In this document: piece by piece, positions 1 to 64,000 of the stretch
How the letters are laid out: each line of letters begins with the position of its first letter
Position numbering within the stretch: position 1 is the first letter of the stretch
Origin: Acidobacteriota bacterium
GTDB lineage: Bacteria > Acidobacteriota > Terriglobia > Bryobacterales > UBA6623
NCBI GenBank assembly: GCA_016125275.1
Contig: WGMB01000011.1
Coordinates: forward strand, 186,001 to 250,000
Direction of reading: 5' to 3'
Length of the DNA stretch: 64,000 nucleotides
Notes under the pieces: generated by a model
What the model was told of the DNA's origin: nothing
Databases searched by the model: none
What the model saw: only the letters and a program-made list of their open reading frames with translations
Made by a program: the position numbers and the translations under genes

Positions 1-1533
1 TCCCGCTCCAGCTTCCTCCAAGAGGCCCGCCGGCACGGCGCCCCCGCGGCGCCCCCGCCCATTCGCACCGTCGGCTTCACCACGCGCAACCGCCCGGAGC
101 TGTTGCAGCGCGCCATCCGGAGCTGGGTGGCCAACGCAGCCCCGTCCGGCCGCGACGTCGCCTTCACGGTCATCGACGATTCGCGCTCCGAAGACGAAGA
201 GCGCCCCACCCGCGAGGCCCTCGCGGAGCTCGTCGCCGAGGGCGTCGCCGTCCGGTTCGCAGGCCCCCGGGAACGAGACGCCTACGCCCAGGCCCTGGCC
301 GCCGAAGCCGACGCCGCCCCCTCCCTCGTCAGCTTCGCGCTGCGCGGCGACCCGCGCTTTCCCTTGACTACCGGTTCAGCCCGCAACAGCCTGCTGCTGG
401 ACTCGGCCGGCGAGCCCTACGTGCTGGCCGACGACGACGGCGTGGCCCGCTTGGCCGCCTGCCCCGAGCCGCTCGACGGCTTCGAGATCACCTCCCGCAA
501 CGACGCGACGGACTTCTGGTTCTATCGCAATCGCGACGAGATGCTCGCGCAGGGGCTCTTCGTCGAGAAGGACGTGCTCGGCGAACACGAGCGCCTGCTG
601 GGCCGCTCGGCCTGCGACCTGCTGGGCGCAAACGGCGCCGAGCCCTCACTCGAGCTGATGAGTGTGGACTTCGAGGATCGCCTGCGGCGCGGCCCGGTGA
701 CCGTGCGCACCAGCATGGCGGGCGTCATCGGCGACTCCGGCATCGGCGCCACGGCGCATCTATTCACCTCGCCCGAGGCCCGCCGCCGCCTGACGCTCTC
801 CGAGGAGTTCTACCACGACGCCGTTCGCAACCGCCAAAGCCTCCGCGTGGCGCGCCGCCCAACCCTCGGGGACGGCATCATCACCATGGCCGGCAACCTC
901 GGGCTCGACGCCGCCGCGCTCCTGCCGCCCTTCTGCCCCATCCAGCGCAACTCCGACGGTCTGCTCGGCCGCACCCTCCGGCAGTGCTTCCCCGACGCCT
1001 GCCGCGGCTATCTCGACGTGGCCGCGCTGCACGACCCTCCGCACGGGCGCAGCCAGAGCCTGGAGGAGTACTGGGACCAAGTGCGCCGGCTGCGCTTTCC
1101 CGACGTATTGGGGTCCTTCATCGACGCCTGGGCGCCGCCGCCGGGCAGCCTGTCGCCGGCCCAGGGCTTGGCTCTGCTGGGAGAGCGGCTGCGCGAGGTG
1201 GGCCGCCTGCCGCAGAGCGCCTTCCGCGGCCTGCTGCGCGCGCAACAGTTGCGCAAGGAAGCGCCTCGGCTGGCCTTCGACCGCACCGGCGAAGCCTCGG
1301 AGATGCCCGAGTTCTACGCCCGATTGCGGCAGCGCCAGCTCGAAGTCTTGCGCCAAGCCGTGGCCTGCGATTCGTACTTGGAGCCCCGGGATCTACCCTT
1401 CGACGATCCCCTGGCCGAAACACAGGCCGCGATCGGCCGCTTTGGGGAGCTATTGATCGCCTGGCCGCGCATCTGGCAGGCCGCCTTGCGGCTACGGGCG
1501 GCGGGAGGCCGACTGGCGCGACCGCTCGGCTAA
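1..1533 (+). CDS. Glycosyltransferase-like protein, 5'-truncated by the window edge
   Basis: The reading frame is open from base 1 to the TAA at 1531-1533, so about 510 C-terminal residues are visible and the true start lies upstream. A TTG at 103 is not a believable start, because the frame before it already encodes a GT-A-like N-terminus (TVGFTTRNRPELLQRAIRS), followed by a VIDDSRS motif and later VLADDDGVARL, which resembles a DXD metal/sugar-nucleotide site. The protein is probably a family-2-like glycosyltransferase; acceptor and donor cannot be named. The last bases overlap the stop of the convergent dUTPase gene by 4 nt. Fold call by motif only; the C-terminal half is unrecognised. Confidence 0.55.
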   Translation, partial: SRSSFLQEARRHGAPAAPPPIRTVGFTTRNRPELLQRAIRSWVANAAPSGRDVAFTVIDDSRSEDEERPTREALAELVAEGVAVRFAGPRERDAYAQALAAEADAAPSLVSFALRGDPRFPLTTGSARNSLLLDSAGEPYVLADDDGVARLAACPEPLDGFEITSRNDATDFWFYRNRDEMLAQGLFVEKDVLGEHERLLGRSACDLLGANGAEPSLELMSVDFEDRLRRGPVTVRTSMAGVIGDSGIGATAHLFTSPEARRRLTLSEEFYHDAVRNRQSLRVARRPTLGDGIITMAGNLGLDAAALLPPFCPIQRNSDGLLGRTLRQCFPDACRGYLDVAALHDPPHGRSQSLEEYWDQVRRLRFPDVLGSFIDAWAPPPGSLSPAQGLALLGERLREVGRLPQSAFRGLLRAQQLRKEAPRLAFDRTGEASEMPEFYARLRQRQLEVLRQAVACDSYLEPRDLPFDDPLAETQAAIGRFGELLIAWPRIWQAALRLRAAGGRLARPLG

Positions 1534-1973
1534 ACGCCCGTGGAGCCGAATCCGCCGTCGCCGCGGTCGCTCTCGTCGAGCGCCTCCGCCCATTCCCACT
1601 CGGCCGCCGCATACGCACCCACGATGAGCTGCGCGATGCGGTCGCCCGGCTGCACCGAAAAGTCCCGGTCCGAGTGGTTGACCAGCAGCACGCGCACCTC
1701 CCCGCGGTAGCCCGGGTCGATGGTTCCGGGCGAATTCAGCAGGGTCACGCCGTGGCGCGCCGCCAGGCCGCTGCGGGGCCGCACCTGCCCTTCATACCCC
1801 GGCGGAATCTCCAGCGACAGCCCCGTGCCGACCGAGGCCCAGCCCCCGGCGGGGATCACGGCAGAATCCACGGCATGTAGATCCATGCCGGCGTCCTCAT
1901 GGGGACCGTGGGCGAAGCGCGGCAGGCGCGCGTCGGGATGGAGCCTGCGGGCTCGGAGGCGCAGCGGCGTCAA
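1530..1973 (-). CDS. dut: Deoxyuridine 5'-triphosphate nucleotidohydrolase (dUTPase)
   Basis: Hydrolyses dUTP to dUMP and pyrophosphate, keeping uracil out of DNA and supplying dUMP for thymidylate. The 147-residue length fits the homotrimeric family. Its motifs appear in order: DAGMDLHA (motif 1), PRSGLAARHGV (2), GTIDPGYRGEV with the catalytic Asp/Tyr (3), GDRIAQLIV (4) and the glycine-rich C-terminal RGDGGFGSTGV (5). The start is a TTG at 1973; no ATG lies upstream that would suit the conserved N-terminus (LRLRARRLHPDARLP). A TATCCT hexamer 7 nt upstream may be the -10 element of a near-leaderless transcript. The gene is 28 bp downstream of the SLC13 gene. Confidence 0.95.
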   Translation of the reverse strand: MTPLRLRARRLHPDARLPRFAHGPHEDAGMDLHAVDSAVIPAGGWASVGTGLSLEIPPGYEGQVRPRSGLAARHGVTLLNSPGTIDPGYRGEVRVLLVNHSDRDFSVQPGDRIAQLIVGAYAAAEWEWAEALDESDRGDGGFGSTGV

Positions 1974-2001
1974 GACTCCGAGGATACCAACTCGAGCCGC
2001 A

Positions 2002-3795
2002 TCAGAACGGGAAGAACAAGGGCGCCAGCAGCGCGCCGGTCACGGCCAGCAGCAGCGTCAGCGGCAGACCGATCCGCGTGAAGTCGGCAAAGCGATACCC
2101 GCCGGGGCCGTACACCATCAGGTTCGTCTGGTAGCCGATCGGCGTGGCGAAGCTCAGCCCGCAGCCCAACAGCAGCACGAAGACGAAAGGCGTCGCCGAA
2201 ACCCCCAGCCCTTGCGCCGTCGCCACCGTCACCGGATACATCACCGCCGCCGCGCCGTTGTTCGTCAGCGCCTGCGCAAAAATGCCGGCCAGCAGAATCA
2301 CCACGAACAGCATCCCCTGCGGGCCGAACCCCAGCGCGCCGCAGGCCTGCAGCAGCTCGGTCGCAAGGTAGTGCGCCGCCCCGGAGTGCTGGATGGCGCC
2401 GCCCATGCCCAGAGCGCAGGCGATCACCACGATCACCTGTAAGTTCACGCTGGCGCGCGCCACGCCGATCGGCGCGCAGCCTGAGAACACCATCAGCACC
2501 GCCGCGGACAGTCCCAGCACCACCGGCGGAATGCCGCTGAACGCCATCGCCGCAACCAGGGCCACGAATATGCCCAGCGCCAGCGTCGCCTTCTCATGCC
2601 GCACCGGCTTAGAGCCCGCCACCGCCGAGACCAGGTAGAAGTCGTCGCTATTGCGGTAGCCGTCGACAAAGCCGCGATGCGTCTCCAGCAGCAGCGTGTC
2701 GCCGGCCCGCAGCCGGATGTCGCCGACCTTGGCCCGAATCTGCTCGCCGTTGCGGTGCACGGCCACGATGGCGGCGTTGTAGGTGGTGCGAAAGCGGGAT
2801 TCCCGGACCGTCCTCCCTAGCAGCGGGGAGTTATGGGAGACGACCGCTTCGACCAGCGTCCGGTCCCCCTGCCCCGGCCGCAGCTTGTCCACCTGATTGG
2901 TGGCCGGCGCCAGGCCCCGGATCTTGCGCAAGTCGACCACGGACTCGAGAATGCCCGCGAAAGCCAGAATGTCCCCGGCGCGCAGGATCCACTGCGGCCC
3001 GGGCGCGGGAATGCGTTGCTCGCCCCGCTCGATCTCCGACAGGTACAGCCCCGGCAGGTGGCGCAGCCCGGCGGCTTCGATGCTCTTGCCCACGATGGGG
3101 GAGTCCGCGCCCACCTCCATCTGCACCACGTAGCGGCGGGCGTCCAGCGTAGAAGCCGCCGCCGGGCGCCGCTCAGGCAGCAGCCAGCGGGACGTCAGCA
3201 CCACGAACCCGATGCCCAGCAGCAGCGTCGGCGCGCCCAACGCGGCCGGCCCCCAAAACTGCAGCGCCGGAGAGAGCGCCTCGGAGGCCGGCGTCTGGTC
3301 GCGGTACAGGCCCAGGATGACTAGATTCGACGAGCTGCCGATGGCGGTCAGGCGGCCGCCCATGATGGCGGCGTAGCTCAGCGGCAGAAACAGCTTGGAG
3401 GGGCTGATGCGGATCTTGCGAGCCCAGTCGCTCACGATCGGCATGTACATCGCCACGATCGGCGTGTTGTTCATGAAGCCCGATAGGATGCCCACCGGGA
3501 CCATCAGCCGCAACTGCGCGGCGGCGATGGAGGTCGGCCGGCCCAGCAGCCCTGCTGCGATGCGGCTCGTCGCACCGGTCTCGGACAGTCCCTCGGCGAC
3601 CACAAACAGCGCCGCGATCAGCACCACGGCCGGATGGGAAAAGCCGGCCAGCGCTTGCGGCAGCGTCAGGCTGCCCACCGCCACGTTCGCGATCAAGCCG
3701 CCCAGCATGGCCAGCTCGACCGGAAGCCGATTGGAAAGTAATGCAGCGATGACGACAACTACGCTGACGACGCTGAACCAAGCCTCAAAGGACAT
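2002..3795 (-). CDS. SLC13/DASS-family anion permease with two TrkA-C domains
   Basis: 597-residue inner-membrane transporter of the citrate/sulfate/dicarboxylate (SLC13, ArsB/NhaD-like) group. About six hydrophobic helices come first, including the SSSNLVILG substrate/cation-binding turn near residue 155. Two soluble TrkA-C (RCK-C) type domains occupy roughly residues 220-385 (VVQMEVGADSPIVGKSIEAA and LVEAVVSHNSPLLGRTVRE). A second membrane half repeats the turn as TPIGYQTNLMVYG near the C-terminus. The inserted RCK-C pair is usual in bacterial members and suggests ligand regulation. Substrate (sulfate, dicarboxylate or other) cannot be told from sequence. It lies downstream of the PEP-CTERM gene but is separated from it by a terminator. 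Confidence 0.85.
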   Translation of the reverse strand: MSFEAWFSVVSVVVVIAALLSNRLPVELAMLGGLIANVAVGSLTLPQALAGFSHPAVVLIAALFVVAEGLSETGATSRIAAGLLGRPTSIAAAQLRLMVPVGILSGFMNNTPIVAMYMPIVSDWARKIRISPSKLFLPLSYAAIMGGRLTAIGSSSNLVILGLYRDQTPASEALSPALQFWGPAALGAPTLLLGIGFVVLTSRWLLPERRPAAASTLDARRYVVQMEVGADSPIVGKSIEAAGLRHLPGLYLSEIERGEQRIPAPGPQWILRAGDILAFAGILESVVDLRKIRGLAPATNQVDKLRPGQGDRTLVEAVVSHNSPLLGRTVRESRFRTTYNAAIVAVHRNGEQIRAKVGDIRLRAGDTLLLETHRGFVDGYRNSDDFYLVSAVAGSKPVRHEKATLALGIFVALVAAMAFSGIPPVVLGLSAAVLMVFSGCAPIGVARASVNLQVIVVIACALGMGGAIQHSGAAHYLATELLQACGALGFGPQGMLFVVILLAGIFAQALTNNGAAAVMYPVTVATAQGLGVSATPFVFVLLLGCGLSFATPIGYQTNLMVYGPGGYRFADFTRIGLPLTLLLAVTGALLAPLFFPF

Positions 3796-3814
3796 AGGGC
3801 GGGGGGAGAAATCG

Positions 3815-3849
3815 AAAAAGCCCGCCGGAGGGGAAGTTCTCCGGCGGGC
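3815..3849 (-). terminator. Rho-independent terminator of the PEP-CTERM gene
   Basis: A perfect 10-bp inverted repeat (GCCCGCCGGA / TCCGGCGGGC, 10-nt loop) at 3820-3849 is followed on the minus strand by TTTTTCG. It lies 68 bp after the PEP-CTERM stop and ends 20 bp before the SLC13 start, so it separates the two transcripts. Confidence 0.85.
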
Positions 3850-3917
3850 ATGTGCTTTTCGCTTCGGCCTAGCCGTCGCGATACGACAGCGGGCGGCTCG
3901 GAAGGTTGGCGAACGGC

Positions 3918-4607
3918 TTACTGCTGCTTGCGGCGACGCAGAGCGGCCAGGCCGATCAGCGCCGAACCCATCAGCAGAACCGTGCCGGGCTCAGGAACAA
4001 CGTGGTGGCTGTTCGTGAACTCCGAGATCGAAGCGTTCTGACCGATCTGAATGTCCTTCTGCAGGAACACTTCGTGCAGGCCCAGGCCGGCAATCGAGTT
4101 GCCGCCGGGGGTCAGGAACGTCTGGTCGGTCAGCTTGTCGTTGGAACCGGGGTTGTTGTACACCTGCAGCTCGCCGATGATCGAACCGCAGGGGTTCAAC
4201 AGCGGGTTCACGCCGGGCGTGCAGATGTTCTCCGTGATGGTCACCGGGGGAACGGTCGTGCCCAGGCCAACGTCGAAGCCGCGGAACGCGCCGCCGCTGA
4301 CGGCGGTGTAGGTGATCAGAATGTCGCCAGCCGTCGTCGCCGGGCTCGGCGAGTGGCTGATCTGGAACTTCAGGTAGACGTCCGCGCCGCCGTTATCCAC
4401 GGTCACGCCCGTCAGCGAAACGCTGCTGGCCGGCGGCTGATCGAAGATGCCGAAGTCGACGTCGAAGTCGCTGAACGTCACGAAGCCGGCCGTGCAGGCC
4501 GAGATCGTGGTGATGTCAGAACCAATCAGGCTCGAGCACAGCGTCGCAGCCGAACCGGTCGGCACGAAAGCTGCGGCCAAAGCCAGCGTCATAAGAGCTT
4601 TCTTCAT
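3918..4607 (-). CDS. Secreted PEP-CTERM sorting-domain protein
   Basis: 229-residue exported protein. A Sec signal peptide (MKKALMTLALAAAFVPTGSA) is followed by a beta-rich, threonine/glycine-rich domain and ends with VPEPGTVLLMGSALIGLAAL plus RRRKQQ. That is the PEP motif, transmembrane helix and basic tail recognised by an exosortase, which must be encoded elsewhere. Four cysteines near residues 28-40 and 135-145 could form disulfides. The start at ATG 4607 is preferred over a TTG at 4628, because GGGGAGGA lies between them and would be the ribosome binding site. Function unknown; members are usually exopolysaccharide- or surface-associated. A hairpin lies in the leader. Confidence 0.85.
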   Translation of the reverse strand: MKKALMTLALAAAFVPTGSAATLCSSLIGSDITTISACTAGFVTFSDFDVDFGIFDQPPASSVSLTGVTVDNGGADVYLKFQISHSPSPATTAGDILITYTAVSGGAFRGFDVGLGTTVPPVTITENICTPGVNPLLNPCGSIIGELQVYNNPGSNDKLTDQTFLTPGGNSIAGLGLHEVFLQKDIQIGQNASISEFTNSHHVVPEPGTVLLMGSALIGLAALRRRKQQ

Positions 4608-4649
4608 TGAATTTTCATTCCTCCCCAAACAGTGCTTACATTGAGCCGC

Positions 4650-4678
4650 CCGGCCGTAAGAAGCACTCTTACGTCCGG
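4650..4678 (-). promoter_or_regulatory. Leader hairpin / possible operator upstream of the PEP-CTERM gene
   Basis: An 11-bp imperfect inverted repeat with one mismatch (CCGGCCGTAAG / CTTACGTCCGG, 7-nt loop) sits 43 bp before the PEP-CTERM start. It could be a 5'-UTR hairpin or a dyad operator. No promoter hexamers were assigned with confidence. Confidence 0.4.
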
Positions 4679-4746
4679 ACTATCCCTGCGTTTATCCAAA
4701 CTAACAGACAAGGGCGGATGCACGCAAGACTCTTGTGAACGTCCAC

Positions 4747-4764
4747 CCCAAAAAAAGTTTTGGG
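4747..4764 (-). terminator. Weak terminator-like hairpin after zapA
   Basis: A perfect 7-bp inverted repeat (CCCAAAA / TTTTGGG, 4-nt loop) begins 9 nt after the zapA stop. The stem is A/U-rich and the T run lies inside the hairpin, so this is a marginal terminator call. Confidence 0.3.
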
Positions 4765-4773
4765 TTCAATGGG

Positions 4774-5094
4774 TCAGTCGGCGGCCGGAAAGAGGGCCGC
4801 CGTCCGCGAGCCCCCGGCCTCCTCCAAAAGCGCTTGAATGCGGTCCCGCTTGGCGTTGATGCGTCCGCGGTAGCGCTCGTGCTCGTCCCTCAGCCGCAGC
4901 AGCTCATCGGCCAATTCCAACGCCGCCAGCACCGCCACCCGGTAGCTGTCCGGCGAGCCGCCGCGGTCCGCGATGCCGTTCATCTTTTCGTCGACGATCT
5001 CCGCGACGCGGTGGGTGCGATCCGGGTCCGACGCGCTACGCACGTTATAGACTTGCCCAAAGATCTGCACTTGCACACCTCTCAATGAACGCAT
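4774..5094 (-). CDS. zapA: Cell division protein ZapA
   Basis: 106-residue FtsZ-ring stabiliser. The N-terminal globular part (VQVQIFGQVYNVRSASDPD, then VAEIVDEKMNGIADRG) and the C-terminal coiled coil (LAALELADELLRLRDEHERY) match the ZapA family, and the length is normal. The start at ATG 5094 has GAGGGG 7 nt upstream; longer in-frame starts run into a non-conserved arginine/serine tract. It is 13 bp downstream of the coiled-coil gene at 5108-5410, so the two are probably co-transcribed. Confidence 0.85.
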   Translation of the reverse strand: MRSLRGVQVQIFGQVYNVRSASDPDRTHRVAEIVDEKMNGIADRGGSPDSYRVAVLAALELADELLRLRDEHERYRGRINAKRDRIQALLEEAGGSRTAALFPAAD

Positions 5095-5107
5095 CCGTCG
5101 CCCCTCG

Positions 5108-5410
5108 TCAGGACTGTTCGAGCGATTCGATCCGGTCGAGCAGCGATTCGATGCGGCTCCGCACGACCTTGCGGCCCTGTTGGCCGTCATCGCGCTGCGC
5201 CTGGAGCTTCTCGATCGTCCGCTCCTTCTCGGCCAGCTCGTCCTTCAGCCGCACCGTCTCCTTTTCAGCCGATAACTGCTTGCGGCGCGCCTCCCGCAGT
5301 TGCTCCACCATCTCCAAGATTCGCGCTTCGAGACGTTCGAGCGCTTCCACGTCATGATTGTCTTCGTCGAGCAAGCCGTCGAGCGACGGCGCGCTGAGAT
5401 TGCCGGCCAT
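5108..5410 (-). CDS. ZapB-like small coiled-coil protein
   Basis: 100-residue protein predicted almost entirely as coiled coil: heptad-rich segments LERLEARILEMVEQLREA, LSAEKETVRLKDELAEKE and VVRSRIESLLDRIESLEQ after a short acidic N-terminus. Position immediately upstream of zapA (13 bp) and size suggest a ZapB-like partner that joins ZapA at the division site. Such sequences are low-complexity, so the call rests mostly on context. The start at ATG 5410 has GAGGAC 5 nt upstream. Confidence 0.6.
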   Translation of the reverse strand: MAGNLSAPSLDGLLDEDNHDVEALERLEARILEMVEQLREARRKQLSAEKETVRLKDELAEKERTIEKLQAQRDDGQQGRKVVRSRIESLLDRIESLEQS

Positions 5411-5473
5411 GGATCGTCCTCGCACCCGTAATGGTACCGCAGCATGGGCCGAAACATCGACCCATTTTTTGTT

Positions 5474-6901
5474 TTAGACCCCGTCTCGCAGCCCCGGCGC
5501 CGCGAACCGCCCCAGCGCCTTCTCGAGCCTCGCCGCGACGGCCAACGCCGTCGAATCCTCGAACGGCCGGCCCGCGATCTGCACCGCGATCGGCAGCCCC
5601 TCGGCGCTCGTTCCGGCCCGCACCACCACGGCCGGATTCCCCGTCAGGTTATAGAGCTGCAAGTACGTAAACCCCTGCGGGTAGCGCACCGTTTGGCCCT
5701 GGATCACCCATTCCCGACGGCCGTGCGGAAAGGCCGGGGTCGCCGCGGCCGGTCCCAGCAGTACGGGGTAGGTCTCCATCAGCCCGAGGAGCCGCGACCG
5801 GGCGCGGTCCCGGTCCACCCAAGCCTGCAAGAAGCGCTCGTACGTCATCGCGGTCTCTTCGGCCGGATCCGCGAACAGGCCCAGCGACAGCGGATGCAGC
5901 TCCTCCTCGCGGCCTTGGATCAGCGGCTTGGTCAGCGTCGCTCCGGCGACCGAGAACAGGATGCGCCACGTCTCGATCGCCTCCCGAACCTTCTCGAGCT
6001 CCACCCGCTCCACCCGGAACCCCTCGGACCGCAGGGCCTTCGCGGCGTCTTCTAAGACCGCAATCGTCTCGTCGTCGACCGGCGTCGCCCCATCGAAGTC
6101 GTAGTACCCGATCCGCAGGTCGCCAACCTCGACCGCCGCCGCCGGTCCGAGATCCACCGGTGCGCACGACGGATCGTGCCGTTCCGTCCCCGCCGTCGCC
6201 CGCAGCAGCAGGTCCAAGTCCTCAACCGTCGGCCCCATCGGCCCCACCAGGCCCAGGAAGGCCCCCGGCCCCATGCAGACGGGCCAATGGCCGGTCCGCG
6301 GAATCAGCCCCGGCGTCGGCTTCAGGCCCGCCACACCACAAAACGCCGCCGGCGCCCGCACGGAGCCGCCGCCGTCGCTGCCCATGCCCCCGGCCGAGAA
6401 CCCGGCCGCGATCGCCGCCGCCTCGCCGCCGCTCGATCCGCCGGCCGTGCGGCTCAGGTCGAAGGGATTGTTCGTGCGGCCGTAGATATAGTTGTCCGTT
6501 TCATAGGCCATCAGCATGTCCGGCGTATTCGTCACGCCCAGCACGATGGCTCCGGCCCGGCGCAGTCTTTCCACCAGCGGGGCGTCTCGGCCGGCGACGC
6601 GGCCGGCGCGGAACCGCGAGCCGCACTCGCAGCGCAAGCCCTCCACGTCGATCGAAGCCTTGATCGTCAGCGGCGCGCCGTGCAGCGGTCCCACGTCACC
6701 CCCGGCGGCCAGCGCCTCGTCGGCCCGCCGCGCCTCCCGCCGGGCCCTCTCGAAGTCCGCGTCCACGATGGCGTTGACCGAAGGGTTCCAGCGCTCGATG
6801 CGTTCGATGCGAGCCTCGACGACTTCGCTCGCCGAGACCTCGCCGGCCCGAATCCGCCGCGCCGTCTCCGCCGCGCCCCACAACGTCGATTCCCGAACCA
6901 T
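5474..6901 (-). CDS. Amidase signature family enzyme (GatA-like amidohydrolase)
   Basis: 475-residue amidase-signature hydrolase with the Ser-cisSer-Lys triad: catalytic Lys in PLTIKASIDVEG (near residue 81), cis-Ser in the AGGSSGGEAAAIAAG block (near residue 154) and nucleophile Ser in GSDGGGSVRAPAAF (near residue 178). It hydrolyses an amide bond, but the family covers many substrates. No gatB or gatC is nearby, so a role as a GatCAB subunit is not supported. It starts at ATG 6901, 22 bp after the ABC permease stop, and may be the last gene of that transcript. Confidence 0.85.
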   Translation of the reverse strand: MVRESTLWGAAETARRIRAGEVSASEVVEARIERIERWNPSVNAIVDADFERARREARRADEALAAGGDVGPLHGAPLTIKASIDVEGLRCECGSRFRAGRVAGRDAPLVERLRRAGAIVLGVTNTPDMLMAYETDNYIYGRTNNPFDLSRTAGGSSGGEAAAIAAGFSAGGMGSDGGGSVRAPAAFCGVAGLKPTPGLIPRTGHWPVCMGPGAFLGLVGPMGPTVEDLDLLLRATAGTERHDPSCAPVDLGPAAAVEVGDLRIGYYDFDGATPVDDETIAVLEDAAKALRSEGFRVERVELEKVREAIETWRILFSVAGATLTKPLIQGREEELHPLSLGLFADPAEETAMTYERFLQAWVDRDRARSRLLGLMETYPVLLGPAAATPAFPHGRREWVIQGQTVRYPQGFTYLQLYNLTGNPAVVVRAGTSAEGLPIAVQIAGRPFEDSTALAVAARLEKALGRFAAPGLRDGV

Positions 6902-6923
6902 CCTTGCGATTGAACCACACGCC

Positions 6924-8096
6924 CTAGCGGCCGAACACGATGCGCTCGCTGCGCAACAGCCGCACGACGCCGGCCACGCAGACCGCGGCCAGCAGCAGAG
7001 TCACGCCCCCGGCCCCCAAAGTCTGCGCCAGCGTCGGCGCTTCGCCGGCCAGCAGGCTCGTGAGCGCTCCGTTCTGCCCCACCACCGGCAGCATCTGCCA
7101 CCCCTCTCCCTGCAAGGCCCCAAAGCTTATCAGCGCCATGGGCAGCGTGGGAAGGATCACCGCCAGCGCCAAGTAGCTCTGCGCTTCCTTGAACGAGCGC
7201 GCGAACAGCGCAATCAGCAGCTCGAACGCCGAGGCGAACAGCGCCACCGGCGCCAGCACGGCCGTCATCGCCGCAATGCCCGCCGCGTCCACCCGAAAAC
7301 GCACGCCCAGCTCATACAACGGCGAGTGCGAAAGTATCCACAAGTTCAAGCCCAGGCTCACCAGCGCCCCGAGCATCGCCAGCACCGCCGCGGCGCTCCA
7401 CTTTCCCAGCGCCGCATCGAGCGGCGAAATCGGGTTCGCCAGCAGCGCTTCCAACGAGCCTCGCTCCCGCTCGCCCGCCGTGGAGTCCGCCGCCGCCGAC
7501 ATGCCCGCCGCGAACGCGGCCAGCAGGATCAGCAACGGCGGCAAGCCCAGCAAGGCCTTCGTCCGGCCGTCGCCGGCGGAAACCTCCAGCTCCTCGATCT
7601 CCAGCGTCTTCACGGCCTGCGGGCTCACGCCCCGCGCCATCAGCCGCAACTGCGCGATCTGCTCGCTATAGAGATTGAGGAGTCGCCGAACGCGTCCCAC
7701 CTTGCCCCGCACGCTGGAATCGTTGCCGTTGAACAGGATGCGCACTCCGGCCGGCCTGCCCTGCGCGAAGTCCTCGGCAAACTCCGGCTCGGCTTGTACC
7801 ACCACCAGGCGCTTGTTGGCGCGCACGGCGGCTGCGGGCGCGTCCGGCGCCTCCGCCACGGTCACGCCGTTCTGCTGCTCCAGCCACGACGCCAGCTCCG
7901 GCGCGAGCTCCCGCCCGGCGAACGGGATGCTGATGTCTTCCAGGTCGCGCCGGTCGCTGGCCATCTCCCCCAGCACGAATCCCAGCATGATCGGCCCCAG
8001 GATCACGCCGAGCGAAGCCGAGAACAGCGCTCGCCGATCGCGCAGGTGGTCGATGAGCTCCTTCGCGAAGATCACCCCAAACAGTCTCCCGCTCAC
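6924..8096 (-). CDS. ABC transporter permease (NatB/ABC-2 type)
   Basis: 390-residue membrane subunit. One helix near the N-terminus (ALFSASLGVILGPIMLGFVL) is followed by an extracytoplasmic domain of about 150 residues and then by five to six hydrophobic helices from LLGLPPLLILLAAFAAGM to the C-terminus, the topology of ABC-2/NatB permeases. GERERGSLEALLANPIS between helices is the typical coupling segment. The start is GTG 8096: the stop of the ATPase gene overlaps it as GTGA, and GAGGAGGAG lies just upstream. It pairs with the ATPase at 8093-8830; exported substrate unknown (sodium, drug or peptide are all possible). Confidence 0.85.
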   Translation of the reverse strand: MSGRLFGVIFAKELIDHLRDRRALFSASLGVILGPIMLGFVLGEMASDRRDLEDISIPFAGRELAPELASWLEQQNGVTVAEAPDAPAAAVRANKRLVVVQAEPEFAEDFAQGRPAGVRILFNGNDSSVRGKVGRVRRLLNLYSEQIAQLRLMARGVSPQAVKTLEIEELEVSAGDGRTKALLGLPPLLILLAAFAAGMSAAADSTAGERERGSLEALLANPISPLDAALGKWSAAAVLAMLGALVSLGLNLWILSHSPLYELGVRFRVDAAGIAAMTAVLAPVALFASAFELLIALFARSFKEAQSYLALAVILPTLPMALISFGALQGEGWQMLPVVGQNGALTSLLAGEAPTLAQTLGAGGVTLLLAAVCVAGVVRLLRSERIVFGR

Positions 8097-8830
8097 AGCT
8101 CCTCCTCGGCCGGCTCGCCGCCGGTGAGCGACACGAACGCTTCTTCCAGCGATTCGCAGCCCGCCTGCCGCCGAATGTCGTCCGGCGACCCCTCGGCCGC
8201 CACCCGTCCGGCGGCCACCACGGCCACCGAGTCGCACAACGCGGAGACCTCCTGCATCACGTGGCTGGAGAAGATCACCGCGCGTCCCTCGTCGCGCAAC
8301 CGGCGCAAGATCTTGCGCACGGCCCGCACGCTCGGCACGTCGAGCCCGTTGGTCGGCTCGTCCAGCAGCAGGTTTTGCGGATCGTGGACCAGCGCCCGCG
8401 CCAGCGCCGTCTTCATCCGCTCGCCGTGAGAGAACCCGGCCGCCCGCCGGTCCGCAATGCCCTGCATGTCGAGCGCGCGGATCAGCTCGTCGGTCCGCCG
8501 CTCCAGCGCCGCGCCGCGCAGGCCGTGCAGGCGGCCGAAGAAGCGGATGTGCTCCCGGGCGGTCAGCCGGGGATACAGCCCGTGGATGTCCGTCAGCACG
8601 CCCAGCCGCGCACGAGCCTCCGTCGGGCGCTCCGCCACGGCCACGCCGTCGATGCTCACCGACCCCTTATCCGGCCGCAGCAGCCCGTAGAGGATCCGCA
8701 GCGCCGTGGTCTTCCCCGCCCCGTTGGGGCCGAGGAGTCCGGTGATCGCTCCGTCCGTGGCCCGAAACGAGAGCCCGTCGAGCGCCATCGTCGCGCCGAA
8801 ACTCTTGTGCAAATCGACGGCTTCGATCAT
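8093..8830 (-). CDS. ABC transporter ATP-binding protein (NatA-like)
   Basis: 245-residue nucleotide-binding subunit. Walker A is GPNGAGKTT, the signature-like motif is GFSHGERMKTALARAL, Walker B is LLLDEPTNGLD and the switch His is in FSSHVMQEV. The signature reads SHGERM where LSGGQ is more usual, as in NatA and some ABC-2 systems. The ATG at 8830 overlaps the stop of the upstream hydrolase gene (ATGA), and its own TGA overlaps the permease GTG, so hydrolase, ATPase and permease are translationally coupled. An apparent in-frame extension upstream of 8830 belongs to the frameshifted hydrolase and is not part of this protein. Confidence 0.9.
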   Translation of the reverse strand: MIEAVDLHKSFGATMALDGLSFRATDGAITGLLGPNGAGKTTALRILYGLLRPDKGSVSIDGVAVAERPTEARARLGVLTDIHGLYPRLTAREHIRFFGRLHGLRGAALERRTDELIRALDMQGIADRRAAGFSHGERMKTALARALVHDPQNLLLDEPTNGLDVPSVRAVRKILRRLRDEGRAVIFSSHVMQEVSALCDSVAVVAAGRVAAEGSPDDIRRQAGCESLEEAFVSLTGGEPAEEEL

Positions 8831-10288
8831 GGCCGGGCCTCCGTCGAGGGCTCCATCGGGCTCACCGGCGTCACGAAGAACGGCGGCCGCTCGATCTCTT
8901 GCAGGCACGAGCCGTCCGTCTGCTCCGGCCGAGGGTCCTCCAAGAAGCGCTCCACCAGATTCATGCCGCAACCCACCGCCGCCACGCCATGGCCCACCGA
9001 CGGCGCCACCAACTGCGCGGAGCTCGGCAGCGTCGCCGCGGCCTGCTCCGCCCACGACGGCGGAGTCACCGGGTCGAGCCCGCCGGAGAGCAGCAGCACC
9101 GGCTTCTCCGACCGCACCGGCTCGAAGTAGCTCTCCGGCACATCGCCCTGCGGCCAGGAGTCGCAGGCCGCCCAGCGCGTCCGGAACAGCGAGTCCCGCA
9201 GAAACCTGCCCGCCGTCTCGCGCTCGATGGCTTCGGAGTTGACCAGCCGGTGGTCTTCGCTGCAAGTCACCGCGAAGAACATGCCGGCGGCCATCTGCCG
9301 GCCGACCCTTTCTTGAGCGAGCGCCAGCGCCAGCAATGGTCCGAAATCGCCCGCCGCCGCCCGGTCGATCGCCAGCGGCCCCAGCGACGACACCCAAGGC
9401 GAATAGCATGCCCGTCAGCGCTCCGGCGGCGTCGGCCCGAGACAGCATGGGCGCGATCGCCTGGCCGGTGCGCGGATGCGTCGCCTCCACCTTGCGCGGC
9501 TCGTCCAGCCGGGCCAGCAGCCCGTCGACCTTGGCCCGCAGCTCCGGAAACCTTTCCTCGCACGAAGGCGCGGCGCGGCAGGCCTCCAGCAGCGCGTCCA
9601 GGGCTCTTTGGGCGTCTCGCGCAAAGTACAGCGGCAGCGCCATGTTGGTCGGCGCCACTCCGTCCAGCACCACCGAGCGCACGTGGTCCTCATGCCGCCG
9701 CAGGTAGACCAGCGCCGCGCGGGTCCCGTAGGAGCCGCCGTAAAGGTTCACCTGCTCATAGCCCAGCCAGGCGCGGACGTCGTCCAGGTCGTCCATCGCC
9801 GGCGCCGTGGTGTAGAAGCGCACGTCGGCGTCCCACTCCGCCCGGCACTCCCCCAGCCGCTCGATCAGCCGCGCGGGCGGAACCGGTTCGACCAAGGGGT
9901 CCTCTTGGAGCTCGCACTGCAAGCCGTTGGAATCGCCGGTCCCCCTCTGGTCCACCAGAACCACGTCCCGGCGCCGCCGGACGCGCTCGACCAGCGGCGC
10001 CAGCTCCTTGGCCATGGCCGCCGCACCCTGTCCCGGCCCTCCCACCAGGAAGAACAAGGGGTCCGGCGCCGGATCGTTCGCAAACGCCGGCAGCACGATC
10101 GTCCGCAGCCGGATCTGACGGCCCGCCGCCGCCTCGCGATTCTCGTAGACGGTCAGCCCGCCGCAGTACGAGCCTCGCGGCCCGTCCTCGGCCGAACAAG
10201 GCTCCAAACGGGCCAGCGGGTCCGGTCCGCGCTGCGAGGCGCAGCCCGCCAACGCCGCCAGCAACAGCAAGGGATGCAGCAAACGCAT
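8827..10288 (-). pseudogene. Alpha/beta-hydrolase lipoprotein (TAP-like), interrupted by a frameshift
   Basis: Lipoprotein signal (MRLLHPLLLLAALAGC, lipobox LAGC) followed by an alpha/beta-hydrolase of the tripeptidyl-aminopeptidase-like group: oxyanion region LFFLVGGPGQG, nucleophile in GGSYGTRAAL, acid in GGLDPVTPP and His in VGHGVAAVG. The first two lie in one frame (10288 to about 9395) and the last two in another (about 9395 to 8827). A single break falls near 9393-9400, just after TGMLFA and before VSSLGPLAIDRA. One extra or two missing bases restore a full-length protein whose stop overlaps the ATPase start as ATGA. This could be a sequencing error or a recent mutation. TATCGT lies 6 nt before the ATG. 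Confidence 0.8.
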
Positions 10289-10370
10289 TGCCCAACGATA
10301 CGGGAGCCGCGCCCGATCTGTTGGCAAAAAGATGCCCCGGAATGCAAACTCTTCCGGACGGCGCCTGCCC

Positions 10371-10376
10371 TATAAT
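10371..10376 (+). promoter_or_regulatory. TATAAT -10 element, near-leaderless promoter
   Basis: A consensus TATAAT lies 9 nt before the ATG at 10386, so transcription would begin only about 3 nt before the start codon. No good -35 hexamer is visible. One of a series of similarly placed hexamers in this window. Confidence 0.55.
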
Positions 10377-10385
10377 GGCGAGGCC

Positions 10386-11666
10386 ATGAGACGCCGTGAT
10401 TTCTTCAGCAGCTCCACCCTCGCCGCCGCAGCCGCCGCCAGCGCCATGCCGCAAGCCCCCGCCCCCATGGGCGACAAGCCGGCCCTCACCATCACTGACA
10501 TCAAGACCTACCTGGTCGGCAGTCAGCGCTCTGACGAGACTCGCGGCAACTCCGGCAACATCAGCGGACGCAGCTTTCTCTACGTGAAGATCCTGACCGA
10601 TCAGGGCATCGAAGGCATCGGCGAATGCTATTCCGTCGGCCCCGACCTGGCGACCGTCGAGGTCGTCGAAGACTTCAAGTCCTGGCTGGTGGGGCAAGAC
10701 CCGCGCAACATCCAGTACCTGTGGGACTTGATGTACAACACCACCCGCTTCCCCGGCGGCTCCGTCATGAACGCCGCCATCAGCGGCATCGAGCACGCGC
10801 TGTGGGACGTGGCCGGCAAGGCGGCCGGGCTGCCGGTGTGGGCTCTGCTCGGCGGACGGGTGCGCCAGAAGGTCCGCGTCTACCAGTCTTGCGGCGGCTC
10901 CAGCCCGCAGCAGGCCGCCGAGAACGCTCTTGCGCTCCGCGAGCGCCACGGCTACACCGCCTTCAAGATGTCTCCCCACAACCCGGGCGACAACCAGATG
11001 CCGTATAACATGGTCACCCGCATCGCCGGCCAGCGCGTCCGCGCCGTGCGTGAGGCCGTCGGCCCGGACGTCGACATCGCCGTCGACATCCACGCCCGCT
11101 TCTTCGAGGTGCAGCGCGCCATCCGCGTCGCCAAGGAGATCGAGCCCTACTATCCCTTCTGGCTCGAAGAGCCCATCCGCCCGGAGAACTTCGACGTCAT
11201 GAAGAAGCTCTCCGACCACGTCGACATCCCCCTGGCCTCCGGAGAGTGCAACTACACCAAGTACGAGTTCCGCGACATCATCAACATCCAGGCCGTCGAC
11301 ATCGTCCAGCCCGACATCTGCGTCTGCGGCGGCATCTTCGAGATGAAGAAGATCGCCGCCATGGCCGAGGCGCAGTACATGATGGTGGCGCCGCACAACC
11401 CGATGAGCCCGCTCGCCACCGCCGTCAACGTGCACTTCGCCGCCTCCACCCCGAACTTCCTCATCCTCGAGTACAAGGCGCCCACGGACGGCTTCTATAA
11501 AGACGTGTTGAAAGAGCCCCTGATGGTGAAGGACGGCTACGTCGACATCCCCACCAAGCCGGGCTGGGGCGTCGAGCTGAACGAGGAAGCCTTCCAGTAC
11601 TACCCGCCGGTTTCCTGGAAGCGATCCACGGGCTTCCGCGCCGACGGCTCCATCGCGTTCATCTAG
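10386..11666 (+). CDS. Tat-exported mandelate racemase/muconate lactonizing enzyme family protein
   Basis: 426-residue enolase-superfamily enzyme. The N-terminus MRRRDFFSSSTLAAAAAASA is a twin-arginine signal, unusual for this normally cytoplasmic family and suggesting periplasmic action. The capping domain (about residues 30-150) is followed by a TIM barrel with candidate ligands in DIAVDIHARF, FWLEEPIRP and PLASGECNYTKYE, and a His in APHNPMSP. The barrel Lys region reads YTAFKMSPHNPG. Likely reaction: dehydration or epimerisation of a sugar acid; substrate not assignable. Start chosen at ATG 10386 for the Tat motif. Confidence 0.85.
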   Translation: MRRRDFFSSSTLAAAAAASAMPQAPAPMGDKPALTITDIKTYLVGSQRSDETRGNSGNISGRSFLYVKILTDQGIEGIGECYSVGPDLATVEVVEDFKSWLVGQDPRNIQYLWDLMYNTTRFPGGSVMNAAISGIEHALWDVAGKAAGLPVWALLGGRVRQKVRVYQSCGGSSPQQAAENALALRERHGYTAFKMSPHNPGDNQMPYNMVTRIAGQRVRAVREAVGPDVDIAVDIHARFFEVQRAIRVAKEIEPYYPFWLEEPIRPENFDVMKKLSDHVDIPLASGECNYTKYEFRDIINIQAVDIVQPDICVCGGIFEMKKIAAMAEAQYMMVAPHNPMSPLATAVNVHFAASTPNFLILEYKAPTDGFYKDVLKEPLMVKDGYVDIPTKPGWGVELNEEAFQYYPPVSWKRSTGFRADGSIAFI

Positions 11667-11677
11667 AAGAGCGGACG

Positions 11678-11702
11678 GGGACGGACACCCCCTGTCCGTC
11701 CC
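11678..11702. terminator. Palindromic hairpin between convergent genes
   Basis: A perfect 10-bp inverted repeat (GGGACGGACA / TGTCCGTCCC, 5-nt loop) lies between the stops of the enolase-family gene (11666) and the TonB receptor gene (11711). No strong U tract follows on either strand, so it may act as a bidirectional hairpin terminator or be a REP-like palindrome. Confidence 0.55.
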
Positions 11703-11710
11703 TCTTCGCC

Positions 11711-14700
11711 CTAAAAGTTGAACTTCAGGCCGAACTGCAAGATGCGCCCCGGAGCGGCGCTGTTGATCACGCCCAACTGGCCCGTCCCGACGGTGCTGCC
11801 GGGAGGGCTGAACTTCGGCGTGTTCGAGGCGTTGAAGAACTCCGCCCGGAACTGCACTCGCATCGTCTCCTGGAAGCGAAACAGCTTGTAGATCGCCAAA
11901 TCGAAGTTCGTCGTGCCCGGCGCCTGCAGAATGTTTCGCGCCGCGTTGCCGAACGTAAACGGATCGTTCTTCACGACGGCGTTGGTATTGAACCAGCGTT
12001 GCAGGCTCCGCTCGGAGTCGCTCAGCATCAGCTCCTGCCCCGGAACCACGTTGGGACGGTTCGGGTTGCGCCCGCCGGTGTTGGCCGGGTTGCCCTGCAC
12101 GCCCAGGTTCACGCGCTGGCCCGAAACCAGCGTCACGATGCCGCCCACGGCCCAGCCACCCAAGATCGCATCCACCACCGGATGCGCGTTCGCCATCATC
12201 GAACGGCCGCGGCCGAACGGCAGATCGTAGTTCAGGCTGCTGACGAAGCGGTGCGGAAAGTGCTCGTCGGCCAGTGACCGCTCGGCCTGCAGGTCGTACG
12301 GGTTCTGGACGCCCACCGGCGCGGTGCCGCCTGCGTCCGCTCCGCCCCGGGCGTCGCTCATCGTCTTGGAGAACTGGTAGGTCGCCAGAAAGCTCAGCCC
12401 CGCCGAAAGCCTCTTCTCCACCTTGGCCTGCAGCGAGTGGAAGCTCGAGTTGGCGCTGAACTCGCGGCGGAAGTTGTCAGAAAGCGGTGTCACCACGCCC
12501 AAGCCCGGAACATCCACGGAAGTGTAGGGCCGCCGGCTGTTGATGTTGCCCGGGCCCGGCAGCGGCGCGTTGCCGTCGTAGCGCTGGGTCAAGCGCGTGC
12601 CCTTGGTCCCGGCATAGGCGATCTCGACCATCAGATCGCGCGACACCTGCTGCTGGATGGTGAAGTTCCACTGCTGCGAATATGGCGTCGGGTTGTTGCG
12701 TACCTGCGTGATCGTCTGCAGGTTTGACACGTTGGACGTGGTCGCCCCCGCCGGCACTCCCGTCCGCAGAATCACCGACGGCGTGATGCGGTCCGTGCTG
12801 ATCGGCGAGTTGAAGTAGAACGGCGGGCTGGCGTGCAGGTAGCGGTCGCCGATGTGCGTCACGCCGCCGTAGTAGATGCCGAAGCCCGTACGAATCACGG
12901 TCTTGCCCGTCAGCTTGTAGGCCAGCCCCACCCGCGGCGCGAAGTTGTTGTAGTCCGGGTTGAGCGTGGAGCGCTGCTTGATGCCGCCGTCGGAGGCCAG
13001 CACGAGCTGCGGGTTCGAGGGGTCTGTGTCGTAGTCGAAGTTCGCGTAGTGGTTGTACTTCTCGAACCACGGCCCCACGTACTCCCAGCGCAGGCCGAGG
13101 TTCACCGTCAGCTTGTCGCTGGCGCGCCAATCGTCCTGCACGTACATCGCATACAGCCGCCGGCGCTGGTTGCCTTGGGCCACGGTCGAAATCTGCGTCT
13201 GGGTGGGGTAGCCGATCAGCACATCGGCGAACGGAACCCCGAACTTGTTGTTCGACGACTGCCGGCTGAACCCTCCGTCGAAGGTGAACACGCCCTTGGA
13301 CTGGAAGGCCTGCAAGTGCGGCGCCTGGATCCAGTTGAGGTTCGCGCCGGTCTTGATCGAGTGCCGGCCTCCCGTCCACGACAGGTCCGACGTCAACTGC
13401 CGCGTCTGCGAGTCCGCGTCCTGCGGCGTATTCGCGAAGCCCAAGTTCTGGAAGCCCGTGATGCTGAACGACGCCATGCCGTCGATCGGAGCCGTGCCCT
13501 GAATCCCGAGCTCCTGGTTGATGTCCCCGTCCACCGGCAGCGTGCGCAGCGTATACAGGCGGTTGTAGCCCGCCTTGAAGGTGTGGATCAGGCTCGGCGA
13601 AAACACATGCGTGTGCGTGAAGACGCCGGAGTAGCCGTCGTTGACGTGCTTGACGCCCCCGGTGAAGGCCCGGCCCGGCAGGTTCTGCGGGTTCAGCTCC
13701 TTGTAGCTCTGCTGGCTGTAGCGGCCGTAGACGGTGTCCTTGGCGCCGATGGTGTGGTCCACCCGCACGTCGAACTGATGCGTGTCCTCGTGCGTCAGCG
13801 GGTTCGAGAAGAAGTTGTTGATCGCCCCGGATCGGTTCGGCGTCGGATAAAGCGCCGCCACGTTGGAACCCACCGGATCGATGCGCGACTGCGGAATGAT
13901 GTTGTTCGGGAAGGGGTCCCGCATCCCCGTGGCGGCGTCGTAGGTGTCCGGGTCGAAGATCTGCGCCGGAGCGTTGTTGTAGATCGAGTTGGAGAAGTCG
14001 CCCACGACCTCCGACGGCGTCGGAATCGTCACCTGCGCGGTGCCCGAGCGGCGCTCGATCGTCCCCTGGTAGTCGAAGAAGAAGAACGTGCGGTTCTTGA
14101 TCACCGGCCCGCCGATGAGCCCGCCGAACTGGTTCCGCTTCAGGGGCGGCACCGGGATGGTCGGGTCGTCGAAGAAGTTCCGGGCGTCCAGCTTCTCGTT
14201 GCGCAGAAACTCGAACAGCCCGCCGTGAAAGTCGTTGGAGCCGGACTTGATCGACGCGTTCACAACCGCCCCCACGTTGCGGCCGAACTCCGCCGAGAAG
14301 TTCGACGTCTGCACCTTGAACTCCTGGATGGCGTCCACCGAAGGCCGGATCACCTCCCCCGTACGGCTCTGCCCCGCATGCTGGTTGCTGTTGTTGTCCA
14401 TGCCGTCGAGCAGATAGTTGTTGTGGCTGACGCGCATGCCCGACGCGCTGAACCCGCCGAAGCGCGCGCCCGGCGGCGGCGTGTTCGTGCCCGCCGTCAA
14501 CAGTCCGAGCTGTAGGTAGTTGCGCCCGTTGAGCGGCAGGTCGACGATCTTTTGGTTGTCGATCACCTCGCCCCGCGACGCCTCGGTCGCCTGCAACAGC
14601 GGCGCATCGGCCGTCACGGTGACCTCCTCGGAGACCGTCCCCACCTCGAGGATCAGGTCGATCACCGCCTCCTGCCGAATCCGCAGCAAGATCCCCGTCT

Positions 14701-15010
14701 GGATCGCTCGCTTGAAGCCCGTCACCTCGGCGGAGACCGAGTACTGGCCCACCTGCAGCGGCCGGGAGCGGTAGTGCCCGGTGGCGTCGGACTCGGTCAT
14801 GTATACGCCGTTGGTTTCCAGGTTCGTAATGGTGATCTCCGCGCCTGGAATCCGCGCGCCGGACGTATCCGTCACGTCCCCCAAAATCACGCCGGTATCG
14901 ACCTGGGCGCGCAGCGCGGGCGCCGTCGCCGCCAGCAGGGCCGCCCATGAGAAGAACAGCAGCGGCGAACCCAGTCGCCGCAAAAGACTGCGGATTCCTT
15001 CCGAAATCAT
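11711..15010 (-). CDS. TonB-dependent receptor, Oar-like, with carboxypeptidase-regulatory domain
   Basis: 1099-residue outer-membrane beta-barrel. A signal peptide ending near ALRAQ precedes a carboxypeptidase-regulatory-like (CNA-B/CarboxypepD) domain at about residues 37-120 (GVILGDVTDTSGARIPGAEI). A TonB plug follows (VVDLPLNGRN-like VDLPLNGRNYLQLGLLT near 155, then VNASIKSGSNDFHGGLFEF near 255), then a barrel ending in GRILQFGLKFNF with the C-terminal aromatic needed for assembly. Acidobacteriota carry many such receptors; the substrate is probably a polysaccharide fragment or protein, not deducible. ATG 15010 is chosen because GGAGG lies 6 nt upstream; the in-frame start at 15037 would make that site coding. 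Confidence 0.9.
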   Translation of the reverse strand: MISEGIRSLLRRLGSPLLFFSWAALLAATAPALRAQVDTGVILGDVTDTSGARIPGAEITITNLETNGVYMTESDATGHYRSRPLQVGQYSVSAEVTGFKRAIQTGILLRIRQEAVIDLILEVGTVSEEVTVTADAPLLQATEASRGEVIDNQKIVDLPLNGRNYLQLGLLTAGTNTPPPGARFGGFSASGMRVSHNNYLLDGMDNNSNQHAGQSRTGEVIRPSVDAIQEFKVQTSNFSAEFGRNVGAVVNASIKSGSNDFHGGLFEFLRNEKLDARNFFDDPTIPVPPLKRNQFGGLIGGPVIKNRTFFFFDYQGTIERRSGTAQVTIPTPSEVVGDFSNSIYNNAPAQIFDPDTYDAATGMRDPFPNNIIPQSRIDPVGSNVAALYPTPNRSGAINNFFSNPLTHEDTHQFDVRVDHTIGAKDTVYGRYSQQSYKELNPQNLPGRAFTGGVKHVNDGYSGVFTHTHVFSPSLIHTFKAGYNRLYTLRTLPVDGDINQELGIQGTAPIDGMASFSITGFQNLGFANTPQDADSQTRQLTSDLSWTGGRHSIKTGANLNWIQAPHLQAFQSKGVFTFDGGFSRQSSNNKFGVPFADVLIGYPTQTQISTVAQGNQRRRLYAMYVQDDWRASDKLTVNLGLRWEYVGPWFEKYNHYANFDYDTDPSNPQLVLASDGGIKQRSTLNPDYNNFAPRVGLAYKLTGKTVIRTGFGIYYGGVTHIGDRYLHASPPFYFNSPISTDRITPSVILRTGVPAGATTSNVSNLQTITQVRNNPTPYSQQWNFTIQQQVSRDLMVEIAYAGTKGTRLTQRYDGNAPLPGPGNINSRRPYTSVDVPGLGVVTPLSDNFRREFSANSSFHSLQAKVEKRLSAGLSFLATYQFSKTMSDARGGADAGGTAPVGVQNPYDLQAERSLADEHFPHRFVSSLNYDLPFGRGRSMMANAHPVVDAILGGWAVGGIVTLVSGQRVNLGVQGNPANTGGRNPNRPNVVPGQELMLSDSERSLQRWFNTNAVVKNDPFTFGNAARNILQAPGTTNFDLAIYKLFRFQETMRVQFRAEFFNASNTPKFSPPGSTVGTGQLGVINSAAPGRILQFGLKFNF

Positions 15011-15105
15011 CGAGGACCTCCAAAACGGATCAGACAAAGGCCCCCAAGAGTACCGAATTCACGGGTATCGATCAACCTATTCTCAACTCCCTATTACAGG
15101 CTGTT

Positions 15106-15123
15106 CCGGATAACTGAATCCGG
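15106..15123. promoter_or_regulatory. Dyad between the TonB receptor gene and fliW
   Basis: Inverted repeat CCGGAT-N6-ATCCGG in the 177-bp divergent interval, about 95 bp before the TonB receptor start and 64 bp before fliW. Possible operator; no regulator assigned. Confidence 0.3.
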
Positions 15124-15175
15124 CTGACCTGCGAGTCCGTCCGGCAGCCCTGTCGGCCCCCTCCGAGTTGGCCGA

Positions 15176-15181
15176 TACGTT
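15176..15181 (+). promoter_or_regulatory. TACGTT -10-like element of fliW (leaderless spacing)
   Basis: TACGTT ends 6 nt before the fliW ATG, the spacing expected if transcription starts at the A of ATG. There is no Shine-Dalgarno in the 12 nt before the start. Confidence 0.45.
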
Positions 15182-15187
15182 CCTTGA

Positions 15188-15604
15188 ATGATCGAAAGCG
15201 TGGAAGCTCCCCCCGAGAGCGTCATCACCATCCCCAACGGGCTGCCCGGGCTTCCCCAGATGGAGCGCTCGGTGCTGCTCCGGCCCGAAGATCTCGACCC
15301 GATCCTGCTGCTGCAGAGCCTGTCGGACGCCAGCGTCAGCTTGCCCGTCGTGCCGGCGCGCGCTATCTCGCCGGACTACCATCCCACGCTCGCGCCCGAG
15401 GATCGCCGCGCGCTGGGCCTACCCGAGGACGGTCCGTCCCCGGAGCTGCTCGAGCTGGTCGTGCTGGTGCTCGACAGTCAGGAAGGCGTGGCCGCCTGCA
15501 ACCTGTTCGCCCCGATCCTGGTGCACCCGCTCACCCGCATCGGCCGGCAGTGCCTCCAACTCGGCAGCGACTACCCAAGCCTGCTGCGGCTGGAAGGGCT
15601 CTGA
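15188..15604 (+). CDS. fliW: FliW, CsrA antagonist / flagellar assembly factor
   Basis: 138-residue protein matching FliW: the GLPGLPQMERSVLL core corresponds to the conserved G-x-x-G-F-x-x-x-x-x-F/Y-x-L segment, followed by LLLQSLSDASVSLPVVPA and an NLFAPILVHPLTRIGRQ block near the C-terminus. FliW binds CsrA non-competitively, releasing target mRNAs, and is displaced by flagellin in flagellated bacteria. It is followed 4 bp later by csrA, the usual arrangement. No flagellar genes occur in this window. The start ATG 15188 is preceded by TACGTT-N6 and no Shine-Dalgarno, so a leaderless mRNA is likely. Confidence 0.85.
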   Translation: MIESVEAPPESVITIPNGLPGLPQMERSVLLRPEDLDPILLLQSLSDASVSLPVVPARAISPDYHPTLAPEDRRALGLPEDGPSPELLELVVLVLDSQEGVAACNLFAPILVHPLTRIGRQCLQLGSDYPSLLRLEGL

Positions 15605-15608
15605 CGCC

Positions 15609-15887
15609 ATGCTCGTCCTGCAGAGGCGGGTCGGCGAGTCGATACTGCTGGGGAGCGAGATCGAGGTCCGCATCCTGGGCCTGCGCAACGGCCAGGTCAA
15701 GATTGGCGTCATCGCCCCCAAGCACGTGGAGATTCGCCGCAACGAGCTCGAGGAGATCAACCGGCGCGCGGTGGTGGGAGACTGGCGGACGAGCAGCCTC
15801 GCCGCCCTGGCTCAGCGGCTCAAGAATGCCGGCCGCGCCGAGGCGGACTCCAAGCCCGACCCGGAGAAGCGGCCCGCCGAGCCCTAA
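15609..15887 (+). CDS. csrA: CsrA carbon storage regulator, with extended C-terminus
   Basis: 92-residue post-transcriptional regulator that binds GGA motifs in mRNA leaders. The first 60 residues are a classic CsrA: MLVLQRRVGESILLG, then VKIGVIAPKHVEIRRNELEEI, with the conserved VRRNEL-type RNA-binding arginines. Residues 61-92 are a hydrophilic tail (LKNAGRAEADSKPDPEKRP) longer than in E. coli CsrA (61 aa). It sits 4 bp after fliW, forming a regulator/antagonist pair. Its stop is 15 bp from the stop of the convergent TMTC-like gene. Confidence 0.95.
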   Translation: MLVLQRRVGESILLGSEIEVRILGLRNGQVKIGVIAPKHVEIRRNELEEINRRAVVGDWRTSSLAALAQRLKNAGRAEADSKPDPEKRPAEP

Positions 15888-15902
15888 CAGCCGCTTCGTC
15901 TT

Positions 15903-17678
15903 TCACTGCCCGGCGGCTTTGCGCGCAATCTGGTAGTTCTGCTGGGCGTCGGCGTCGTCGGGGGTAAACTCCAGCGCCCGCCGGAAGTCGTCGGCGGCCT
16001 CGGCGTAGCGGCCGGCCTGGTAGAGCTCCTGCCCCCGCAGCTTGAAGACCTCCGGCCCCAGCCGAGCCTTGTACGTCATCGCCTTCTCAAAGCTCTGCCA
16101 GCCTTCCTCGGTCCGCCCGGAGTGGATCTGAGCCACGGCAAGTTGGGCCCAGATCTGCGGCGCCCGCTCGAAGATGTCGAGCGCCCTGCGGTAATACGCG
16201 ATCGCCTTGTCGTAGTCCTTCGCCTGGGCGGACGCCAAGCCGAGGTTGCTCAACAAAAAGGCCTCCTCCTCCGAGCCCGGCTTCACCAGCTCGGCCGCCC
16301 GCTGCCAAGCCTGCTCGGCCTGCATCCGTTGGCCCCTCTGGCTGTAGATCCGCCCGATCCAGGTCCAAGGCCGCTCCTTGTCGGGAGACTTCGAAGCGGC
16401 GTCCTGCCACAGCCGAAGCTCGTCCGACCAGACCGCGCTGCGCGCCCAGGCCCCGCCGGCGTAGACGCACAGCAGCGCCCCGGTGACCAGATACGGAGCC
16501 TTCGAGCGATACTCAAAGAGTCTCGCCATAACCCATAGCAACAAAAGGAAAAATCCAATCGAAGGAAGATACATCCGGCGCTCGGCGGCGAAGTCCGCCA
16601 CCGGCACGAAGCTCGAGGTCGGCGCCAAGGCGATCAGGAAGAACAGCACGCCGAACGCCGCCAGCGGAGCCCGCCGGTGGAACCACACCGCCGCCCCAAC
16701 CAGCGCCAGCAGGCCCAGCAACGCCAGCCACGAGAAGTGGTCGCCCAGCGACGCCGACGGCGCGATGTCCGGGTCGTGATTCAGCCCGAACGGAAACGCC
16801 AACTGGCCCAGGTAGCGGAAATACATCCGCAGCTCCGTGAAGAAGTACTCCCGCCAGTCCAGCCCAAACCCAGCCGTCTTGGCGCTGAGCACCGGCTTCA
16901 CAACCACCAGGAATCCCGCCACCACGCCCAGACCAAACAGCCCGTACGTCGGCCAGCTCTTCTTCAGTCCGCGCCAGTCGCACCGCGACAGCAGCAGGTA
17001 ATCCAGCAGCACAATCGCCACCGGCAGCGTCAGCTTGTCCTGCTTGGTCAGCACCGTCCCCACGAAGCAGGCCATCACCAGACCCGCCGTGGCCCAACGG
17101 CAACGGTCGCGCCACGCCACGAACGACCACAGCCCCGCCAGGTAGAACGTGGCGGCCAACACCTCCGAACGGCTCGAGATGTAGGCGACCGACTCGGTCT
17201 GAATCGGAGACAGCAGCCACAGCAGAGGAAGCCCGTAGACGAACAGCGGACGAAACGCCTCCATCCGCCGGTCGAGCTCGATGCGGCCAAACAATGCAGC
17301 CATCAACCGCCATAGAATCAGCGCATTGAGGGCATGAAGTAAAACATTGACTAGATGGAAGCCGAATGGCTCGAAACCGCCCGCGAGCCGGTGGTTCGCG
17401 ATGTAGGTCAGCATCAAGACCGGCCGCAGGGAACGCAGCATCTGCCCCGGATCGGCCGTCCGCACGACGCTGGCGCCTTCCAGCAGGTCATAGTCGTCCA
17501 GCACGAACGGACCCTTCAGCGCCGGCGCGTAAACCAGCAGAGCCAGCACGAACACCGCCCCGGCGAACAGCCAGCCCCACGGCAAGCTCGGCGGCGCCGC
17601 CGCTGCGGATTGCGGGCCCGCCTCCGACGGAGCGTCCTCAGCCCGGCTCGCGCGTTTGTTCTTCTTGCCGGCGCCCAT
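15903..17678 (-). CDS. TMTC-like membrane protein with C-terminal TPR repeats
   Basis: 591-residue protein. A basic N-terminus and a first helix (WLFAGAVFVLALLVYAPAL) are followed by FVLDDYDLLEGASVV, the acidic luminal/periplasmic motif of GT-C-type TMTC proteins. About ten further helices extend to residue 410, then TPR units (WTWIGRIYSQRGQRMQAEQAW, LGLASAQAKDYDKAIAYYRRAL, LRGQELYQAGRYAEAADDFRRAL) from about 435 to 590. Eukaryotic TMTCs are O-mannosyltransferases; bacterial homologues are mostly uncharacterised, so glycosyl transfer to exported proteins is inference. The start ATG 17678 lies 9 bp after the kdsC-like stop, suggesting co-transcription. Confidence 0.75.
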   Translation of the reverse strand: MGAGKKNKRASRAEDAPSEAGPQSAAAAPPSLPWGWLFAGAVFVLALLVYAPALKGPFVLDDYDLLEGASVVRTADPGQMLRSLRPVLMLTYIANHRLAGGFEPFGFHLVNVLLHALNALILWRLMAALFGRIELDRRMEAFRPLFVYGLPLLWLLSPIQTESVAYISSRSEVLAATFYLAGLWSFVAWRDRCRWATAGLVMACFVGTVLTKQDKLTLPVAIVLLDYLLLSRCDWRGLKKSWPTYGLFGLGVVAGFLVVVKPVLSAKTAGFGLDWREYFFTELRMYFRYLGQLAFPFGLNHDPDIAPSASLGDHFSWLALLGLLALVGAAVWFHRRAPLAAFGVLFFLIALAPTSSFVPVADFAAERRMYLPSIGFFLLLLWVMARLFEYRSKAPYLVTGALLCVYAGGAWARSAVWSDELRLWQDAASKSPDKERPWTWIGRIYSQRGQRMQAEQAWQRAAELVKPGSEEEAFLLSNLGLASAQAKDYDKAIAYYRRALDIFERAPQIWAQLAVAQIHSGRTEEGWQSFEKAMTYKARLGPEVFKLRGQELYQAGRYAEAADDFRRALEFTPDDADAQQNYQIARKAAGQ

Positions 17679-17687
17679 CCGCGCGCC

Positions 17688-18245
17688 TCAGACGTCGTAC
17701 TTGGCCCAGATGGCGTCCCACTTGCCCTGGGACTTGAGGATCAGCTCGATCACTTCCCGAATGGCGCCCGAACCGCCGGCGCGGGGAACCGCGTAGTGCA
17801 CCAGATCGAGCACTTCCGCCCGGGCGTTGCTCGGCGCGGCGGCCAAACCCACCCGCTTGAGCAGCGGAATGTCGGTCACGTCGTCGCCCACGTAGGCGAT
17901 CTCGTCGGCCGTCAGCCCCGAATCGTTCATCACCTGCTCCAGCAGCGGCAGCTTTTCGGTGTTGCCCTCGAACAGATACCGCATGTGGGCCGAGCGGGCG
18001 CGCTCTTTCACAGCCATCCCGCCGCGGCCGGAGATGATGCCCGTCTCCACGCCGTTCTTCCAGGCCCACTGCAAGGCTATGCCGTCCTGGCAGTCGAAAC
18101 ACTTGGTTTCGCTGGTCGAGCCGTCGGGCATCGGCAGGAAGTAGATCTTCCCGTCGGTGAGCACGCCGTCGCAATCCATGAGGAGGAGCTTGATTTTGCG
18201 AGCTCGCTCGACGAGCTCGGCGGGGAACATTTCCGTGACCGACAT
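17688..18245 (-). CDS. kdsC: KdsC-like HAD phosphatase (3-deoxy-D-manno-octulosonate 8-phosphate phosphatase)
   Basis: 185-residue HAD-superfamily C0 phosphatase. Motif I is MDCDGVLTDGKIYF (nucleophile Asp, acid Asp), motif II GIISGRGG, a Lys in EKLPLLEQV, and motif IV YVGDDVTDIPLLKRVG. The DGVLTDG pattern is typical of KDO-8-P and related 3-deoxy-ulosonate phosphatases in LPS precursor synthesis. No other kds genes are near, so related substrates remain possible. The start ATG 18245 overlaps the stop of the upstream membrane protein (TAATG), and TACAAT lies 9 nt before it inside that gene's end. Confidence 0.8.
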   Translation of the reverse strand: MSVTEMFPAELVERARKIKLLLMDCDGVLTDGKIYFLPMPDGSTSETKCFDCQDGIALQWAWKNGVETGIISGRGGMAVKERARSAHMRYLFEGNTEKLPLLEQVMNDSGLTADEIAYVGDDVTDIPLLKRVGLAAAPSNARAEVLDLVHYAVPRAGGSGAIREVIELILKSQGKWDAIWAKYDV

Positions 18246-18904
18246 TAGCCTTCGATTGTATCGTCTTCGAGCCCCTCGGCTCCGCGATACAGCAGGTACA
18301 AGCCCGCCATTTGGATCACGTGGTACAGGTCGTTGTGGTTGAGCTGCGGGTGCAGCGCGAAGCCGCTGAGCTGCACGCCCGCGCCGGCGAACGAAACCAA
18401 CACGCCGGCCGCAATCCAAGCCCCCGCCGGCCGGCCCCTGCGCCGCCACAGCCACAGCCCCGCCACGGCCGCCAGCAGCAGGCTCGGGGCATAGTCCAGA
18501 ATCACGTAGCGGAACTCGTCGTGGCCGGCCATCCAGGCCCAATACGCCAGCAGCTTCACCAGCGCCGCGGCCCGCACCAGCTTCCAGGCGGCCCCGGCCA
18601 GCAGCGTCCGCGCCATCCCCGTCAGCGCCCAGTACGACACCGCGCCGATCGAGAACACCGTGGCCTTCCAAAGCCCGGTCCGGGCCGTCTCTCCCAGCCC
18701 CGGCCCGAAGCCGTGCGTCACGCCGCCGAGCAGCGCGCCCAGAGCCAGCGCCAGGAACGCCAAACCCCACGCCCGCACGGCTCGCACCCGCCGCCCTCGG
18801 CCCGCCAGCAGCTTGCCGCCCCAGTAGAAACCGAGCGCCGCCAGCGCGAAGTCCGTGAACGTCGTCATCGGCTCGGCGATCGCGAGCAGGGCCGGCAGGG
18901 GCAT
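18245..18904 (-). CDS. Seven-helix membrane protein of unknown function (CREST/ceramidase-like features)
   Basis: 219-residue polytopic protein with about seven hydrophobic helices. Polar conserved-looking positions occur in GVTHGFGPG (near residue 62), GHDEFRYVILDY (near 127) and NHNDLYHVIQMAGLYLLY (near 190). Paired His/Asp residues inside helices resemble the metal site of CREST-superfamily hydrolases such as alkaline ceramidases, but this is inference. It starts at ATG 18904, only 12 bp from the divergent gene at 18917, and has TAAGAT exactly 6 nt upstream. Its TAA overlaps the kdsC start, so the two are coupled. Confidence 0.55.
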   Translation of the reverse strand: MPLPALLAIAEPMTTFTDFALAALGFYWGGKLLAGRGRRVRAVRAWGLAFLALALGALLGGVTHGFGPGLGETARTGLWKATVFSIGAVSYWALTGMARTLLAGAAWKLVRAAALVKLLAYWAWMAGHDEFRYVILDYAPSLLLAAVAGLWLWRRRGRPAGAWIAAGVLVSFAGAGVQLSGFALHPQLNHNDLYHVIQMAGLYLLYRGAEGLEDDTIEG

Positions 18905-18910
18905 TGCGGT

Positions 18911-18916
18911 ATCTTA
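18911..18916 (-). promoter_or_regulatory. TAAGAT -10-like element in a 12-bp divergent interval
   Basis: Read on the minus strand, TAAGAT lies 6 nt before the ATG at 18904. The same bases read on the plus strand contain TATCTT (18910-18915), 10 nt before an in-frame GTG at 18926 of the divergent gene. Both may therefore start from this AT-rich spot. Confidence 0.4.
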
Positions 18917-20989
18917 ATGCTCGCCGTGCTGCAAAAAACACTCCTCGCCGGGCTGCTGGCCCCTTTCTTGCTGGCGGCGCAGACCGCCCCTACCGAGCGC
19001 AGCGTCCCCGTGGACCTCTCCGCCTACGAGCCCGGCTTGGTCCGCCTGACGGCTTCGGAGGGCTCTCTCGAGGCGCAATGGCCTGACGAAGCCGGCGTCG
19101 ACTGGACCGCCCGCTTCTCCCTGGACCCCAAGCGCCCGCTGCTGACCTCCATCCGGGCCGACGGCCAAGAGTTGCTCTCCGACGGTCGGCCCTGGTTTCG
19201 CGTCGAGACCGGCAAGCGCCGCCGCGGCTGGAACGCATTTTTTGACAATCCGCCGACCCACCCCGACGGCACCCGCGTCGGCCTCGGCGACTTCTCCCTG
19301 CGCGCCGCCAAGGCCGTCACTGTCGGCAACCGCCTCGAGCTGCACTTCGACGGCTTGAAGCTCGGCCTGTTCGACGGCGCCGTGGTGTACACCTTCTACC
19401 CCGGCGGACGCCTCTTCCAGCAGGAGGCTCGCGTCCGCACCTACGAAGCCGACGTCGCCTACTACTACGACACCGGCCTCACCTTCGCCGCCCCCGGCGA
19501 CGAGACCGTCGGCCGCAACATGGATTCGGACTTCGTCTGGTACGACACCGCCGGCGAAATCGTCCGCCACCACGAGAACGGATTCCAGCCCGAGAGAATC
19601 CCGGAGAAGGTCCGCCACCGCACCCTGGCCGCTCGCACCGGAGCAGGATCTCTCGCCGTCTTTCCCGCGCCTCATCAATACTTTTTCCCGCGGGACTTCA
19701 CGTCCAACTTGAGCTACCTTTGGCATCAAGCCTGGCGCGGGCGCATCGGCCTGGGCATCCGCCAGATCGCCGACACCGGCTGGCAGTTCTACCCCTGGAT
19801 GAACGCCCCGCCCGGAACCGAGCAGCATCTACGGCTGTTCCTGCAGCTCTCGACCCAGGGTCCGGAAGCGGCCCTCGAAGACGTCCTCGCCTACACCCAC
19901 GGCGACCGCTTTCCCGCCCTCGACGGCTACAAGACCCTGTCGAGCCATTGGCACCTGGCCTACACCATCCAGGCCCTCGAGCAAGGCCCCGACTGGACGC
20001 CTCCATTTAAACAATCACTCGAGACTTTGGGCGTAGATGCCTCGATTATTATGGACTTCCACGGCGATGGTCATCCCCGCGACCTGACGGATTTGCGCCT
20101 CCGCGAGCTCGACGCCTTCTTCCGCGCCTGCCGCTCGCAGTCCGACGACGAGTTCCTGCTGATCCCTTCCGAGGAGGCCAACGTACACTTCGGCGGACAC
20201 TGGGCGATGGTCTTCCCCAAGCCCGTCTACTGGTTTATGGATCGCCCCGAGGGCGGCGCCTTCGAGACCACGCATCCGCAATATGGCAAAGTCTACTCCG
20301 CCGCGAATGCTGAAGAGCTGCTGGAGCTGGCGCGGCGCGAGAGGGGCTGGATGTATCAGACCCACGCCCGCACCAAGGGCTCCACCGGCTACCCCGACAA
20401 GATCAAGGACGAGCCCTGGTTCCGTGACGACGCCTGGTTCGGCGCCGGCTTCAAGGCCCTGCCGTCGGACCCCTCTTCGCCGCGCCTGGGCGACCGCGTC
20501 TTCCAGCTCCTCGACGACATGCAGAGCTGGGGACTCCACAAAAAAGCGCTCGGCGAAGTCGATGTTTTCCAGAATGATACGACCCATGAGCTCTATGCTC
20601 ACATGAACATCAATTACGTACGCGCCGACCGCCTTCCGGACTTCGATCACTACGACCAGATCCTCCAGCCGCTGCTCGACAACGAGTTCTTCGTGACCAC
20701 CGGAGAGGTGCTGCTGCCGGAGGTCGAGATCGGCGTCGGCGACCCCAACACGGTCCGCGTGAAGGCGGAGGTCCGCTGGACCCTCCCTCTGACCTTCGCC
20801 GAGATCGTCTGGGGCTCGGGAGACGAGGTGCACCGCGAAACCATCCCGCTCACCGCCACCAAGGCTCACGGCCAAGAGCGGTTCGAGTGGTCCGTGCCGG
20901 CGCCGTCCTGGGACTGGGCCCGCGTGGCCGTCTGGGACGTGGCCGCGGACGGCGCGTACGTGAACCCGATTTGGAGGAAAGCGCAATGA
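18917..20989 (+). CDS. Secreted protein of unknown function, possible PHP-like hydrolase domain
   Basis: About 690 residues with a Sec signal peptide (LLAGLLAPFLLAAQ). Residues about 30-360 are beta-rich, with aromatic/acidic segments such as GLTFAAPGDETVGRNMD, resembling carbohydrate-active accessory folds. The C-terminal half contains IIMDFHGDGHPRD, LLIPSEEANVHFGGHW and WMYQTHARTKGS, a spacing of Asp/His/Glu residues reminiscent of PHP/CehA-like metal-dependent hydrolases. The family is not recognised with confidence. ATG 18917 is used; a GTG at 18926 fits the TATCTT element better. Its stop overlaps the next lipoprotein gene (ATGA), so the two form one transcript. Confidence 0.6.
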   Translation: MLAVLQKTLLAGLLAPFLLAAQTAPTERSVPVDLSAYEPGLVRLTASEGSLEAQWPDEAGVDWTARFSLDPKRPLLTSIRADGQELLSDGRPWFRVETGKRRRGWNAFFDNPPTHPDGTRVGLGDFSLRAAKAVTVGNRLELHFDGLKLGLFDGAVVYTFYPGGRLFQQEARVRTYEADVAYYYDTGLTFAAPGDETVGRNMDSDFVWYDTAGEIVRHHENGFQPERIPEKVRHRTLAARTGAGSLAVFPAPHQYFFPRDFTSNLSYLWHQAWRGRIGLGIRQIADTGWQFYPWMNAPPGTEQHLRLFLQLSTQGPEAALEDVLAYTHGDRFPALDGYKTLSSHWHLAYTIQALEQGPDWTPPFKQSLETLGVDASIIMDFHGDGHPRDLTDLRLRELDAFFRACRSQSDDEFLLIPSEEANVHFGGHWAMVFPKPVYWFMDRPEGGAFETTHPQYGKVYSAANAEELLELARRERGWMYQTHARTKGSTGYPDKIKDEPWFRDDAWFGAGFKALPSDPSSPRLGDRVFQLLDDMQSWGLHKKALGEVDVFQNDTTHELYAHMNINYVRADRLPDFDHYDQILQPLLDNEFFVTTGEVLLPEVEIGVGDPNTVRVKAEVRWTLPLTFAEIVWGSGDEVHRETIPLTATKAHGQERFEWSVPAPSWDWARVAVWDVAADGAYVNPIWRKAQ

Positions 20990-21936
20990 GACCCACACTG
21001 CTGCTGTTCGCCCTGCTCGCCGGCTGCGGCTCGGCGCCGTCGTCTCCGGAGGCCTCGGAGTCGGCGGAATCGTCCGGGCCGTCCATCCGTTTCGAGCAGG
21101 CTCCCGGCCGGGTGGACGTCTTCTACGGCGACGCTCCGCTCACGGCCTTCCACTACGAGGAGAAGTGGGACAAGCCGTTCCTCTACCCGATCGTCACCCC
21201 CTCCGGCAAAACGCTTTCGCGCGGCTACCCCGTCGCCGACCGGCCCGGGGAGCACACCGACCACATCTGGCATCGCGGCATCTGGTTCGGGCACGGCGAG
21301 ATCAACGGCGAGGACTTTTGGCGCGAGAAAGGCCGCGACCAGACGGCCGTCCTCGTCCCGGCCGGCGAGCCCACGGTCCAAGGCAACGCTCTCAGCGCCA
21401 CCCTCCTCATGCGGACGCCCCAAGGCAAGCAGCTCGGCTCCATCTCCGAGACGTTCGCCTTCGGGCAAGAGCAAGACCTGCGTACCATCGACGCCCGGAT
21501 CGAGGTCCTGGCCGATCAGGGCGAAGCCTTGACCCTGGGAGACACCGAGGACGGCGGCTTCGCCTTCCGCCTCTCCGACGCCTTCCGCGAAGACATGGGC
21601 GGCATCCTGCGCAACGCCGAGGGGCTCCACGGCGCCGACAACATCTGGGGCAAGCCGGCCCGCTGGGTGGACTACTCGGCCATGATCGACGGCGGCTTGG
21701 CAGGCGTGGCCCTGTTCGACCATCCCCGCAACCTGCGCCACCCCACCCGCTGGCACGCCCGCAACTACAGCCTCAACGCCGCCAACCCGTTCGGCCTCGG
21801 CGACTTCACCGGAGACGAATCGGCCGACGGCAGCTACACGATCCCGGCCGGCGGGACCCTCACACTGCAATATCGGGTGGTGATCTACGACGGCTCGCCG
21901 GACCTGGAGGCGCTGTACCAGGGCTTCGCGCACTGA
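20986..21936 (+). CDS. DUF6807 ('methane oxygenase PmoA' family) lipoprotein
   Basis: 316 residues: lipoprotein signal with lipobox LLAGC at residues 11-15, then a beta-sandwich protein with YPIVTPSGKTLSRGYP, HTDHIWHRGIWFGHGEING and a C-terminal LQYRVVIYDG. The HxxHxxHRG cluster (residues about 85-95) is the hallmark of the DUF6807 family, labelled PmoA in databases although unrelated to particulate methane monooxygenase. In Acidobacteriota and Planctomycetota these genes sit near secreted sugar-processing genes; true function unknown. GGAGG lies 9 nt upstream, and the ATG overlaps the previous stop. Confidence 0.8.
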   Translation: MRPTLLLFALLAGCGSAPSSPEASESAESSGPSIRFEQAPGRVDVFYGDAPLTAFHYEEKWDKPFLYPIVTPSGKTLSRGYPVADRPGEHTDHIWHRGIWFGHGEINGEDFWREKGRDQTAVLVPAGEPTVQGNALSATLLMRTPQGKQLGSISETFAFGQEQDLRTIDARIEVLADQGEALTLGDTEDGGFAFRLSDAFREDMGGILRNAEGLHGADNIWGKPARWVDYSAMIDGGLAGVALFDHPRNLRHPTRWHARNYSLNAANPFGLGDFTGDESADGSYTIPAGGTLTLQYRVVIYDGSPDLEALYQGFAH

Positions 21937-22133
21937 GGCAGGCAGGCCAGCCCGTGGCGCACGGGAGCCGAAGCCGGCTGCCGTTCCCGCTCGGAAGGAT
22001 GCCACGGCACGGCCAACTCGAACGGCAGAATGAAGCTCAGCCCCCAGGCCGCCGTGCGGCGCACGCCCGGGTGCGCGGTGACTGCGGCCAGCAGCATCGC
22101 CACGATCCAGACCCGGAGCAGACTCGCGGCCAT
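21885..22133 (-). CDS. Small putative membrane protein
   Basis: 82 codons reading MAASLLRVWIVAMLLAAVTA, then a second hydrophobic stretch (AAWGLSFILPFELAVPW) and an arginine/proline-rich tail. It fills the gap between the DUF6807 gene and the PQQ-propeller gene, but its 3' end overlaps the convergent DUF6807 gene by 52 bp. No family recognised. The two-helix pattern and position support it; the lack of a ribosome binding site and the overlap argue against. Confidence 0.35.
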   Translation of the reverse strand: MAASLLRVWIVAMLLAAVTAHPGVRRTAAWGLSFILPFELAVPWHPSERERQPASAPVRHGLACLPQCAKPWYSASRSGEPS

Positions 22134-22165
22134 CTGAGGGTTCTACGCGCCACGCCCGCGCGAGG

Positions 22166-23590
22166 TTACTCGTCGAAGCAGTAGAGGGCCGACCGCGTGC
22201 GGACGTAGATCATCGAATCCGTCAGCACCGGCGTCGCCCAAACCTCTTCTCCCATATCGTTCACGTGGACCACTTCCCACTGCGGCCCCGGCTCGAGCAC
22301 CGAGATCTTGCCCGTCTCCGCCGCCATGAAGATTTTTCCGTCGGCCGCCACCGGCGAAGCGAAGTAGCGGTCCATCGCCTCCCGCAGCCGCCCCTGCTTG
22401 GTGACCTCGCCGGACTTCTTGTCCAGCGCCGTCACAATGCCGCCGTCCTTCACCAGGTAGAGCACATCGCCCAGCAGCAACGGGCTGGGCACGTTGGGCA
22501 GGGTCTTGTAGTAGCGCCACTTCACCGCCGACTCGGTCATGTCGCCCTCGCCGCCGAGCCGAATCGCCTGCACCGCGTTCACCACGGCCTTCTTGCGGCG
22601 ATGGTGCTCCCAGTCGCGGTCTTCCACAAAGCCGCTGCGGTCCAGGTCCACGTTGAAGAAGACGCGCTTGGCCTCCTCCGGCCCCTTCAAGTGGCTCAGC
22701 TCCTCCAGGTCGAGCTTGCCGTCCTTGTTGGCGTCGTGCTCGGCCAGCACCACGTCAAAGGTCGGCAGATCCTCCTGCTCGCCCAGGTCCGACTCGCCGG
22801 CCCAGCCCACCACGTAAATCGTGTCGTCGTCCATCACCGGCGTCGGCTTGAGCTGCCAGGTCAGGCTGCGCACGTACCACACGATCTCGCCGGTCTCCAC
22901 GTCATAGGCCTTCAGCTCGTAGGAGCCCGGAATCAGCACCTGCAGGTTGCCCTTCGGCGGCTGCCACAGCACCGGCGTCGAGAAGCCGCGCAGAGCGAAC
23001 GGCCGCTCCTTGCGCCACAGGATCTTGCCGGTCTTCGGGTCGGCCGCCAGGATGTACGAGTCCGTCTCGGAGTCGCAAACCTGAATCACCTTGCCCGCCG
23101 CCAGAATGGGCGACGAGCCCAAGCCCATCGGGTTGTTGAACGGCCCCAGCGGAATCCGCCACAGCTCGTTGCCGTCCGGGCCGTAAGCCAGCATCCCAAA
23201 ATCCTGGAAGAACACGAACACGTTCTGCCCGTCGGTCACAGGGCTCGGCGACGCCGGATTGTTGGGCTCGCGCAAAAAGCCTTCCCGCGTGCGCTGCACC
23301 TCGCGCCGCCACTTCACCCGGCCCGTCTTGCGGTCCAGCGAGATCGTGAAGAGCTTGTCGCCCTCGAAGCCGGTCAGGAAGATCGAGTCCGTCCCAAAAA
23401 CCGGCGAGGAGTCTCCCTCCGGCAAAGCCGTCTTCCAAACGACGTTCTTGTCGGGACCGAATTCGGTGGGAATCCCCACTTCCTCGCTCAACCCCGAGCC
23501 GTTGGGGCCGCGAAAGCGATCCCATTGCCCGTTCGGAGCGGCCAGACACACGGAAAGGGAAGCGGTGAACAGCAGCGCCGGAAGTCGCAT
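22166..23590 (-). CDS. PQQ-like beta-propeller protein with embedded EF-hands
   Basis: 474-residue exported protein (signal MRLPALLFTASLSVCLAA). Propeller blades of the PQQ-enzyme-repeat type recur (DRKTGRVKWRREV, DPKTGKILWRKE, DVETGEIVWYVRSL, DKKSGEVTKQG, with TPVLTDSMIYVRTR at the end). Between blades, at about residues 290-340, sit two EF-hand-like loops, DANKDGKLDLEEL and DLDRSGFVEDRDW, so calcium may stabilise or regulate the propeller. It lacks the quinoprotein dehydrogenase catalytic residues and is more likely structural or binding. The start ATG 23590 has TATAGT 6 nt upstream and no Shine-Dalgarno. Confidence 0.85.
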   Translation of the reverse strand: MRLPALLFTASLSVCLAAPNGQWDRFRGPNGSGLSEEVGIPTEFGPDKNVVWKTALPEGDSSPVFGTDSIFLTGFEGDKLFTISLDRKTGRVKWRREVQRTREGFLREPNNPASPSPVTDGQNVFVFFQDFGMLAYGPDGNELWRIPLGPFNNPMGLGSSPILAAGKVIQVCDSETDSYILAADPKTGKILWRKERPFALRGFSTPVLWQPPKGNLQVLIPGSYELKAYDVETGEIVWYVRSLTWQLKPTPVMDDDTIYVVGWAGESDLGEQEDLPTFDVVLAEHDANKDGKLDLEELSHLKGPEEAKRVFFNVDLDRSGFVEDRDWEHHRRKKAVVNAVQAIRLGGEGDMTESAVKWRYYKTLPNVPSPLLLGDVLYLVKDGGIVTALDKKSGEVTKQGRLREAMDRYFASPVAADGKIFMAAETGKISVLEPGPQWEVVHVNDMGEEVWATPVLTDSMIYVRTRSALYCFDE

Positions 23591-23596
23591 GGAAAG

Positions 23597-23602
23597 ACTA
23601 TA
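23597..23602 (-). promoter_or_regulatory. TATAGT -10-like element of the PQQ-propeller gene
   Basis: TATAGT on the minus strand ends 6 nt before the ATG at 23590, the spacing of a leaderless transcript. Confidence 0.45.
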
Positions 23603-23666
23603 ACAACCCCCGCAAGCCCCCGAAACCAGCCCGTAACAACCGCTCCCCCGCGCGTTTCTACCGGGC

Positions 23667-23876
23667 ATGGAACCGAAGACGCGAAAGACCCTCTCGAGCG
23701 TCGGCATGATCATCCTGGCGGTGGTGAGCTTCCTCGCCGGCGTCTCGATCATCATCGATGCGGTCAACGATTCGGTGGTGCAGCAGGAGACCACGGCCGT
23801 GCCCACCGACGCCCCGATGAAGACCAGTCCGCCCTCGGACAGCTCCATCGGGCAGGAGGCCGGCCCCTACCGCTGA
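23667..23876 (+). CDS. Small single-helix membrane protein
   Basis: 69 residues: a short basic N-terminus, one transmembrane helix (VGMIILAVVSFLAGVSIII) and a hydrophilic tail rich in Thr/Pro/Ser. No family recognised. It occupies the gap between the divergent PQQ-propeller gene and the convergent uridine kinase gene, whose stop it overlaps by 10 bp. The clean amphipathic layout makes it likely to be real. No Shine-Dalgarno is evident. Confidence 0.5.
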   Translation: MEPKTRKTLSSVGMIILAVVSFLAGVSIIIDAVNDSVVQQETTAVPTDAPMKTSPPSDSSIGQEAGPYR

Positions 23877-24475
23877 AGTAGACCGAAGACGGCTTCCACG
23901 ACGCGATCCACGTCCAGGCAGCCGTCGGCGATCAAATCAGCCGAGGCTCGGCTCGGCTCCACGTACTGTGCGTGCATGGGGTCCACGGTCGCCGCGAACT
24001 GAGCCGTCACCGACTCCGGCGTGCGTCCCCTCTCCTCCACGTCCCGCCGACGGCGCCGCGAGAGCCGCACGTCCCGCCGGGCGTCTACATACACTTTCAG
24101 GTCCAGCAAAGCCCGCAGCGAGGGATCGTGCAGCGCCAGCAGCCCCTCCACCACCATCACCGGCGTAGGCTCCGCCGGAACCCTCTGCGCCAGCCGCGTA
24201 TGCGAAGCGAAATCATACGCGGGCCGCTCCACGGCGAGCCCTTGGCGCAGGCTCCCCACCTGTTCCAGCAGCAGCGGCCAGTCGAGCGCATCGGGATGGT
24301 CGAAGTTCGTCCGAGCGCGCTCGTCCAGCGACAGGCCGCCCAGGTCGCGGTAGTACCAATCCAGCTCCACCAGCAACGCGGGCCGGCCCGGCTCCACGCG
24401 CTCGGCCAGCCGCCGCGCCAGCGTCGTCTTCCCCGCCCCGGACCCGCCGCCAATGCCCACGACGAAAGGCTGCAT
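23867..24475 (-). CDS. udk: Uridine kinase-like P-loop nucleoside kinase
   Basis: 202-residue kinase. Walker A is GIGGGSGAGKTT at residues 7-18; DWYYRDL supplies the catalytic Asp region, and FDHPDALDW with RPAYDFASHTR matches the uridine-binding segments of Udk. VMVVEGLLALHD corresponds to the Walker B strand. Predicted reaction: phosphorylation of uridine/cytidine (pyrimidine salvage); phosphoribulokinase-type relatives are a less likely alternative. ATG 24475 lies 22 bp from the divergent TPR gene, with TAGAAT 8 nt upstream. Confidence 0.85.
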   Translation of the reverse strand: MQPFVVGIGGGSGAGKTTLARRLAERVEPGRPALLVELDWYYRDLGGLSLDERARTNFDHPDALDWPLLLEQVGSLRQGLAVERPAYDFASHTRLAQRVPAEPTPVMVVEGLLALHDPSLRALLDLKVYVDARRDVRLSRRRRRDVEERGRTPESVTAQFAATVDPMHAQYVEPSRASADLIADGCLDVDRVVEAVFGLLQR

Positions 24476-24482
24476 CGCGGTC

Positions 24483-24489
24483 TATTCTA
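24483..24489. promoter_or_regulatory. Overlapping divergent -10 elements between udk and the TPR gene
   Basis: The 7-bp TATTCTA reads TATTCT on the plus strand (9 nt before ATG 24498) and TAGAAT on the minus strand (8 nt before ATG 24475). In a 22-bp interval these can only serve very short or absent leaders in both directions. Confidence 0.5.
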
Positions 24490-24497
24490 AGAGGCCG

Positions 24498-25145
24498 ATG
24501 CTGCGCTTTGCTCTCCTCCTCGTCCTCGCCACGGCGGCCGCCGCCCAGTCCGGCTTGGTGGAACAGTACACCCAGGCGATCCGCAACGGCGGCTCGACGC
24601 CCGAGCTGCACGTCCGCCGCGGCATGGCCCGCTTCGTCGCCAACGACGTCAAGGGCTCCATCGAAGACTTCGACCGCGCCGCCGAGTTGCAGCCCGCCGT
24701 CGCCCCGCAACTCTGGCAGCGCGGCATCAGCTACTACTACGTCGGCGAATACCGCAAGGGCTACCAGCAGTTCGAGCTGCACCAAACCGTCAACCCCAAC
24801 GACGTGGAGAACGGCGCCTGGCACTTCCTCTGCCTCGCCCGCGCCGAAGGCGTCGACGAAGCCCGCAAACGCGCCCTCCCCATCGGCCGCGACGGACGCA
24901 TCCCCATGGCCGAGGTCTGGAAGCTGTTTCGCGGTGAAGCGACAGCCGAGCAGGTCATGGCCCGCGCCGAGCAAGACGGCTCGCCGGACGCCCTGCTCTA
25001 CGCCCGCCTCTACCTGGGCCTCTACTACGCCGCCCTAGGCGACTCCGCCAAGGAGCGCGAATACATCGCCGCCGCCGCCAAAGACGCCCCGGCCCATTAC
25101 ATGGGCAGCGTCGCCCGCGTCCACGCCAAGTTCCTGGGCCTCTAG
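24498..25145 (+). CDS. Exported TPR-repeat protein (NlpI-like)
   Basis: 215 residues: signal peptide MLRFALLLVLATAAAAQ, then TPR units ELHVRRGMARFVANDVKGSIEDF, QLWQRGISYYYVGEYRKGYQQF and ALLYARLYLGLYYAALGDSAKE. The pattern (two N-terminal TPRs, an ENGAWHFLCLAR segment and a C-terminal TPR) resembles NlpI/TPR lipoproteins, but there is no lipobox cysteine. It is likely a periplasmic scaffold. Start chosen for the signal peptide; TATTCT lies 9 nt upstream. Confidence 0.75.
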   Translation: MLRFALLLVLATAAAAQSGLVEQYTQAIRNGGSTPELHVRRGMARFVANDVKGSIEDFDRAAELQPAVAPQLWQRGISYYYVGEYRKGYQQFELHQTVNPNDVENGAWHFLCLARAEGVDEARKRALPIGRDGRIPMAEVWKLFRGEATAEQVMARAEQDGSPDALLYARLYLGLYYAALGDSAKEREYIAAAAKDAPAHYMGSVARVHAKFLGL

Positions 25146-25208
25146 CCGCCGCGCCCTACCGCCACTGCCGCGACAAGCCCGCCTCCGCACCAACCGGCGA
25201 CACAGAGC

Positions 25209-25226
25209 CGCGGGCGTGAGCCCGCG
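25209..25226. repeat. Short REP-like palindrome
   Basis: Perfect inverted repeat CGCGGGC-GTGA-GCCCGCG in the gap before the DUF1778 gene. It is similar in style, not sequence, to the palindromes at 28.1 and 36.3 kb. Confidence 0.5.
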
Positions 25227-25275
25227 ACCACGGAAGCCCCCCGCCGCACACGACACGTACACTACAAAGGGACCC

Positions 25276-25563
25276 ATGGTGAGAGCCGCCAGCGAAGACA
25301 ACAGCCGCATGTCCCTGCGAATCCACTCCGAGGACAAAGCGCTACTGATCCGGGCCGCCGCCATCGAGCAGACGGACCTCACGGAATTCGTGCTCCGCCA
25401 CGTCCTGCGCGCCGCCCGCCAAGTCATCGACCAGGCCGAGCGCGTCCAACTTTCCGAGCGGGACACCCTACTGGCGCTGGAGCTACTCGAAAGCCCGCCG
25501 GCGCCGAACGCAAAGCTGCGCGCAGCCGCCCAGGGCCTGCCGCATCCCGCAACGACTTCCTGA
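25276..25563 (+). CDS. DUF1778 (TacA-type) antitoxin-like protein without an adjacent toxin
   Basis: 95 residues with a ribbon-helix-helix start (RMSLRIHSEDKALLIRAAA), TDLTEFVLRHVLRAARQVI, and the DUF1778 tail LSERDTLLALELLESPPAPN followed by KLRAA, which in TacA proteins wraps the GNAT toxin active site. TacA normally precedes a tacT acetyltransferase. Here the next gene, 19 bp away, is a convergent fuconate dehydratase, so the antitoxin is orphan or acts as a stand-alone repressor. Start at 25276 is the best fit to the family; 25216 (GTG) and 25309 (ATG) are alternatives. Confidence 0.75.
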   Translation: MVRAASEDNSRMSLRIHSEDKALLIRAAAIEQTDLTEFVLRHVLRAARQVIDQAERVQLSERDTLLALELLESPPAPNAKLRAAAQGLPHPATTS

Positions 25564-25582
25564 GTCGGCGGGACAGCCCCCC

Positions 25583-26875
25583 TCACCCACGAAACTCGTA
25601 CTCCTCCAGCGACGCCGGAAACATCTCGATCGAATACCCCGGCGCCGTCGGCGGCATGTACCGCCCCCCCTTCATCACCACCGGATACCGGAAATGCTCA
25701 TGCAAGTGGTCCACATACTCCACGATCCGGTCCTCTAGCGAACCGCTCACGCAGATGTAGTCGATCAGCGACAGGTGCTGCACGTACTCGCACAGCCCCA
25801 CGCCCCCGGCGTGCGGACACACCGGCTTGCCGTACTTCGCCGCCATCAGCATCACAGCGAAAATCTCGTTCACGCCCCCCAGCCGCGCGCTGTCGATCTG
25901 CACGAAGTCGATCGCATCCGCCGTAATGAACTGCTTGAACAGGATGCGGTTCTGGCACATCTCGCCCGTCGCCACGCCGATCGGGTGCTCCAGCTCCCGT
26001 AGCGCCTCGCGGATCGCCTTGTGCCCCAGCACGTCGTCCGGCGAGGTCGGCTCCTCGATCCACCACGGACGAAACTCCGCCAGCGCCTGCATCCACTCGA
26101 TCGCCTGCCCGACCTCCCACACCTGGTTGGCGTCGGTCATCAGCTTGCGCTCGTAGCCGATCTCCTCGCGCAGAATGCGGCAGCGGCGAATGTCGTCCTG
26201 CAAATCGCGGCCGACCTTGATCTTCAGATGCGTCCAGCCGGCCTGCACGCCTTCGCGGCTCAGCCGCCGCAGCTTGTCGTCGGGGTAGCCCAGCCATCCC
26301 GCCGAGGTCGTGTACGCCGGGTACCCCACGGCTTCCATCTCCGCCAGCCGCGCCGCCTTGCCGGGCGCCTTCGCCTGCAGCAGCGCCAGGGCCTCCTCCG
26401 GCGTCAGCGCGTCCGTCAGGTAACGGAAGTCGATCAGCCGCACCTGCTCTTCCGGAGACATCTCCGCCACCAGTCGCCACACCGGCTTGCCCTCGGCCTT
26501 CGCCCACAGGTCCCACACCGCGTTCACCACCGCGGCCGTCGCCAAGTGCGTGGCGCCCTTGTCCGGCCCGGTCCAGCGCAACTGGCTGTCGCCGGTAATG
26601 TGCCGCCAGAAGGCGCCCATGTTCTCGCTGAACGATTCCAGCGTCCGCCCTACCACCAGACGCGCCAGCGAGCGCGCCGCCGCGGCGACGATCTCATTGC
26701 CGCGCCCCAGGGTAAACGTCAGCCCGTGGCCCTCCAGCCCCGGCTGGTTCGTGCGCAACACCACGTAGACGGCGGAATAGTCCGGGTCCGGGTTCATGGC
26801 GTCGGAGCCGTCCAGGTGCTGCGAGGTGGGGAAGCGGATATCGCGGACAACGAGGTCGAGGATTTCGATGGGCAT
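25583..26875 (-). CDS. L-fuconate dehydratase (enolase superfamily)
   Basis: 430-residue enzyme converting L-fuconate to 2-keto-3-deoxy-L-fuconate in non-phosphorylative L-fucose catabolism. Family landmarks are HLDGSDAMNPDPDYSAVYV near the N-terminus, the general base in THLKIKVGRD, metal ligands in LMTDANQVWE, WWIEEPTSPDD and GVATGEM, and the His in CPHAGGVGLCEYVQHL. Length and motifs match FucD closely. The start ATG 26875 is preferred over a TTG 18 nt upstream. The divergent neighbour is an aldose 1-epimerase, fitting a sugar-catabolic role, although other fucose-pathway genes are absent here. Confidence 0.9.
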   Translation of the reverse strand: MPIEILDLVVRDIRFPTSQHLDGSDAMNPDPDYSAVYVVLRTNQPGLEGHGLTFTLGRGNEIVAAAARSLARLVVGRTLESFSENMGAFWRHITGDSQLRWTGPDKGATHLATAAVVNAVWDLWAKAEGKPVWRLVAEMSPEEQVRLIDFRYLTDALTPEEALALLQAKAPGKAARLAEMEAVGYPAYTTSAGWLGYPDDKLRRLSREGVQAGWTHLKIKVGRDLQDDIRRCRILREEIGYERKLMTDANQVWEVGQAIEWMQALAEFRPWWIEEPTSPDDVLGHKAIREALRELEHPIGVATGEMCQNRILFKQFITADAIDFVQIDSARLGGVNEIFAVMLMAAKYGKPVCPHAGGVGLCEYVQHLSLIDYICVSGSLEDRIVEYVDHLHEHFRYPVVMKGGRYMPPTAPGYSIEMFPASLEEYEFRG

Positions 26876-26948
26876 GGGACTCTTCAGGATCAAGGAAGGC
26901 GGGCGCCGGCGGCAACAGCCTGCGTTGCCAACCCTCCCTGCAAACGCC

Positions 26949-26954
26949 TACAAT
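26949..26954 (+). promoter_or_regulatory. TACAAT -10 element of the epimerase gene
   Basis: TACAAT followed by 9 nt and ATG 26964, the same geometry as at 10371 and 18255. Confidence 0.5.
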
Positions 26955-26963
26955 CGCCCCACC

Positions 26964-28091
26964 ATGCCGCTGAAAACCGCCGCCGTTCTGCTGTTGTTGG
27001 CCCTGTCGCCCGCCCTTTTGCCCGGCCAACGCTCCATCGCGGTCGAAGAGTGGGGCGCGGCGCCGTCAGGCGAGCGCGTTCAGCTCTACACCCTCGCCAA
27101 CAGCCGCGGCGTCGTGCTCCGCGTCACCACCTACGGCGGCATTCTGGTCTCGCTCGAAGTCCCCGACAAGGCCGGCCGCCGCGGCGACGTCCTGCTCGGC
27201 TTCGATTCGCTCGAAGGTTACCTGGGCGTGCATCCCTACTTCGGCGCCCTCATCGGCCGCTACGGCAACCGCATCGCCAAGGGCGTCTTTCCGCTGGACG
27301 ACCGCCTCTACACGCTGGCCGTCAACAACGGCGCCAACGCCCTGCACGGCGGCATTCAAGGCTTCGACAAACGCGTCTGGGCGGCCGTGCCGTTCGAAGC
27401 CGCCGACGGCGTCGGCCTGAAGCTGCGCTACATCAGCGCCGACGGCGAAGAGGGTTACCCCGGAACCCTCGCCGTCGAGGTGCGCTACACCCTCACCGAC
27501 GACAACGCCCTCCGCCTCGAATACCAAGCCACCACTGACGCGCCCACCGTCCTCAACCTCACCAACCACGCCTACTTCAACCTCAAAGACGCCGGCCGAA
27601 GCCCTGTCCTCGACCACGAAGTCCAAATCGAGGCCGACCACTACACGCCTGTCGACGAAACCCTCATTCCGCTCGGCCGCCCGGAGCCGGTGGAGGGCAC
27701 GCCCTTCGACTTCCGCGAGCCGCACAAGCTCGGCGAGCGCATCGACGCCGACGACGAGCAGATCCGCTTCGGCGGCGGCTACGACCACAACTACGTGCTG
27801 CGCCGCCGCAACGCCGACGACCTCGAGCACGCCGTCACGGTCTACGAACCGACCTCAGGCCGCGTAATGGAAGTCTGGACGACGCAACCAGGCGTACAGG
27901 TCTACACTGGCAACTTCCTGGACGGCAGCGTCAAGGGCAAATCCGGCGTCGCCTACCAACGCCGCGCCGCCCTCTGCCTGGAGACCCAGCACTACCCGGA
28001 CTCCCCCAACCAAGAAGCCTTCCCCTCGGCCGCCCTTTACCCCGGCGAGCTCTACAAATCCACCACGGAATACCGATTCAGCACGCGCTAA
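26964..28091 (+). CDS. galM: Exported aldose 1-epimerase (galactose mutarotase)
   Basis: 375 residues: signal peptide (AAVLLLLALSPALLPGQ), then a GalM beta-sandwich with TTYGGILVSLEVPD, GRYGNRIAKGVF, NNGANALHGGIQGFDKRVW (first catalytic His), VLNLTNHAYFNL (second His), and LCLETQHYPDSPN (catalytic Glu region). It interconverts alpha and beta anomers of hexoses, here probably in the periplasm. It is divergent from L-fuconate dehydratase. No Shine-Dalgarno is visible; TACAAT lies 9 nt upstream. Confidence 0.9.
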   Translation: MPLKTAAVLLLLALSPALLPGQRSIAVEEWGAAPSGERVQLYTLANSRGVVLRVTTYGGILVSLEVPDKAGRRGDVLLGFDSLEGYLGVHPYFGALIGRYGNRIAKGVFPLDDRLYTLAVNNGANALHGGIQGFDKRVWAAVPFEAADGVGLKLRYISADGEEGYPGTLAVEVRYTLTDDNALRLEYQATTDAPTVLNLTNHAYFNLKDAGRSPVLDHEVQIEADHYTPVDETLIPLGRPEPVEGTPFDFREPHKLGERIDADDEQIRFGGGYDHNYVLRRRNADDLEHAVTVYEPTSGRVMEVWTTQPGVQVYTGNFLDGSVKGKSGVAYQRRAALCLETQHYPDSPNQEAFPSAALYPGELYKSTTEYRFSTR

Positions 28092-28124
28092 GACCCCCGA
28101 GACGCAACCAAGTCACAAACCAAT

Positions 28125-28220
28125 GAGCACCCGGCTTTAGCTGGGTGTTCGATGCCGCGAACCCACGGCCCAAACCCAACCGAACCAAAGCATCGAACCG
28201 CCGGAAAATCCCGACAATTC
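28125..28220. repeat. REP-like double-hairpin repeat, copy 1 (decayed)
   Basis: Starts with GAGCACCCGGC and a hairpin (CACCCGGCT / AGCTGGGTG with one wobble), then GATGCCGCGAACC, a linker rich in AACCGAACC, and a second hairpin arm that is degenerate (CCGCCGGAAAATCCCGAC). It lies 33 bp after the epimerase stop. Confidence 0.75.
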
Positions 28221-28239
28221 GCCGCCCCACAAATCAAAT

Positions 28240-28337
28240 GAGCACCCGGCTTCAGCCGGGTGCTCGATGCCGCGAACCACAACCGGACCCCAACCGAACT
28301 ACAGCCTCGAACCGCCGGGAAATCCCGGCGGTTCCCC
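28240..28337. repeat. REP-like double-hairpin repeat, copy 2 (intact)
   Basis: Tandem with copy 1. First hairpin GCACCCGGCT / AGCCGGGTGC is perfect. GATGCCGCGAACC is shared, and the second hairpin (28311-28332) ACCGCCGGGA / TCCCGGCGGT is a perfect 10-bp stem. Followed by sequence ending GAAAGCCCCTGACACC, similar to that after copy 3. Confidence 0.8.
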
Positions 28338-28452
28338 AGGCCGCCCACGGCGGCGTTCCGGCCTGTCTCCATCCGGTCAACCGCACGGCTCCGAAAGCCC
28401 CTGACACCCCGTCCTCGACCGAACGCGACGCCAGACCGCATGTTGTACTGCT

Positions 28453-28482
28453 TTGCCACGCGAAAAATTTGTGTGCTACAGT
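28453..28482 (+). promoter_or_regulatory. Candidate sigma-70 promoter
   Basis: TTGCCA (28453-28458), an 18-nt spacer and TACAGT (28477-28482), followed 7 nt later by a GTG that opens the 28490-28897 frame. The local sequence is AT-rich compared with its surroundings. Confidence 0.45.
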
Positions 28483-28489
28483 CGGCATT

Positions 28490-28897
28490 GTGGACAGCCG
28501 ATCCCACAGGCTGAGCGGTCACGGCGCATTTCACTGCGCGCTGATCGTCTTCGCTTGTGTCGTGATGGTTCTCCTCAGCGGCATCTCTTCAGCTCAGCTG
28601 ACAGGCACTGACCGGCTGACTCGACAGATTGACCATCGCGTCGAGCAAATTGAAGCGCCGAACCAAACCGCTACGCCGGTCTTCCCCGTCGGCGTCCGTT
28701 GTGCGGAAGACCTCCTCGAAGAGGTGGTCGAACTCGCCGAACCCGCGGATGACGACGAGCGGACCAAGCACTACCTCCTACGACTCGGCATAGCCGGCTT
28801 CGAAAGCCCCACAGGCCTCTACGATTCGTCGGCCGATCGAGCGGAAACCCGCTTTCGGCTGCGCGCGTTTGCAAGCCGCGGCTCCCCTTCAGCCTAG
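28490..28897 (+). CDS. Small exported protein of unknown function
   Basis: 135 codons from GTG 28490. The N-terminus (HCALIVFACVVMVLLSGISSAQ) is a plausible signal peptide, followed by a helical acidic/basic segment (LTRQIDHRVEQIEAPNQ; EDLLEEVVELAEPADDDER). No family recognised. Support comes from the promoter-like sequence just upstream and the signal peptide; composition near the end looks less gene-like. It lies between the REP-like repeats and the efflux operon. Confidence 0.35.
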   Translation: MDSRSHRLSGHGAFHCALIVFACVVMVLLSGISSAQLTGTDRLTRQIDHRVEQIEAPNQTATPVFPVGVRCAEDLLEEVVELAEPADDDERTKHYLLRLGIAGFESPTGLYDSSADRAETRFRLRAFASRGSPSA

Positions 28898-29083
28898 TTT
28901 TACGCGACCTCCTGTTGGTACTGCCGGACTAACGGCAGCAAGCTGATTCCCTATTGCTCATCCCCCGCTGGATGTGGGAGGGAACTGCGTAAATGTCCTG
29001 ACTGCCGAACCATGACCGATGGTGACGCGCTAGTCTATCGGCCGATAAGGATTCGGATGGGCGGAGGGTCTCGAGCAAGCTGC

Positions 29084-30616
29084 ATGCCAATGATCGAAAT
29101 TTCAGAAACAGAGTCTACAGCCAAGGCCGGGTGGAGAGGGCGCGCGCTTGCCGCGACAGTACTTGCGTTCGTTGCCACGATGGGGGTCGGGTGCATTCCA
29201 AAGCCCCCCGCGGGGATGGCGCGCGACCCGATCCGTGAAGTACCTGACACTTTCGCCGGGCTGAGCGACACGCGAAATTCGGGTCTGATCCCGTGGCGAG
29301 ACTTCTTCGAGGACGACCACTTGGTGGCGCTCGTCGAGGAGGCCCTCCAGCACAATCAGGAGCTCAACATCTCCATCCAGGAGACGTTGGTCGCCAACGC
29401 CGAGATCATGGCTCGGATTGGCGAGTACCAGCCCAAAGCGGGCTTCGGCGTCGGCGCCGGGAACGAACACGTCGGAAAGTTCACCAGCCAGGGGCAGAGC
29501 GACGAGATGGCCGACATCGGTCCGAATCTCCAGGACTACGAGCCCGGGCTCTACTCGTCGTGGGAAATCGACATCTGGGGGCGCCTCCGAAACCTGGCCA
29601 GCTCCGCGTCCCACCGATACCTGGCGAGCATCGAAGGTCGGAACTTCATGGTGACGCGTCTGGTCGCCGAGATCGCCAGCAGCTATTACGAGTTGTTGGC
29701 GCTCGACCGGCAGCTCCAGGTCGTCACCAACAACATCTCACTCCAGGAGCGGTCGCTCGAGCTCGCACGCGCGCAGTTCCAGGCGGGTCGCGCTACCTTG
29801 GCGGCCCCGGCGCGGTTCGAGGCCAACCTCCGAGCCATGCAGAGCTCGCAGTACTCCATCCAGCAGCGGATCATCGAGACCGAGAACCAGCTCAACTTCC
29901 TGGCCGGTCGCTTCCCCAAGCCGATCGATCGGTCGACCAACGAGTTTCTCGACCTGCAGCCCGCCGCCATGGCGGTGGGCGTCCCCTCCGAGCTTCTGGC
30001 GAATCGTCCCGACGTTCGCCAGGCGGAGCTCGAGCTGGCGGCAGCGGGGCTCGACGTTGAGGCGGCCAGAAAAGCCTTCTATCCCACTCTCGGGATCGAA
30101 GCGGTCGTCGGCTACCAGTCGTTCGCCTTGGCCAAGCTGGTCAACACGCCCGACTCGCTGCTCTACAGCACCTTCAGCAGAGCGTTTGCGCCCCTGCTCA
30201 ACCGGAAGGGAATCACGGCCGACTACTACTCGGCGAACTCCCGCGAGATGCAGGCGGTGCTCCACTACGAGCGAGCCGTCCTGATCGCTTTTGTCGAGGT
30301 CAGCAACCGCGTGAGCCTCACACGAAATCTCAGCCAGGGCTATGGGCTGAAGCAACAACAGGTCGGCCGCCTCGCCCAAGCGGTCGATATCTCGACTGAA
30401 CTCTTCAATTTGAATCGAGCCGAATACCTGGAAGTGCTTACAGCTCGGCGTGAATTGCTCGAGGCACAGCAGGAGCTCGTTGAAATGAAGCAACGGCAGA
30501 TGGTTGCAACCGTAACTCTGTATCAAGCCCTTGGCGGCGGCTGGCGCGACACCGGTCTAACGCCTGTAGACGGAACTGACGCCGATCATCAATTCACCCC
30601 GGAGGTGCGGCCGTGA
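29084..30616 (+). CDS. RND efflux outer-membrane factor (TolC/NodT family lipoprotein)
   Basis: 510-residue outer-membrane channel. A signal segment (LAATVLAFVATMGVGC) with a likely acylated Cys is followed by two OEP repeats: WRDFFEDDHLVALVEEALQHN, then ELDIWG-like SSWEIDIWGRLRNLASSA, RPDVRQAELELAAAGLDVEAA and a final coiled region (YLEVLTARRELLEAQQELVE). It forms the exit duct of a tripartite pump with the next two genes. The start is uncertain: 29012, 29084 and 29090 are in frame; 29084 is used because it leaves a normal signal length. Its TGA overlaps the adaptor start (GTGA). Confidence 0.9.
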   Translation: MPMIEISETESTAKAGWRGRALAATVLAFVATMGVGCIPKPPAGMARDPIREVPDTFAGLSDTRNSGLIPWRDFFEDDHLVALVEEALQHNQELNISIQETLVANAEIMARIGEYQPKAGFGVGAGNEHVGKFTSQGQSDEMADIGPNLQDYEPGLYSSWEIDIWGRLRNLASSASHRYLASIEGRNFMVTRLVAEIASSYYELLALDRQLQVVTNNISLQERSLELARAQFQAGRATLAAPARFEANLRAMQSSQYSIQQRIIETENQLNFLAGRFPKPIDRSTNEFLDLQPAAMAVGVPSELLANRPDVRQAELELAAAGLDVEAARKAFYPTLGIEAVVGYQSFALAKLVNTPDSLLYSTFSRAFAPLLNRKGITADYYSANSREMQAVLHYERAVLIAFVEVSNRVSLTRNLSQGYGLKQQQVGRLAQAVDISTELFNLNRAEYLEVLTARRELLEAQQELVEMKQRQMVATVTLYQALGGGWRDTGLTPVDGTDADHQFTPEVRP

Positions 30617-31758
30617 AGCTGCAGCATCATCTACGAGCTGCGCTCATCGTAGCCGGCCTAGGCCTCCTGACCGGCGCTTGCTCGAGGGAGCAGCCGACCG
30701 AAGAGGGCGCCCATGAAGAGGCGGAGCACCCCATCATACTGACCACTCCCAAGATCATGGACGTGCCCACAACGCAGTCCTACGTCTGCCGACTGCACTC
30801 CCGGCGCCACATCGAAATCCGCGCCTTGAATGAGGGGTACCTCGAAGAGATCCGCATTCAAGAGGGCCAGGCAGTCATGGCCGGGGATCGTCTCTACGAC
30901 GTTTATCCGGTCCTGTATCGCACTCGGCTCGAGGCCGAAAAGGCCGAGCTGCGTCTCGCCGAGATCAATCTGCAGAACACGCAACGACTCGCCGACAAAG
31001 GCTTCGTGTCAGCCCCGGAGCTGGCCCGGGCCAAGGCCGAGCGAGCCCGAGCGCAAGCCAATGTCGACCGCGCCACGGCCGAGTTCGGATTCACGAGCAT
31101 CCTCGCTCCGTTCGACGGCATCGTGGGTCGCCAACTCATGCAGCAGGGAAGCCTGATCGAAGAGGGCGACACCCTCACGACCATGTCCGACAACCTGGTG
31201 ATGTGGGTCTACTTCAACGTCCCCGAAGCCGACTACCTGCGATTCAAGGCCTTACCGGGCGCAAGCAGTCCCGACTCACCTCGGACGCTCGACCTTCCCG
31301 GTGCAACAATCCAGATTCGACTTGCGAACGGGCAGATCTACGATAAGAACGCCGCCACGACGCTGACCATCGAATCCGAGTTCAACAGAGCCACCGGTAA
31401 CATCGAGTTCCGCGCCGACTTCCCCAACCCGGAACGCCTCCTGCGCCACGGTCAGACCGGCACGCTGCTGATCAACCGGAAGATCCCGAAAGCCTTGGTC
31501 ATCCCGCAGCAGGCCACCTTCGAGATCCTCGACCGGCAGTACGTCTACGTCGTCGACGAGAACGAAGTCGCGCACCAACGCCAGATCACCATCGCCCAAG
31601 AGCTCGAAGACATCTTCGTCCTCAACACCGGCCTCTCCGCCGACGAGACGTTCGTGCTCGACGGAGTCCGCCAGGTCCGTGATGGCGAGCGCCTGGAGCA
31701 CACAGAGACTGTTTCGCCCGAGGAAGCGGTCAGCAACCTCAAACACCACGCCGAGTAG
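30613..31758 (+). CDS. RND efflux periplasmic adaptor (membrane fusion protein)
   Basis: 381 residues: lipoprotein signal (GLGLLTGAC), then the barrel-sandwich/lipoyl halves (SRRHIEIRALNEGYLEEIRIQEGQ and TSILAPFDGIVGRQLMQQGSLI) separated by a coiled hairpin (AEKAELRLAEINLQN, ELARAKAERARAQANVDRA), and a beta-barrel and membrane-proximal domain ending before SNLKHHAE. This is the AcrA/MexA-type order. Starts at GTG 30613 overlapping the channel-gene stop, with GGAGG 8 nt upstream. It links the RND pump to the outer-membrane channel. Confidence 0.93.
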   Translation: MKLQHHLRAALIVAGLGLLTGACSREQPTEEGAHEEAEHPIILTTPKIMDVPTTQSYVCRLHSRRHIEIRALNEGYLEEIRIQEGQAVMAGDRLYDVYPVLYRTRLEAEKAELRLAEINLQNTQRLADKGFVSAPELARAKAERARAQANVDRATAEFGFTSILAPFDGIVGRQLMQQGSLIEEGDTLTTMSDNLVMWVYFNVPEADYLRFKALPGASSPDSPRTLDLPGATIQIRLANGQIYDKNAATTLTIESEFNRATGNIEFRADFPNPERLLRHGQTGTLLINRKIPKALVIPQQATFEILDRQYVYVVDENEVAHQRQITIAQELEDIFVLNTGLSADETFVLDGVRQVRDGERLEHTETVSPEEAVSNLKHHAE

Positions 31759-31776
31759 GGGCGGCTGAGAGCCATC

Positions 31777-34700
31777 ATGTTTACTCAGATTCTCCACCGT
31801 CCCGCTCTGGCGATCGTCCTGTCGATCATCATTGTGTTTCTGGGGGGGCTCGGAATTACGACCCTCCCGGTCGCCCAGTTTCCCGCCGTCGCACCCCCCA
31901 CCGTCAACGTAGGCATTGCGTATCCCGGAGCCAGCGCCCTGGTGCTGACCGATTCCGTTCTGATTCCTCTCGAGCAGTCGATCAACGGCGTCCAAGGCAT
32001 GCGCTATATGGTCTCCGCCGCGACCAGCGCCGGAGAGGCGACGATCCGCATCTTCTTCGAGCCGGGCACCGACCCCAACATCAACGTCGTCAACGTGCAG
32101 AACCGCGTCAACATCATGTTGAGTCGGCTCCCCCCCCTGGTTGTCCGCGAAGGTATTCTCGTCAGCCAGGTCGTGCCCAGCATGTTGATGTACCTCAACC
32201 TGTACAGCACGGACCCAAACACCGATCAGAAGGACCTCTTCAACTACGCCAACGTGTACGTCATGCCGGTGCTCAAGCGCATCAAGGGCATGGGTATCCC
32301 GGTCAACCTGGGCAACCGCACGTTTGCCATGCGCGTCTGGCTCAATCCGGAGCGCATGCGCGCCTACGACGTATCGGTCGACGACGTCATGGAGGCCTTG
32401 GCCGAGCAGAGCATCATCGGATCGCCGGGCCGCCTCGGTCAGGCGACGGGCATGACCTCCCAGTCAAAGGAGTACGTGCTCACTTACATCGGCCGCTTCA
32501 ATGAGCCGGAGCAGTACGCCAACATCATCTTGAAGGCCACGCCGGAAGGCGAAATTCTCCGACTCAAAGACGTCTGCGTGCCGCCAATCCCCGACGGCGC
32601 CGGGGGCGAGGAAGCGAGCGGCGTCGAGCACGCCAGTGTCGAGCTCGGCTCGGAGTTCTTCGACATCTATTCCGACGTCAACGGTCGTCCGGCCGCCTCC
32701 ATCGTCTTGAAACAGACGACGGGCTCCAACGCCGCCGAGGTCATCGAGAGCGTCAAAACAACGCTCGAAGAGCTCAAGAAGTCGTTCCCTCCCGGGATGG
32801 ACTACGAGATTGCGTACGACGTCTCCCGGTTCGTCGAGGCCTCCATCGAGCAGGTGCTCCACACGCTCCTGGAAGCGTTCATCCTCGTGTCGCTGGTGGT
32901 CTACATGTTCCTGGGCGACCTGCGCTCCACGATCATTCCGACCCTCGCGGTGCCTGTATCGCTGATCGGCAGCTTCTTCGTACTGCAGTTGATGGGCTTC
33001 TCCATCAACCTGATCACGCTGTTCGCCATGGTCTTGGCCATCGGCGTCGTCGTTGACGACGCCATCGTGGTCGTCGAGGCCGTCCACGCCAAAATGGCCG
33101 AGACGCACCTTGCACCCTATCGGGCCACCATGGAAGTGCTCAAGGAGATCAGCGGCGCGATCATCGCAATCACACTGGTCATGACCGCCGTGTTCGTTCC
33201 GGTGACCTTCGTCCCGGGCCCGGTGGGCGTGTTCTACCGCCAGTTCGGCGTGACCATGGCTTCGACGATCATCCTTTCCGGTGTGGTCGCGTTGACCCTC
33301 ACGCCGGTGCTGTGCGCCATGGTCCTGAAGCCTCATCAGCACCAGCACGCTGAAGAGACGACGCACAAAGGCCTGCTCGGAAAGCTTCGAGGGGTCAAGA
33401 TCCGGACGCTGCTCGGGTACATCCTCGTGGGCCTCCCGATCCTCGCCGGCATCACCTATCTCGCCTATGAGCTTTGGGGACGCCTCGGCTTCCTGCTGGT
33501 CCTCGTGCCCTTGATCCAAGGGCCGTTCAGCCGCGCCATCGACAAAGTCACCGATATCTACGCGTTCCGCATGCTGCGGCCGATCGTCACGCTCCGGTTC
33601 GTAACCATGGCGGTCATCGGGGCCTTTGCGTACGGCATCATCACGACGAGCGGCATCCTCCCGCAAGGCTTCATCCCTGGTGAGGACCAGGGCATGATCT
33701 ACGCCGTTCTTCAGACCCCGCCCGGGTCGACGCTGGAATATACCAACGCCAAGGCGCAAGAGCTCGAGCGGATCGCTGAGGAAATCGAGGGCATTCGCAG
33801 CGTCACTTCGGTGGCGGGCTACGAGGTGCTGACCGAAGGTCGCGGCTCGAACGCCGGTACGGCCATCATCAACCTCGATGACTGGTCCGAACGCTCCGAG
33901 ACGTCGTCCGAGATCATCGCGCATCTCAAGGAAAAGACCAGCGAGATGACGAACATCAAGCTGGAGTTCTTCGAGCCGCCCGCCATTCCCGGCTTCGGCG
34001 CAGCAGGCGGCATCTCCTTGCGCGTGCTGGATCAAACGCAATCGAGTACGGCCGACTACAAGCTGCTCGGCGAGATCAACGACCAGTTCATCGCCGCCCT
34101 GGAGGAACGCAAGGAAATCGGCAGTGTGTTCACGTTCTACGCGTCCGACTACCCGCAGTACGAATTGGTCATCAACAACGATGTGGCCATGCAGAAGGGC
34201 GTGTCGATTTTCGATGCGTTGAACAACCTCAACATCCTCATTGGCAGCACCTACGAGCAGGGCTTCGTTCGATTCAACCAGTTCTACAAGGTGTACGTGC
34301 AGGCCTGGCCGCAGTTCCGGCGGATTCCCAAGGATCTGGGCGACCTCTTCGTGAAGAACGAGGGCGGGGAGATGGTTCCCTACTCGGCGTTCATGGAGAT
34401 GAAGAAAACCCAGGGCCTGAACGAGATCACGCGATACAACTTGTACCCCTCGGCCGCTATTCAGCTCGTGCCGGCCGCGGGCTACTCGACCGGTCAGGCC
34501 ATTGAAGCCGTGCAGCAGGTCGCCGACGCGACCTTGCCCCGCGGATATGCCCTGGGCTGGGAAGGCCTGTCCTGGGACGAGTCGAAGAAGGGCAACGCGG
34601 CGGTCTACATCTTCCTGATCGTGGTCGTGTTCGTCTACCTCGTGTTGGTTGCGCAGTACGAGAGCTTCCTGATTCCTCTGGCGGTGGTTCTGTCGCTGCC

Positions 34701-35145
34701 GGTCGGCATCTTCGGCTCATTCTGGTTCTTATATACCTTCGGATTGGCGAATGACGTCTGGGCTCAGCTCGGCATGATCATGCTGGTCGGTCTGTTGGGC
34801 AAGAACGCGATTCTGATCGTAGAGTTTGCGGTCCAGCGTCGAAACGAGGGCGCATCGATCAAGGACGCCGCGATCGAAGGCGGAAAACTCCGCTTCCGGC
34901 CCATCCAGATGACCTCCTTCGCCTTCGTCGCAGGTCTCATTCCGCTGGTCGTCGCCCACGGCGCCGGCGCAATTGCCAATCGGACCATCGGAGTCACGGG
35001 CGTCGGCGGCATGCTTCTCGGCACTGTGCTCGGCGTGCTGGTGATCCCGGGTCTGTACTACATCTTCGGCCGCATTTCGGACGGACGCGAGCTCCTTCGC
35101 GACGAAACGAATGTTCCTTTCAGTGAAGGTCACGGCGAACACTAA
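31777..35145 (+). CDS. RND multidrug efflux permease (AcrB/HAE1 family)
   Basis: 1122-residue inner-membrane proton/drug antiporter. The N-terminal helix (PALAIVLSIIIVFLGGLGI) is followed by LPVAQFPAVAPPTVNV and PGASALVLTDSVLIPLEQ, the usual HAE1 start. The proton-relay Asp pair lies in GVVVDDAIVVVEAVHA (near residue 430). GEDQGMIYAVLQTPPGSTLE opens the second porter domain, and the C-terminal helices include LVGLLGKNAILIVEFA. Inserted residues 530-590 give extra hydrophobic sequence between TM6 and TM7, slightly longer than in AcrB (1049 aa). Part of an OMF-MFP-RND-usp operon. Confidence 0.95.
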   Translation: MFTQILHRPALAIVLSIIIVFLGGLGITTLPVAQFPAVAPPTVNVGIAYPGASALVLTDSVLIPLEQSINGVQGMRYMVSAATSAGEATIRIFFEPGTDPNINVVNVQNRVNIMLSRLPPLVVREGILVSQVVPSMLMYLNLYSTDPNTDQKDLFNYANVYVMPVLKRIKGMGIPVNLGNRTFAMRVWLNPERMRAYDVSVDDVMEALAEQSIIGSPGRLGQATGMTSQSKEYVLTYIGRFNEPEQYANIILKATPEGEILRLKDVCVPPIPDGAGGEEASGVEHASVELGSEFFDIYSDVNGRPAASIVLKQTTGSNAAEVIESVKTTLEELKKSFPPGMDYEIAYDVSRFVEASIEQVLHTLLEAFILVSLVVYMFLGDLRSTIIPTLAVPVSLIGSFFVLQLMGFSINLITLFAMVLAIGVVVDDAIVVVEAVHAKMAETHLAPYRATMEVLKEISGAIIAITLVMTAVFVPVTFVPGPVGVFYRQFGVTMASTIILSGVVALTLTPVLCAMVLKPHQHQHAEETTHKGLLGKLRGVKIRTLLGYILVGLPILAGITYLAYELWGRLGFLLVLVPLIQGPFSRAIDKVTDIYAFRMLRPIVTLRFVTMAVIGAFAYGIITTSGILPQGFIPGEDQGMIYAVLQTPPGSTLEYTNAKAQELERIAEEIEGIRSVTSVAGYEVLTEGRGSNAGTAIINLDDWSERSETSSEIIAHLKEKTSEMTNIKLEFFEPPAIPGFGAAGGISLRVLDQTQSSTADYKLLGEINDQFIAALEERKEIGSVFTFYASDYPQYELVINNDVAMQKGVSIFDALNNLNILIGSTYEQGFVRFNQFYKVYVQAWPQFRRIPKDLGDLFVKNEGGEMVPYSAFMEMKKTQGLNEITRYNLYPSAAIQLVPAAGYSTGQAIEAVQQVADATLPRGYALGWEGLSWDESKKGNAAVYIFLIVVVFVYLVLVAQYESFLIPLAVVLSLPVGIFGSFWFLYTFGLANDVWAQLGMIMLVGLLGKNAILIVEFAVQRRNEGASIKDAAIEGGKLRFRPIQMTSFAFVAGLIPLVVAHGAGAIANRTIGVTGVGGMLLGTVLGVLVIPGLYYIFGRISDGRELLRDETNVPFSEGHGEH

Positions 35146-35170
35146 TCCAAAGAAGAGAACGCGGAGTTGA

Positions 35171-36238
35171 ATGATGACCAACCCAAAGCCGGTCGTCGTG
35201 GCATTGCCCCTCGACCACCAAACCGATGACCTGTTGGCTACGGCGCTGGAGCTCGGCCGACGGCTCCAGTGCCCCTTGGTCGTAGTCCATGCGCTCGGCA
35301 GGCGCCGCCTGGAGAGCGAACCGAGCGCCGCCAACCGTATCGCCAAGGCAAAACAGACCCTCGGTCTGCGGCTGCAACCGCTCTGGAAGGCGGGGCTGGA
35401 TGTTCAGGAGGTGGTGGAGATCGGCGTTCCCTCCGACCTTGCGATCAACACGGCCCTGCGCATGAGCGCTCAGCTCATTGTCACGGGCGGCGGTCGGCCG
35501 GCTACCATCCGGCGATGGCTCGTGGGCTCGACGGTCGAGGAGATCGTCCACACCGCGGTCGTCCCGGTGTGGGTCGTCCGTGGAGAGGGGACCGACAATC
35601 GGCCCGTGCTCTGCCCGATCAACCTCAACTCGCCATCCAAGCTCGGGCTCGCATCCGCCGTCCGGATGGCTCGGCTCTTCCAGGCGCCTCTCCGCGTCTT
35701 GACCGTCCTATCGGACCGATCGCCGAGCGACGGGCCATCGGTCGACGAGGCGCGCCGGGATCTGGAGAAGATGCTGGCCGAGCACGACTTGGACGGGCTC
35801 CGCGTCGCCGTCGACGTGGTGACGGGAAATCCGGCCGAACGCATTCTCGACGCCGCGGACGAGGCAGGGATGCTCGTCATCGGCAGTCGGGGTTTCGCCC
35901 CGCTGTTTCCCGAACGGCTCGACGCAGTCACCACGCGTGCGCTTCGTTACAGCCAATGCAGCATCCTGTCGGTCCGAGAGGTGCATGTCGACCTCCAAGC
36001 CAGCGAGGTCGAGCTAACGAGTCTGGCGGACGCTTGTCGCATCACTTGGCAGTTGATCGAGGACAACCGGGCGGCCGAGGCGCTTCCTTTGATCGAGCCG
36101 GCGGCCCAGCGCGCTCCCTACAATGCGACGATCCAGGAGGCCTACGCCATCGTCCTCGAGAAAGCGGGACAAGAGGTGGAGGCCCGAGCCCGCCATGAGC
36201 TCAGCAGGATGATTCGCACCCGCATCGACCGCACTTGA
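35171..36238 (+). CDS. Tandem universal stress protein with C-terminal helical extension
   Basis: 355 residues with two USP folds: VVVALPLDHQTDDLLATALELG to SAQLIVTGGGRPATIRRW (residues about 8-130) and PVLCPINLNSPSKLGLASAV to LVIGSRGFAPLFPERLDAVT (140-270). The second shows the ATP-binding G-x2-G-x9-G/S/T-like pattern. Residues 285-355 are helical, with a TPR-like repeat (AEALPLIEPAAQRAPYNATIQEAYAIV segment, read in parts). It lies 25 bp after the RND permease with GGAG 4 nt before ATG, so it is probably co-transcribed. Likely role: nucleotide-dependent stress signalling linked to the pump. Confidence 0.85.
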   Translation: MMTNPKPVVVALPLDHQTDDLLATALELGRRLQCPLVVVHALGRRRLESEPSAANRIAKAKQTLGLRLQPLWKAGLDVQEVVEIGVPSDLAINTALRMSAQLIVTGGGRPATIRRWLVGSTVEEIVHTAVVPVWVVRGEGTDNRPVLCPINLNSPSKLGLASAVRMARLFQAPLRVLTVLSDRSPSDGPSVDEARRDLEKMLAEHDLDGLRVAVDVVTGNPAERILDAADEAGMLVIGSRGFAPLFPERLDAVTTRALRYSQCSILSVREVHVDLQASEVELTSLADACRITWQLIEDNRAAEALPLIEPAAQRAPYNATIQEAYAIVLEKAGQEVEARARHELSRMIRTRIDRT

Positions 36239-36253
36239 GCCGCCGCACAAAAC

Positions 36254-36352
36254 GCGCGCCCGGCTTCAGCTGGGCGCGCTGCCACGAACCCACGGCCCAA
36301 CCCCAACCGACCCAAAGCATCGAGCCGCCGGGATCTCCCGGCGGCTCCCCAC
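36254..36352. repeat. REP-like double-hairpin repeat, copy 3
   Basis: Related to the copies at 28.1-28.3 kb: first hairpin GCGCGCC(CGGCTTCAGCTG)GGCGCGC, then GCCACGAACCCACGGCCC, CCAACCGACCCAAAGCATCG, and a second perfect 10-bp hairpin GCCGCCGGGA / TCCCGGCGGC at 36324-36345. Compared with copy 2, the outermost A-T pair is replaced by G-C, a compensatory change that keeps the stem. Starts 16 bp after the universal stress gene stop and may also terminate the efflux operon. Confidence 0.8.
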
Positions 36353-36530
36353 CCAAATCGGCCCCACAACCGGGCAGCCGAAAGGCTTGACACCCCGCGC
36401 TACCCTAGAACCAGCCAGGCCCACCCATGTCAGCCGCCGGGACCACCGCACTCGAAATCGCATCGACCAGCGCCCGGCCGACAAATTTCGACCCACACCC
36501 CCCGCCAAGCCCGCCAACCTGAGCCGAAAA

Positions 36531-36570
36531 TGGCTCACTTTGGCTCAGAATGGCTCACTCTGGCTCACTT
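36531..36570. repeat. Four 10-bp tandem repeats at the 3' end of the DUF7009 gene
   Basis: Four consecutive units TGGCTCACTT, TGGCTCAGAA, TGGCTCACTC, TGGCTCACTT. The two right-hand units contain the last codons and TGA stop of the minus-strand gene at 36555, so the array sets that protein's C-terminus. Confidence 0.85.
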
Positions 36571-36953
36571 TTCGACAAAAAACTCGCACAAGCGCCCGCC
36601 GGATTGGGAAAGCAATCCTCGTCCTCGCCCCCTCGCGGCTTCAGGCAGGCGAAGTCCTTCTCGATCAACACCTTGGTGACCGAACCGTCGCGGCTCCGAA
36701 CGGCTTCTCTGATCCCCTCCTCTCCGGACTCGCCCCATCGCGACGCCTGCGCGGCCGGTACGCGGACTTCAATGCAACCGTCGCGAAAGTCCGCCTCCAG
36801 CACGGTCAGGTCCGGATCACGCCGCAACCCGTAACGCAGCGCCGAAGAGCCCACGCGGGTGGACTCCTCGACGCAGCCTTCCGCCATCAAACGCGCGACC
36901 TCGCCCTGGGTCAGGCGGAGCCGGATCGTATCGCCCTTCAGTCGCAGCTTCAT
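36555..36953 (-). CDS. DUF7009-type conserved protein at the nitrate locus
   Basis: 132 residues beginning MKLRLKGDTIRLRLTQGEV, a highly charged beta-rich N-terminus, then RVGSSALRYGLRRD, IEVRVPAAQASRW and a C-terminal VLIEKDFACLKPR followed by GEDEDCFPNP. This resembles a small uncharacterised family (DUF7009) found near nitrate-assimilation genes; the conserved DFACL and FPNP with Cys could bind metal or pair as a disulfide. GGGAGG lies 7 nt before ATG 36953. The last residues (SKSEPE) derive from the tandem repeat. It is 17 bp downstream of the porin gene, so in the same transcript. Confidence 0.7.
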   Translation of the reverse strand: MKLRLKGDTIRLRLTQGEVARLMAEGCVEESTRVGSSALRYGLRRDPDLTVLEADFRDGCIEVRVPAAQASRWGESGEEGIREAVRSRDGSVTKVLIEKDFACLKPRGGEDEDCFPNPAGACASFLSKSEPE

Positions 36954-36970
36954 ACGGATTCCTCCCGGGG

Positions 36971-38335
36971 TCACAGCTTGTACGCCACGAACAGGTACGT
37001 GAAGGTGTTGCCGTGGCCGGGCGTCCGCTCCTTCAGAAAACCGCCCGGCGCCAGGTAGCCGACGCCGCCTCCCAGCGTCAGGATCGGCGTGAGAGGCAGG
37101 GTGACCGTGAGATCGACCTCATCCCCGATCTTGGTTGCCACCGCGCCACGCACGGGGGCCGCCACGGTCCGGACGCCGGCCACGTTGTAGAGCCCGTCGT
37201 GGCGGTTGGCGAGCCAAAACGAGTGGTAGTCCAGCCGCAGACCGAGTTTCTCGAGCGGCTGGATCTGGGCCCCCAGTCGGACATTCTTGAGGTTCCTCCA
37301 GCCGACCAGGTCGTTGTAGCCGTACCACAGGTGCGCCGTGGGAAACAGGTCGTTGAAGCCGCCGGCTCGGCCGTCCGTTGGGTCGGAATCGCCGGAGCCA
37401 AAGGTGTATTCGGTAGAGAAGCGCGGCTTCCACGGGACCTGGAGGGAGTACCCGACCTCCACGTAGGAGCCCCAGGCTGCGATCTGCGCGCCGGCGACAT
37501 GGCCCCACTGGCGGACGAGCGCCAGGTTGTAGTCCCAAGGGCCGATGCCCTTACCCCACAGCCGCGCTCCCCCTGTGTAGCGGTCCAAATCGCCTCGCAG
37601 GTTGAGCTCGTTCGAGACCAGCGGAGTCGTTTGCCACAGGACATACGGCTCCAGCGTGGATTTGGGGATGACGTTCTTGACGCTCCCGTAGAAGCCGTGC
37701 AGGTTGTTGCCTTCGGCCGACTGATCGAGCCGCCGGTTGGGATCGTTCTGCACGACTGAGGCCGAGAAGAAGTCCAGCTTCACATCCTTGCTCGCCTGCA
37801 GCTCGAGCTTCACGGCGTCGAAGCTGCGCGAAGTGTTGGTCCAGTCCAGCGGACCGATCAGCCGCTGGTCGCCGTAGAGCAGCAACTGGCGGCCGACGGT
37901 GACGGCTACGGGCGAAGCCTCGCCGCCGCCGATCTTCACGTAGGCCTGGCGCACGTCGAAGGCGTCCCGGTAAATGCTGTTGCCCGCCCCGGCGTTGCGG
38001 ATTCCCGGGGCGCGGGCGTCTTGTCCCTGGAAGGAGAATTCGAGCCAGGACGTTGGCTTGAGACCGATGTTCACACGGGTGCGCGCCAGGCCGTAGCCGT
38101 CGTCGGCGCCCCTCTGGAAGCCGAGCCCTCGGCGATCCTCATAGCGAAACCGGATCTCCCCGCTCAGCGTGAACCAGCCCGGTAGGTCGTCGCCGAGAGC
38201 GGCGGTCGCAGGCCGTTCCAGTAGGAACGCCGAGGTTGCGGCGGACGCGGGCTGCGGGTCGGCGGGGTCCGCCGCCCGAAGCCCGATCGTCCACACGCCC
38301 GCCGACGCCAGCAGAAGCAGCGTAGTCGTCTTCAT
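36971..38335 (-). CDS. Alginate-export-type outer-membrane porin
   Basis: 454-residue beta-barrel precursor: signal peptide MKTTTLLLLASAGVWTIGLRA, then FTLSGEIRFRYEDRRG, the strand-turn pattern of Alginate_exp/OprD-like porins, VRQAYVKIGG, TVGRQLLLYGDQRLIGPLDW and a C-terminal aromatic strand ending TYLFVAYKL. In this locus it likely gives nitrate or another anion passage across the outer membrane, by inference from position between narK and the DUF7009 gene; alginate export itself is not supported. GGGAG lies 8 nt before the ATG, 17 bp after the narK stop. Confidence 0.8.
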   Translation of the reverse strand: MKTTTLLLLASAGVWTIGLRAADPADPQPASAATSAFLLERPATAALGDDLPGWFTLSGEIRFRYEDRRGLGFQRGADDGYGLARTRVNIGLKPTSWLEFSFQGQDARAPGIRNAGAGNSIYRDAFDVRQAYVKIGGGEASPVAVTVGRQLLLYGDQRLIGPLDWTNTSRSFDAVKLELQASKDVKLDFFSASVVQNDPNRRLDQSAEGNNLHGFYGSVKNVIPKSTLEPYVLWQTTPLVSNELNLRGDLDRYTGGARLWGKGIGPWDYNLALVRQWGHVAGAQIAAWGSYVEVGYSLQVPWKPRFSTEYTFGSGDSDPTDGRAGGFNDLFPTAHLWYGYNDLVGWRNLKNVRLGAQIQPLEKLGLRLDYHSFWLANRHDGLYNVAGVRTVAAPVRGAVATKIGDEVDLTVTLPLTPILTLGGGVGYLAPGGFLKERTPGHGNTFTYLFVAYKL

Positions 38336-38352
38336 GGCTGTGATCTCCCGGC

Positions 38353-39726
38353 TCAGCCGCCGACGGCCTCGCGGGCGTAAGCCCTGGCGGGCCGGGCCTC
38401 CGGCATCGCGATCGGGGCCTTGCGCCGCCGCTGCATCTCCTCACGAACCGCCTGTTCGTCGGCTTCGGAGAACCGTACGACGAACGCCAGCCCGGAGCAG
38501 ACCGTCACAATCGCGCCCAAGATCAGCAAGGCCTGCGGCCAGGTCAGGGCCTCGGTCTTGAACAGGAAGCCCGCCGCCACGGCCCCGGCGTTGCCGCCCG
38601 CGCCCACGATGCCCGCCACCGCGCCCAGAGCCTTCTTGTTGATGAACGGCACGACCGAGAACGTGGCCCCTTCGGACATCTGCACGCACAGGCTGAAGAC
38701 GATCAGCATCGCGATGGCCGCCGGCAGCACGGTCTGTTGCGAGAAAGCCATCAGCGCGATCCCTTCCAGAAAGAGAATCATTCCCAGGAACCAAACCCGG
38801 CCCCTGAGCCCCCACCGCAGGCCCCAACGATCGCCGACCACTCCGCCCAGCGTACGGGCGAAGATATTCATCAGCCCGAACAGCCCGGCCACCACGCCCG
38901 CCGCGGCCAGCCCGAGATCGAAATAGTCGTGGAAGTAGAGGGCCGCGATGTTGTTGAGCGTCAGCTCGATGCCGAAGCAGGCGCCGTAGACGACGAACAA
39001 GGCCCAGACGCGATAATCGCTGCAAGCCTTCCAGAAGGCGCCGCTGACCTTGTCGGACGATTCCATCTCCCCCGAGGCGCGCAGATCGGCGAAGTTGCCG
39101 TCGGGCGAATCCTTGGTGACCCGGCCGTACAGCAAACCCATCCCCAGTAGCGCCAGACCGGGAAACACCATGGCGACGCGCCAGCCGAGCGTCTCCTCGG
39201 CGACGAAGGTCATCACCGCGCCGAACAGCGCCGGCATGATCATCTGCGTCACGCCGCCGCCCAGGTTGCCCCAGCCGGCGGTCGTGGCGTTCGCCGTGCC
39301 GACCACGTTCGGAGCGAACATGACCGACGTGTGGTACTGCGTGATCACGAACGAAGCGCCGATCGCGCCGATGGCGAGCCGAAACAGCAGAAAGGTCTCA
39401 TAGCTGTCCGCCAGGCCGATCGTCATGACCGGGATCGAACCCAGAATCAACAGCCAGGTGTAGGCGATGCGCGGGCCGATCTTGTCACAGAGCCAGCCGA
39501 TGAACAGCCGCGCGACGACGGTGATGGCCACCGAGGCGATGATCGTGTTGCCGACCTGCTCCTTGGTCAACGCCAAGTCTTCGCGCACCACGGCCATCAG
39601 CGGCGCGATGCCGAACCATCCAAAAAAGCAGAGAAAGAACGCGAGCCACGCCATGTGGAAGGTCCGCATCGGTGTCGAGCTGAAATTGAGCAGCTCGATC
39701 TTCGTCGCCTTGTGCTTGAAATCCAC
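38353..39726 (-). CDS. narK: NarK/NasA-type nitrate/nitrite MFS transporter
   Basis: 457 residues, twelve helices. The nitrate/nitrite porter signatures are present: ATTAGWGNLGGGVTQ in TM5 and GAGGNAGAVAAGFLF in TM11, with conserved Arg in LFRLAIGAIGASFVITQYH (TM2/TM4 region). It imports nitrate by proton symport or exchanges it for nitrite. The start is GTG 39726 with GGGAGAG 9 nt upstream. The gap of 200 bp from the nasA stop may hold its own promoter; no clear hexamers were found. Confidence 0.92.
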   Translation of the reverse strand: MDFKHKATKIELLNFSSTPMRTFHMAWLAFFLCFFGWFGIAPLMAVVREDLALTKEQVGNTIIASVAITVVARLFIGWLCDKIGPRIAYTWLLILGSIPVMTIGLADSYETFLLFRLAIGAIGASFVITQYHTSVMFAPNVVGTANATTAGWGNLGGGVTQMIMPALFGAVMTFVAEETLGWRVAMVFPGLALLGMGLLYGRVTKDSPDGNFADLRASGEMESSDKVSGAFWKACSDYRVWALFVVYGACFGIELTLNNIAALYFHDYFDLGLAAAGVVAGLFGLMNIFARTLGGVVGDRWGLRWGLRGRVWFLGMILFLEGIALMAFSQQTVLPAAIAMLIVFSLCVQMSEGATFSVVPFINKKALGAVAGIVGAGGNAGAVAAGFLFKTEALTWPQALLILGAIVTVCSGLAFVVRFSEADEQAVREEMQRRRKAPIAMPEARPARAYAREAVGG

Positions 39727-39926
39727 TTTGTCTTCTCTCCCGTGGTCGGCGCACAGCCGAGCCTCGGCGATTGCCGTTCGAGATGGGCCCGAGACGAGGG
39801 ACCCCGAGGGCGCCGCGCAGCTTGGGCAGCGTCGTAGTGGGCCAAATCTCGCTCCCGTTCGGCGATTTCAGCGGATGTGTCGGCCTCCTCGACAGGGGAA
39901 GGCCGCTTGCAGTCGAACCGGACCGC

Positions 39927-42131
39927 CTAGGCTCGAGCCGCGGCGGTCTTCTCCACTCGAACCGAGCATTGCTTGTAGTTCGGCTCCCGTGAAATCGGGT
40001 CGAACGCGCTCTGCGTCAACAGGTTCGAATTCCTCTCGAAATAGTGGAACGGCATGAACACCTGTCCAGGCCCCACGATCTCCGTGATCCGCAGCTCGAC
40101 GTCGTCCACGCGGCTGCGCGGCGAGACGATCGACACGCGGTCATGCTGCCGCAACCCGAGCCCGCGGGCGTCGCGCGGGTTCATCTCGAGCCAAGCCGTG
40201 GGCGAAAGCCGTTCCAGAATCTTCACCTCTTTGGTCTTGGTGCGGGTATGCCAATGCTCGACCGTCCGCCCGGTGTTGAGCACCATCGGGAAAGCGGTCG
40301 TCGGCTGCTCCGGGAAAGGCTCCCACTCGATGGAAAACAGCTTCGCTCGGCCGTCGTCGGTCTGGAATCGGCCGTCTTCGTAGAGCCGGCTGGTCGGCGG
40401 CGCGGCCCCGTCCAGGGCGGCGGCCTGCTCGACGGTCAGCGGCCACTGCACGGCGAAGTGCCTGTCGAGCATCTCGTAGCTGATGCCGGAGTAGTCGCAG
40501 AGCCGGCCGGCGGAGACCTTGCGCCATTCGTCAAAGGCGTCCCGCGGACCGGACCAGCCGGGGTAGAGCTTCTCTTTCAGACCCATCTTCTCGGCCACCG
40601 CCAGGAAGATGTCGAAGTCCGAACGCGCTTCGCCGGGCGGGCTGACGGCCCGGTTGACCTTGCTGACGCGGCGCTCGGAGTTCGTATACGTCCCCTCTTT
40701 TTCGCCCCAGATGGCCGCCGGCAAGACCAGGTCGGCGAGCTCCGTAGTCGGCGTGGGGTGGAAGCCGTCCTGCACGACCAGAAAGTCGAGGTTCGCCAGC
40801 CCTTGGGTCAGCACGTCGACGTTGGGGAAGGAGACGACCGGATTCGTGGCGATGATCCAAAGAGCCTTGATCTCGCCCTTCACGCACGCTTCGATGATGT
40901 CCGGGTAGGCATGACCGCGCTCGGCGGGCAGCTCGGATTCGTCGACCCGCCAGAGCCGGGCGAGCTCGCGGCGGTCGTCGGGATCCTCAAACTTGCGGTA
41001 GCCGGGCAGGCTGGACGTGCCGCCGGTCTCCCGCGTCCCCATGGCGTTGCACTGGCCGGTGATCGAGAACGGCGACGCCCCCGCCTTGCCGATGTTGCCG
41101 GTCAGCAGGGCCAGGTTGTTGATGGCGTTGACGGTTTCAGCGCCCTGCGTGGAGTGATTGACGCCCATGGTCCAGGCGATCATCGGGGCCTTGGCGCGCC
41201 CGTACAGCATCGCCGTGCGGTACAGCGTCTCCTCGCTGAGGCCGGTCACCTGGGCGACGCGATCGGGGGTGTACTTGGCGAGATGCTCTTCGAGCTGGTC
41301 GAACCCCGTGGTGTGCCGTTCGATGTAGTCGCGGTCGATCAGCCCGGAGCGGATGAGGATGTGCGCCATCCCGTTGAGCAGCGCGATGTCCGTGCGCGGC
41401 TTCAGCGGCAGATGCAGGTCGGCCATCCGTGCGGTCTTGGACACTCGCGGGTCGGCCACGATCAGCGTCTTGGCCGGGTTGCGCTCCAGCCGGTAGCAAA
41501 GGATCGGGTGGTTGTCGGCGATGTTCGCGCCGACGAGGAACACGACGTCGGCTTGCTCGAGATCGTCATAGGCGCCGGGAGGGCCGTCGGAGCCGAACGA
41601 GCGTTTGTAGCCGGAGACCGCGCTGGCCATGCACAGCGTCGTGTTGCCGTCGTAGTTGTTCGTGCCGAAGCCGAGCTGGACGAGCTTGCCCAGCGTGTAG
41701 AACTCCTCGGTGACGAGTTGCCCGGTGGAGACCACGCCCAAGGCGCGCGGTCCATACTTCTGCTGAACCTTGCGAAACTCGTCCACCATGCGGTCCAGCG
41801 CGGCGTCCCAGCTCACCGGCTGCAGGCGTCCGCTGTGTTTGAGAAGCGGCCGGACGGCCCGGGATTCCGCCTCCAGGATGTGGTGCTCCGCCAAGCCCTT
41901 CGGGCAGAGCTTGCCGCTGTTCACCGGATGCCCCTCATTGCCACGCACGCTGACGGCGCGGTCGTCCTTCACGCCGATCTCGATGCCGCAGCCGACCGAA
42001 CAGTAGCCGCAGGTGGTCGGAACCCAGCGGTCGGGGATCTTCGCCGCCGAGGTATAGCCGAAGCGCGGGTCGTGGCCGTAGCTGTACTTGTCCTGGAGCG
42101 TGTCGATGCCGAGCAGGCGCTTGATGTTCAT
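39927..42131 (-). CDS. nasA: Molybdopterin assimilatory-type nitrate reductase catalytic subunit
   Basis: 734-residue Mo-bisMGD enzyme of the NarB/NasA group. The N-terminal [4Fe-4S] site is CGYCSVGCGIEIGV with the fourth Cys in GKLCPKG. GFGTNNYDGNTTLCMAS contains Cys at the expected molybdenum-ligand position, and MGVNHSTQGAETVNAI, NPVVSFPNVD and RTVEHWHTRTKT follow. It ends soon after the MGD-binding domain, so it lacks the NasC/FAD or [2Fe-2S] extensions of NADH-linked enzymes and needs an external donor. ATG 42131 overlaps the stop of the DmsBC-like gene (ATGA), strongly implying that this is the donor. Confidence 0.9.
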   Translation of the reverse strand: MNIKRLLGIDTLQDKYSYGHDPRFGYTSAAKIPDRWVPTTCGYCSVGCGIEIGVKDDRAVSVRGNEGHPVNSGKLCPKGLAEHHILEAESRAVRPLLKHSGRLQPVSWDAALDRMVDEFRKVQQKYGPRALGVVSTGQLVTEEFYTLGKLVQLGFGTNNYDGNTTLCMASAVSGYKRSFGSDGPPGAYDDLEQADVVFLVGANIADNHPILCYRLERNPAKTLIVADPRVSKTARMADLHLPLKPRTDIALLNGMAHILIRSGLIDRDYIERHTTGFDQLEEHLAKYTPDRVAQVTGLSEETLYRTAMLYGRAKAPMIAWTMGVNHSTQGAETVNAINNLALLTGNIGKAGASPFSITGQCNAMGTRETGGTSSLPGYRKFEDPDDRRELARLWRVDESELPAERGHAYPDIIEACVKGEIKALWIIATNPVVSFPNVDVLTQGLANLDFLVVQDGFHPTPTTELADLVLPAAIWGEKEGTYTNSERRVSKVNRAVSPPGEARSDFDIFLAVAEKMGLKEKLYPGWSGPRDAFDEWRKVSAGRLCDYSGISYEMLDRHFAVQWPLTVEQAAALDGAAPPTSRLYEDGRFQTDDGRAKLFSIEWEPFPEQPTTAFPMVLNTGRTVEHWHTRTKTKEVKILERLSPTAWLEMNPRDARGLGLRQHDRVSIVSPRSRVDDVELRITEIVGPGQVFMPFHYFERNSNLLTQSAFDPISREPNYKQCSVRVEKTAAARA

Positions 42132-43654
42132 GCCGCCTCCTGCCGCGAGAAGAAGCTCATCGCCATGTTCTTGGGCACCACGCTGACGAAGAACAGATAG
42201 CGGCCCAGGGTCTCGCCGGCGAGCGCCAGAACGAAGCCGGCCAGAGGCCACCCCGCCAGAGGCAGGGCCACGCCGCCGGCCACCGTCAGCGCGATCCGCG
42301 CCAGGAAGCCCCGTGAGAGCTCGTTGGAGAGCAGGCGGGCGGAGGCTTGCCGCTCGAACTCCTCCGAGCGGATCAGGCGGACGAACTTGAGGCTCTGGTT
42401 GAGCAACTGGCCGATCGCCGCAACGGCGGCGGCCGACAGTAGGCCCGGACTGTCGACGCCGAAGGCCGTCAGCAGCAGCGGCCCCAAGACGGCGCCCGTC
42501 AGGAAGAACTCCGCGATCGTGTGGCCCATGTTCCAAGCCGGGCGGCCAGGGACCAGGTAGATCTTGGAGCTGGCGTAGATTCCCGCCGCGCCCAGCAGCG
42601 CCGAGGCTGCGCCCAACAGCGCCGAGCCCGGCAGCGCCAGCCATAGCGACGCGGCGTAGGCGCCGGCCGCCCCGCCGAACGCGCTCAGGCTAAGAATTTC
42701 CCGGCTGAGCCAGGACGTCCGCCAGCCTCGAATCGCCAACGGCGCGAACGCCGGCCGCCCCAGGTGGAGCGGAGCCGCCGCCAGCGACGCCAACCCCAAG
42801 AGCAGCGCCACGGTGGCCGCCATGCGGACGGGCTGCTGCGTCAGCAAACTCAGCAGCCAGGCGGCCGTGACGCCGCCCACCGAGAGCTGCGTCAGCACGG
42901 TCACGCCGATCAGCGAGCCGTGCGGCTTTTCCGGCCGGACGCGGTGATAGTCGGCCTTCTGGGCGTCCAGAGGCAGGGCGGCCGGCAGCGTGACGCGGGT
43001 CGTCGAGATCGTGTCCGCCGCGCTGGGCAGGCCCGGAGCGTTGGCCGAACCGGCGTACTCCCTCTTCCAGGCCTCGATGTCGACGATCTCGATCTTGATC
43101 GCCTCCGACGGGCAAGCGTTCACGCAGGCCGGCGCGTCGCCGTCCTTCAACCTGCCGTGGCACATGTCGCACTTGCCCACCACGCCGCGCTCTTCGTTGA
43201 AGACCGGCACGGAATAGGGGCAGTTCCAGATGCAGTATTCGCAGCCGATACAGACCTCGGCATTGTGCAGCACGATGCCCGTTTCGGAATCCTTGGCGTA
43301 GGCCTGCGTCGGGCAACCCTTCATGCAGGCCGGGTCCACGCAGTGGTTGCAGCCCATCGAAAGGTGCAATCGCTGCGTGTTGGGGTAGACGCCCCCTTCC
43401 ACCTCGCCCACGCGCCGCCACGAGATCTCCGGCGGATTGTTGTTCTGCTCCGAGCAGGCGACCTCGCAGCATTTGCAGCCGATGCACTTCGACATGTCGA
43501 AGTGGAAGCGGTACTGCTGGCCGTCCTCCAGCGGGATGGCGGGAATGAGCGGCGAATCGCCCACCAGCCCGCGCGCTTGCCGCGACGGCCCGGGCGGAGG
43601 CGGCGTGCGGAAGGGGTTGGCAAGCGGCTCGATCTGGACGAGGGACGACGTCAT
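42128..43654 (-). CDS. DmsB-DmsC fusion: four-cluster ferredoxin joined to a quinol-oxidising membrane anchor
   Basis: 508 residues. Residues about 50-200 are a DmsB/NrfC-type ferredoxin with four cysteine groups (CIGCKCCEVAC; CNHCVDPACMKGCP; CIGCEYCIWNCP; CDMCHGRL...CVNACP), enough for four [4Fe-4S] clusters. Residues about 240-500 are a DmsC-like anchor with about eight helices. DmsB and DmsC are usually separate; here they are one chain. It sits between nirD (1-bp gap) and nasA (ATGA overlap), so it probably carries electrons from quinol to the nitrate reductase. No Tat signal is seen on it or on NasA, so catalysis is expected on the cytoplasmic side. Confidence 0.9.
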   Translation of the reverse strand: MTSSLVQIEPLANPFRTPPPPGPSRQARGLVGDSPLIPAIPLEDGQQYRFHFDMSKCIGCKCCEVACSEQNNNPPEISWRRVGEVEGGVYPNTQRLHLSMGCNHCVDPACMKGCPTQAYAKDSETGIVLHNAEVCIGCEYCIWNCPYSVPVFNEERGVVGKCDMCHGRLKDGDAPACVNACPSEAIKIEIVDIEAWKREYAGSANAPGLPSAADTISTTRVTLPAALPLDAQKADYHRVRPEKPHGSLIGVTVLTQLSVGGVTAAWLLSLLTQQPVRMAATVALLLGLASLAAAPLHLGRPAFAPLAIRGWRTSWLSREILSLSAFGGAAGAYAASLWLALPGSALLGAASALLGAAGIYASSKIYLVPGRPAWNMGHTIAEFFLTGAVLGPLLLTAFGVDSPGLLSAAAVAAIGQLLNQSLKFVRLIRSEEFERQASARLLSNELSRGFLARIALTVAGGVALPLAGWPLAGFVLALAGETLGRYLFFVSVVPKNMAMSFFSRQEAA

Positions 43655-43655
43655 G

Positions 43656-43997
43656 TCAGGCCGCAGCCTCCCGCAGCACGTCCTCGGGGATGGCCACCAT
43701 CACCACGCCCTGCTCGACGCGGCAGGGGAAGCTCTTGACGCAGGTCTCCGCGTGCTCCTTGGGCTGCTTCACGAAGCCCGAGTCCAGCGAGATCCGCCAG
43801 TTGTGCAGCGGGCAGATGATGTCGTCGCCGGCGACGATGCCGTCAGCCAGCGGCCCCTGCTTGTGCGGGCAGCGGCTTTCGACCGCTCGAAACGCGCCGC
43901 CGAGGTTGAAGATCGCCAGCTCCAGCGATCCGAAGCGGACCACGCGGCCCTGGCGGACGGGAATGTTCTCGACTTGCGTCACGCGAAGCCACTTCAT
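43656..43997 (-). CDS. nirD: Nitrite reductase small subunit, Rieske type
   Basis: 113-residue Rieske-fold partner of NirB. Cluster ligands are present as C-P-H (residues about 43-45) and C-P-L-H (about 62-65) separated by 16 residues, so a real [2Fe-2S] cluster is likely, unlike E. coli NirD, which has lost the ligands. ATG 43997 overlaps the nirB stop (ATGA), giving tight stoichiometric coupling. The next gene begins 1 bp after its stop. Confidence 0.92.
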   Translation of the reverse strand: MKWLRVTQVENIPVRQGRVVRFGSLELAIFNLGGAFRAVESRCPHKQGPLADGIVAGDDIICPLHNWRISLDSGFVKQPKEHAETCVKSFPCRVEQGVVMVAIPEDVLREAAA

Positions 43998-46426
43998 GCG
44001 GTCGCCTCCTGCGGCATCGGTTGCTCGAGCGGTTGGATCTGGACGAACTGAGTCGGATCGGACGGCCGGTCGCGTTCGAGCCAGGCGTCGTAGGATCGCT
44101 CTTTCGATTTGCGCAGGCGTTCCAGCAGCGCCTGCTGCTTGCCTTCGGGCGCGTAGACGGTCTCCTTGCGGACCTTCTCCATGCCCAGCCGCTCCACGAA
44201 GTCGTAGCTGCGTTCCAGGTAGTTGGCGTTCTCCCGGTAGTACTGGAAGAACAGCTCGGCGGCTTCGAGAGCCTGCGGCGTCGTCTCGACGGTGATCAGC
44301 AGATCGGCCTTGCGCACGCCCTTGCCGGCCGCGCCCCCCACCACCACTTGCCAGGAGCCTTCCTGGCCGATCAAGCCGACATCCTTCACCGTGGCCTCGG
44401 CGCAGTTGCGCGGACAGCCGACGACGGCCATCTTGAACTTGTGCGGCGTGTAGAGGTTCTCCAGGCGCCGCTCCAGCTCGATGCCGGTGTCGATCGAATT
44501 CTGCGTACCGAAGCGGCAGAAATCCGTCCCCACACAGGTCTTCACCATGCGGACGCCCTTGGTGTAGGCCTGTCCCGAAGGCATGCCCAGCTCGGCCCAG
44601 ATCTTCGGCAGATCTTCCTTCTTCACGCCCAGCAGATCCAGCCGCTGGCTGCCGGTGACCTTGACCATGCGGACTTGGTACTTTTCCGCCACATCGGCGA
44701 TCTTGCGGAGCTCGGCCGGCGAAGTGACTCCGCCGCGCATGCGGGGGACCACCGAGAAGGTTCCGTCGTTCTGGATGTTGGCGTGGACGCGATCGTTGAT
44801 GAACCGCGCCGAGCGGTCTTCCGCATGGTCGCCGCACCAGATCACGTCGACCAGGTAGCTCAGCGCCGGCTTGCAGGTTTGGCAGCCGAAGCCGTTGCCG
44901 TAGACGTCGAGCACTTCCTGCACGGACTTGAGGCGCTGGGTGCGGATGATCTCGCGAAGCTGTTCCTGGCTGAAGGGCACGCAGCCGCAAAGGACCTTCT
45001 TCGATTCCTCCTCGAACTCCGGCGCCACGGCCTTGAGCAGGCTCTCGCACAGCCCTGTGCAACTGCCGCAGCCGGTGGCGGCGCGGGTGCACTCCTTGAG
45101 CTGGGCCAGCGTATTGACGCCTTTGGCGTGGATGGCCTCGATGATGTCGCCCTTGGAGACGCCGTTGCAACCGCAAACGGTCTCGGCGTTGGGCATCTGG
45201 GCCACGTCCAGCCCGCCGTCGCCGAGCGGTTCGGGAAACAGCAGGCTGCGGCGTTGGGCGCTGAGGTCTTCGCCGGTCTTGAGCCAGTCGGCGTAGCGGC
45301 GGCTATCGGCCGCATCGCCCACCAGCACCACGCCCTGCAAGCGGTTGTCCCGCAGCACGAGCTTCTTGTAGATCCCCAGCGCGGGGTCCTCGTAGCGCAC
45401 GCATTCCACGCCTTCCTGGTCGTCGCGGACGTCTCCGGCGGAGAACACGTCGACGCCCATGATCTTGAGCTTGGCCGCCGGAACCGAGGCTTCGAAGGCG
45501 GCCGTTTCGGCGCCGGCCAGGGTCGCCGCCAGCACCTTGCCCTGCTCGATCAGCGGCGCGACCAGGCCGAACAACTGGCCGCGGTGCTCCACGCACTCGC
45601 CCACGGCAAAGATGTCCGGATGGGAGGTGCGCAGAAAGTCGTCGACCACGATGCCGCGCCGAACCTCCAGGCCGGCCGTCTTGCCGATCGCCGCGTTGGG
45701 CCGAATGCCGGCGGCCACCACCACCAAGTCGGCGTCGAGCACCCGGCCGTCGCGCAGCTCCACGCCCTCCACGCGGCCGTTACCGCGCAGCCGCGCCGTG
45801 TTGGCGCCGCACAGGACTCGGACGCCCAGGTTTTCCATCTTGTGCGCCAGATAGCGGCCGCCGGCGGCGTCCAACTGCCGCTCCATCAGCCAGTCGGCCA
45901 AGTGCACCACGCTGACGTCGCAGCCCTGGACCTGCAGACCCCTGGCGGCTTCGAGCCCCAGCAGCCCGCCGCCGATGACGACGGCCTTGGCGCCGGGCCG
46001 CGAGCGCTCCAGCAAGCCCCGGGTGTCGTCGAGATTGCGGAAGGTGAAGACGCCGTCCTTGTCCACGCCGTCGATGGGCGGCACGAACGGAGAAGACCCC
46101 GTGGCGATGATCAGCTTGTCGAACTCCGTGACGCTGCCGTCATCGCCGGTCAACGCCTTCGCCTGCGAGTCGATCCCGACGACGCGCACGCCGGCGCGCA
46201 GCTCAATGCCGTTGGAACGGTACCAGTCCCAGTCGTTGATCGTGATCTCATCGACGTTGCGCTCGCCGGCCAGCACAGACGACAGCAGAATCCGGTTGTA
46301 GTTGACGTGCGTCTCGTCGCCGAAGATCGTGATCTGGAATTTCCGCTGATGCCGCAGAACCTGCTCCACGCAGGCCACGCCCGCCATGCCGTTGCCGATG
46401 ACCGCTAACCGCTCCGGTTTCGCCAT
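43994..46426 (-). CDS. nirB: NADH-dependent nitrite reductase large subunit
   Basis: 810 residues. An FAD domain (LAVIGNGMAGVACVEQVL) and NAD(P) domain (VVIGGGLLGLEAARGLQ) are followed by BFD-like [2Fe-2S] sites (VCGCNGVSKGDI; CGSCTGLCESLL; CGCVPFSQEQLREII; GFGCQTCKPALSY). The sulfite/nitrite reductase domain ends with siroheme/[4Fe-4S] ligands in TCVGTDFCRFGTQNS and VVGCPRNCAEATVKDVG. It reduces nitrite to ammonium in the cytoplasm. The start ATG 46426 has GAGGAGAGG just upstream; the frame extends further but without family similarity. First gene of the nirB-nirD-dmsBC-nasA transcript. Confidence 0.95.
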   Translation of the reverse strand: MAKPERLAVIGNGMAGVACVEQVLRHQRKFQITIFGDETHVNYNRILLSSVLAGERNVDEITINDWDWYRSNGIELRAGVRVVGIDSQAKALTGDDGSVTEFDKLIIATGSSPFVPPIDGVDKDGVFTFRNLDDTRGLLERSRPGAKAVVIGGGLLGLEAARGLQVQGCDVSVVHLADWLMERQLDAAGGRYLAHKMENLGVRVLCGANTARLRGNGRVEGVELRDGRVLDADLVVVAAGIRPNAAIGKTAGLEVRRGIVVDDFLRTSHPDIFAVGECVEHRGQLFGLVAPLIEQGKVLAATLAGAETAAFEASVPAAKLKIMGVDVFSAGDVRDDQEGVECVRYEDPALGIYKKLVLRDNRLQGVVLVGDAADSRRYADWLKTGEDLSAQRRSLLFPEPLGDGGLDVAQMPNAETVCGCNGVSKGDIIEAIHAKGVNTLAQLKECTRAATGCGSCTGLCESLLKAVAPEFEEESKKVLCGCVPFSQEQLREIIRTQRLKSVQEVLDVYGNGFGCQTCKPALSYLVDVIWCGDHAEDRSARFINDRVHANIQNDGTFSVVPRMRGGVTSPAELRKIADVAEKYQVRMVKVTGSQRLDLLGVKKEDLPKIWAELGMPSGQAYTKGVRMVKTCVGTDFCRFGTQNSIDTGIELERRLENLYTPHKFKMAVVGCPRNCAEATVKDVGLIGQEGSWQVVVGGAAGKGVRKADLLITVETTPQALEAAELFFQYYRENANYLERSYDFVERLGMEKVRKETVYAPEGKQQALLERLRKSKERSYDAWLERDRPSDPTQFVQIQPLEQPMPQEATA

Positions 46427-46440
46427 GCCTCTCCTCGTTT

Positions 46441-46810
46441 GGGGACCACAAAAGGTCCTCTTCCGCCGCTCGCTGGGCGACAGGGATCCTGGAGAGCGGC
46501 TACGGGGCCGCCCGGTCCCACGGCGCGACAAAACGCGGGCGGGCTGGGCCGTCTCGAACAAACCTGAGACGAACAGCTCCGGCCTGCGGCTTTGCGCACG
46601 CGGAACAGCAAATTTCGATGTTTGGATCTCGGGAGGCTACGGGGCCCGAAAATCACCGCAAGCCAAAGACTTGCTGCAAATTTCGCCCGGCTCCCGTTCG
46701 GCTAGGCAGGGCAGACAGTGTGGAACACCGCTGCTTACGTTTAGAGACTACCGGAGGCTCGCGACCGATGCAAGGGGCCAAGTCCGGAAAATCGGTCGAA
46801 TTGAAGAAAT
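46441..46810 (-). promoter_or_regulatory. nirB leader/promoter region between hemD and nirB
   Basis: 385-bp gap with no convincing gene. It holds a direct repeat GCAAATTTCG (46608-46617 and 46676-46685), a small hairpin GGACC/GGTCC 10-30 nt before the nirB ribosome binding site, and a GCAAG-N7-CTTGC dyad near 46658-46674. These may be sites for a nitrate-responsive regulator or antiterminator, but none matches a motif I can name. Confidence 0.35.
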
Positions 46811-47668
46811 CTATGCGGCGCCGCGGCGTTTTCCGCTCACCAAAGCCTGGGACTGTTCGGCCAGTTGCCGAATGCAAATGGCGAGCTTGGGATGTTTGGG
46901 CACGAAGTCCGGTTGGAGGTCCTCCCTCGCCAGGGCGTCGTTCATCACCGGCCCGATCGAGGCGATCACGAGATCACGGCGCAGGCGCTCGAGTACTTGG
47001 TCCTTGATCTCCAACCGCTCCGCCGTTTCCAGCAGATGCACGAGCTGAACCGAGGAGAGGAAAAGGACAATGTCGCAGTCGCCGGCGGCGATGCGTCGAG
47101 CCGCCTCCTCCAGCGGGCCCACATCTTCGGGCAGCGTCCAGCGGTACACAGGCACTTCGTTGACCAAGAAACCGCGTTCCTCGAGCAACGTGACGAGCTG
47201 CGGGTTGGACACGCCGTACGCCTGCACCGCCACGGTGTGCGCCGGGAGGCTGCGCATGGCGTCGGCCACCTCGCGCCAGGTGTTCGGCTCCGGAACGCTG
47301 ATCCGGGCCTTCCGTCCGTAGGCGCGCAGCACGGCCGCCGGCTTGGGGCCGCGCGAGACGACGCAGACGCGGTCCAGAGCGCTCAACAACGGCTCCTTCA
47401 GCTTCATCGTCTCCGCGACGTCGATCAGGCACTGAGCGCCGACGCCGGTCGTCAGCACCAGCGCGTCGTAGTGGTCGCCGATCAGGTCCTGGGTCAGTTG
47501 GCGGCACTCCAGGTTCTCCTCCAGCGGAACCTCGCGGACGGACGACGCATTGAAGGATTCGCCGCCTTCCTGCCGCACCAACTTCTCCACCAAGTCCGCC
47601 CGCCGGCTTTCCAGGGTCACCACTCGCAGCCCGCCAAAGGGCGAATCTGCCGCTGCGCTCGTCCTCAT
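46811..47668 (-). CDS. hemD: Uroporphyrinogen-III synthase
   Basis: 285 residues of the HemD fold, two alternating alpha/beta domains: LRVVTLESRRADLVEKLV, DALVLTTGVGAQCLIDVA, TVAVQAYGVSNPQLVTLLE (the Y-G-x-x-N substrate-site pattern), CDIVLFLSSVQLVHLLETA and VIASIGPVMNDALAREDL. It cyclises hydroxymethylbilane to uroporphyrinogen III, the precursor of siroheme. At a nitrite-reductase locus it probably boosts siroheme supply for NirB. No C-terminal regulator domain is fused. ATG 47668, with GGAGC 8 nt upstream. Confidence 0.88.
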   Translation of the reverse strand: MRTSAAADSPFGGLRVVTLESRRADLVEKLVRQEGGESFNASSVREVPLEENLECRQLTQDLIGDHYDALVLTTGVGAQCLIDVAETMKLKEPLLSALDRVCVVSRGPKPAAVLRAYGRKARISVPEPNTWREVADAMRSLPAHTVAVQAYGVSNPQLVTLLEERGFLVNEVPVYRWTLPEDVGPLEEAARRIAAGDCDIVLFLSSVQLVHLLETAERLEIKDQVLERLRRDLVIASIGPVMNDALAREDLQPDFVPKHPKLAICIRQLAEQSQALVSGKRRGAA

Positions 47669-47983
47669 GGTCCTTGCTCCGGAGTCTTCACCGCCTGTGA
47701 TCTCTCAGCGACGCGGCCGATGGTAACAACATCCTCGGGGAGTCCGAGGCTTCCCAGACAGGGGCGATGGCTTTCCATGGTAGCTGCAACCGGGGTGTCG
47801 GTTGTCAGCAACGGCGTTCCTGGCAGGTGTGGGCCGACGAAGCTGCGGTGCGCGAGCGGCTCGCCGGGCCGGCGGCTGAACGGCTGAGCTTCGGCCTATC
47901 GCCGGCTCCCGAGTCAGGGCCGAGCCCTCTGCAACAACAGCCTCGATGAGGCTGAGCCGCCGTCTGTAGGCAACTGGAAGGAT

Positions 47984-48025
47984 TGGTGCGGAGAGGAGGA
48001 CTCGAACCCCCAAGAGATCGCTCTC
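47984..48025 (-). tRNA. 3'-terminal fragment of a class II tRNA (Leu-like), candidate att site
   Basis: On the minus strand this reads a short variable-arm hairpin (GAGA/TCTC), a T arm (GGGGG-TTCGAGT-CCTCC), acceptor strand TCTCCGC, discriminator A and CCA. The matching 5' acceptor GCGGAGA, D arm and anticodon arm are absent upstream, so it is not a functional tRNA. Such 3' fragments are left where an element integrates into a tRNA gene. Leu is suggested by the acceptor sequence and variable arm only. Confidence 0.65.
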
Positions 48026-48760
48026 ACTCGCGCCTCTAGGTACTTGACAACGTTCTTGGAGCGTCGTAGCGGGCCTTTAGCATTGCCCCAGACTGCCCCC
48101 CAGAGCGTGGCGGGACCGCGAAGTTTAGCTGGGATACAGGGCGGTGAGGGCGGAACTCGGTGTCGTAGATGTCTTTTTTTTCAGTAAGCTACTGAGGGAG
48201 GATTACCACAACCGCCGTCTTCGCCGCAGCGCCCGCACCGCATTGCCGACCTTTGCCCACCCGCAGACCGCCCAGGTGGCGAAGGCCGACTAGAGAGGAC
48301 CCGAGGTCCACATCAAGGAAGGAAATGTCTATTCTATAGCCGATCTCGCCAGGCAGTGCGCCTGGGCAGGGTGACGATCCGACTACTGATCAAAGACGAA
48401 CCCGGCGTGCTGAGAATTCGCCGCGGGCGGCGCCGGGCGCTGCCCGCGGTACAGCGTACCGGAATCGGCGGCTCGGCGAGTTCACGCGAAGCTGCTCGCC
48501 GCCAGCGACCAACCACGGTATTGCAGTGCCCTGCGGGCATCCCTCCATTCCGAATCCGCCGCGCGGCGCTGGCAGGTTCCTGAGCCTGTGAGTCAGGTTT
48601 CCCCGCACTTTTGACACGGCTAGCACGGCCCACGAGGAGGCCGGTGGCAGATCCGCCCAGCGGCGCAGGGAAGTGGTCGAGCAAAGGCAGAACGCCGACG
48701 CGCAGCTCGGAACGGCTCTGGCGGGGCGTCTGGCGAGACCCAAGCAGCCTCGCCAGTGCG
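48026..48760. other. Gene-poor interval
   Basis: Together with 47669-47983 this makes about 1.1 kb without a convincing gene between hemD and the cupin gene. Frames here have arginine-rich, non-conserved translations and no ribosome binding sites. Just beyond the tRNA fragment the sequence has C-runs and an isolated T8 tract (48175-48182) followed by CAGTA/TACTG. It looks like decayed intergenic or element-edge DNA. Confidence 0.5.
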
Positions 48761-49171
48761 TCAGGGCCGCTGCTTCCGTTGGTCTTCGACCGTCAAGATC
48801 GGCGCGCCCTTCTTCTTGATCAGAAACACGAGGAACCGAGCCGGCTCCGTCTCGCTCGCGTTCCGGCCGACAACGTGCAGATCGTCGGGGCCTTCGTAGA
48901 AAGTCTCGCCGACCGTCAGCCGGACTTCCTGACCGCCTTGGACCTGCATCATGACGGTGCCTTCGAGCACGTAGAGGAACCCATGTGCGTCGTGCCGATG
49001 GACCGGGTCCCGCGCGCCGGGTGCGTACTCCACTTCGATCATGGCGGCCTCCTTGCCCGGAAGCTCGGGCAGGTCTCTGGACAGAAGGGACGTGACCGAA
49101 GCGTCCTGCGCGGTGGCGGATGCCGTCATGAGGAACAACACGGCGAACTGTCTATTGAGTCTGGACATCAT
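48761..49171 (-). CDS. Exported small cupin-domain protein
   Basis: 136 residues: signal peptide MMSRLNRQFAVLFLMTASATAQ, then a single cupin barrel with PVHRHDAHGFLYVLEG (metal-ligand His residues and Glu of motif 1), VTLxVGETFYEGP-like LTVGETFYEGPDDLHVVGRN (motif 2) and LVFLIKKKGAP. Such proteins bind a metal and small ligand; exact role unknown. ATG 49171 is chosen because GGAGA lies 4 nt upstream and the signal peptide begins here. Last gene of the minus-strand block reaching back to 58476. Confidence 0.8.
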   Translation of the reverse strand: MMSRLNRQFAVLFLMTASATAQDASVTSLLSRDLPELPGKEAAMIEVEYAPGARDPVHRHDAHGFLYVLEGTVMMQVQGGQEVRLTVGETFYEGPDDLHVVGRNASETEPARFLVFLIKKKGAPILTVEDQRKQRP

Positions 49172-49308
49172 TGGTTCTCCTTTCCTCCGCGAGCCGGCGG
49201 GACCACCGGCTCGTCGCCCGTCTAGGTACGGGCCGCCGGCTTCGACGACCTGACCGAGCAGCGAGTCGATTTCATGGCCTCGCGCGGTGATGCGCCCCTC
49301 CGCGTCGA

Positions 49309-50055
49309 TCAAGCCAGCCGGATGCCGCCGTCCACGGGAAGATTGACCCCGGTGATGAAGCTGCTCGCATCGGATGCCAGAAAGAGGGCTGCGTCGGCCA
49401 GCTCGACGGCCCGACCGAGCCGGCCCAGCGGCGAGATCCGCACCATCTCGGCTTCAAGGGCCGAGGCCGATTCGGGCGAGAGCCCCAGCTTCGACAGGAT
49501 GGGTGTCTCGACCGGCCCGGGGCTGAGCACGTTGACTCGAATGCCACGGTCCTTGAGCTCAATCGCCCACACTCGCGCAAACGCCTCGATCGCAGCCTTG
49601 GCGCCGGCATAGACTGCGTGGCCCACAACCGTCTTTTGGCTGGCGATCGAGCTGGTGAGGATGATCGAGGCGCCGGGCCGCAGCACCGGGACGATCTTCT
49701 GCACGCCAAAGAAGACGCCGCGGGTGTTGATGGCGAACTGTTGATCGTACTCTTCCGCTGCGACCTGATCCGACGGAGTGATCCGGATGACGCCGGCGTT
49801 GGCGAAGTAGATGTCCGCGCCACCGAACTTCTCTCGGACGACATCGCGGACACGGTCGTGGGCGTCGACGTCGGCGACGTCGGCGACCAAGCCGTGCGCT
49901 CCCGGGATGGTCCGCACGGCAGCGTCGACCGCCTCCGCCCGTCTCCCCACCAGCAGCACCGCGGCCCCTTCCGCGGCGAACGCCTTGGCGGCGGCGAGGC
50001 CGATGCCGCTGCTGCCGCCTGTTACCACCGCAACTTTGTTGGATAGTCTTTCCAT
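49309..50055 (-). CDS. Short-chain dehydrogenase/reductase (classical SDR)
   Basis: 248-residue NAD(P)-dependent oxidoreductase. Cofactor motif TGGSSGIG (residues 12-19), NAG in YFANAGVI, catalytic Ser in ILTSSIAS, and Y-x3-K in VYAGAKAAIEAF, followed by PGPVETPIL and a C-terminal DASSFITGVNLPVDGG. The Arg in VGRRAE after the second strand favours NADP. Substrate unknown. GGAG lies 8 nt before ATG 50055; 106 bp separate it from the MBL gene upstream. Confidence 0.92.
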   Translation of the reverse strand: MERLSNKVAVVTGGSSGIGLAAAKAFAAEGAAVLLVGRRAEAVDAAVRTIPGAHGLVADVADVDAHDRVRDVVREKFGGADIYFANAGVIRITPSDQVAAEEYDQQFAINTRGVFFGVQKIVPVLRPGASIILTSSIASQKTVVGHAVYAGAKAAIEAFARVWAIELKDRGIRVNVLSPGPVETPILSKLGLSPESASALEAEMVRISPLGRLGRAVELADAALFLASDASSFITGVNLPVDGGIRLA

Positions 50056-50161
50056 CGTTCTTCTCCTCGAATGGATACCTTGTCCCTGCCGAAGCGCCTC
50101 TCGCGAGCCGGGGCCGCCCTCGCGACCCCGGCGCCTGGTTCGGCCCTCGCCCCACAAGGGG

Positions 50162-51085
50162 TCAGTAGTCCCAGAAGGCCGGCACGCAACGGAAGACGTC
50201 GCCCGCGACCGCTACGCGGGCGACGGACGGGAAGGGCAGGTGCGTGGCCACCAGCGGCTCTCCGGCCTCCGCCAGCTCCCGCAACAGACGGACGCGGACT
50301 CGGGCGGCCTGCTCGGGATCGTGTTCGAAGCCGTTCTGCCAGTCCGGATGGTCGAATCCGGTCACGAACACCGCGTCGCCGGCGAACGTCAGCCTGTCGC
50401 CCCCGGACGCCAGCCGGACCACGCTGTGCCCCGGCGTGTGACCGCCGGTGCGCTGCACGAGCACGCCCGGCGCCACTTCGTACTCCTTGTCGAACGGCCG
50501 CAACTGGCTCTCGTACTCGTTCAAGAACCGCTTGGCCGTCCGCTCCAGCGCGTCCGGGAATCCTGGCGGCATGTGGACGCGGGAGAAGTCCGGCCGCCCG
50601 GCCCAGAACTTGGCCTCGAAGGCCGCAACGTGGATCTCCAGGTCCGGCCGCAGCCGCTCTCTCACGCCGTCGACGAGCAGCCCGCCGACGTGATCCATGT
50701 GCATGTGGGTCAGCACCACGTCGGTGACCGAGCCGAGATCGATGCCGGCGGCCTCCAGGCGCTGTACCAGCTTCCCGGCCCGCGGCAGGTTCAAGCCCGG
50801 GTCCGCCCCGATCCCGGCGTCGATCAGGATGGTCCGGTCGCCGCTGCGCACCACCACCGCGTTCAGCGCCCAGTCGAAAGCGTCCGACGGCAGGAACATG
50901 TCGTCCATCCAAGCCTCTCGGACCGCCGGGTCGATGTTGGCGCCCAACATGGTCGTTGGCAGCGGCAGCACGCCGTCACTGACGACCAGCACGTCGATGT
51001 CGCCGACCTGCAGCGCGTAGCGCGACGGAACCAGCTCGTCGCGCCTGGCTTCCACTGCGGGGTCGAGCATGAGTGTGTCTTGCAT
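50162..51085 (-). CDS. Metallo-beta-lactamase-fold hydrolase
   Basis: 307 residues. The metal-binding motif is THMHMDHVGG (residues about 132-141), with further ligands in QRTGGHTPGH (His), LTFAGDAVF (Asp) and VATHLPFPSVARV (His), the layout of quorum-quenching lactonases and related hydrolases (AttM/AidC-like). The substrate could be a lactone or another ester; not assignable. GGAGA lies 8 nt before ATG 51085. The 414-bp upstream interval carries a perfect 12-bp inverted repeat. Confidence 0.88.
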   Translation of the reverse strand: MQDTLMLDPAVEARRDELVPSRYALQVGDIDVLVVSDGVLPLPTTMLGANIDPAVREAWMDDMFLPSDAFDWALNAVVVRSGDRTILIDAGIGADPGLNLPRAGKLVQRLEAAGIDLGSVTDVVLTHMHMDHVGGLLVDGVRERLRPDLEIHVAAFEAKFWAGRPDFSRVHMPPGFPDALERTAKRFLNEYESQLRPFDKEYEVAPGVLVQRTGGHTPGHSVVRLASGGDRLTFAGDAVFVTGFDHPDWQNGFEHDPEQAARVRVRLLRELAEAGEPLVATHLPFPSVARVAVAGDVFRCVPAFWDY

Positions 51086-51272
51086 CGTTGTTCTCCTTGT
51101 GAAAAGTAGCCCTCCGACCGTCCTGTGGCGTTCTGCGCCCAGCGTCGGTTCACGGCCATGAGTGCACCCGGGTGTCCAAAGGCGCTCCGGTCGCGATGTT
51201 TTGGCGAACACGCCTGGAAACTCAACACTTAGCCATCAGACGCGGGCATGGAGACGGACCCGGGATCGACAC

Positions 51273-51317
51273 GATCTCGTGAGCGAGGCCCGCACAGCTC
51301 CTCTTGCTCACGAGATC
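51273..51317. promoter_or_regulatory. Perfect 12-bp inverted repeat, candidate activator binding site
   Basis: GATCTCGTGAGC (51273-51284) and GCTCACGAGATC (51306-51317) are exact inverted copies separated by 21 nt. Centre-to-start distance to the MBL gene is about 210 bp, typical of an enhancer site for a sigma-54 activator, and the gene immediately upstream encodes one. It could alternatively be a 3' stem-loop of that gene. No -24/-12 promoter was found nearby. Confidence 0.45.
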
Positions 51318-51499
51318 ACGTGAGTGGCGCTCAGGGCCGAGGAGGCGGAGCGAAGACGCGCGGCGTCAGAGCCGTTCGGAACGACCCGCGCACGGACGGA
51401 CGGGCGAAGCTCTCGCTCGCACCGTCAGCCCAGATCTGGAAGAGTTGCAGGAACAAGGACCGCGGCCTTGCCGGCGCAGCGGTCCCCCGAGGAAGGGAG

Positions 51500-53269
51500 C
51501 TATCGAGGCGCGGCGGCCGAGCGGAATCGAGGAGTAGGGCCGGACGCGGTCCCCGTGCCCCTCGAAGGGCTCGCTGGAAGTCCGCCGCGTGCACGCGAAG
51601 TACGGCGAACACCGAGCCGCTGCATCAAGCTCCGCAGGGTGTTGGGGTGGAGATCGAGGATCGCGCCGGCGCCGTTGGGACCGCTCACCACCCCGCCGGT
51701 CTGCTCCAGCACCCGCAGGATGTGACGGCGCTGGACCTCATCAAGGGACTCCGAAGACTGCCCCTCAGCCGTGCGCGCCTCACCAGGGTATTCCGCCGGT
51801 CCTTCGATCGGCAGCAGATCCGGCCCTAGGTGCAGAATCGAGCCTTGGGAGAGAACCACCCCTCGTTCGATCACGTTCTGGAGCTCGCGGATGTTGCCGG
51901 GCCACGCATAGTCGATCAGCAGGTTCATGGTCTTCTGCGAGATCGACTCAATCGGCCTCCCCATCCTCTTCGCCGATTGCCGGAGAAACGCGAGAGCGAG
52001 CTCCGGAATGTCGGACCGGCGCTCATTCAGAGACGGCACGCGCAGGGGAACGACGTTCAAACGGTAGTACAGGTCCGACCGAAACGCGCCGGCTTGGACG
52101 GCGGTTTCCAGGTCACGGTTGGTGGCGGCGATGATCCGAACATTGACCTTGACCGTCCGATTGCTGCCGACCGGCTCGAACTCTTGCTCCTGAAGCACGC
52201 GCAGAAGCTTCACTTGCGTCTCGAGGGGCAGCTCTCCGACCTCGTCGAGGAAGAGCGTGCCATTGTTGGCGAGCTCAAAGCGTCCCACACGGCGCTCGGA
52301 GGCGCTCGTGAAGGCGCCTTTCACGTGGCCGAACAGCTCGCTCTCGACCAAGCCGGCCGGGATCGCACCGCAGTTGATCTTGACCAGAGGGCTGTCTTTT
52401 CGCGAGCTCCGGCTGTGAATGGCCCGCGCGATCAGCTCTTTTCCGCTGCCAGTCTCGCCGTTGATCAGGACGTTCGCATCCGTCGAGGCGGTTAGCTCGA
52501 CCCGGGTCAGCAGCTTGAGCAGTTCGGGGCTGTTGCCCAAGATCTCTTCGAAATTGTGCTCAGAGCGAATCTCGTCCTGCAGGTAGACGTTCTCGCTCTC
52601 GAGTCTCGCCTTCAAGTCGGCGATCTCGTCGAAGGCTTGTCGATTCTCCGCCGCAAGCAGTTGCTGCTTCTCGACCTCTCTTTGCAGCGACTGGTTGGCG
52701 GCCGCAAGCTCCTCGGTTCGCTCGGCGACCTCGCGGTCCAGCACGTCGGCCAGCCGTTCCTGTTCTCGGAGGAGCCACGCCGCCTTCAGGGCCACCGCCA
52801 CTTGGTTCGCTGCGACGCCCAAAAGCAGCCGCTCAGCTCGGCTCGGAAAGCCCGGCCGGCGCGACCCGGCCAGCAGCAAGCCAGCGTCGCCTTGGGGCCC
52901 CAGCGGAAGACCGAGGATCGCTATCTCCTCGCCGCCCACCTCACTGCAAACGATCCCGGGCCATTCCTCCGCCGCTCCGTCAAACCCGCCCTCGAAAAGC
53001 CGGTCGATCTCATCCACGGGAATGGACTTGCACGGGTCGGCGACGCGCAGGGCAGGAAGCGACGAGACTCGCGTCGCCTGCCGCAGATAGACGAAGTCCA
53101 AGTGCATTACGCCTGCCAGGGCGTCAAGCAGAGTACGAACAATCTCCGATGGTGCGGCGCCGCTCCAAAGCGTGGGAAGGGCTACGACGCCAACGAGGTC
53201 GTTGATAAAATCCTTGAGTTGCTTTACTTCGATGCTCTCTTGCGTTTCTGCGACTTGGATTGACGTCAT
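51500..53269 (-). CDS. GAF-domain sigma-54-dependent transcriptional activator (FhlA-like)
   Basis: 589 residues: a GAF domain (about 30-175), a coiled-coil linker (LADVLDREVAERTEELAAAN; LKARLESENVYLQDEI), an AAA+ domain (Walker A GETGSGKE, Walker B TLFLDEVGEL, arginine finger region FRSDLYYRLNVVPL) and a Fis-type HTH (GAGAILDLHPNTLRSLMQRLG). The sigma-54-contacting loop reads GAFTSA where GAFTGA is usual, a variant seen in natural FhlA-like proteins. A basic/proline tail of about 30 residues follows the HTH. GGAGAG precedes ATG 53269. Target genes probably include its downstream neighbours. Confidence 0.93.
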   Translation of the reverse strand: MTSIQVAETQESIEVKQLKDFINDLVGVVALPTLWSGAAPSEIVRTLLDALAGVMHLDFVYLRQATRVSSLPALRVADPCKSIPVDEIDRLFEGGFDGAAEEWPGIVCSEVGGEEIAILGLPLGPQGDAGLLLAGSRRPGFPSRAERLLLGVAANQVAVALKAAWLLREQERLADVLDREVAERTEELAAANQSLQREVEKQQLLAAENRQAFDEIADLKARLESENVYLQDEIRSEHNFEEILGNSPELLKLLTRVELTASTDANVLINGETGSGKELIARAIHSRSSRKDSPLVKINCGAIPAGLVESELFGHVKGAFTSASERRVGRFELANNGTLFLDEVGELPLETQVKLLRVLQEQEFEPVGSNRTVKVNVRIIAATNRDLETAVQAGAFRSDLYYRLNVVPLRVPSLNERRSDIPELALAFLRQSAKRMGRPIESISQKTMNLLIDYAWPGNIRELQNVIERGVVLSQGSILHLGPDLLPIEGPAEYPGEARTAEGQSSESLDEVQRRHILRVLEQTGGVVSGPNGAGAILDLHPNTLRSLMQRLGVRRTSRARGGLPASPSRGTGTASGPTPRFRSAAAPR

Positions 53270-53327
53270 AATAATCTCTCCGGGTCTCGATCCAATCCCG
53301 CGCCCTCATCCCAATCCCCGATCGAAG

Positions 53328-54002
53328 TTAGAAACGCATCGCCGAACCGTTCAGCGCGTGCGGCCTATCGCCGGCGGCGCGCCTGTCCGCCAACTGCTTG
53401 AGAAATTCTCCGGGCGGGACAAAGAACGGATTCTCCTGAAGCATCCCGCCCATGACAACCATCGGATGGGTGCGGAGAATATCAATGACTACTTCGCCGC
53501 TGAACTTGGCGATGTCGTACACGCAAACAACAGGGTCAGGATACTTGGGCAGGACATAGTTCAAGCGCGCTTCATACTCGACGTGATCCTTGATGCCGTC
53601 CTGATCGTCCAACGCGAACTCCATCTCAACAATCAAGCGAGTCAGCCGAAAACCCAGCTCGGGGCCCCGCCCTAGTTCTCGTTCGATCAGCGAGATGATT
53701 GGGTACGGGTTGATCGAGGCATCGGCTTCGTCGATCGGCGGACGGCAACTATGGAGCTTGAGCTGTCCGGTCGCCTCGGCTCGCTCCGTATCGATGCCGG
53801 CCGCTCTCAGTCTCCTGAGATGATCCGTCCGACGCGAAGGATCGAGGACGTGTAGAGCCCGGTCGCCGTGGTCGAACCCCTCCTTGATGAACGGTAGCAG
53901 CGCGCCGTACTTGTCCTCCTCGCTGTGAAAGAAGGCGCAAACGTGGCGATGGACGCCGAAGGTGGAGCCGGCGAAGCGAATGTTGGCGGTGTCGGATGTC
54001 AT
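53328..54002 (-). CDS. MEDS (DcmR sensory) domain protein
   Basis: 224 residues consisting of a MEthanogen/methylotroph DcmR Sensory domain: HVCAFFHSEEDKYGALLPFI at the start, GDRALHVLDPSRRTDHLRRL, MEFALDDQDG and the C-terminal VVCVYDIAKFSGEVVIDILRTHP. These domains sense small hydrocarbon-derived or unknown ligands and often accompany histidine kinases or HTH proteins. Here it stands alone, 58 bp upstream of the sigma-54 activator, and may modulate it. The start ATG 54002 has no strong ribosome binding site. Confidence 0.85.
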   Translation of the reverse strand: MTSDTANIRFAGSTFGVHRHVCAFFHSEEDKYGALLPFIKEGFDHGDRALHVLDPSRRTDHLRRLRAAGIDTERAEATGQLKLHSCRPPIDEADASINPYPIISLIERELGRGPELGFRLTRLIVEMEFALDDQDGIKDHVEYEARLNYVLPKYPDPVVCVYDIAKFSGEVVIDILRTHPMVVMGGMLQENPFFVPPGEFLKQLADRRAAGDRPHALNGSAMRF

Positions 54003-54205
54003 ACGTCGAGGTCTCGCGTCTGAGATCAGAGTCGGGTTGTCTGCCGGCTCATCTACGCCGGAGGACCGAAGCTCAGGCGCTACGACCGCCGGCCTCCAGC
54101 TTCGGTATACGCTGTGACCGGGAAGGGGACGCGATTGTGACAGCTGTTTTCGACGAGATCCGGAAAAAATCGTCCACGCTCGTCGTCACCAGTGGAGAAA
54201 AGCGC

Positions 54206-55108
54206 TTAGGCGCCAGTCCCAGGCGTCGCTTGCGACGGCGGCGAAGCAATTCCGCCCAGCTTGCTCGGCCTCATGAACCACAGGATCTGGTCGATGCCCT
54301 GCTCCGACGCAGTGATGGTCGCGAGCGAGCCGACGCCGTTGTCGCGGAGAAGGCAGACGCAGGCTTGGCCATTGGCTTCGATCGTCGCGACCGTCACGCC
54401 TGACCAGAAGTGTGACGCGACCGCGGCGACGAACTTCGCCACGCGGTCGCGACCGGCGACCGGCTTCTGGGCGGCGCGCACAACGCCGCCGCCGTCGGAG
54501 TACGAGACGACGTCCGATGCCAGCAGGCCTTCGAGGGCGGCGAGATCGCCCTGCTGGGCGGCGGAGATGAAGGCGTCGAGCAGGCGCCGCTGCTCGGCCG
54601 CGTCGACTCGCTTGCGCCGCCCTTCCGAAATGTGCGCCCGAGCCCGAGTGACCAGTTGGCGCGCGTTGGCCTCGCTCGTTTGCACGATCTCCGCAATCTC
54701 GGCATACCCGTAGTCGAAGGCCTCCCGCAAGACATAGGCGGCGCGTTCGGTTGCCGAAAGCTTCTCGAGCAGCAGCAGCACGGCGAGCTCGAGCGCCTCG
54801 CCGCGCTCCGCTCCGATCCCCGGGTCAGCGGAGGTGTCCACGGGTTCGGGAAGCCAGGTGCCGACATACGCTTCGCGTCGAGAACGCGCCGACTGCACGA
54901 GGTTGATGGCCAAGCGCGTCGTCGTGGTGGCGAGGAACGCGGGCGCATCTCGAACGGCTGTCCGATTGGTCGATTGCCAACGCAGCCAGACGTCTTGGAC
55001 GACGTCCTCGGCTTCGACCGCACTCCCGAGCATGCGGTAGGCGATGCCGAACAAGCGCGGACGCACGGCGGAAAAGGCCGAAAGGCCGTCGTCGGACGCG
55101 CTCTGCAT
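54206..55108 (-). CDS. ECF41-family RNA polymerase sigma factor (SigJ-like) with SnoaL-like C-terminal domain
   Basis: About 300 residues. Sigma region 2 (RPRLFGIAYRMLGSAVEAEDVVQDVWLRW), the linker WLPEP motif typical of ECF41, and region 4 (LSATERAAYVLREAFDYGYAEIAEIV) are followed by a SnoaL-like domain from about residue 175 ending in MRPSKL, equivalent to the NPDKL motif. In this group the C-terminal extension controls activity instead of an anti-sigma factor. ATG 55108 is used; ATG 55117 is also in frame. TACAAT lies 7 nt before 55108. It is 22 bp downstream of the PRC-barrel gene. Confidence 0.9.
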   Translation of the reverse strand: MQSASDDGLSAFSAVRPRLFGIAYRMLGSAVEAEDVVQDVWLRWQSTNRTAVRDAPAFLATTTTRLAINLVQSARSRREAYVGTWLPEPVDTSADPGIGAERGEALELAVLLLLEKLSATERAAYVLREAFDYGYAEIAEIVQTSEANARQLVTRARAHISEGRRKRVDAAEQRRLLDAFISAAQQGDLAALEGLLASDVVSYSDGGGVVRAAQKPVAGRDRVAKFVAAVASHFWSGVTVATIEANGQACVCLLRDNGVGSLATITASEQGIDQILWFMRPSKLGGIASPPSQATPGTGA

Positions 55109-55138
55109 CCTTCGCATTGTACGGGAGCGGGGGACTCT

Positions 55139-55741
55139 TCATCGAAGAATCGGAGCAGCGCCGGACGGCATCCCGACCGGGCTGGCCGACCGGTCCGGGC
55201 CGGCTGCGATGCGCGGTCGACCGGCATTCCCATTCGGGAGCGCTTCCGCAATGTCGTGAGAGACCGGCGTGAAGCGCAGCGCCCGTCCCGAAAGACTCGC
55301 GGCAATCTCGATGCGCGACGCCTCTCCGCAGATGTCCCGCACCCAAGCCGATGGAACCAGCACCTGCCGCTGCGGAAACCACTCCTTCGTGTTCACAACC
55401 AAGTAGCAGACGGCCCAGCTTTCGGTGTCAACCAGAAGGTTCACGCAGATGCCACAGGGCCCAGTCGGCGTACTGGCGCTGCGCCCGATGATCTCCCTGA
55501 CGCCTCTCAACCCGCCGATCGGGTCTCCGCAAAGCGCGGACGTCGAGCTCAACTCGAGCGACCGAGCGCCGGCGTCGACCATCTGAAGGCGATCCATGGG
55601 CGCCGCCAACCGCGTGCTCCCGCGAACGATCGCCTGGCGGATGGTCCAGGTCGACTCGTCAACGAGAAAATCGTCCACCACGCCAATTCGCAGGCCCTCG
55701 GCGCGCACTTCTGACCCGAGCAAACGTTTCAGTCCTTGCAT
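55139..55741 (-). CDS. PRC-barrel domain protein
   Basis: 200 residues with two PRC-barrel-like segments: GLRIGVVDDFLVDESTWTIR (residues about 17-60, with VVDDFLVDE as core) and VCYLVVNTKEWFPQRQVLVPSAWV (about 100-140). Soil and acidobacterial two-PRC proteins of this kind are linked to stress or envelope functions, but no biochemical role is established. An excellent GGAGG lies 7 nt before ATG 55741. The start overlaps the end of the NmrA-like gene by 13 bp, so the two are coupled. The C-terminal 45 residues are low-complexity. Confidence 0.8.
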   Translation of the reverse strand: MQGLKRLLGSEVRAEGLRIGVVDDFLVDESTWTIRQAIVRGSTRLAAPMDRLQMVDAGARSLELSSTSALCGDPIGGLRGVREIIGRSASTPTGPCGICVNLLVDTESWAVCYLVVNTKEWFPQRQVLVPSAWVRDICGEASRIEIAASLSGRALRFTPVSHDIAEALPNGNAGRPRIAAGPDRSASPVGMPSGAAPILR

Positions 55742-56535
55742 GATGTCACCTCCGAAAGTTGTTGTTCGCAGCCACGCGCCGCTATTCGAGCCGTCGTGGT
55801 TCTCAGCCAGTCCGCGAACCGGATCTTGCCGAGCCGCGCTTGGCCGCCGGGAACGAGCGAAAGCTCGCCCAGGCTTCCACCGAAATAGCCGGCCCGCGAG
55901 TCCACGGCGACTTCGCGCGTATCGTTGCGGCGTCGCAGAACCCGCCCGACGACCGCGTCGAGTCGGAACCGCTCGGGACCCGCAATTTCGAGGAACCCGT
56001 TCAACGGAGCGCCGATCGCAACCTCCGTGACCACGTCGGCGACGTCGTCCGCAGCAATAGGTTGTAAGAAGACCGGAGGCAGTTGGACGGCGTTGCCCAC
56101 CGTCGCCGAATCGGCGATGGCTGCTACGAACTCGAAGAACTGCGTTGAACGGACGATCGAGTAGGGAATCGATGCATCTCGGATCTGCTTCTCCTGGGCG
56201 AGCTTCGCGCGCATCCAACCGATATGGGAGATTCCTTCGACTCCCGTCACCGATAAGGCAACGTGATGCCCAACTCCCGCGGCCGCCTCGCGGCTCAGTA
56301 GGTTTCGGGTCGAAGTCTCAAAGAATTCCAGCGCCGCCCGCCCTCCGTGCGTCGAGGGTTTCGAGACGTCCACGACCACCTGGGCTCCCGCCATCGCCTT
56401 GGCGAGGCCTTTCCCTGTGAAGCTGTCAACGCCGGTCCGGCGCGAAGCAGCAACCGCTTCGTACCCACGCTCGGTGAGACGCCGGACGATCTTGGAGCCG
56501 ATCAGCCCAGCGCCACCAATGATCACGATTTTCAT
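55729..56535 (-). CDS. NmrA-like atypical SDR, paralogue 1
   Basis: 268 residues. Rossmann start MKIVIIGGAGLIGSKIVRRL (GGxGxxG), VVVDVSKPST, VGHHVALSVTGVEG, and IPYSIVRSTQFFEFVAAIADS, the pattern of NAD(P)-binding NmrA/NmrA-like epimerase-reductases that lack the Tyr-x3-Lys dyad. It is highly similar to the next gene upstream (56623), so the two arose by tandem duplication. Members are frequent ECF41-linked genes. ATG 56535 with GGAG 7 nt upstream. Confidence 0.88.
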   Translation of the reverse strand: MKIVIIGGAGLIGSKIVRRLTERGYEAVAASRRTGVDSFTGKGLAKAMAGAQVVVDVSKPSTHGGRAALEFFETSTRNLLSREAAAGVGHHVALSVTGVEGISHIGWMRAKLAQEKQIRDASIPYSIVRSTQFFEFVAAIADSATVGNAVQLPPVFLQPIAADDVADVVTEVAIGAPLNGFLEIAGPERFRLDAVVGRVLRRRNDTREVAVDSRAGYFGGSLGELSLVPGGQARLGKIRFADWLRTTTARIAARGCEQQLSEVTSCKD

Positions 56536-56622
56536 GCGGTTCTCCTGTTCGAACGTTGCCGGGGATCGACGAGGGCGGCCGCCCCGGAGGGGGGCGGAGC
56601 GGCCTTTGGTGGGGCCGAGCCC

Positions 56623-57378
56623 TCAGACGAGCGCGGGGCTGAGCCAGTCCTCGAACCAGATCTCGCCGAGCCGCGCCTCGCCCGTCGGAACCAGCGAGAG
56701 ATCGCTCACCGCGCCTCCGAAGTAGCCGGCGTGGGGATCGGCGACCACCTTGCGCCGGTCCTTCCGCAAAGTCAGACTGCGCCGAACGAAGTCGTCGAAC
56801 CGCGCTCGCTCGGGCCCGGCGATCTCAACCGTGTCGCCCAACGGCGAGCCCATCGCCACGTCGGCGACGAGTCGAGCGACATCATCGGACGAGATCGGTT
56901 GGAAGGACACCGGCGGCAACCGGACCGTGTCGCCCACCGTCGCCGAGTCGGCGATGGCTCCGACGAACTCAAAGAACTGCGTCGCGCGGACGATCGAGTA
57001 CGGAATCGAAGCTTCCTTGATCAGCTTCTCCTGCGCGATCTTCGCCCGCATGTAGGCAATGTTCGCCATGCGGTCGGTCCCCACGATGGACAGCGCGACG
57101 TGATGGCCCACGCCCGCCGCGGCCTCCTCCCGCAACAGGTTGCGCGTGGAGGTTTGGAAGAACTCCAGGACCGCCTTTTCCTCGAAGGACGGAGAGTTCG
57201 AGACATCGACCACGACTGCGGCGCCGGCCAGAGCTCGAGCCAGGCCTTCGCCGGTGACGCTGTCGACGCCGGTGGCGGGCGAGGCGGCGAACGCCTCGTA
57301 GCCACGCTCGCCGAGGCGCTTCGCGACTTTGGAGCCGATCAGCCCGCTCCCGCCGATGATGACGATCTTCTTGTTCAT
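56623..57378 (-). CDS. NmrA-like atypical SDR, paralogue 2
   Basis: 251 residues, aligning end to end with paralogue 1: MNKKIVIIGGSGLIGSKVAK, VVVDVSNSPSFEEKAVLEFFQ, VGHHVALSIVGTDR, IPYSIVRATQFFEFVGAIADS, FQPISSDDVARLVADVA and GYFGGAVSDLSLVP. The shared blocks are nearly identical, while paralogue 1 has a longer C-terminus created by overlap with the PRC gene. Likely an NAD(P)H-dependent reductase or epimerase of a small electrophile. GGAG lies 6 nt before ATG 57378. Confidence 0.88.
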   Translation of the reverse strand: MNKKIVIIGGSGLIGSKVAKRLGERGYEAFAASPATGVDSVTGEGLARALAGAAVVVDVSNSPSFEEKAVLEFFQTSTRNLLREEAAAGVGHHVALSIVGTDRMANIAYMRAKIAQEKLIKEASIPYSIVRATQFFEFVGAIADSATVGDTVRLPPVSFQPISSDDVARLVADVAMGSPLGDTVEIAGPERARFDDFVRRSLTLRKDRRKVVADPHAGYFGGAVSDLSLVPTGEARLGEIWFEDWLSPALV

Positions 57379-57654
57379 TTGAATCTCCTGTTTCGGTGCA
57401 TTTTGTGAAACAACAAGGGGCGTAAGGGGAAAGAGTCGGAAAGGCTGACTCCTGCCTTGGTTTCTGTCTTCTGCAACCCGCAGTCCAAACCCCGGGCTTA
57501 TCTTGCGCTGGAACCGAACGCTCTTGGATAAGGCCTCTTCGCCGCGACCCGGCGTCGGCGGCTTTCTCGTCCGCCGACGCCATGTCGTGAGCTCCGGTCC
57601 GCCGTCTTCGACTCCTCGCGAGATTCCGTGATTACGGCGGAGCCGCACGAGGGG

Positions 57655-58476
57655 TCAACGCAGCAGAAAGGCCAGCAAGTCGTTGTTGACCTGGTCTTGG
57701 TGCGTCGCAGTGACGCCGTGGGGCGCGCCGGGGTAGTAGATCTCCTTGGCCCCCCGGATGATCCGAGCGGACTTCTTGGCCGAGTCCTTGACCGGAACGA
57801 TCTGGTCGTCTTCCCCATGCAGCACCAACGTCGGAATGTCGATCGTCTCGAGGTCCGCGGTGAAGTCGGTCTCGGAGAACGCCTTGACGCACTCGTAGGC
57901 GGCCTTCGTCCCCGCCTGCATGCTCCACAGCCAGAACTGCTCGAGCGTGCCGGCGGAGACCTGCGCGCCCGGCCGGTTGGCCCCGTAGAACTGCACGGCC
58001 AGGTCCTTGTAGAACTGCGAGCGGTCGCCGGCCAACCCCGCTCGGATGTCGTCGAACACCTTCATCGGAAGCCCTTCCGGATTGGCGTCCGTCTGGAGCA
58101 TGATGGGCGGCACCGCCGCGATGAGGACGACCTTCGCAACGCGCTTCGAGCCGTGGCGACCGAGGTACCGCACGACCTCGCCGCCTCCGGTCGAGTGCCC
58201 GACGAGCACGGCGTCGCGCAGGTCGAGCGTCTCGAACAGCGCGGCCAAGTCGTCGGCGTAGGCGTTCATGTCGTTGCCCTGCGACGTCTGCGTGGACCGC
58301 CCATGGCCGCGGCGGTCGTGCGCGATCGCGCGGTAGCCGTGTTGGGCGAGGAAGAGGAGCTGGCCGTCCCAGGCGTCGGACGACAGCGGCCAGCCATGAC
58401 TGAAGACCACGGGTTGCCCGGATCCCCAGTCCTTATAGAAAATCTGCGCTCCGTCAGCGGTCGTGATTGTGCTCAT
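57655..58476 (-). CDS. Alpha/beta-hydrolase, non-haem chloroperoxidase-like
   Basis: 273 residues, the length of cofactor-free bacterial haloperoxidases/esterases. [13 protein letters not shown] gives the oxyanion region, [17 protein letters not shown] the nucleophile Ser near residue 96, [13 protein letters not shown] the Asp near 226, and [12 protein letters not shown] the His near 255. The predicted natural reaction is ester or perester hydrolysis. GGAG lies 8 nt before ATG 58476. It is the first gene of the collinear minus-strand block; 276 bp separate it from the next. Confidence 0.9.
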
Positions 58477-58664
58477 ATTCTTGACTCCTTTTCCGTGAAA
58501 CATCTGTCGGTAAGGCGGCGCCCGCCGGCGAGGCGGACTCCCCTCACCAAGCAAGCAAGGGGCCAACAATGAGGAGAGCAGGTCTCTTCGTTGATTCGAG
58601 TCCCGCATAGTGGGGGCCTGGCGGCTGGTTATGATTGAAAAGAAACCAAATCGTTATGCGGATT

Positions 58665-58682
58665 CTGAATCGATGGATTCAG
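58665..58682. promoter_or_regulatory. Palindrome upstream of the haloperoxidase-like gene
   Basis: Perfect 7-bp dyad CTGAATC-GATG-GATTCAG in the AT-richer stretch 190 bp before ATG 58476. Possible operator; no regulator assigned. Confidence 0.35.
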
Positions 58683-58880
58683 GAGCGTTTACGGCATTTC
58701 GCACGCGTGGCGCGCTCACATCGCTGGTCAACGAAATGACGTGACGGGGAAGTCGGCGACTGGGCGCTGGAGCGTTCTGAGGCAACCGCCGTGACCCAAT
58801 ATCCGGAAGCTGAGCCGGCAGGAAGTTGAGGATCGGAGGCGAAGATGGTTCTCTGAACGCAAGCTGCGGAGTACCAAGAG

Positions 58881-59100
58881 ATGCCGAAGAAGCGCATCAC
58901 CGAGGAACAGATCATCGCCGCGTTTGCGGCAAGCCGAGGCCGCGGGGTGGAGAACGCCTTCATCGAGAGCTTCAACGGGCGGCTCCGAGACGGGCGCCTG
59001 AACGTGGAGATCTTCCATGACGTCGCCGACGCCAGAGAGCGGGTCGAAGTCTGGCGGCTGGACGCGGGCGAGCCGGGAGACGGGCCGAGTCCCGCCTCGG
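58881..59100 (+). pseudogene. IS3-family transposase remnant (orfA start fused to orfB end)
   Basis: The frame begins MPKKRITEEQIIAAF, the usual start of IS3-family OrfA (MxKKRxTEEQI), and after about 20 codons continues as GVENAFIESFNGRLRDGRLN then VEIFHDVADARERVEVWR, the C-terminal end of the OrfB integrase catalytic domain with its NAFIESFNGRLRD motif. Roughly 300 internal residues, including most of the DDE core, are missing, so this is an internally deleted, inactive insertion sequence. Downstream residues (past WRLD) are not transposase. It lies between the haloperoxidase gene and the second RND operon. Confidence 0.8.
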
Positions 59101-59150
59101 AAACCGATCATCGAGGCGGCCGCGACCCAACGCCACACCGCATGCCGTCC

Positions 59151-62100
59151 TCAATAGCGAAACCGAGCGAAGCTCACCCGGAAGAACAGCGCGTAGAGCG
59201 CCGGGACCACGCCCAACGTGAGGACGGTTGCGAAGAACAGGCCGAAGATGATTGCTATCGCCATCGGCTCCCACATCGGGCCGCCCCCGAGCCACAACGG
59301 AACCAGCCCGCCGATGGTGGTCATCGTCGTCAACACGATGGGCCGTAGACGGCGCTGCGCGGCTTCCACAATGGCGCGAGCCGGTTCGCGGCCGTATTCA
59401 TCCTGTTCGATCTTGATGCGGTCGATCAAAACGATCGCGTTGTTGATCACAATGCCCGCAAGCGAAATCACTCCCAACAGCGTCATGAAACCGAAGTAAG
59501 AGCCGGTGATCAGCAGACCCGCGATGACGCCGATCATGCCGAGCGGGATGGTCAGCAGAATGATCAAGGGCCGGCGGAACGAGTTGAACTGTCCGACCAG
59601 GAGGAACACGATGATCAGCGCCCCAATCGGCGCCTTTTCCACGATCGACTGGTTCGCCTTGCCGGACGTGCGATACTCGCCGCCGAGCTCCCAGGAGTAG
59701 CCGAGGGGCCATTCGCGCTGACGCTCCTTCAGCCACGGCTCGAGTACGTCCGTGATCTCACTGGCCGTCACGGGTGAGTCGATATCCGCGAACACCTGAA
59801 CGCTCTTCAAGCCGTCGCGCCGATAGATTTTGGAAGGCTGCCACTGGATTTCCAGATCTGCAACCTGTTTGAGCGGAGTCGAGCGGCCGGTGATCTGGGA
59901 GTACACGTTCATGCTTTCCAGCTTGCCGATGTCCTGACGGTCGGAGACCGCGGAGCGCAACGTCACCGGGATGACCTTGTTTCCTTCGCGATAGTCGGTC
60001 GCTGCGTAGCCGCTCAAGCCGGAAAGCAACGAGATTGCGATGTCCTGGTGACTCATGCCGCCCCGTTGTGCGCGCGCCTCGTTGATGTTGACGTTGAGCT
60101 TCTTTGTCCGGCTCCCCCAGTCGTCGCCGACATTTCTCGTGCCGGGCAGCTCGCGGAGCTTGGCCTTCGCCTCGTCTGCCAGACGAAACAGAGTCTCGGC
60201 GTTGTCGCCCGATATCCATACGGCCACGGGATGGTCGATCGGGGAGCCCAACTGAAGCGGCTTGATGGTGGCGACCACATCGGGAAGCTCCGATCGGCAG
60301 AACTCTTCGAGCCGAGGGAAAATGTCGGAGAACGCCTGGTGCGAGGTGACATTGAACATCAGGATCGAATACTCGGAGCTGGGGGGTTTGGGATTGTAGG
60401 GCAGGACGAATCGCGGCGCGCCCCGCCCGACGAACGACGACCATCCGGTTACGCCTTCATGCCGTTCGTCATTGACCAGCAACTCTCGTTCGACGAAGTC
60501 CTCGACCCTGCCAACGATCTCCTCGCTCATTTCAACTGCCGCTCCGACCGGCAGCTCCAGTTCCGCCGTAAACATTGGCGTGTCTGACGGTGGGAAGAAG
60601 ATGTTCGGCAACAGTTTGATCCCTTGGAGTGACAGTAAGAACAACGCCACGACGACCGTCAATGACAGCACGGGCGTCCGAACCAGGCCGAGCAGCACGC
60701 GCCGATACAGCCGGTAGGAGACGGTGTTGTAGGCGTCTGAATCCGACTGGGGTTCGACTTTCAAGAAGAGAACGCACAGGAGGGGGATGATGGTGAGCGC
60801 CAAGACCCACGAGGCGAGCAACGTCACGGTCACGACGGTGAAGAGCACGCCGGTGTACTCTCCCGTGCTTGATTCCGCCAGGTAAATGGGGAGAAACGCG
60901 GCCGCCGTGGTGAGCGAAGAGGTTAGCAGCGGTATGCGGAGCTCGCGAGCGGAATCGACCGCCGCCTCCACACGCGGTTTGCCTTCAGCCATCTGCACCA
61001 TGATCGATTCCGACATGACGATGGCGTTGTCCACGAGCATGCCGAGCGCGATGATCAGAGCCGCCAACGACATTTGGTTCAGGGTGATCTCGAGCGCTTG
61101 CATGATGGACAGCGAGGCAAGCATGGCCGTAGGAACCAACGTCGCTACGACCAGCCCCGTGCGCATGCCCAGCATGACGAGCATGACCGCCAGAACGATG
61201 GCGATCGCCTGCGCCACATTGCCCACGAACTCGTCCACTTTTCGCTCGACGGACGCCGGCTGGTAGGCGACGATCTCGAAGTCAACTCCGATCGGGTAAC
61301 GCTCGTTCCAGCGTTTGACCAGTTCCTGGACCTGCCGCCCGAGCGACACGATATTGCCGTCCTGCTTCATCGAAATCGCCAGACCGAGCGCCGGCGCACC
61401 GCGAGAGCCCATCTTCGATCGCGGCGGGTCGACGTAGTCTCGCCGAACCTCGGCAAGATCCTCGAGAAGCAGAAGCTCCGGCCGTCCCGGAACGGAGATG
61501 ACCGTATGGGCGAGATCCTCGACTGAATCGAAGTTTCCCGAGGGCTCCAGCTCGATGCGATCGGTCCCCGTGGTGACGCTGCCTCCGGGGATGATGATGT
61601 TGCGTGACTCGAGGATCTGCTGGAGTTGCGTGACCGAGAGACCAAGCTCGGCCAACCTGGCGTCGTTGTACTCCACGAAGACTCGTTCCTCTTGCGCGCC
61701 GTAGATCTGCACCTTGGCCGTGTCTGACAAACGCAGCAGTTGATCTCTCGCGGATTCAGCGATCTCCTCCAGCGCCGCGTAGCCCATTTGCGGCCGCCCG
61801 TCCGCCGTCCGCCCGTTGGTGACGGCCACGATGATCCCGAAGACATCTCCAAACTCGTCGTTCACCACGGGACCGATGACGCCGCTCGGCAACTCCGGCT
61901 TCGCGCTGTCGACCTTCCTCCTGAGGCTGTCCCAGATGGGCCGCATCTCCTTGTACGAATCCTTGATGTCGGCGTAGACGACCGAGAGCCCTGTCTTTGA
62001 AACGCTGCGGACATGGTCGAGCTCGGGCATTTCCTGAATCGCTTTCTCGATCTTGTCGGTCACGAGATTCTCGACGCGTTCCGGGTTGGCCCCTGGGAAC

Positions 62101-62249
62101 TGCGTCTGGATGACTGCGGTTCGGACGGTGAAGCCCGGGTCCTCCGCTTGGGGGAGGTTCAGAAAAGCCACTCCCCCCGCGATGACCAGCAAGGCGACGG
62201 AAAGAAGAGTGATTCGGTCGTTTTCGATGGCGAAACGTGTGATGTCCAT
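59151..62249 (-). CDS. RND efflux permease (AcrB/HAE1-like), second system
   Basis: 1032-residue proton-driven pump. N-terminal helix (ITLLSVALLVIAGGVAFLNL), then EDPGFTVRTAVIQTQFPGANPERVEN, TM4 region LIIALGMLVDNAIVMSESIM (one Asp where AcrB has an Asp pair, as in many HAE members), a second porter domain, and C-terminal LVGQFNSFRRPLIILLTIPLG and SLAGIVINNAIVLIDRI. Similar to putative multidrug/organic-acid RND pumps with EDPGF motifs. It follows its adaptor gene by 18 bp. Ends 50 bp from the IS3 remnant. Confidence 0.94.
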   Translation of the reverse strand: MDITRFAIENDRITLLSVALLVIAGGVAFLNLPQAEDPGFTVRTAVIQTQFPGANPERVENLVTDKIEKAIQEMPELDHVRSVSKTGLSVVYADIKDSYKEMRPIWDSLRRKVDSAKPELPSGVIGPVVNDEFGDVFGIIVAVTNGRTADGRPQMGYAALEEIAESARDQLLRLSDTAKVQIYGAQEERVFVEYNDARLAELGLSVTQLQQILESRNIIIPGGSVTTGTDRIELEPSGNFDSVEDLAHTVISVPGRPELLLLEDLAEVRRDYVDPPRSKMGSRGAPALGLAISMKQDGNIVSLGRQVQELVKRWNERYPIGVDFEIVAYQPASVERKVDEFVGNVAQAIAIVLAVMLVMLGMRTGLVVATLVPTAMLASLSIMQALEITLNQMSLAALIIALGMLVDNAIVMSESIMVQMAEGKPRVEAAVDSARELRIPLLTSSLTTAAAFLPIYLAESSTGEYTGVLFTVVTVTLLASWVLALTIIPLLCVLFLKVEPQSDSDAYNTVSYRLYRRVLLGLVRTPVLSLTVVVALFLLSLQGIKLLPNIFFPPSDTPMFTAELELPVGAAVEMSEEIVGRVEDFVERELLVNDERHEGVTGWSSFVGRGAPRFVLPYNPKPPSSEYSILMFNVTSHQAFSDIFPRLEEFCRSELPDVVATIKPLQLGSPIDHPVAVWISGDNAETLFRLADEAKAKLRELPGTRNVGDDWGSRTKKLNVNINEARAQRGGMSHQDIAISLLSGLSGYAATDYREGNKVIPVTLRSAVSDRQDIGKLESMNVYSQITGRSTPLKQVADLEIQWQPSKIYRRDGLKSVQVFADIDSPVTASEITDVLEPWLKERQREWPLGYSWELGGEYRTSGKANQSIVEKAPIGALIIVFLLVGQFNSFRRPLIILLTIPLGMIGVIAGLLITGSYFGFMTLLGVISLAGIVINNAIVLIDRIKIEQDEYGREPARAIVEAAQRRLRPIVLTTMTTIGGLVPLWLGGGPMWEPMAIAIIFGLFFATVLTLGVVPALYALFFRVSFARFRY

Positions 62250-62267
62250 GGTCGGGTTCTCTGCCGG

Positions 62268-63362
62268 TTAGGGCTGCTGGTCGGAGAGGAGCACTTGTTG
62301 GCCGTTGGTGATGCGTGCGACCCCAGAGACGACGACCAACTCTCCGTTGTCGAGGCCGTCGAAGATCTCGAGCCCGTCGCTGACCAGCTCGCCGATCCGT
62401 ACGCCTCGACGTTCGACCACTCCCAGCCCGTCGCCGTGGCGGGCGACCACGAAGACGAACCGACCGTCGCGATCCTCGCCCACCGCGTGCGGCGCGATAC
62501 AAAAGCGCGGCCGAGCGTCTGCCGCGCCAAGCTCGAATGTCGCGGCCGCAGCCATGCCGGGCAGAACATCTCGGTCCCTCCGGTTCAGCCGCATCGTCAC
62601 CGCGTAGGTGGAAAGACCTTCGCTCGCCACCGGGGCGACTTCCCTGACTTGGGCTTTGTATTGACGGCTCGGGAAGGCGTCGAAGCGGACCTGCGCCGAC
62701 TGTCCCACGCGAATCTCAGGAATCAACGTCTCCGGGATGGCGACCTCGACATCCGAGAGAGCGCCCGCGGTCAGGGTCACAATCGCCTGCCCCTTGCGCA
62801 CGTTTTCGTTGAGGCCCACCGGAATTTCCGCGACTCGGCCGGAGCTCGGAGATTCCAGACGGCAATATTGAACCTGGAGGCGTGCGGCCTCGAGCTTCTT
62901 CTTCACCGATTCCACATTGGCAGCGCTGGAATCGGCCGCCGCTTGAGCGGCATCGAAGTCAGCCTCTGACGCGTTGCTTCTCTCGTAGAGGCCGCGAACG
63001 CGTTCCAGATCCGCCGTTGCCCGGACCGCTTGCGCTTGCGCCTGGGCGACCGACGCTTCCAGGTCTTCCACCCGCAGCTCGTACTCGGTCGGGTCGAGCT
63101 CGCCGATGAGTTGCCCCTTGCGGACGTCGTCGCCAATCTTCAGCCGGAGAGTTTGCAGCGTACCGTCCACCTTGAAGCTGAGGGTGGATTCCGTACCCGC
63201 CTTGGCGGCTCCGGAGAAGGTTCGCGTGCGGACGCCGCCTCGCGACTGAACCTTGGTGTACGCCACCGGCCTCAAGGGCTCCGGGGAGGACTCTTCGACT
63301 CGCTTGTCACATGCGCAGAAGAGAACCGCGACGGCTAGTGGGATGGTTGTTGTGGCAGTCAT
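62268..63362 (-). CDS. RND efflux periplasmic adaptor, second system
   Basis: 364 residues: lipoprotein signal ending VAVLFCAC, then lipoyl half FKVDGTLQTLRLKIGDDVRKG, coiled hairpin (VEDLEASVAQAQAQAVRATA; AQAAADSSAANVESVKKKLE), second lipoyl half YCRLESPSSGRVAEIPVG, and a beta-barrel. ATG 63362 is preferred because GAGGA lies 7 nt upstream inside the first possible codon run; ATG 63374 is the alternative. It begins within 16 bp of the channel-gene stop. Confidence 0.9.
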   Translation of the reverse strand: MTATTTIPLAVAVLFCACDKRVEESSPEPLRPVAYTKVQSRGGVRTRTFSGAAKAGTESTLSFKVDGTLQTLRLKIGDDVRKGQLIGELDPTEYELRVEDLEASVAQAQAQAVRATADLERVRGLYERSNASEADFDAAQAAADSSAANVESVKKKLEAARLQVQYCRLESPSSGRVAEIPVGLNENVRKGQAIVTLTAGALSDVEVAIPETLIPEIRVGQSAQVRFDAFPSRQYKAQVREVAPVASEGLSTYAVTMRLNRRDRDVLPGMAAAATFELGAADARPRFCIAPHAVGEDRDGRFVFVVARHGDGLGVVERRGVRIGELVSDGLEIFDGLDNGELVVVSGVARITNGQQVLLSDQQP

Positions 63363-63377
63363 TTTGGTCCTCATGTC

Positions 63378-64000
63378 TTACGGCCGGATGTCGAAGCCTG
63401 CGTCTCGGTAGAAATCAGCCAGTCTCTTCAGGAACGTTTCTTGATCCTCGGCAGACCGGTAGTAATCGAACCTACCGACGGCCCGTTCCACGTTCATCAG
63501 GTCGATGAGAAAGTCATAGACGGCGTTGGCGGCGGCGAGGTCCGCAACAAGGGATTGGCTCTGTGCGTCCAGCACGCGGACGATGTCGACGACTCCCTGC
63601 GAGTACGAATCCGTGACCAGATCGAGGTTGCTGCGCGCCGCGCCGGCGGCGTCCTGGGCCAGCCCGATGCCCGCGAAAGACGCTTGGGCCTGATGCAGCG
63701 CAGATCGGATGCGCTGCTCGACGCGCTGCCGGGCCGCCTCTCGTTGGACGGTCCACTCATCGAGTTGGATCTCGGCGCGGGTTCGTTGCGCCCGCAACGC
63801 TCCTCCTTGGAAGAGCGGCAACGTCGCGCTGGCGCCGACTGTCCAGTTCAAAGCGTTTGGCGTCGTCAGGAAATCCTCTTGCGCCAGTCCTCCGGGCAGG
63901 CTAGGCGCGCTGCTGCCCGGACCGCCGTTCTTGAAACCCGTTAGGTCCGCCGAGACTCCGATGGTCGGCACATAGAACGCGCGCTTGGCGGCGAGCAGGG
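63378..64000 (-). CDS. RND outer-membrane factor (TolC family), 5'-truncated by the window edge
   Basis: About 207 C-terminal residues are visible; the frame is open to base 64000 (LLAAKRAFYVPTIGVSADLT). ATLPLFQGGALRAQRTRAEIQLDEW and SYSQGVVDIVRVLDAQSQSL, followed by a helical end, match the second OEP repeat of TolC-type channels. Gene order channel-adaptor-pump is the same as in the 29-35 kb operon. Start and signal peptide lie outside the window. Confidence 0.9.
   Translation of the reverse strand, partial: LLAAKRAFYVPTIGVSADLTGFKNGGPGSSAPSLPGGLAQEDFLTTPNALNWTVGASATLPLFQGGALRAQRTRAEIQLDEWTVQREAARQRVEQRIRSALHQAQASFAGIGLAQDAAGAARSNLDLVTDSYSQGVVDIVRVLDAQSQSLVADLAAANAVYDFLIDLMNVERAVGRFDYYRSAEDQETFLKRLADFYRDAGFDIRP

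Follow-up and report, generated by a model that had tools for sequence, protein, structure and literature searches.

A half tRNA gene as the probable end of an old genomic island at tRNA-Leu(GAG) in an Acidobacteriota genome

The 3′ half of a leucine tRNA gene found in the chromosome of an Acidobacteriota bacterium is, with a probability of roughly 0.85, one end of an old genomic island of 26 kb, which was targeted to tRNA-Leu(GAG), has shed its integrase, and has become fixed in place. The window, i.e., the whole stretch of DNA analysed here, comprises 64,000 nucleotides and corresponds to C15:186001-250000, a part of a contig of 284 kb in a genome of 7.55 Mb and 20 contigs. Positions given without a contig name are those of the window. 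The features that define the boundary are the following:

47978 to 47983, minus strand: six bases 3′ of the CCA, identical in the intact copy (side-by-side comparison, alignment)
47984 to 48042, minus strand: displaced 3′ part of tRNA-Leu(GAG), nucleotides 29–87; distal, attR-like end of the probable island
48043 to 64000, no strand: part of the probable island inside the window; the 26.15-kb island would continue to C15:260133, 10,133 bp past the window
48359 to 48436, plus strand: piece 1 of a broken helix-turn-helix (excisionase-like) gene (E 1.2e-5, model positions 15–43)
48447 to 48494, plus strand: piece 2 of this gene, in a different reading frame (E 0.0055, model positions 47–62)

Read directly on the minus strand, the letters at 47984-48025 give the variable arm, T arm, acceptor strand, and CCA of a tRNA; ARAGORN found no complete tRNA in the window. 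When the intact tRNA-Leu(GAG) of the genome was compared with the whole assembly by BLAST, a match appeared at 47984-48042 on the minus strand (query nucleotides 29–87, 90% identity, E 3.6e-16); with the flank included, the pairwise match amounts to 61 of 68 bases at 47975-48042. The half tRNA proposed from the sequence alone is therefore real, but it is about 17 bases longer than the 47984-48025 first assigned to it and reaches into a decayed anticodon arm. An Rfam scan of 47.5–48.6 kb for a partial tRNA returned no tRNA; its one hit, a weak one elsewhere in that stretch, was put down to chance.

Integration into a tRNA gene, as usually understood, regenerates an intact gene at one end of the element and displaces a fragment to the other (PMC4383910, in the part consulted); under this model, a shared stretch that starts in the anticodon arm, like the one just described, is the mark of an element whose site lies in the anticodon region. 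The sequence-only reading had predicted an element at higher coordinates, which would run to a complete tRNA gene, identical in its 3′ end, beyond 64 kb. Such a gene exists. The last 30 bases of the tRNA, searched with up to three mismatches in the 7.55 Mb, occur at two places, both on the minus strand: the fragment (no mismatch) and C15:260134-260163 (one mismatch); the reversed control pattern occurred nowhere in the genome. The second place is the end of a complete tRNA-Leu(GAG), C15:260134-260220, which lies on the same contig in the same orientation as the fragment, 26,150 bp from it and 10.1 kb past the window edge. An intact tRNA thus stands at one end of the interval and a same-orientation 3′ fragment lies downstream of it; together with the foreign-looking codon usage between them (see below), the pair bears out both the boundary and the direction that had been proposed from half a tRNA seen by eye, and it fixes that boundary to the base. 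On the contig, one 3′ copy was found besides the intact gene, the rest being short chance matches, and the DNA that follows the tRNA in 21 related sequences yielded no further 3′ copy at E 0.01. A different kind of partial tRNA is present on contig C18, where an exact 69-base duplication (C18:157664-157732 and 159514-159582, L172), made up of 28 bases of upstream flank and the first 41 bases of tRNA-Leu(TAG), is found 1,850 bp before the intact tRNA-Leu(TAG). A 5′-fragment arrangement of this sort is the rarer one, with 159 of 3919 islands in the Islander table (PMC4383910, same part).

The fragment differs from the intact copy at six positions of nucleotides 29–87. In all six it is the fragment that has changed, since the intact copy agrees with the 12 tRNA-Leu(GAG) genes of the family (12/12); four of the changes fall within the 14 bases of nucleotides 29–42, in the anticodon arm. 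Because all six differences are derived in the fragment at positions that are invariant elsewhere, the fragment is the relic, and its decay indicates that the presumed integration was not recent. The variable stem has the same form in both copies, one that departs from the family consensus and recurs in one of the 12 genes, that of the relative G002. The relic would therefore derive from the tRNA of this lineage itself or from one very like it.

Among the marks of an island, a tyrosine integrase gene (PF00589) had no match on the 284-kb contig at E values up to 10, nor was one recognised by Pfam among the 20 open reading frames of the island. The integrase that had been expected next to the intact tRNA beyond 64 kb was thus not found on the contig, and the tRNA is adjoined by a gene for an HtrA-like protease. 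A model built from 15 integrase sequences of related loci gave nothing convincing on the contig; its best hit there, at 179 kb, had an E value of 0.73. A 42-amino-acid tblastn match to integrase inside the island (E 0.078) runs antisense to another gene and was taken as chance. The genome as a whole holds ten matches to the phage-integrase family, seven of them over the cut-off and none on C15. Since those seven lie on other contigs, one of them beside tRNA-Leu(CAA), an integrase supplied in trans might be imagined to excise an island that is still alive. This is highly improbable, given that the altered bases of the anticodon arm lie where the exchange would happen and that the 21 related sequences, 15 of them from relatives, contain no match to five integrases of the genome in the DNA behind the tRNA.

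A further trace of mobility is the broken helix-turn-helix gene, which lies about 320 bp inside the fragment end, in the 0.7 kb between the fragment and the first intact gene. It was detected with a model of 19 family members, the window being left out, run against the six-frame fragments of at least 15 amino acids of the whole contig; its two pieces are the two best of 5624 fragments and are collinear, and the next best (E 0.37) lies elsewhere. A possible extra piece at 48303-48371 was seen by eye only and is without a match to the model. The pieces are similar to a small helix-turn-helix protein of this genome, whose gene immediately precedes that of the integrase at tRNA-Leu(CAA). By its position and type, the relic may have encoded an excisionase, and it probably belonged to the element that integrated at tRNA-Leu(GAG).

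In 61 genomes, 20 relatives of the helix-turn-helix protein were matched in 16 genomes, this one included. An integrase match (E up to 1e-3) accompanies 17 of the 20 loci, one of these matches being weak. One locus (L196) lacked a usable alignment and was left out of both the model and the tRNA scan, in which a tRNA was seen at 11 of 19 loci (Ser 6, Phe 2, Leu 1, SeC 1, Ala 1) over spans of 11–20 kb at five loci, 20 kb at the locus of this genome, and 2–3 kb at the rest. At the five loci read wider, the edge of the integrase match lies 28–93 bp from an intact tRNA and the helix-turn-helix gene 0.03–1.6 kb beyond the integrase. The relic described here lies at the fragment end, i.e., on the opposite side, which leaves two possibilities: integration genes located next to the fragment in this element, or a composite interval. 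The tRNAs with a long variable arm (Ser, Leu, SeC) account for eight of the 11 loci with a tRNA nearby. It is rather doubtful, although conceivable, that the relic represents an element lineage of the Acidobacteriota which mainly uses such tRNAs, repeatedly loses its integrase, and leaves its cargo fixed there. The locus beside tRNA-Leu(CAA) (C6:194247-195652; L072, L176) consists of a helix-turn-helix gene, unbroken in this case, and a tyrosine integrase gene after it. No displaced 3′ copy of tRNA-Leu(CAA) was found in the genome with up to three mismatches in 31 bases, so that no claim is made that this family always leaves one.

The genes of the interval, as far as the window contains them, are listed here:

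48761 to 49312, minus strand: cupin protein (PF07883, E 2.3e-14)
49309 to 50157, minus strand: short-chain dehydrogenase (PF13561, E 1.4e-57)
50162 to 51211, minus strand: metallo-beta-lactamase-fold hydrolase (PF00753, E 2.7e-24)
51500 to 53269, minus strand: sigma-54-dependent activator (PF00158, E 4.3e-72)
53328 to 54002, minus strand: MEDS-domain sensor (PF14417, E 7.9e-34)
54206 to 55117, minus strand: sigma-70-type factor with regions 2 and 4 (PF08281, PF04542) and a SnoaL-like end (PF12680, below the cut-off)
between the sigma factor and the next protein, overlapping the latter: PRC-barrel open reading frame (Pfam)
55729 to 56535, minus strand: NAD(P)-binding protein (PF13460)
56623 to 57648, minus strand: second NAD(P)-binding protein (PF13460)
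57655 to 58608, minus strand: alpha/beta hydrolase (PF00561, E 2.6e-29)
58881 to 59348, plus strand: open reading frame with a transposase end, a remnant, IS3-type by sight (PF13683 rve_3, residues 18–59, E 4.3e-8)
59151 to 62249, minus strand: RND efflux pump (PF00873, E 3.3e-160)
62268 to 63374, minus strand: membrane-fusion protein of the RND pump (PF16576)
63378 to 64000, minus strand: outer-membrane channel of the RND pump, cut by the window edge (PF02321 on L003:379-2826)

Beyond the channel, toward the tRNA, follow a TPR protein, a protein kinase with TPRs, a DUF4136 protein, a DUF3313 protein, and a protein without Pfam match; the HtrA-like protease, which has PDZ domains by Pfam, is the last gene of the island. 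Apart from itself, this protease has its best relative elsewhere in the genome, on a different contig (43%); other genomes of the family reach 37%. The two genes for NAD(P)-binding proteins have a 177-nucleotide repeat in common (72%), and the region of the transposase remnant (58781-59070) has no second copy in the genome. Relaxase or transfer genes, the mark of an integrative and conjugative element, were absent from the 20 open reading frames by Pfam; phage structural or packaging genes, the mark of a prophage, were absent from the same 20 by Pfam and from ten of them by PHROGs. Among the 396 genomes of the phylum that were compared, the RND pump comes closest to one from another class (64% identity), and the trio of pump genes is present in three of the 17 other genomes of the family (58–60%). 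The three genes stand together in all ten neighbourhoods read in other genomes (7 + 3). As to the island as a travelling unit, these ten neighbourhoods hold only weak matches to its genes besides the trio: the kinase in two (33–35%), DUF3313 in one (30%), and the dehydrogenase in one (30%). Such a patchy distribution is consistent with acquisition of the trio and is not proof of it; the island may be one case of how a genome in this group gained an efflux system together with regulators.

The interval from 48 kb to the intact tRNA looks foreign by codon usage. For genes of at least 150 amino acids, called by our own script, the median fit to the codon usage of the contig is 0.199 for the 16 genes inside vs. 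0.444 for the 125 outside on the contig (Mann-Whitney p 2.7e-7), and the GC3 is 0.80 vs. 0.89 (p 6e-6, same genes); these p-values are optimistic because neighbouring genes are not independent. The step in codon fit is sharp at the intact tRNA (HtrA-like protease 0.108 inside, secG 0.498 beyond) and softer at the fragment (cupin 0.245 inside, uroporphyrinogen-III synthase 0.385 outside). By plain G+C the interval is not distinct within the window. Aberrant codon usage is also found left of the window, at C15:155-176 kb, where the genes are glycosyltransferase-like by sight. Left of the fragment, at 29216-36238, there is a second efflux-type gene set with a codon fit below the contig norm, including an RND pump (31777-35145) by sight.

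It is important to weigh here whether the partial tRNA might be a chance product of general recombination, a duplication or translocation that would mark no attachment site and would leave the 26 kb as ordinary chromosome. With no integrase found on the contig, and with a partial copy of tRNA-Leu(TAG) in the same genome that has no Pfam-recognised gene among three open reading frames tested between it and the intact gene, such an accident can be envisaged, but it is quite improbable: the orientation of the fragment, its start in the anticodon arm, and its end just past the CCA all fit integration, as do the codon-usage step at the tRNA and, next to the fragment, the disrupted member of a gene family that accompanies integrases.

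The family set used for comparison comprises 18 genomes, this one included, with no other member of its genus; likewise, in a scan of named genomes with triose-phosphate isomerase, the twelve best matches listed are Bryobacterales or other Acidobacteria at 62–67% protein identity, with no congener among them. As in the genome under study, tRNA-Leu(GAG) has secG directly upstream in 13 of the 15 relatives read, and ten of them have tpi there as well. Between genera, gene order past tpi-secG-tRNA is hardly conserved (matches of at least 38% identity over at least half of the query length). Behind the tRNA of the 15 relatives, read for 0.6–20 kb, no orthologs of island genes were found; there are weak matches to the kinase and TPR proteins in one (27–31%) and to the RND pump in another (23%). 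Conserved synteny of the genes at 48–64 kb in all relatives, which had been named as an outcome contrary to an island, is therefore not seen in those read. The left flank adjoining the fragment (39927-47668) carries genes for a molybdopterin oxidoreductase, nitrite reductase, and uroporphyrinogen-III synthase. Orthologs of the synthase, the nitrite reductase, and two neighbours were likewise absent behind the tRNA in the 15 relatives, counting matches of at least 35% identity. The synthase has a single weak match (34%) in the 17 other genomes of the family, for which reason this flank may be acquired too. A dUTPase gene lies 8–13 kb behind the tRNA, in the same orientation, in three of the five relatives read widely (G004, G006, and G012), and 72.6 kb behind it here, a hint that more than 26 kb has entered the region.

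Several observations speak against the island, namely the missing integrase, a relic layout unlike that of related loci, the milder codon step at the fragment, the host-like genes inside, the deviating stretch at C15:155-176 kb, the occurrence of the RND trio elsewhere, and the lack of a second 3′ copy of tRNA-Leu(CAA) at the intact system. The interval could also be composite, the outcome of two or more successive integrations and deletions at the tRNA, in which case the fragment and the relic would be older and the 26 kb mixed. This possibility, which is compatible with the preferred explanation, is somewhat unlikely. It would explain why the relic lies at the end opposite the integrase side of related loci, why codon usage is mixed inside the island (three of its genes look host-like, 0.39–0.44), and why a transposase remnant is found there; moreover, judged by the dUTPase distance, about 46 kb of additional DNA would lie past the fragment. 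A nested series, on the other hand, usually leaves more fragments than the one further 3′ copy of the tRNA found in this genome with up to three mismatches.

According to the explanation preferred here, that of an old tRNA-targeted island, a mobile element with its own copy of the 3′ part of tRNA-Leu(GAG) would have entered this gene through site-specific recombination, the crossover falling in or near the anticodon arm. The copy brought by the element would have completed the host tRNA, giving the intact gene at C15:260134-260220, and the original 3′ part of the host would have been displaced by 26,150 bp to become the fragment. The integrase gene would have been lost later, and the helix-turn-helix gene that accompanied it would have decayed in place. 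Finally, the fragment would have drifted without selection while the cargo became a fixed part of the chromosome.

The two ends of this interval resemble those of the islands compiled by Islander, which are likewise marked by a regenerated tRNA and a displaced 3′ fragment in the same orientation; in the part of PMC4383910 consulted, the table gives a 3′ fragment in 3760 of 3919 islands and an anticodon-centred site in 2083. Islander also demands an integrase gene between the ends, unlike the situation found here, and its filter would reject this island because none was found between the tRNA and the fragment. An integrase-less island can thus be mapped from the tRNA repeat and codon usage, though a method that requires an integrase rejects it. 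Judged by the portion of PMC9897764 drawn on here, a close parallel is PYG1 of Pyrococcus yayanosii, an element of about 21.4 kb that lies between a partial and a complete tRNA with 44-bp direct repeats; PYG1 uses an archaeal tRNA-Gln, whereas the present case involves a bacterial tRNA-Leu(GAG) and a decayed repeat. Within the same phylum, the large genome of the acidobacterium Solibacter usitatus Ellin6076 has candidate islands that are likewise old and degenerate acquisitions, with tRNA genes and mobile-element genes among their contents (PMC3174227, as far as consulted); unlike the interval mapped here by a tRNA repeat pair, they were called by composition with IslandPath. The island belongs to an ordinary, known kind. 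Being decayed, it is best called a defective member of that kind, which probably once worked like other tRNA islands.
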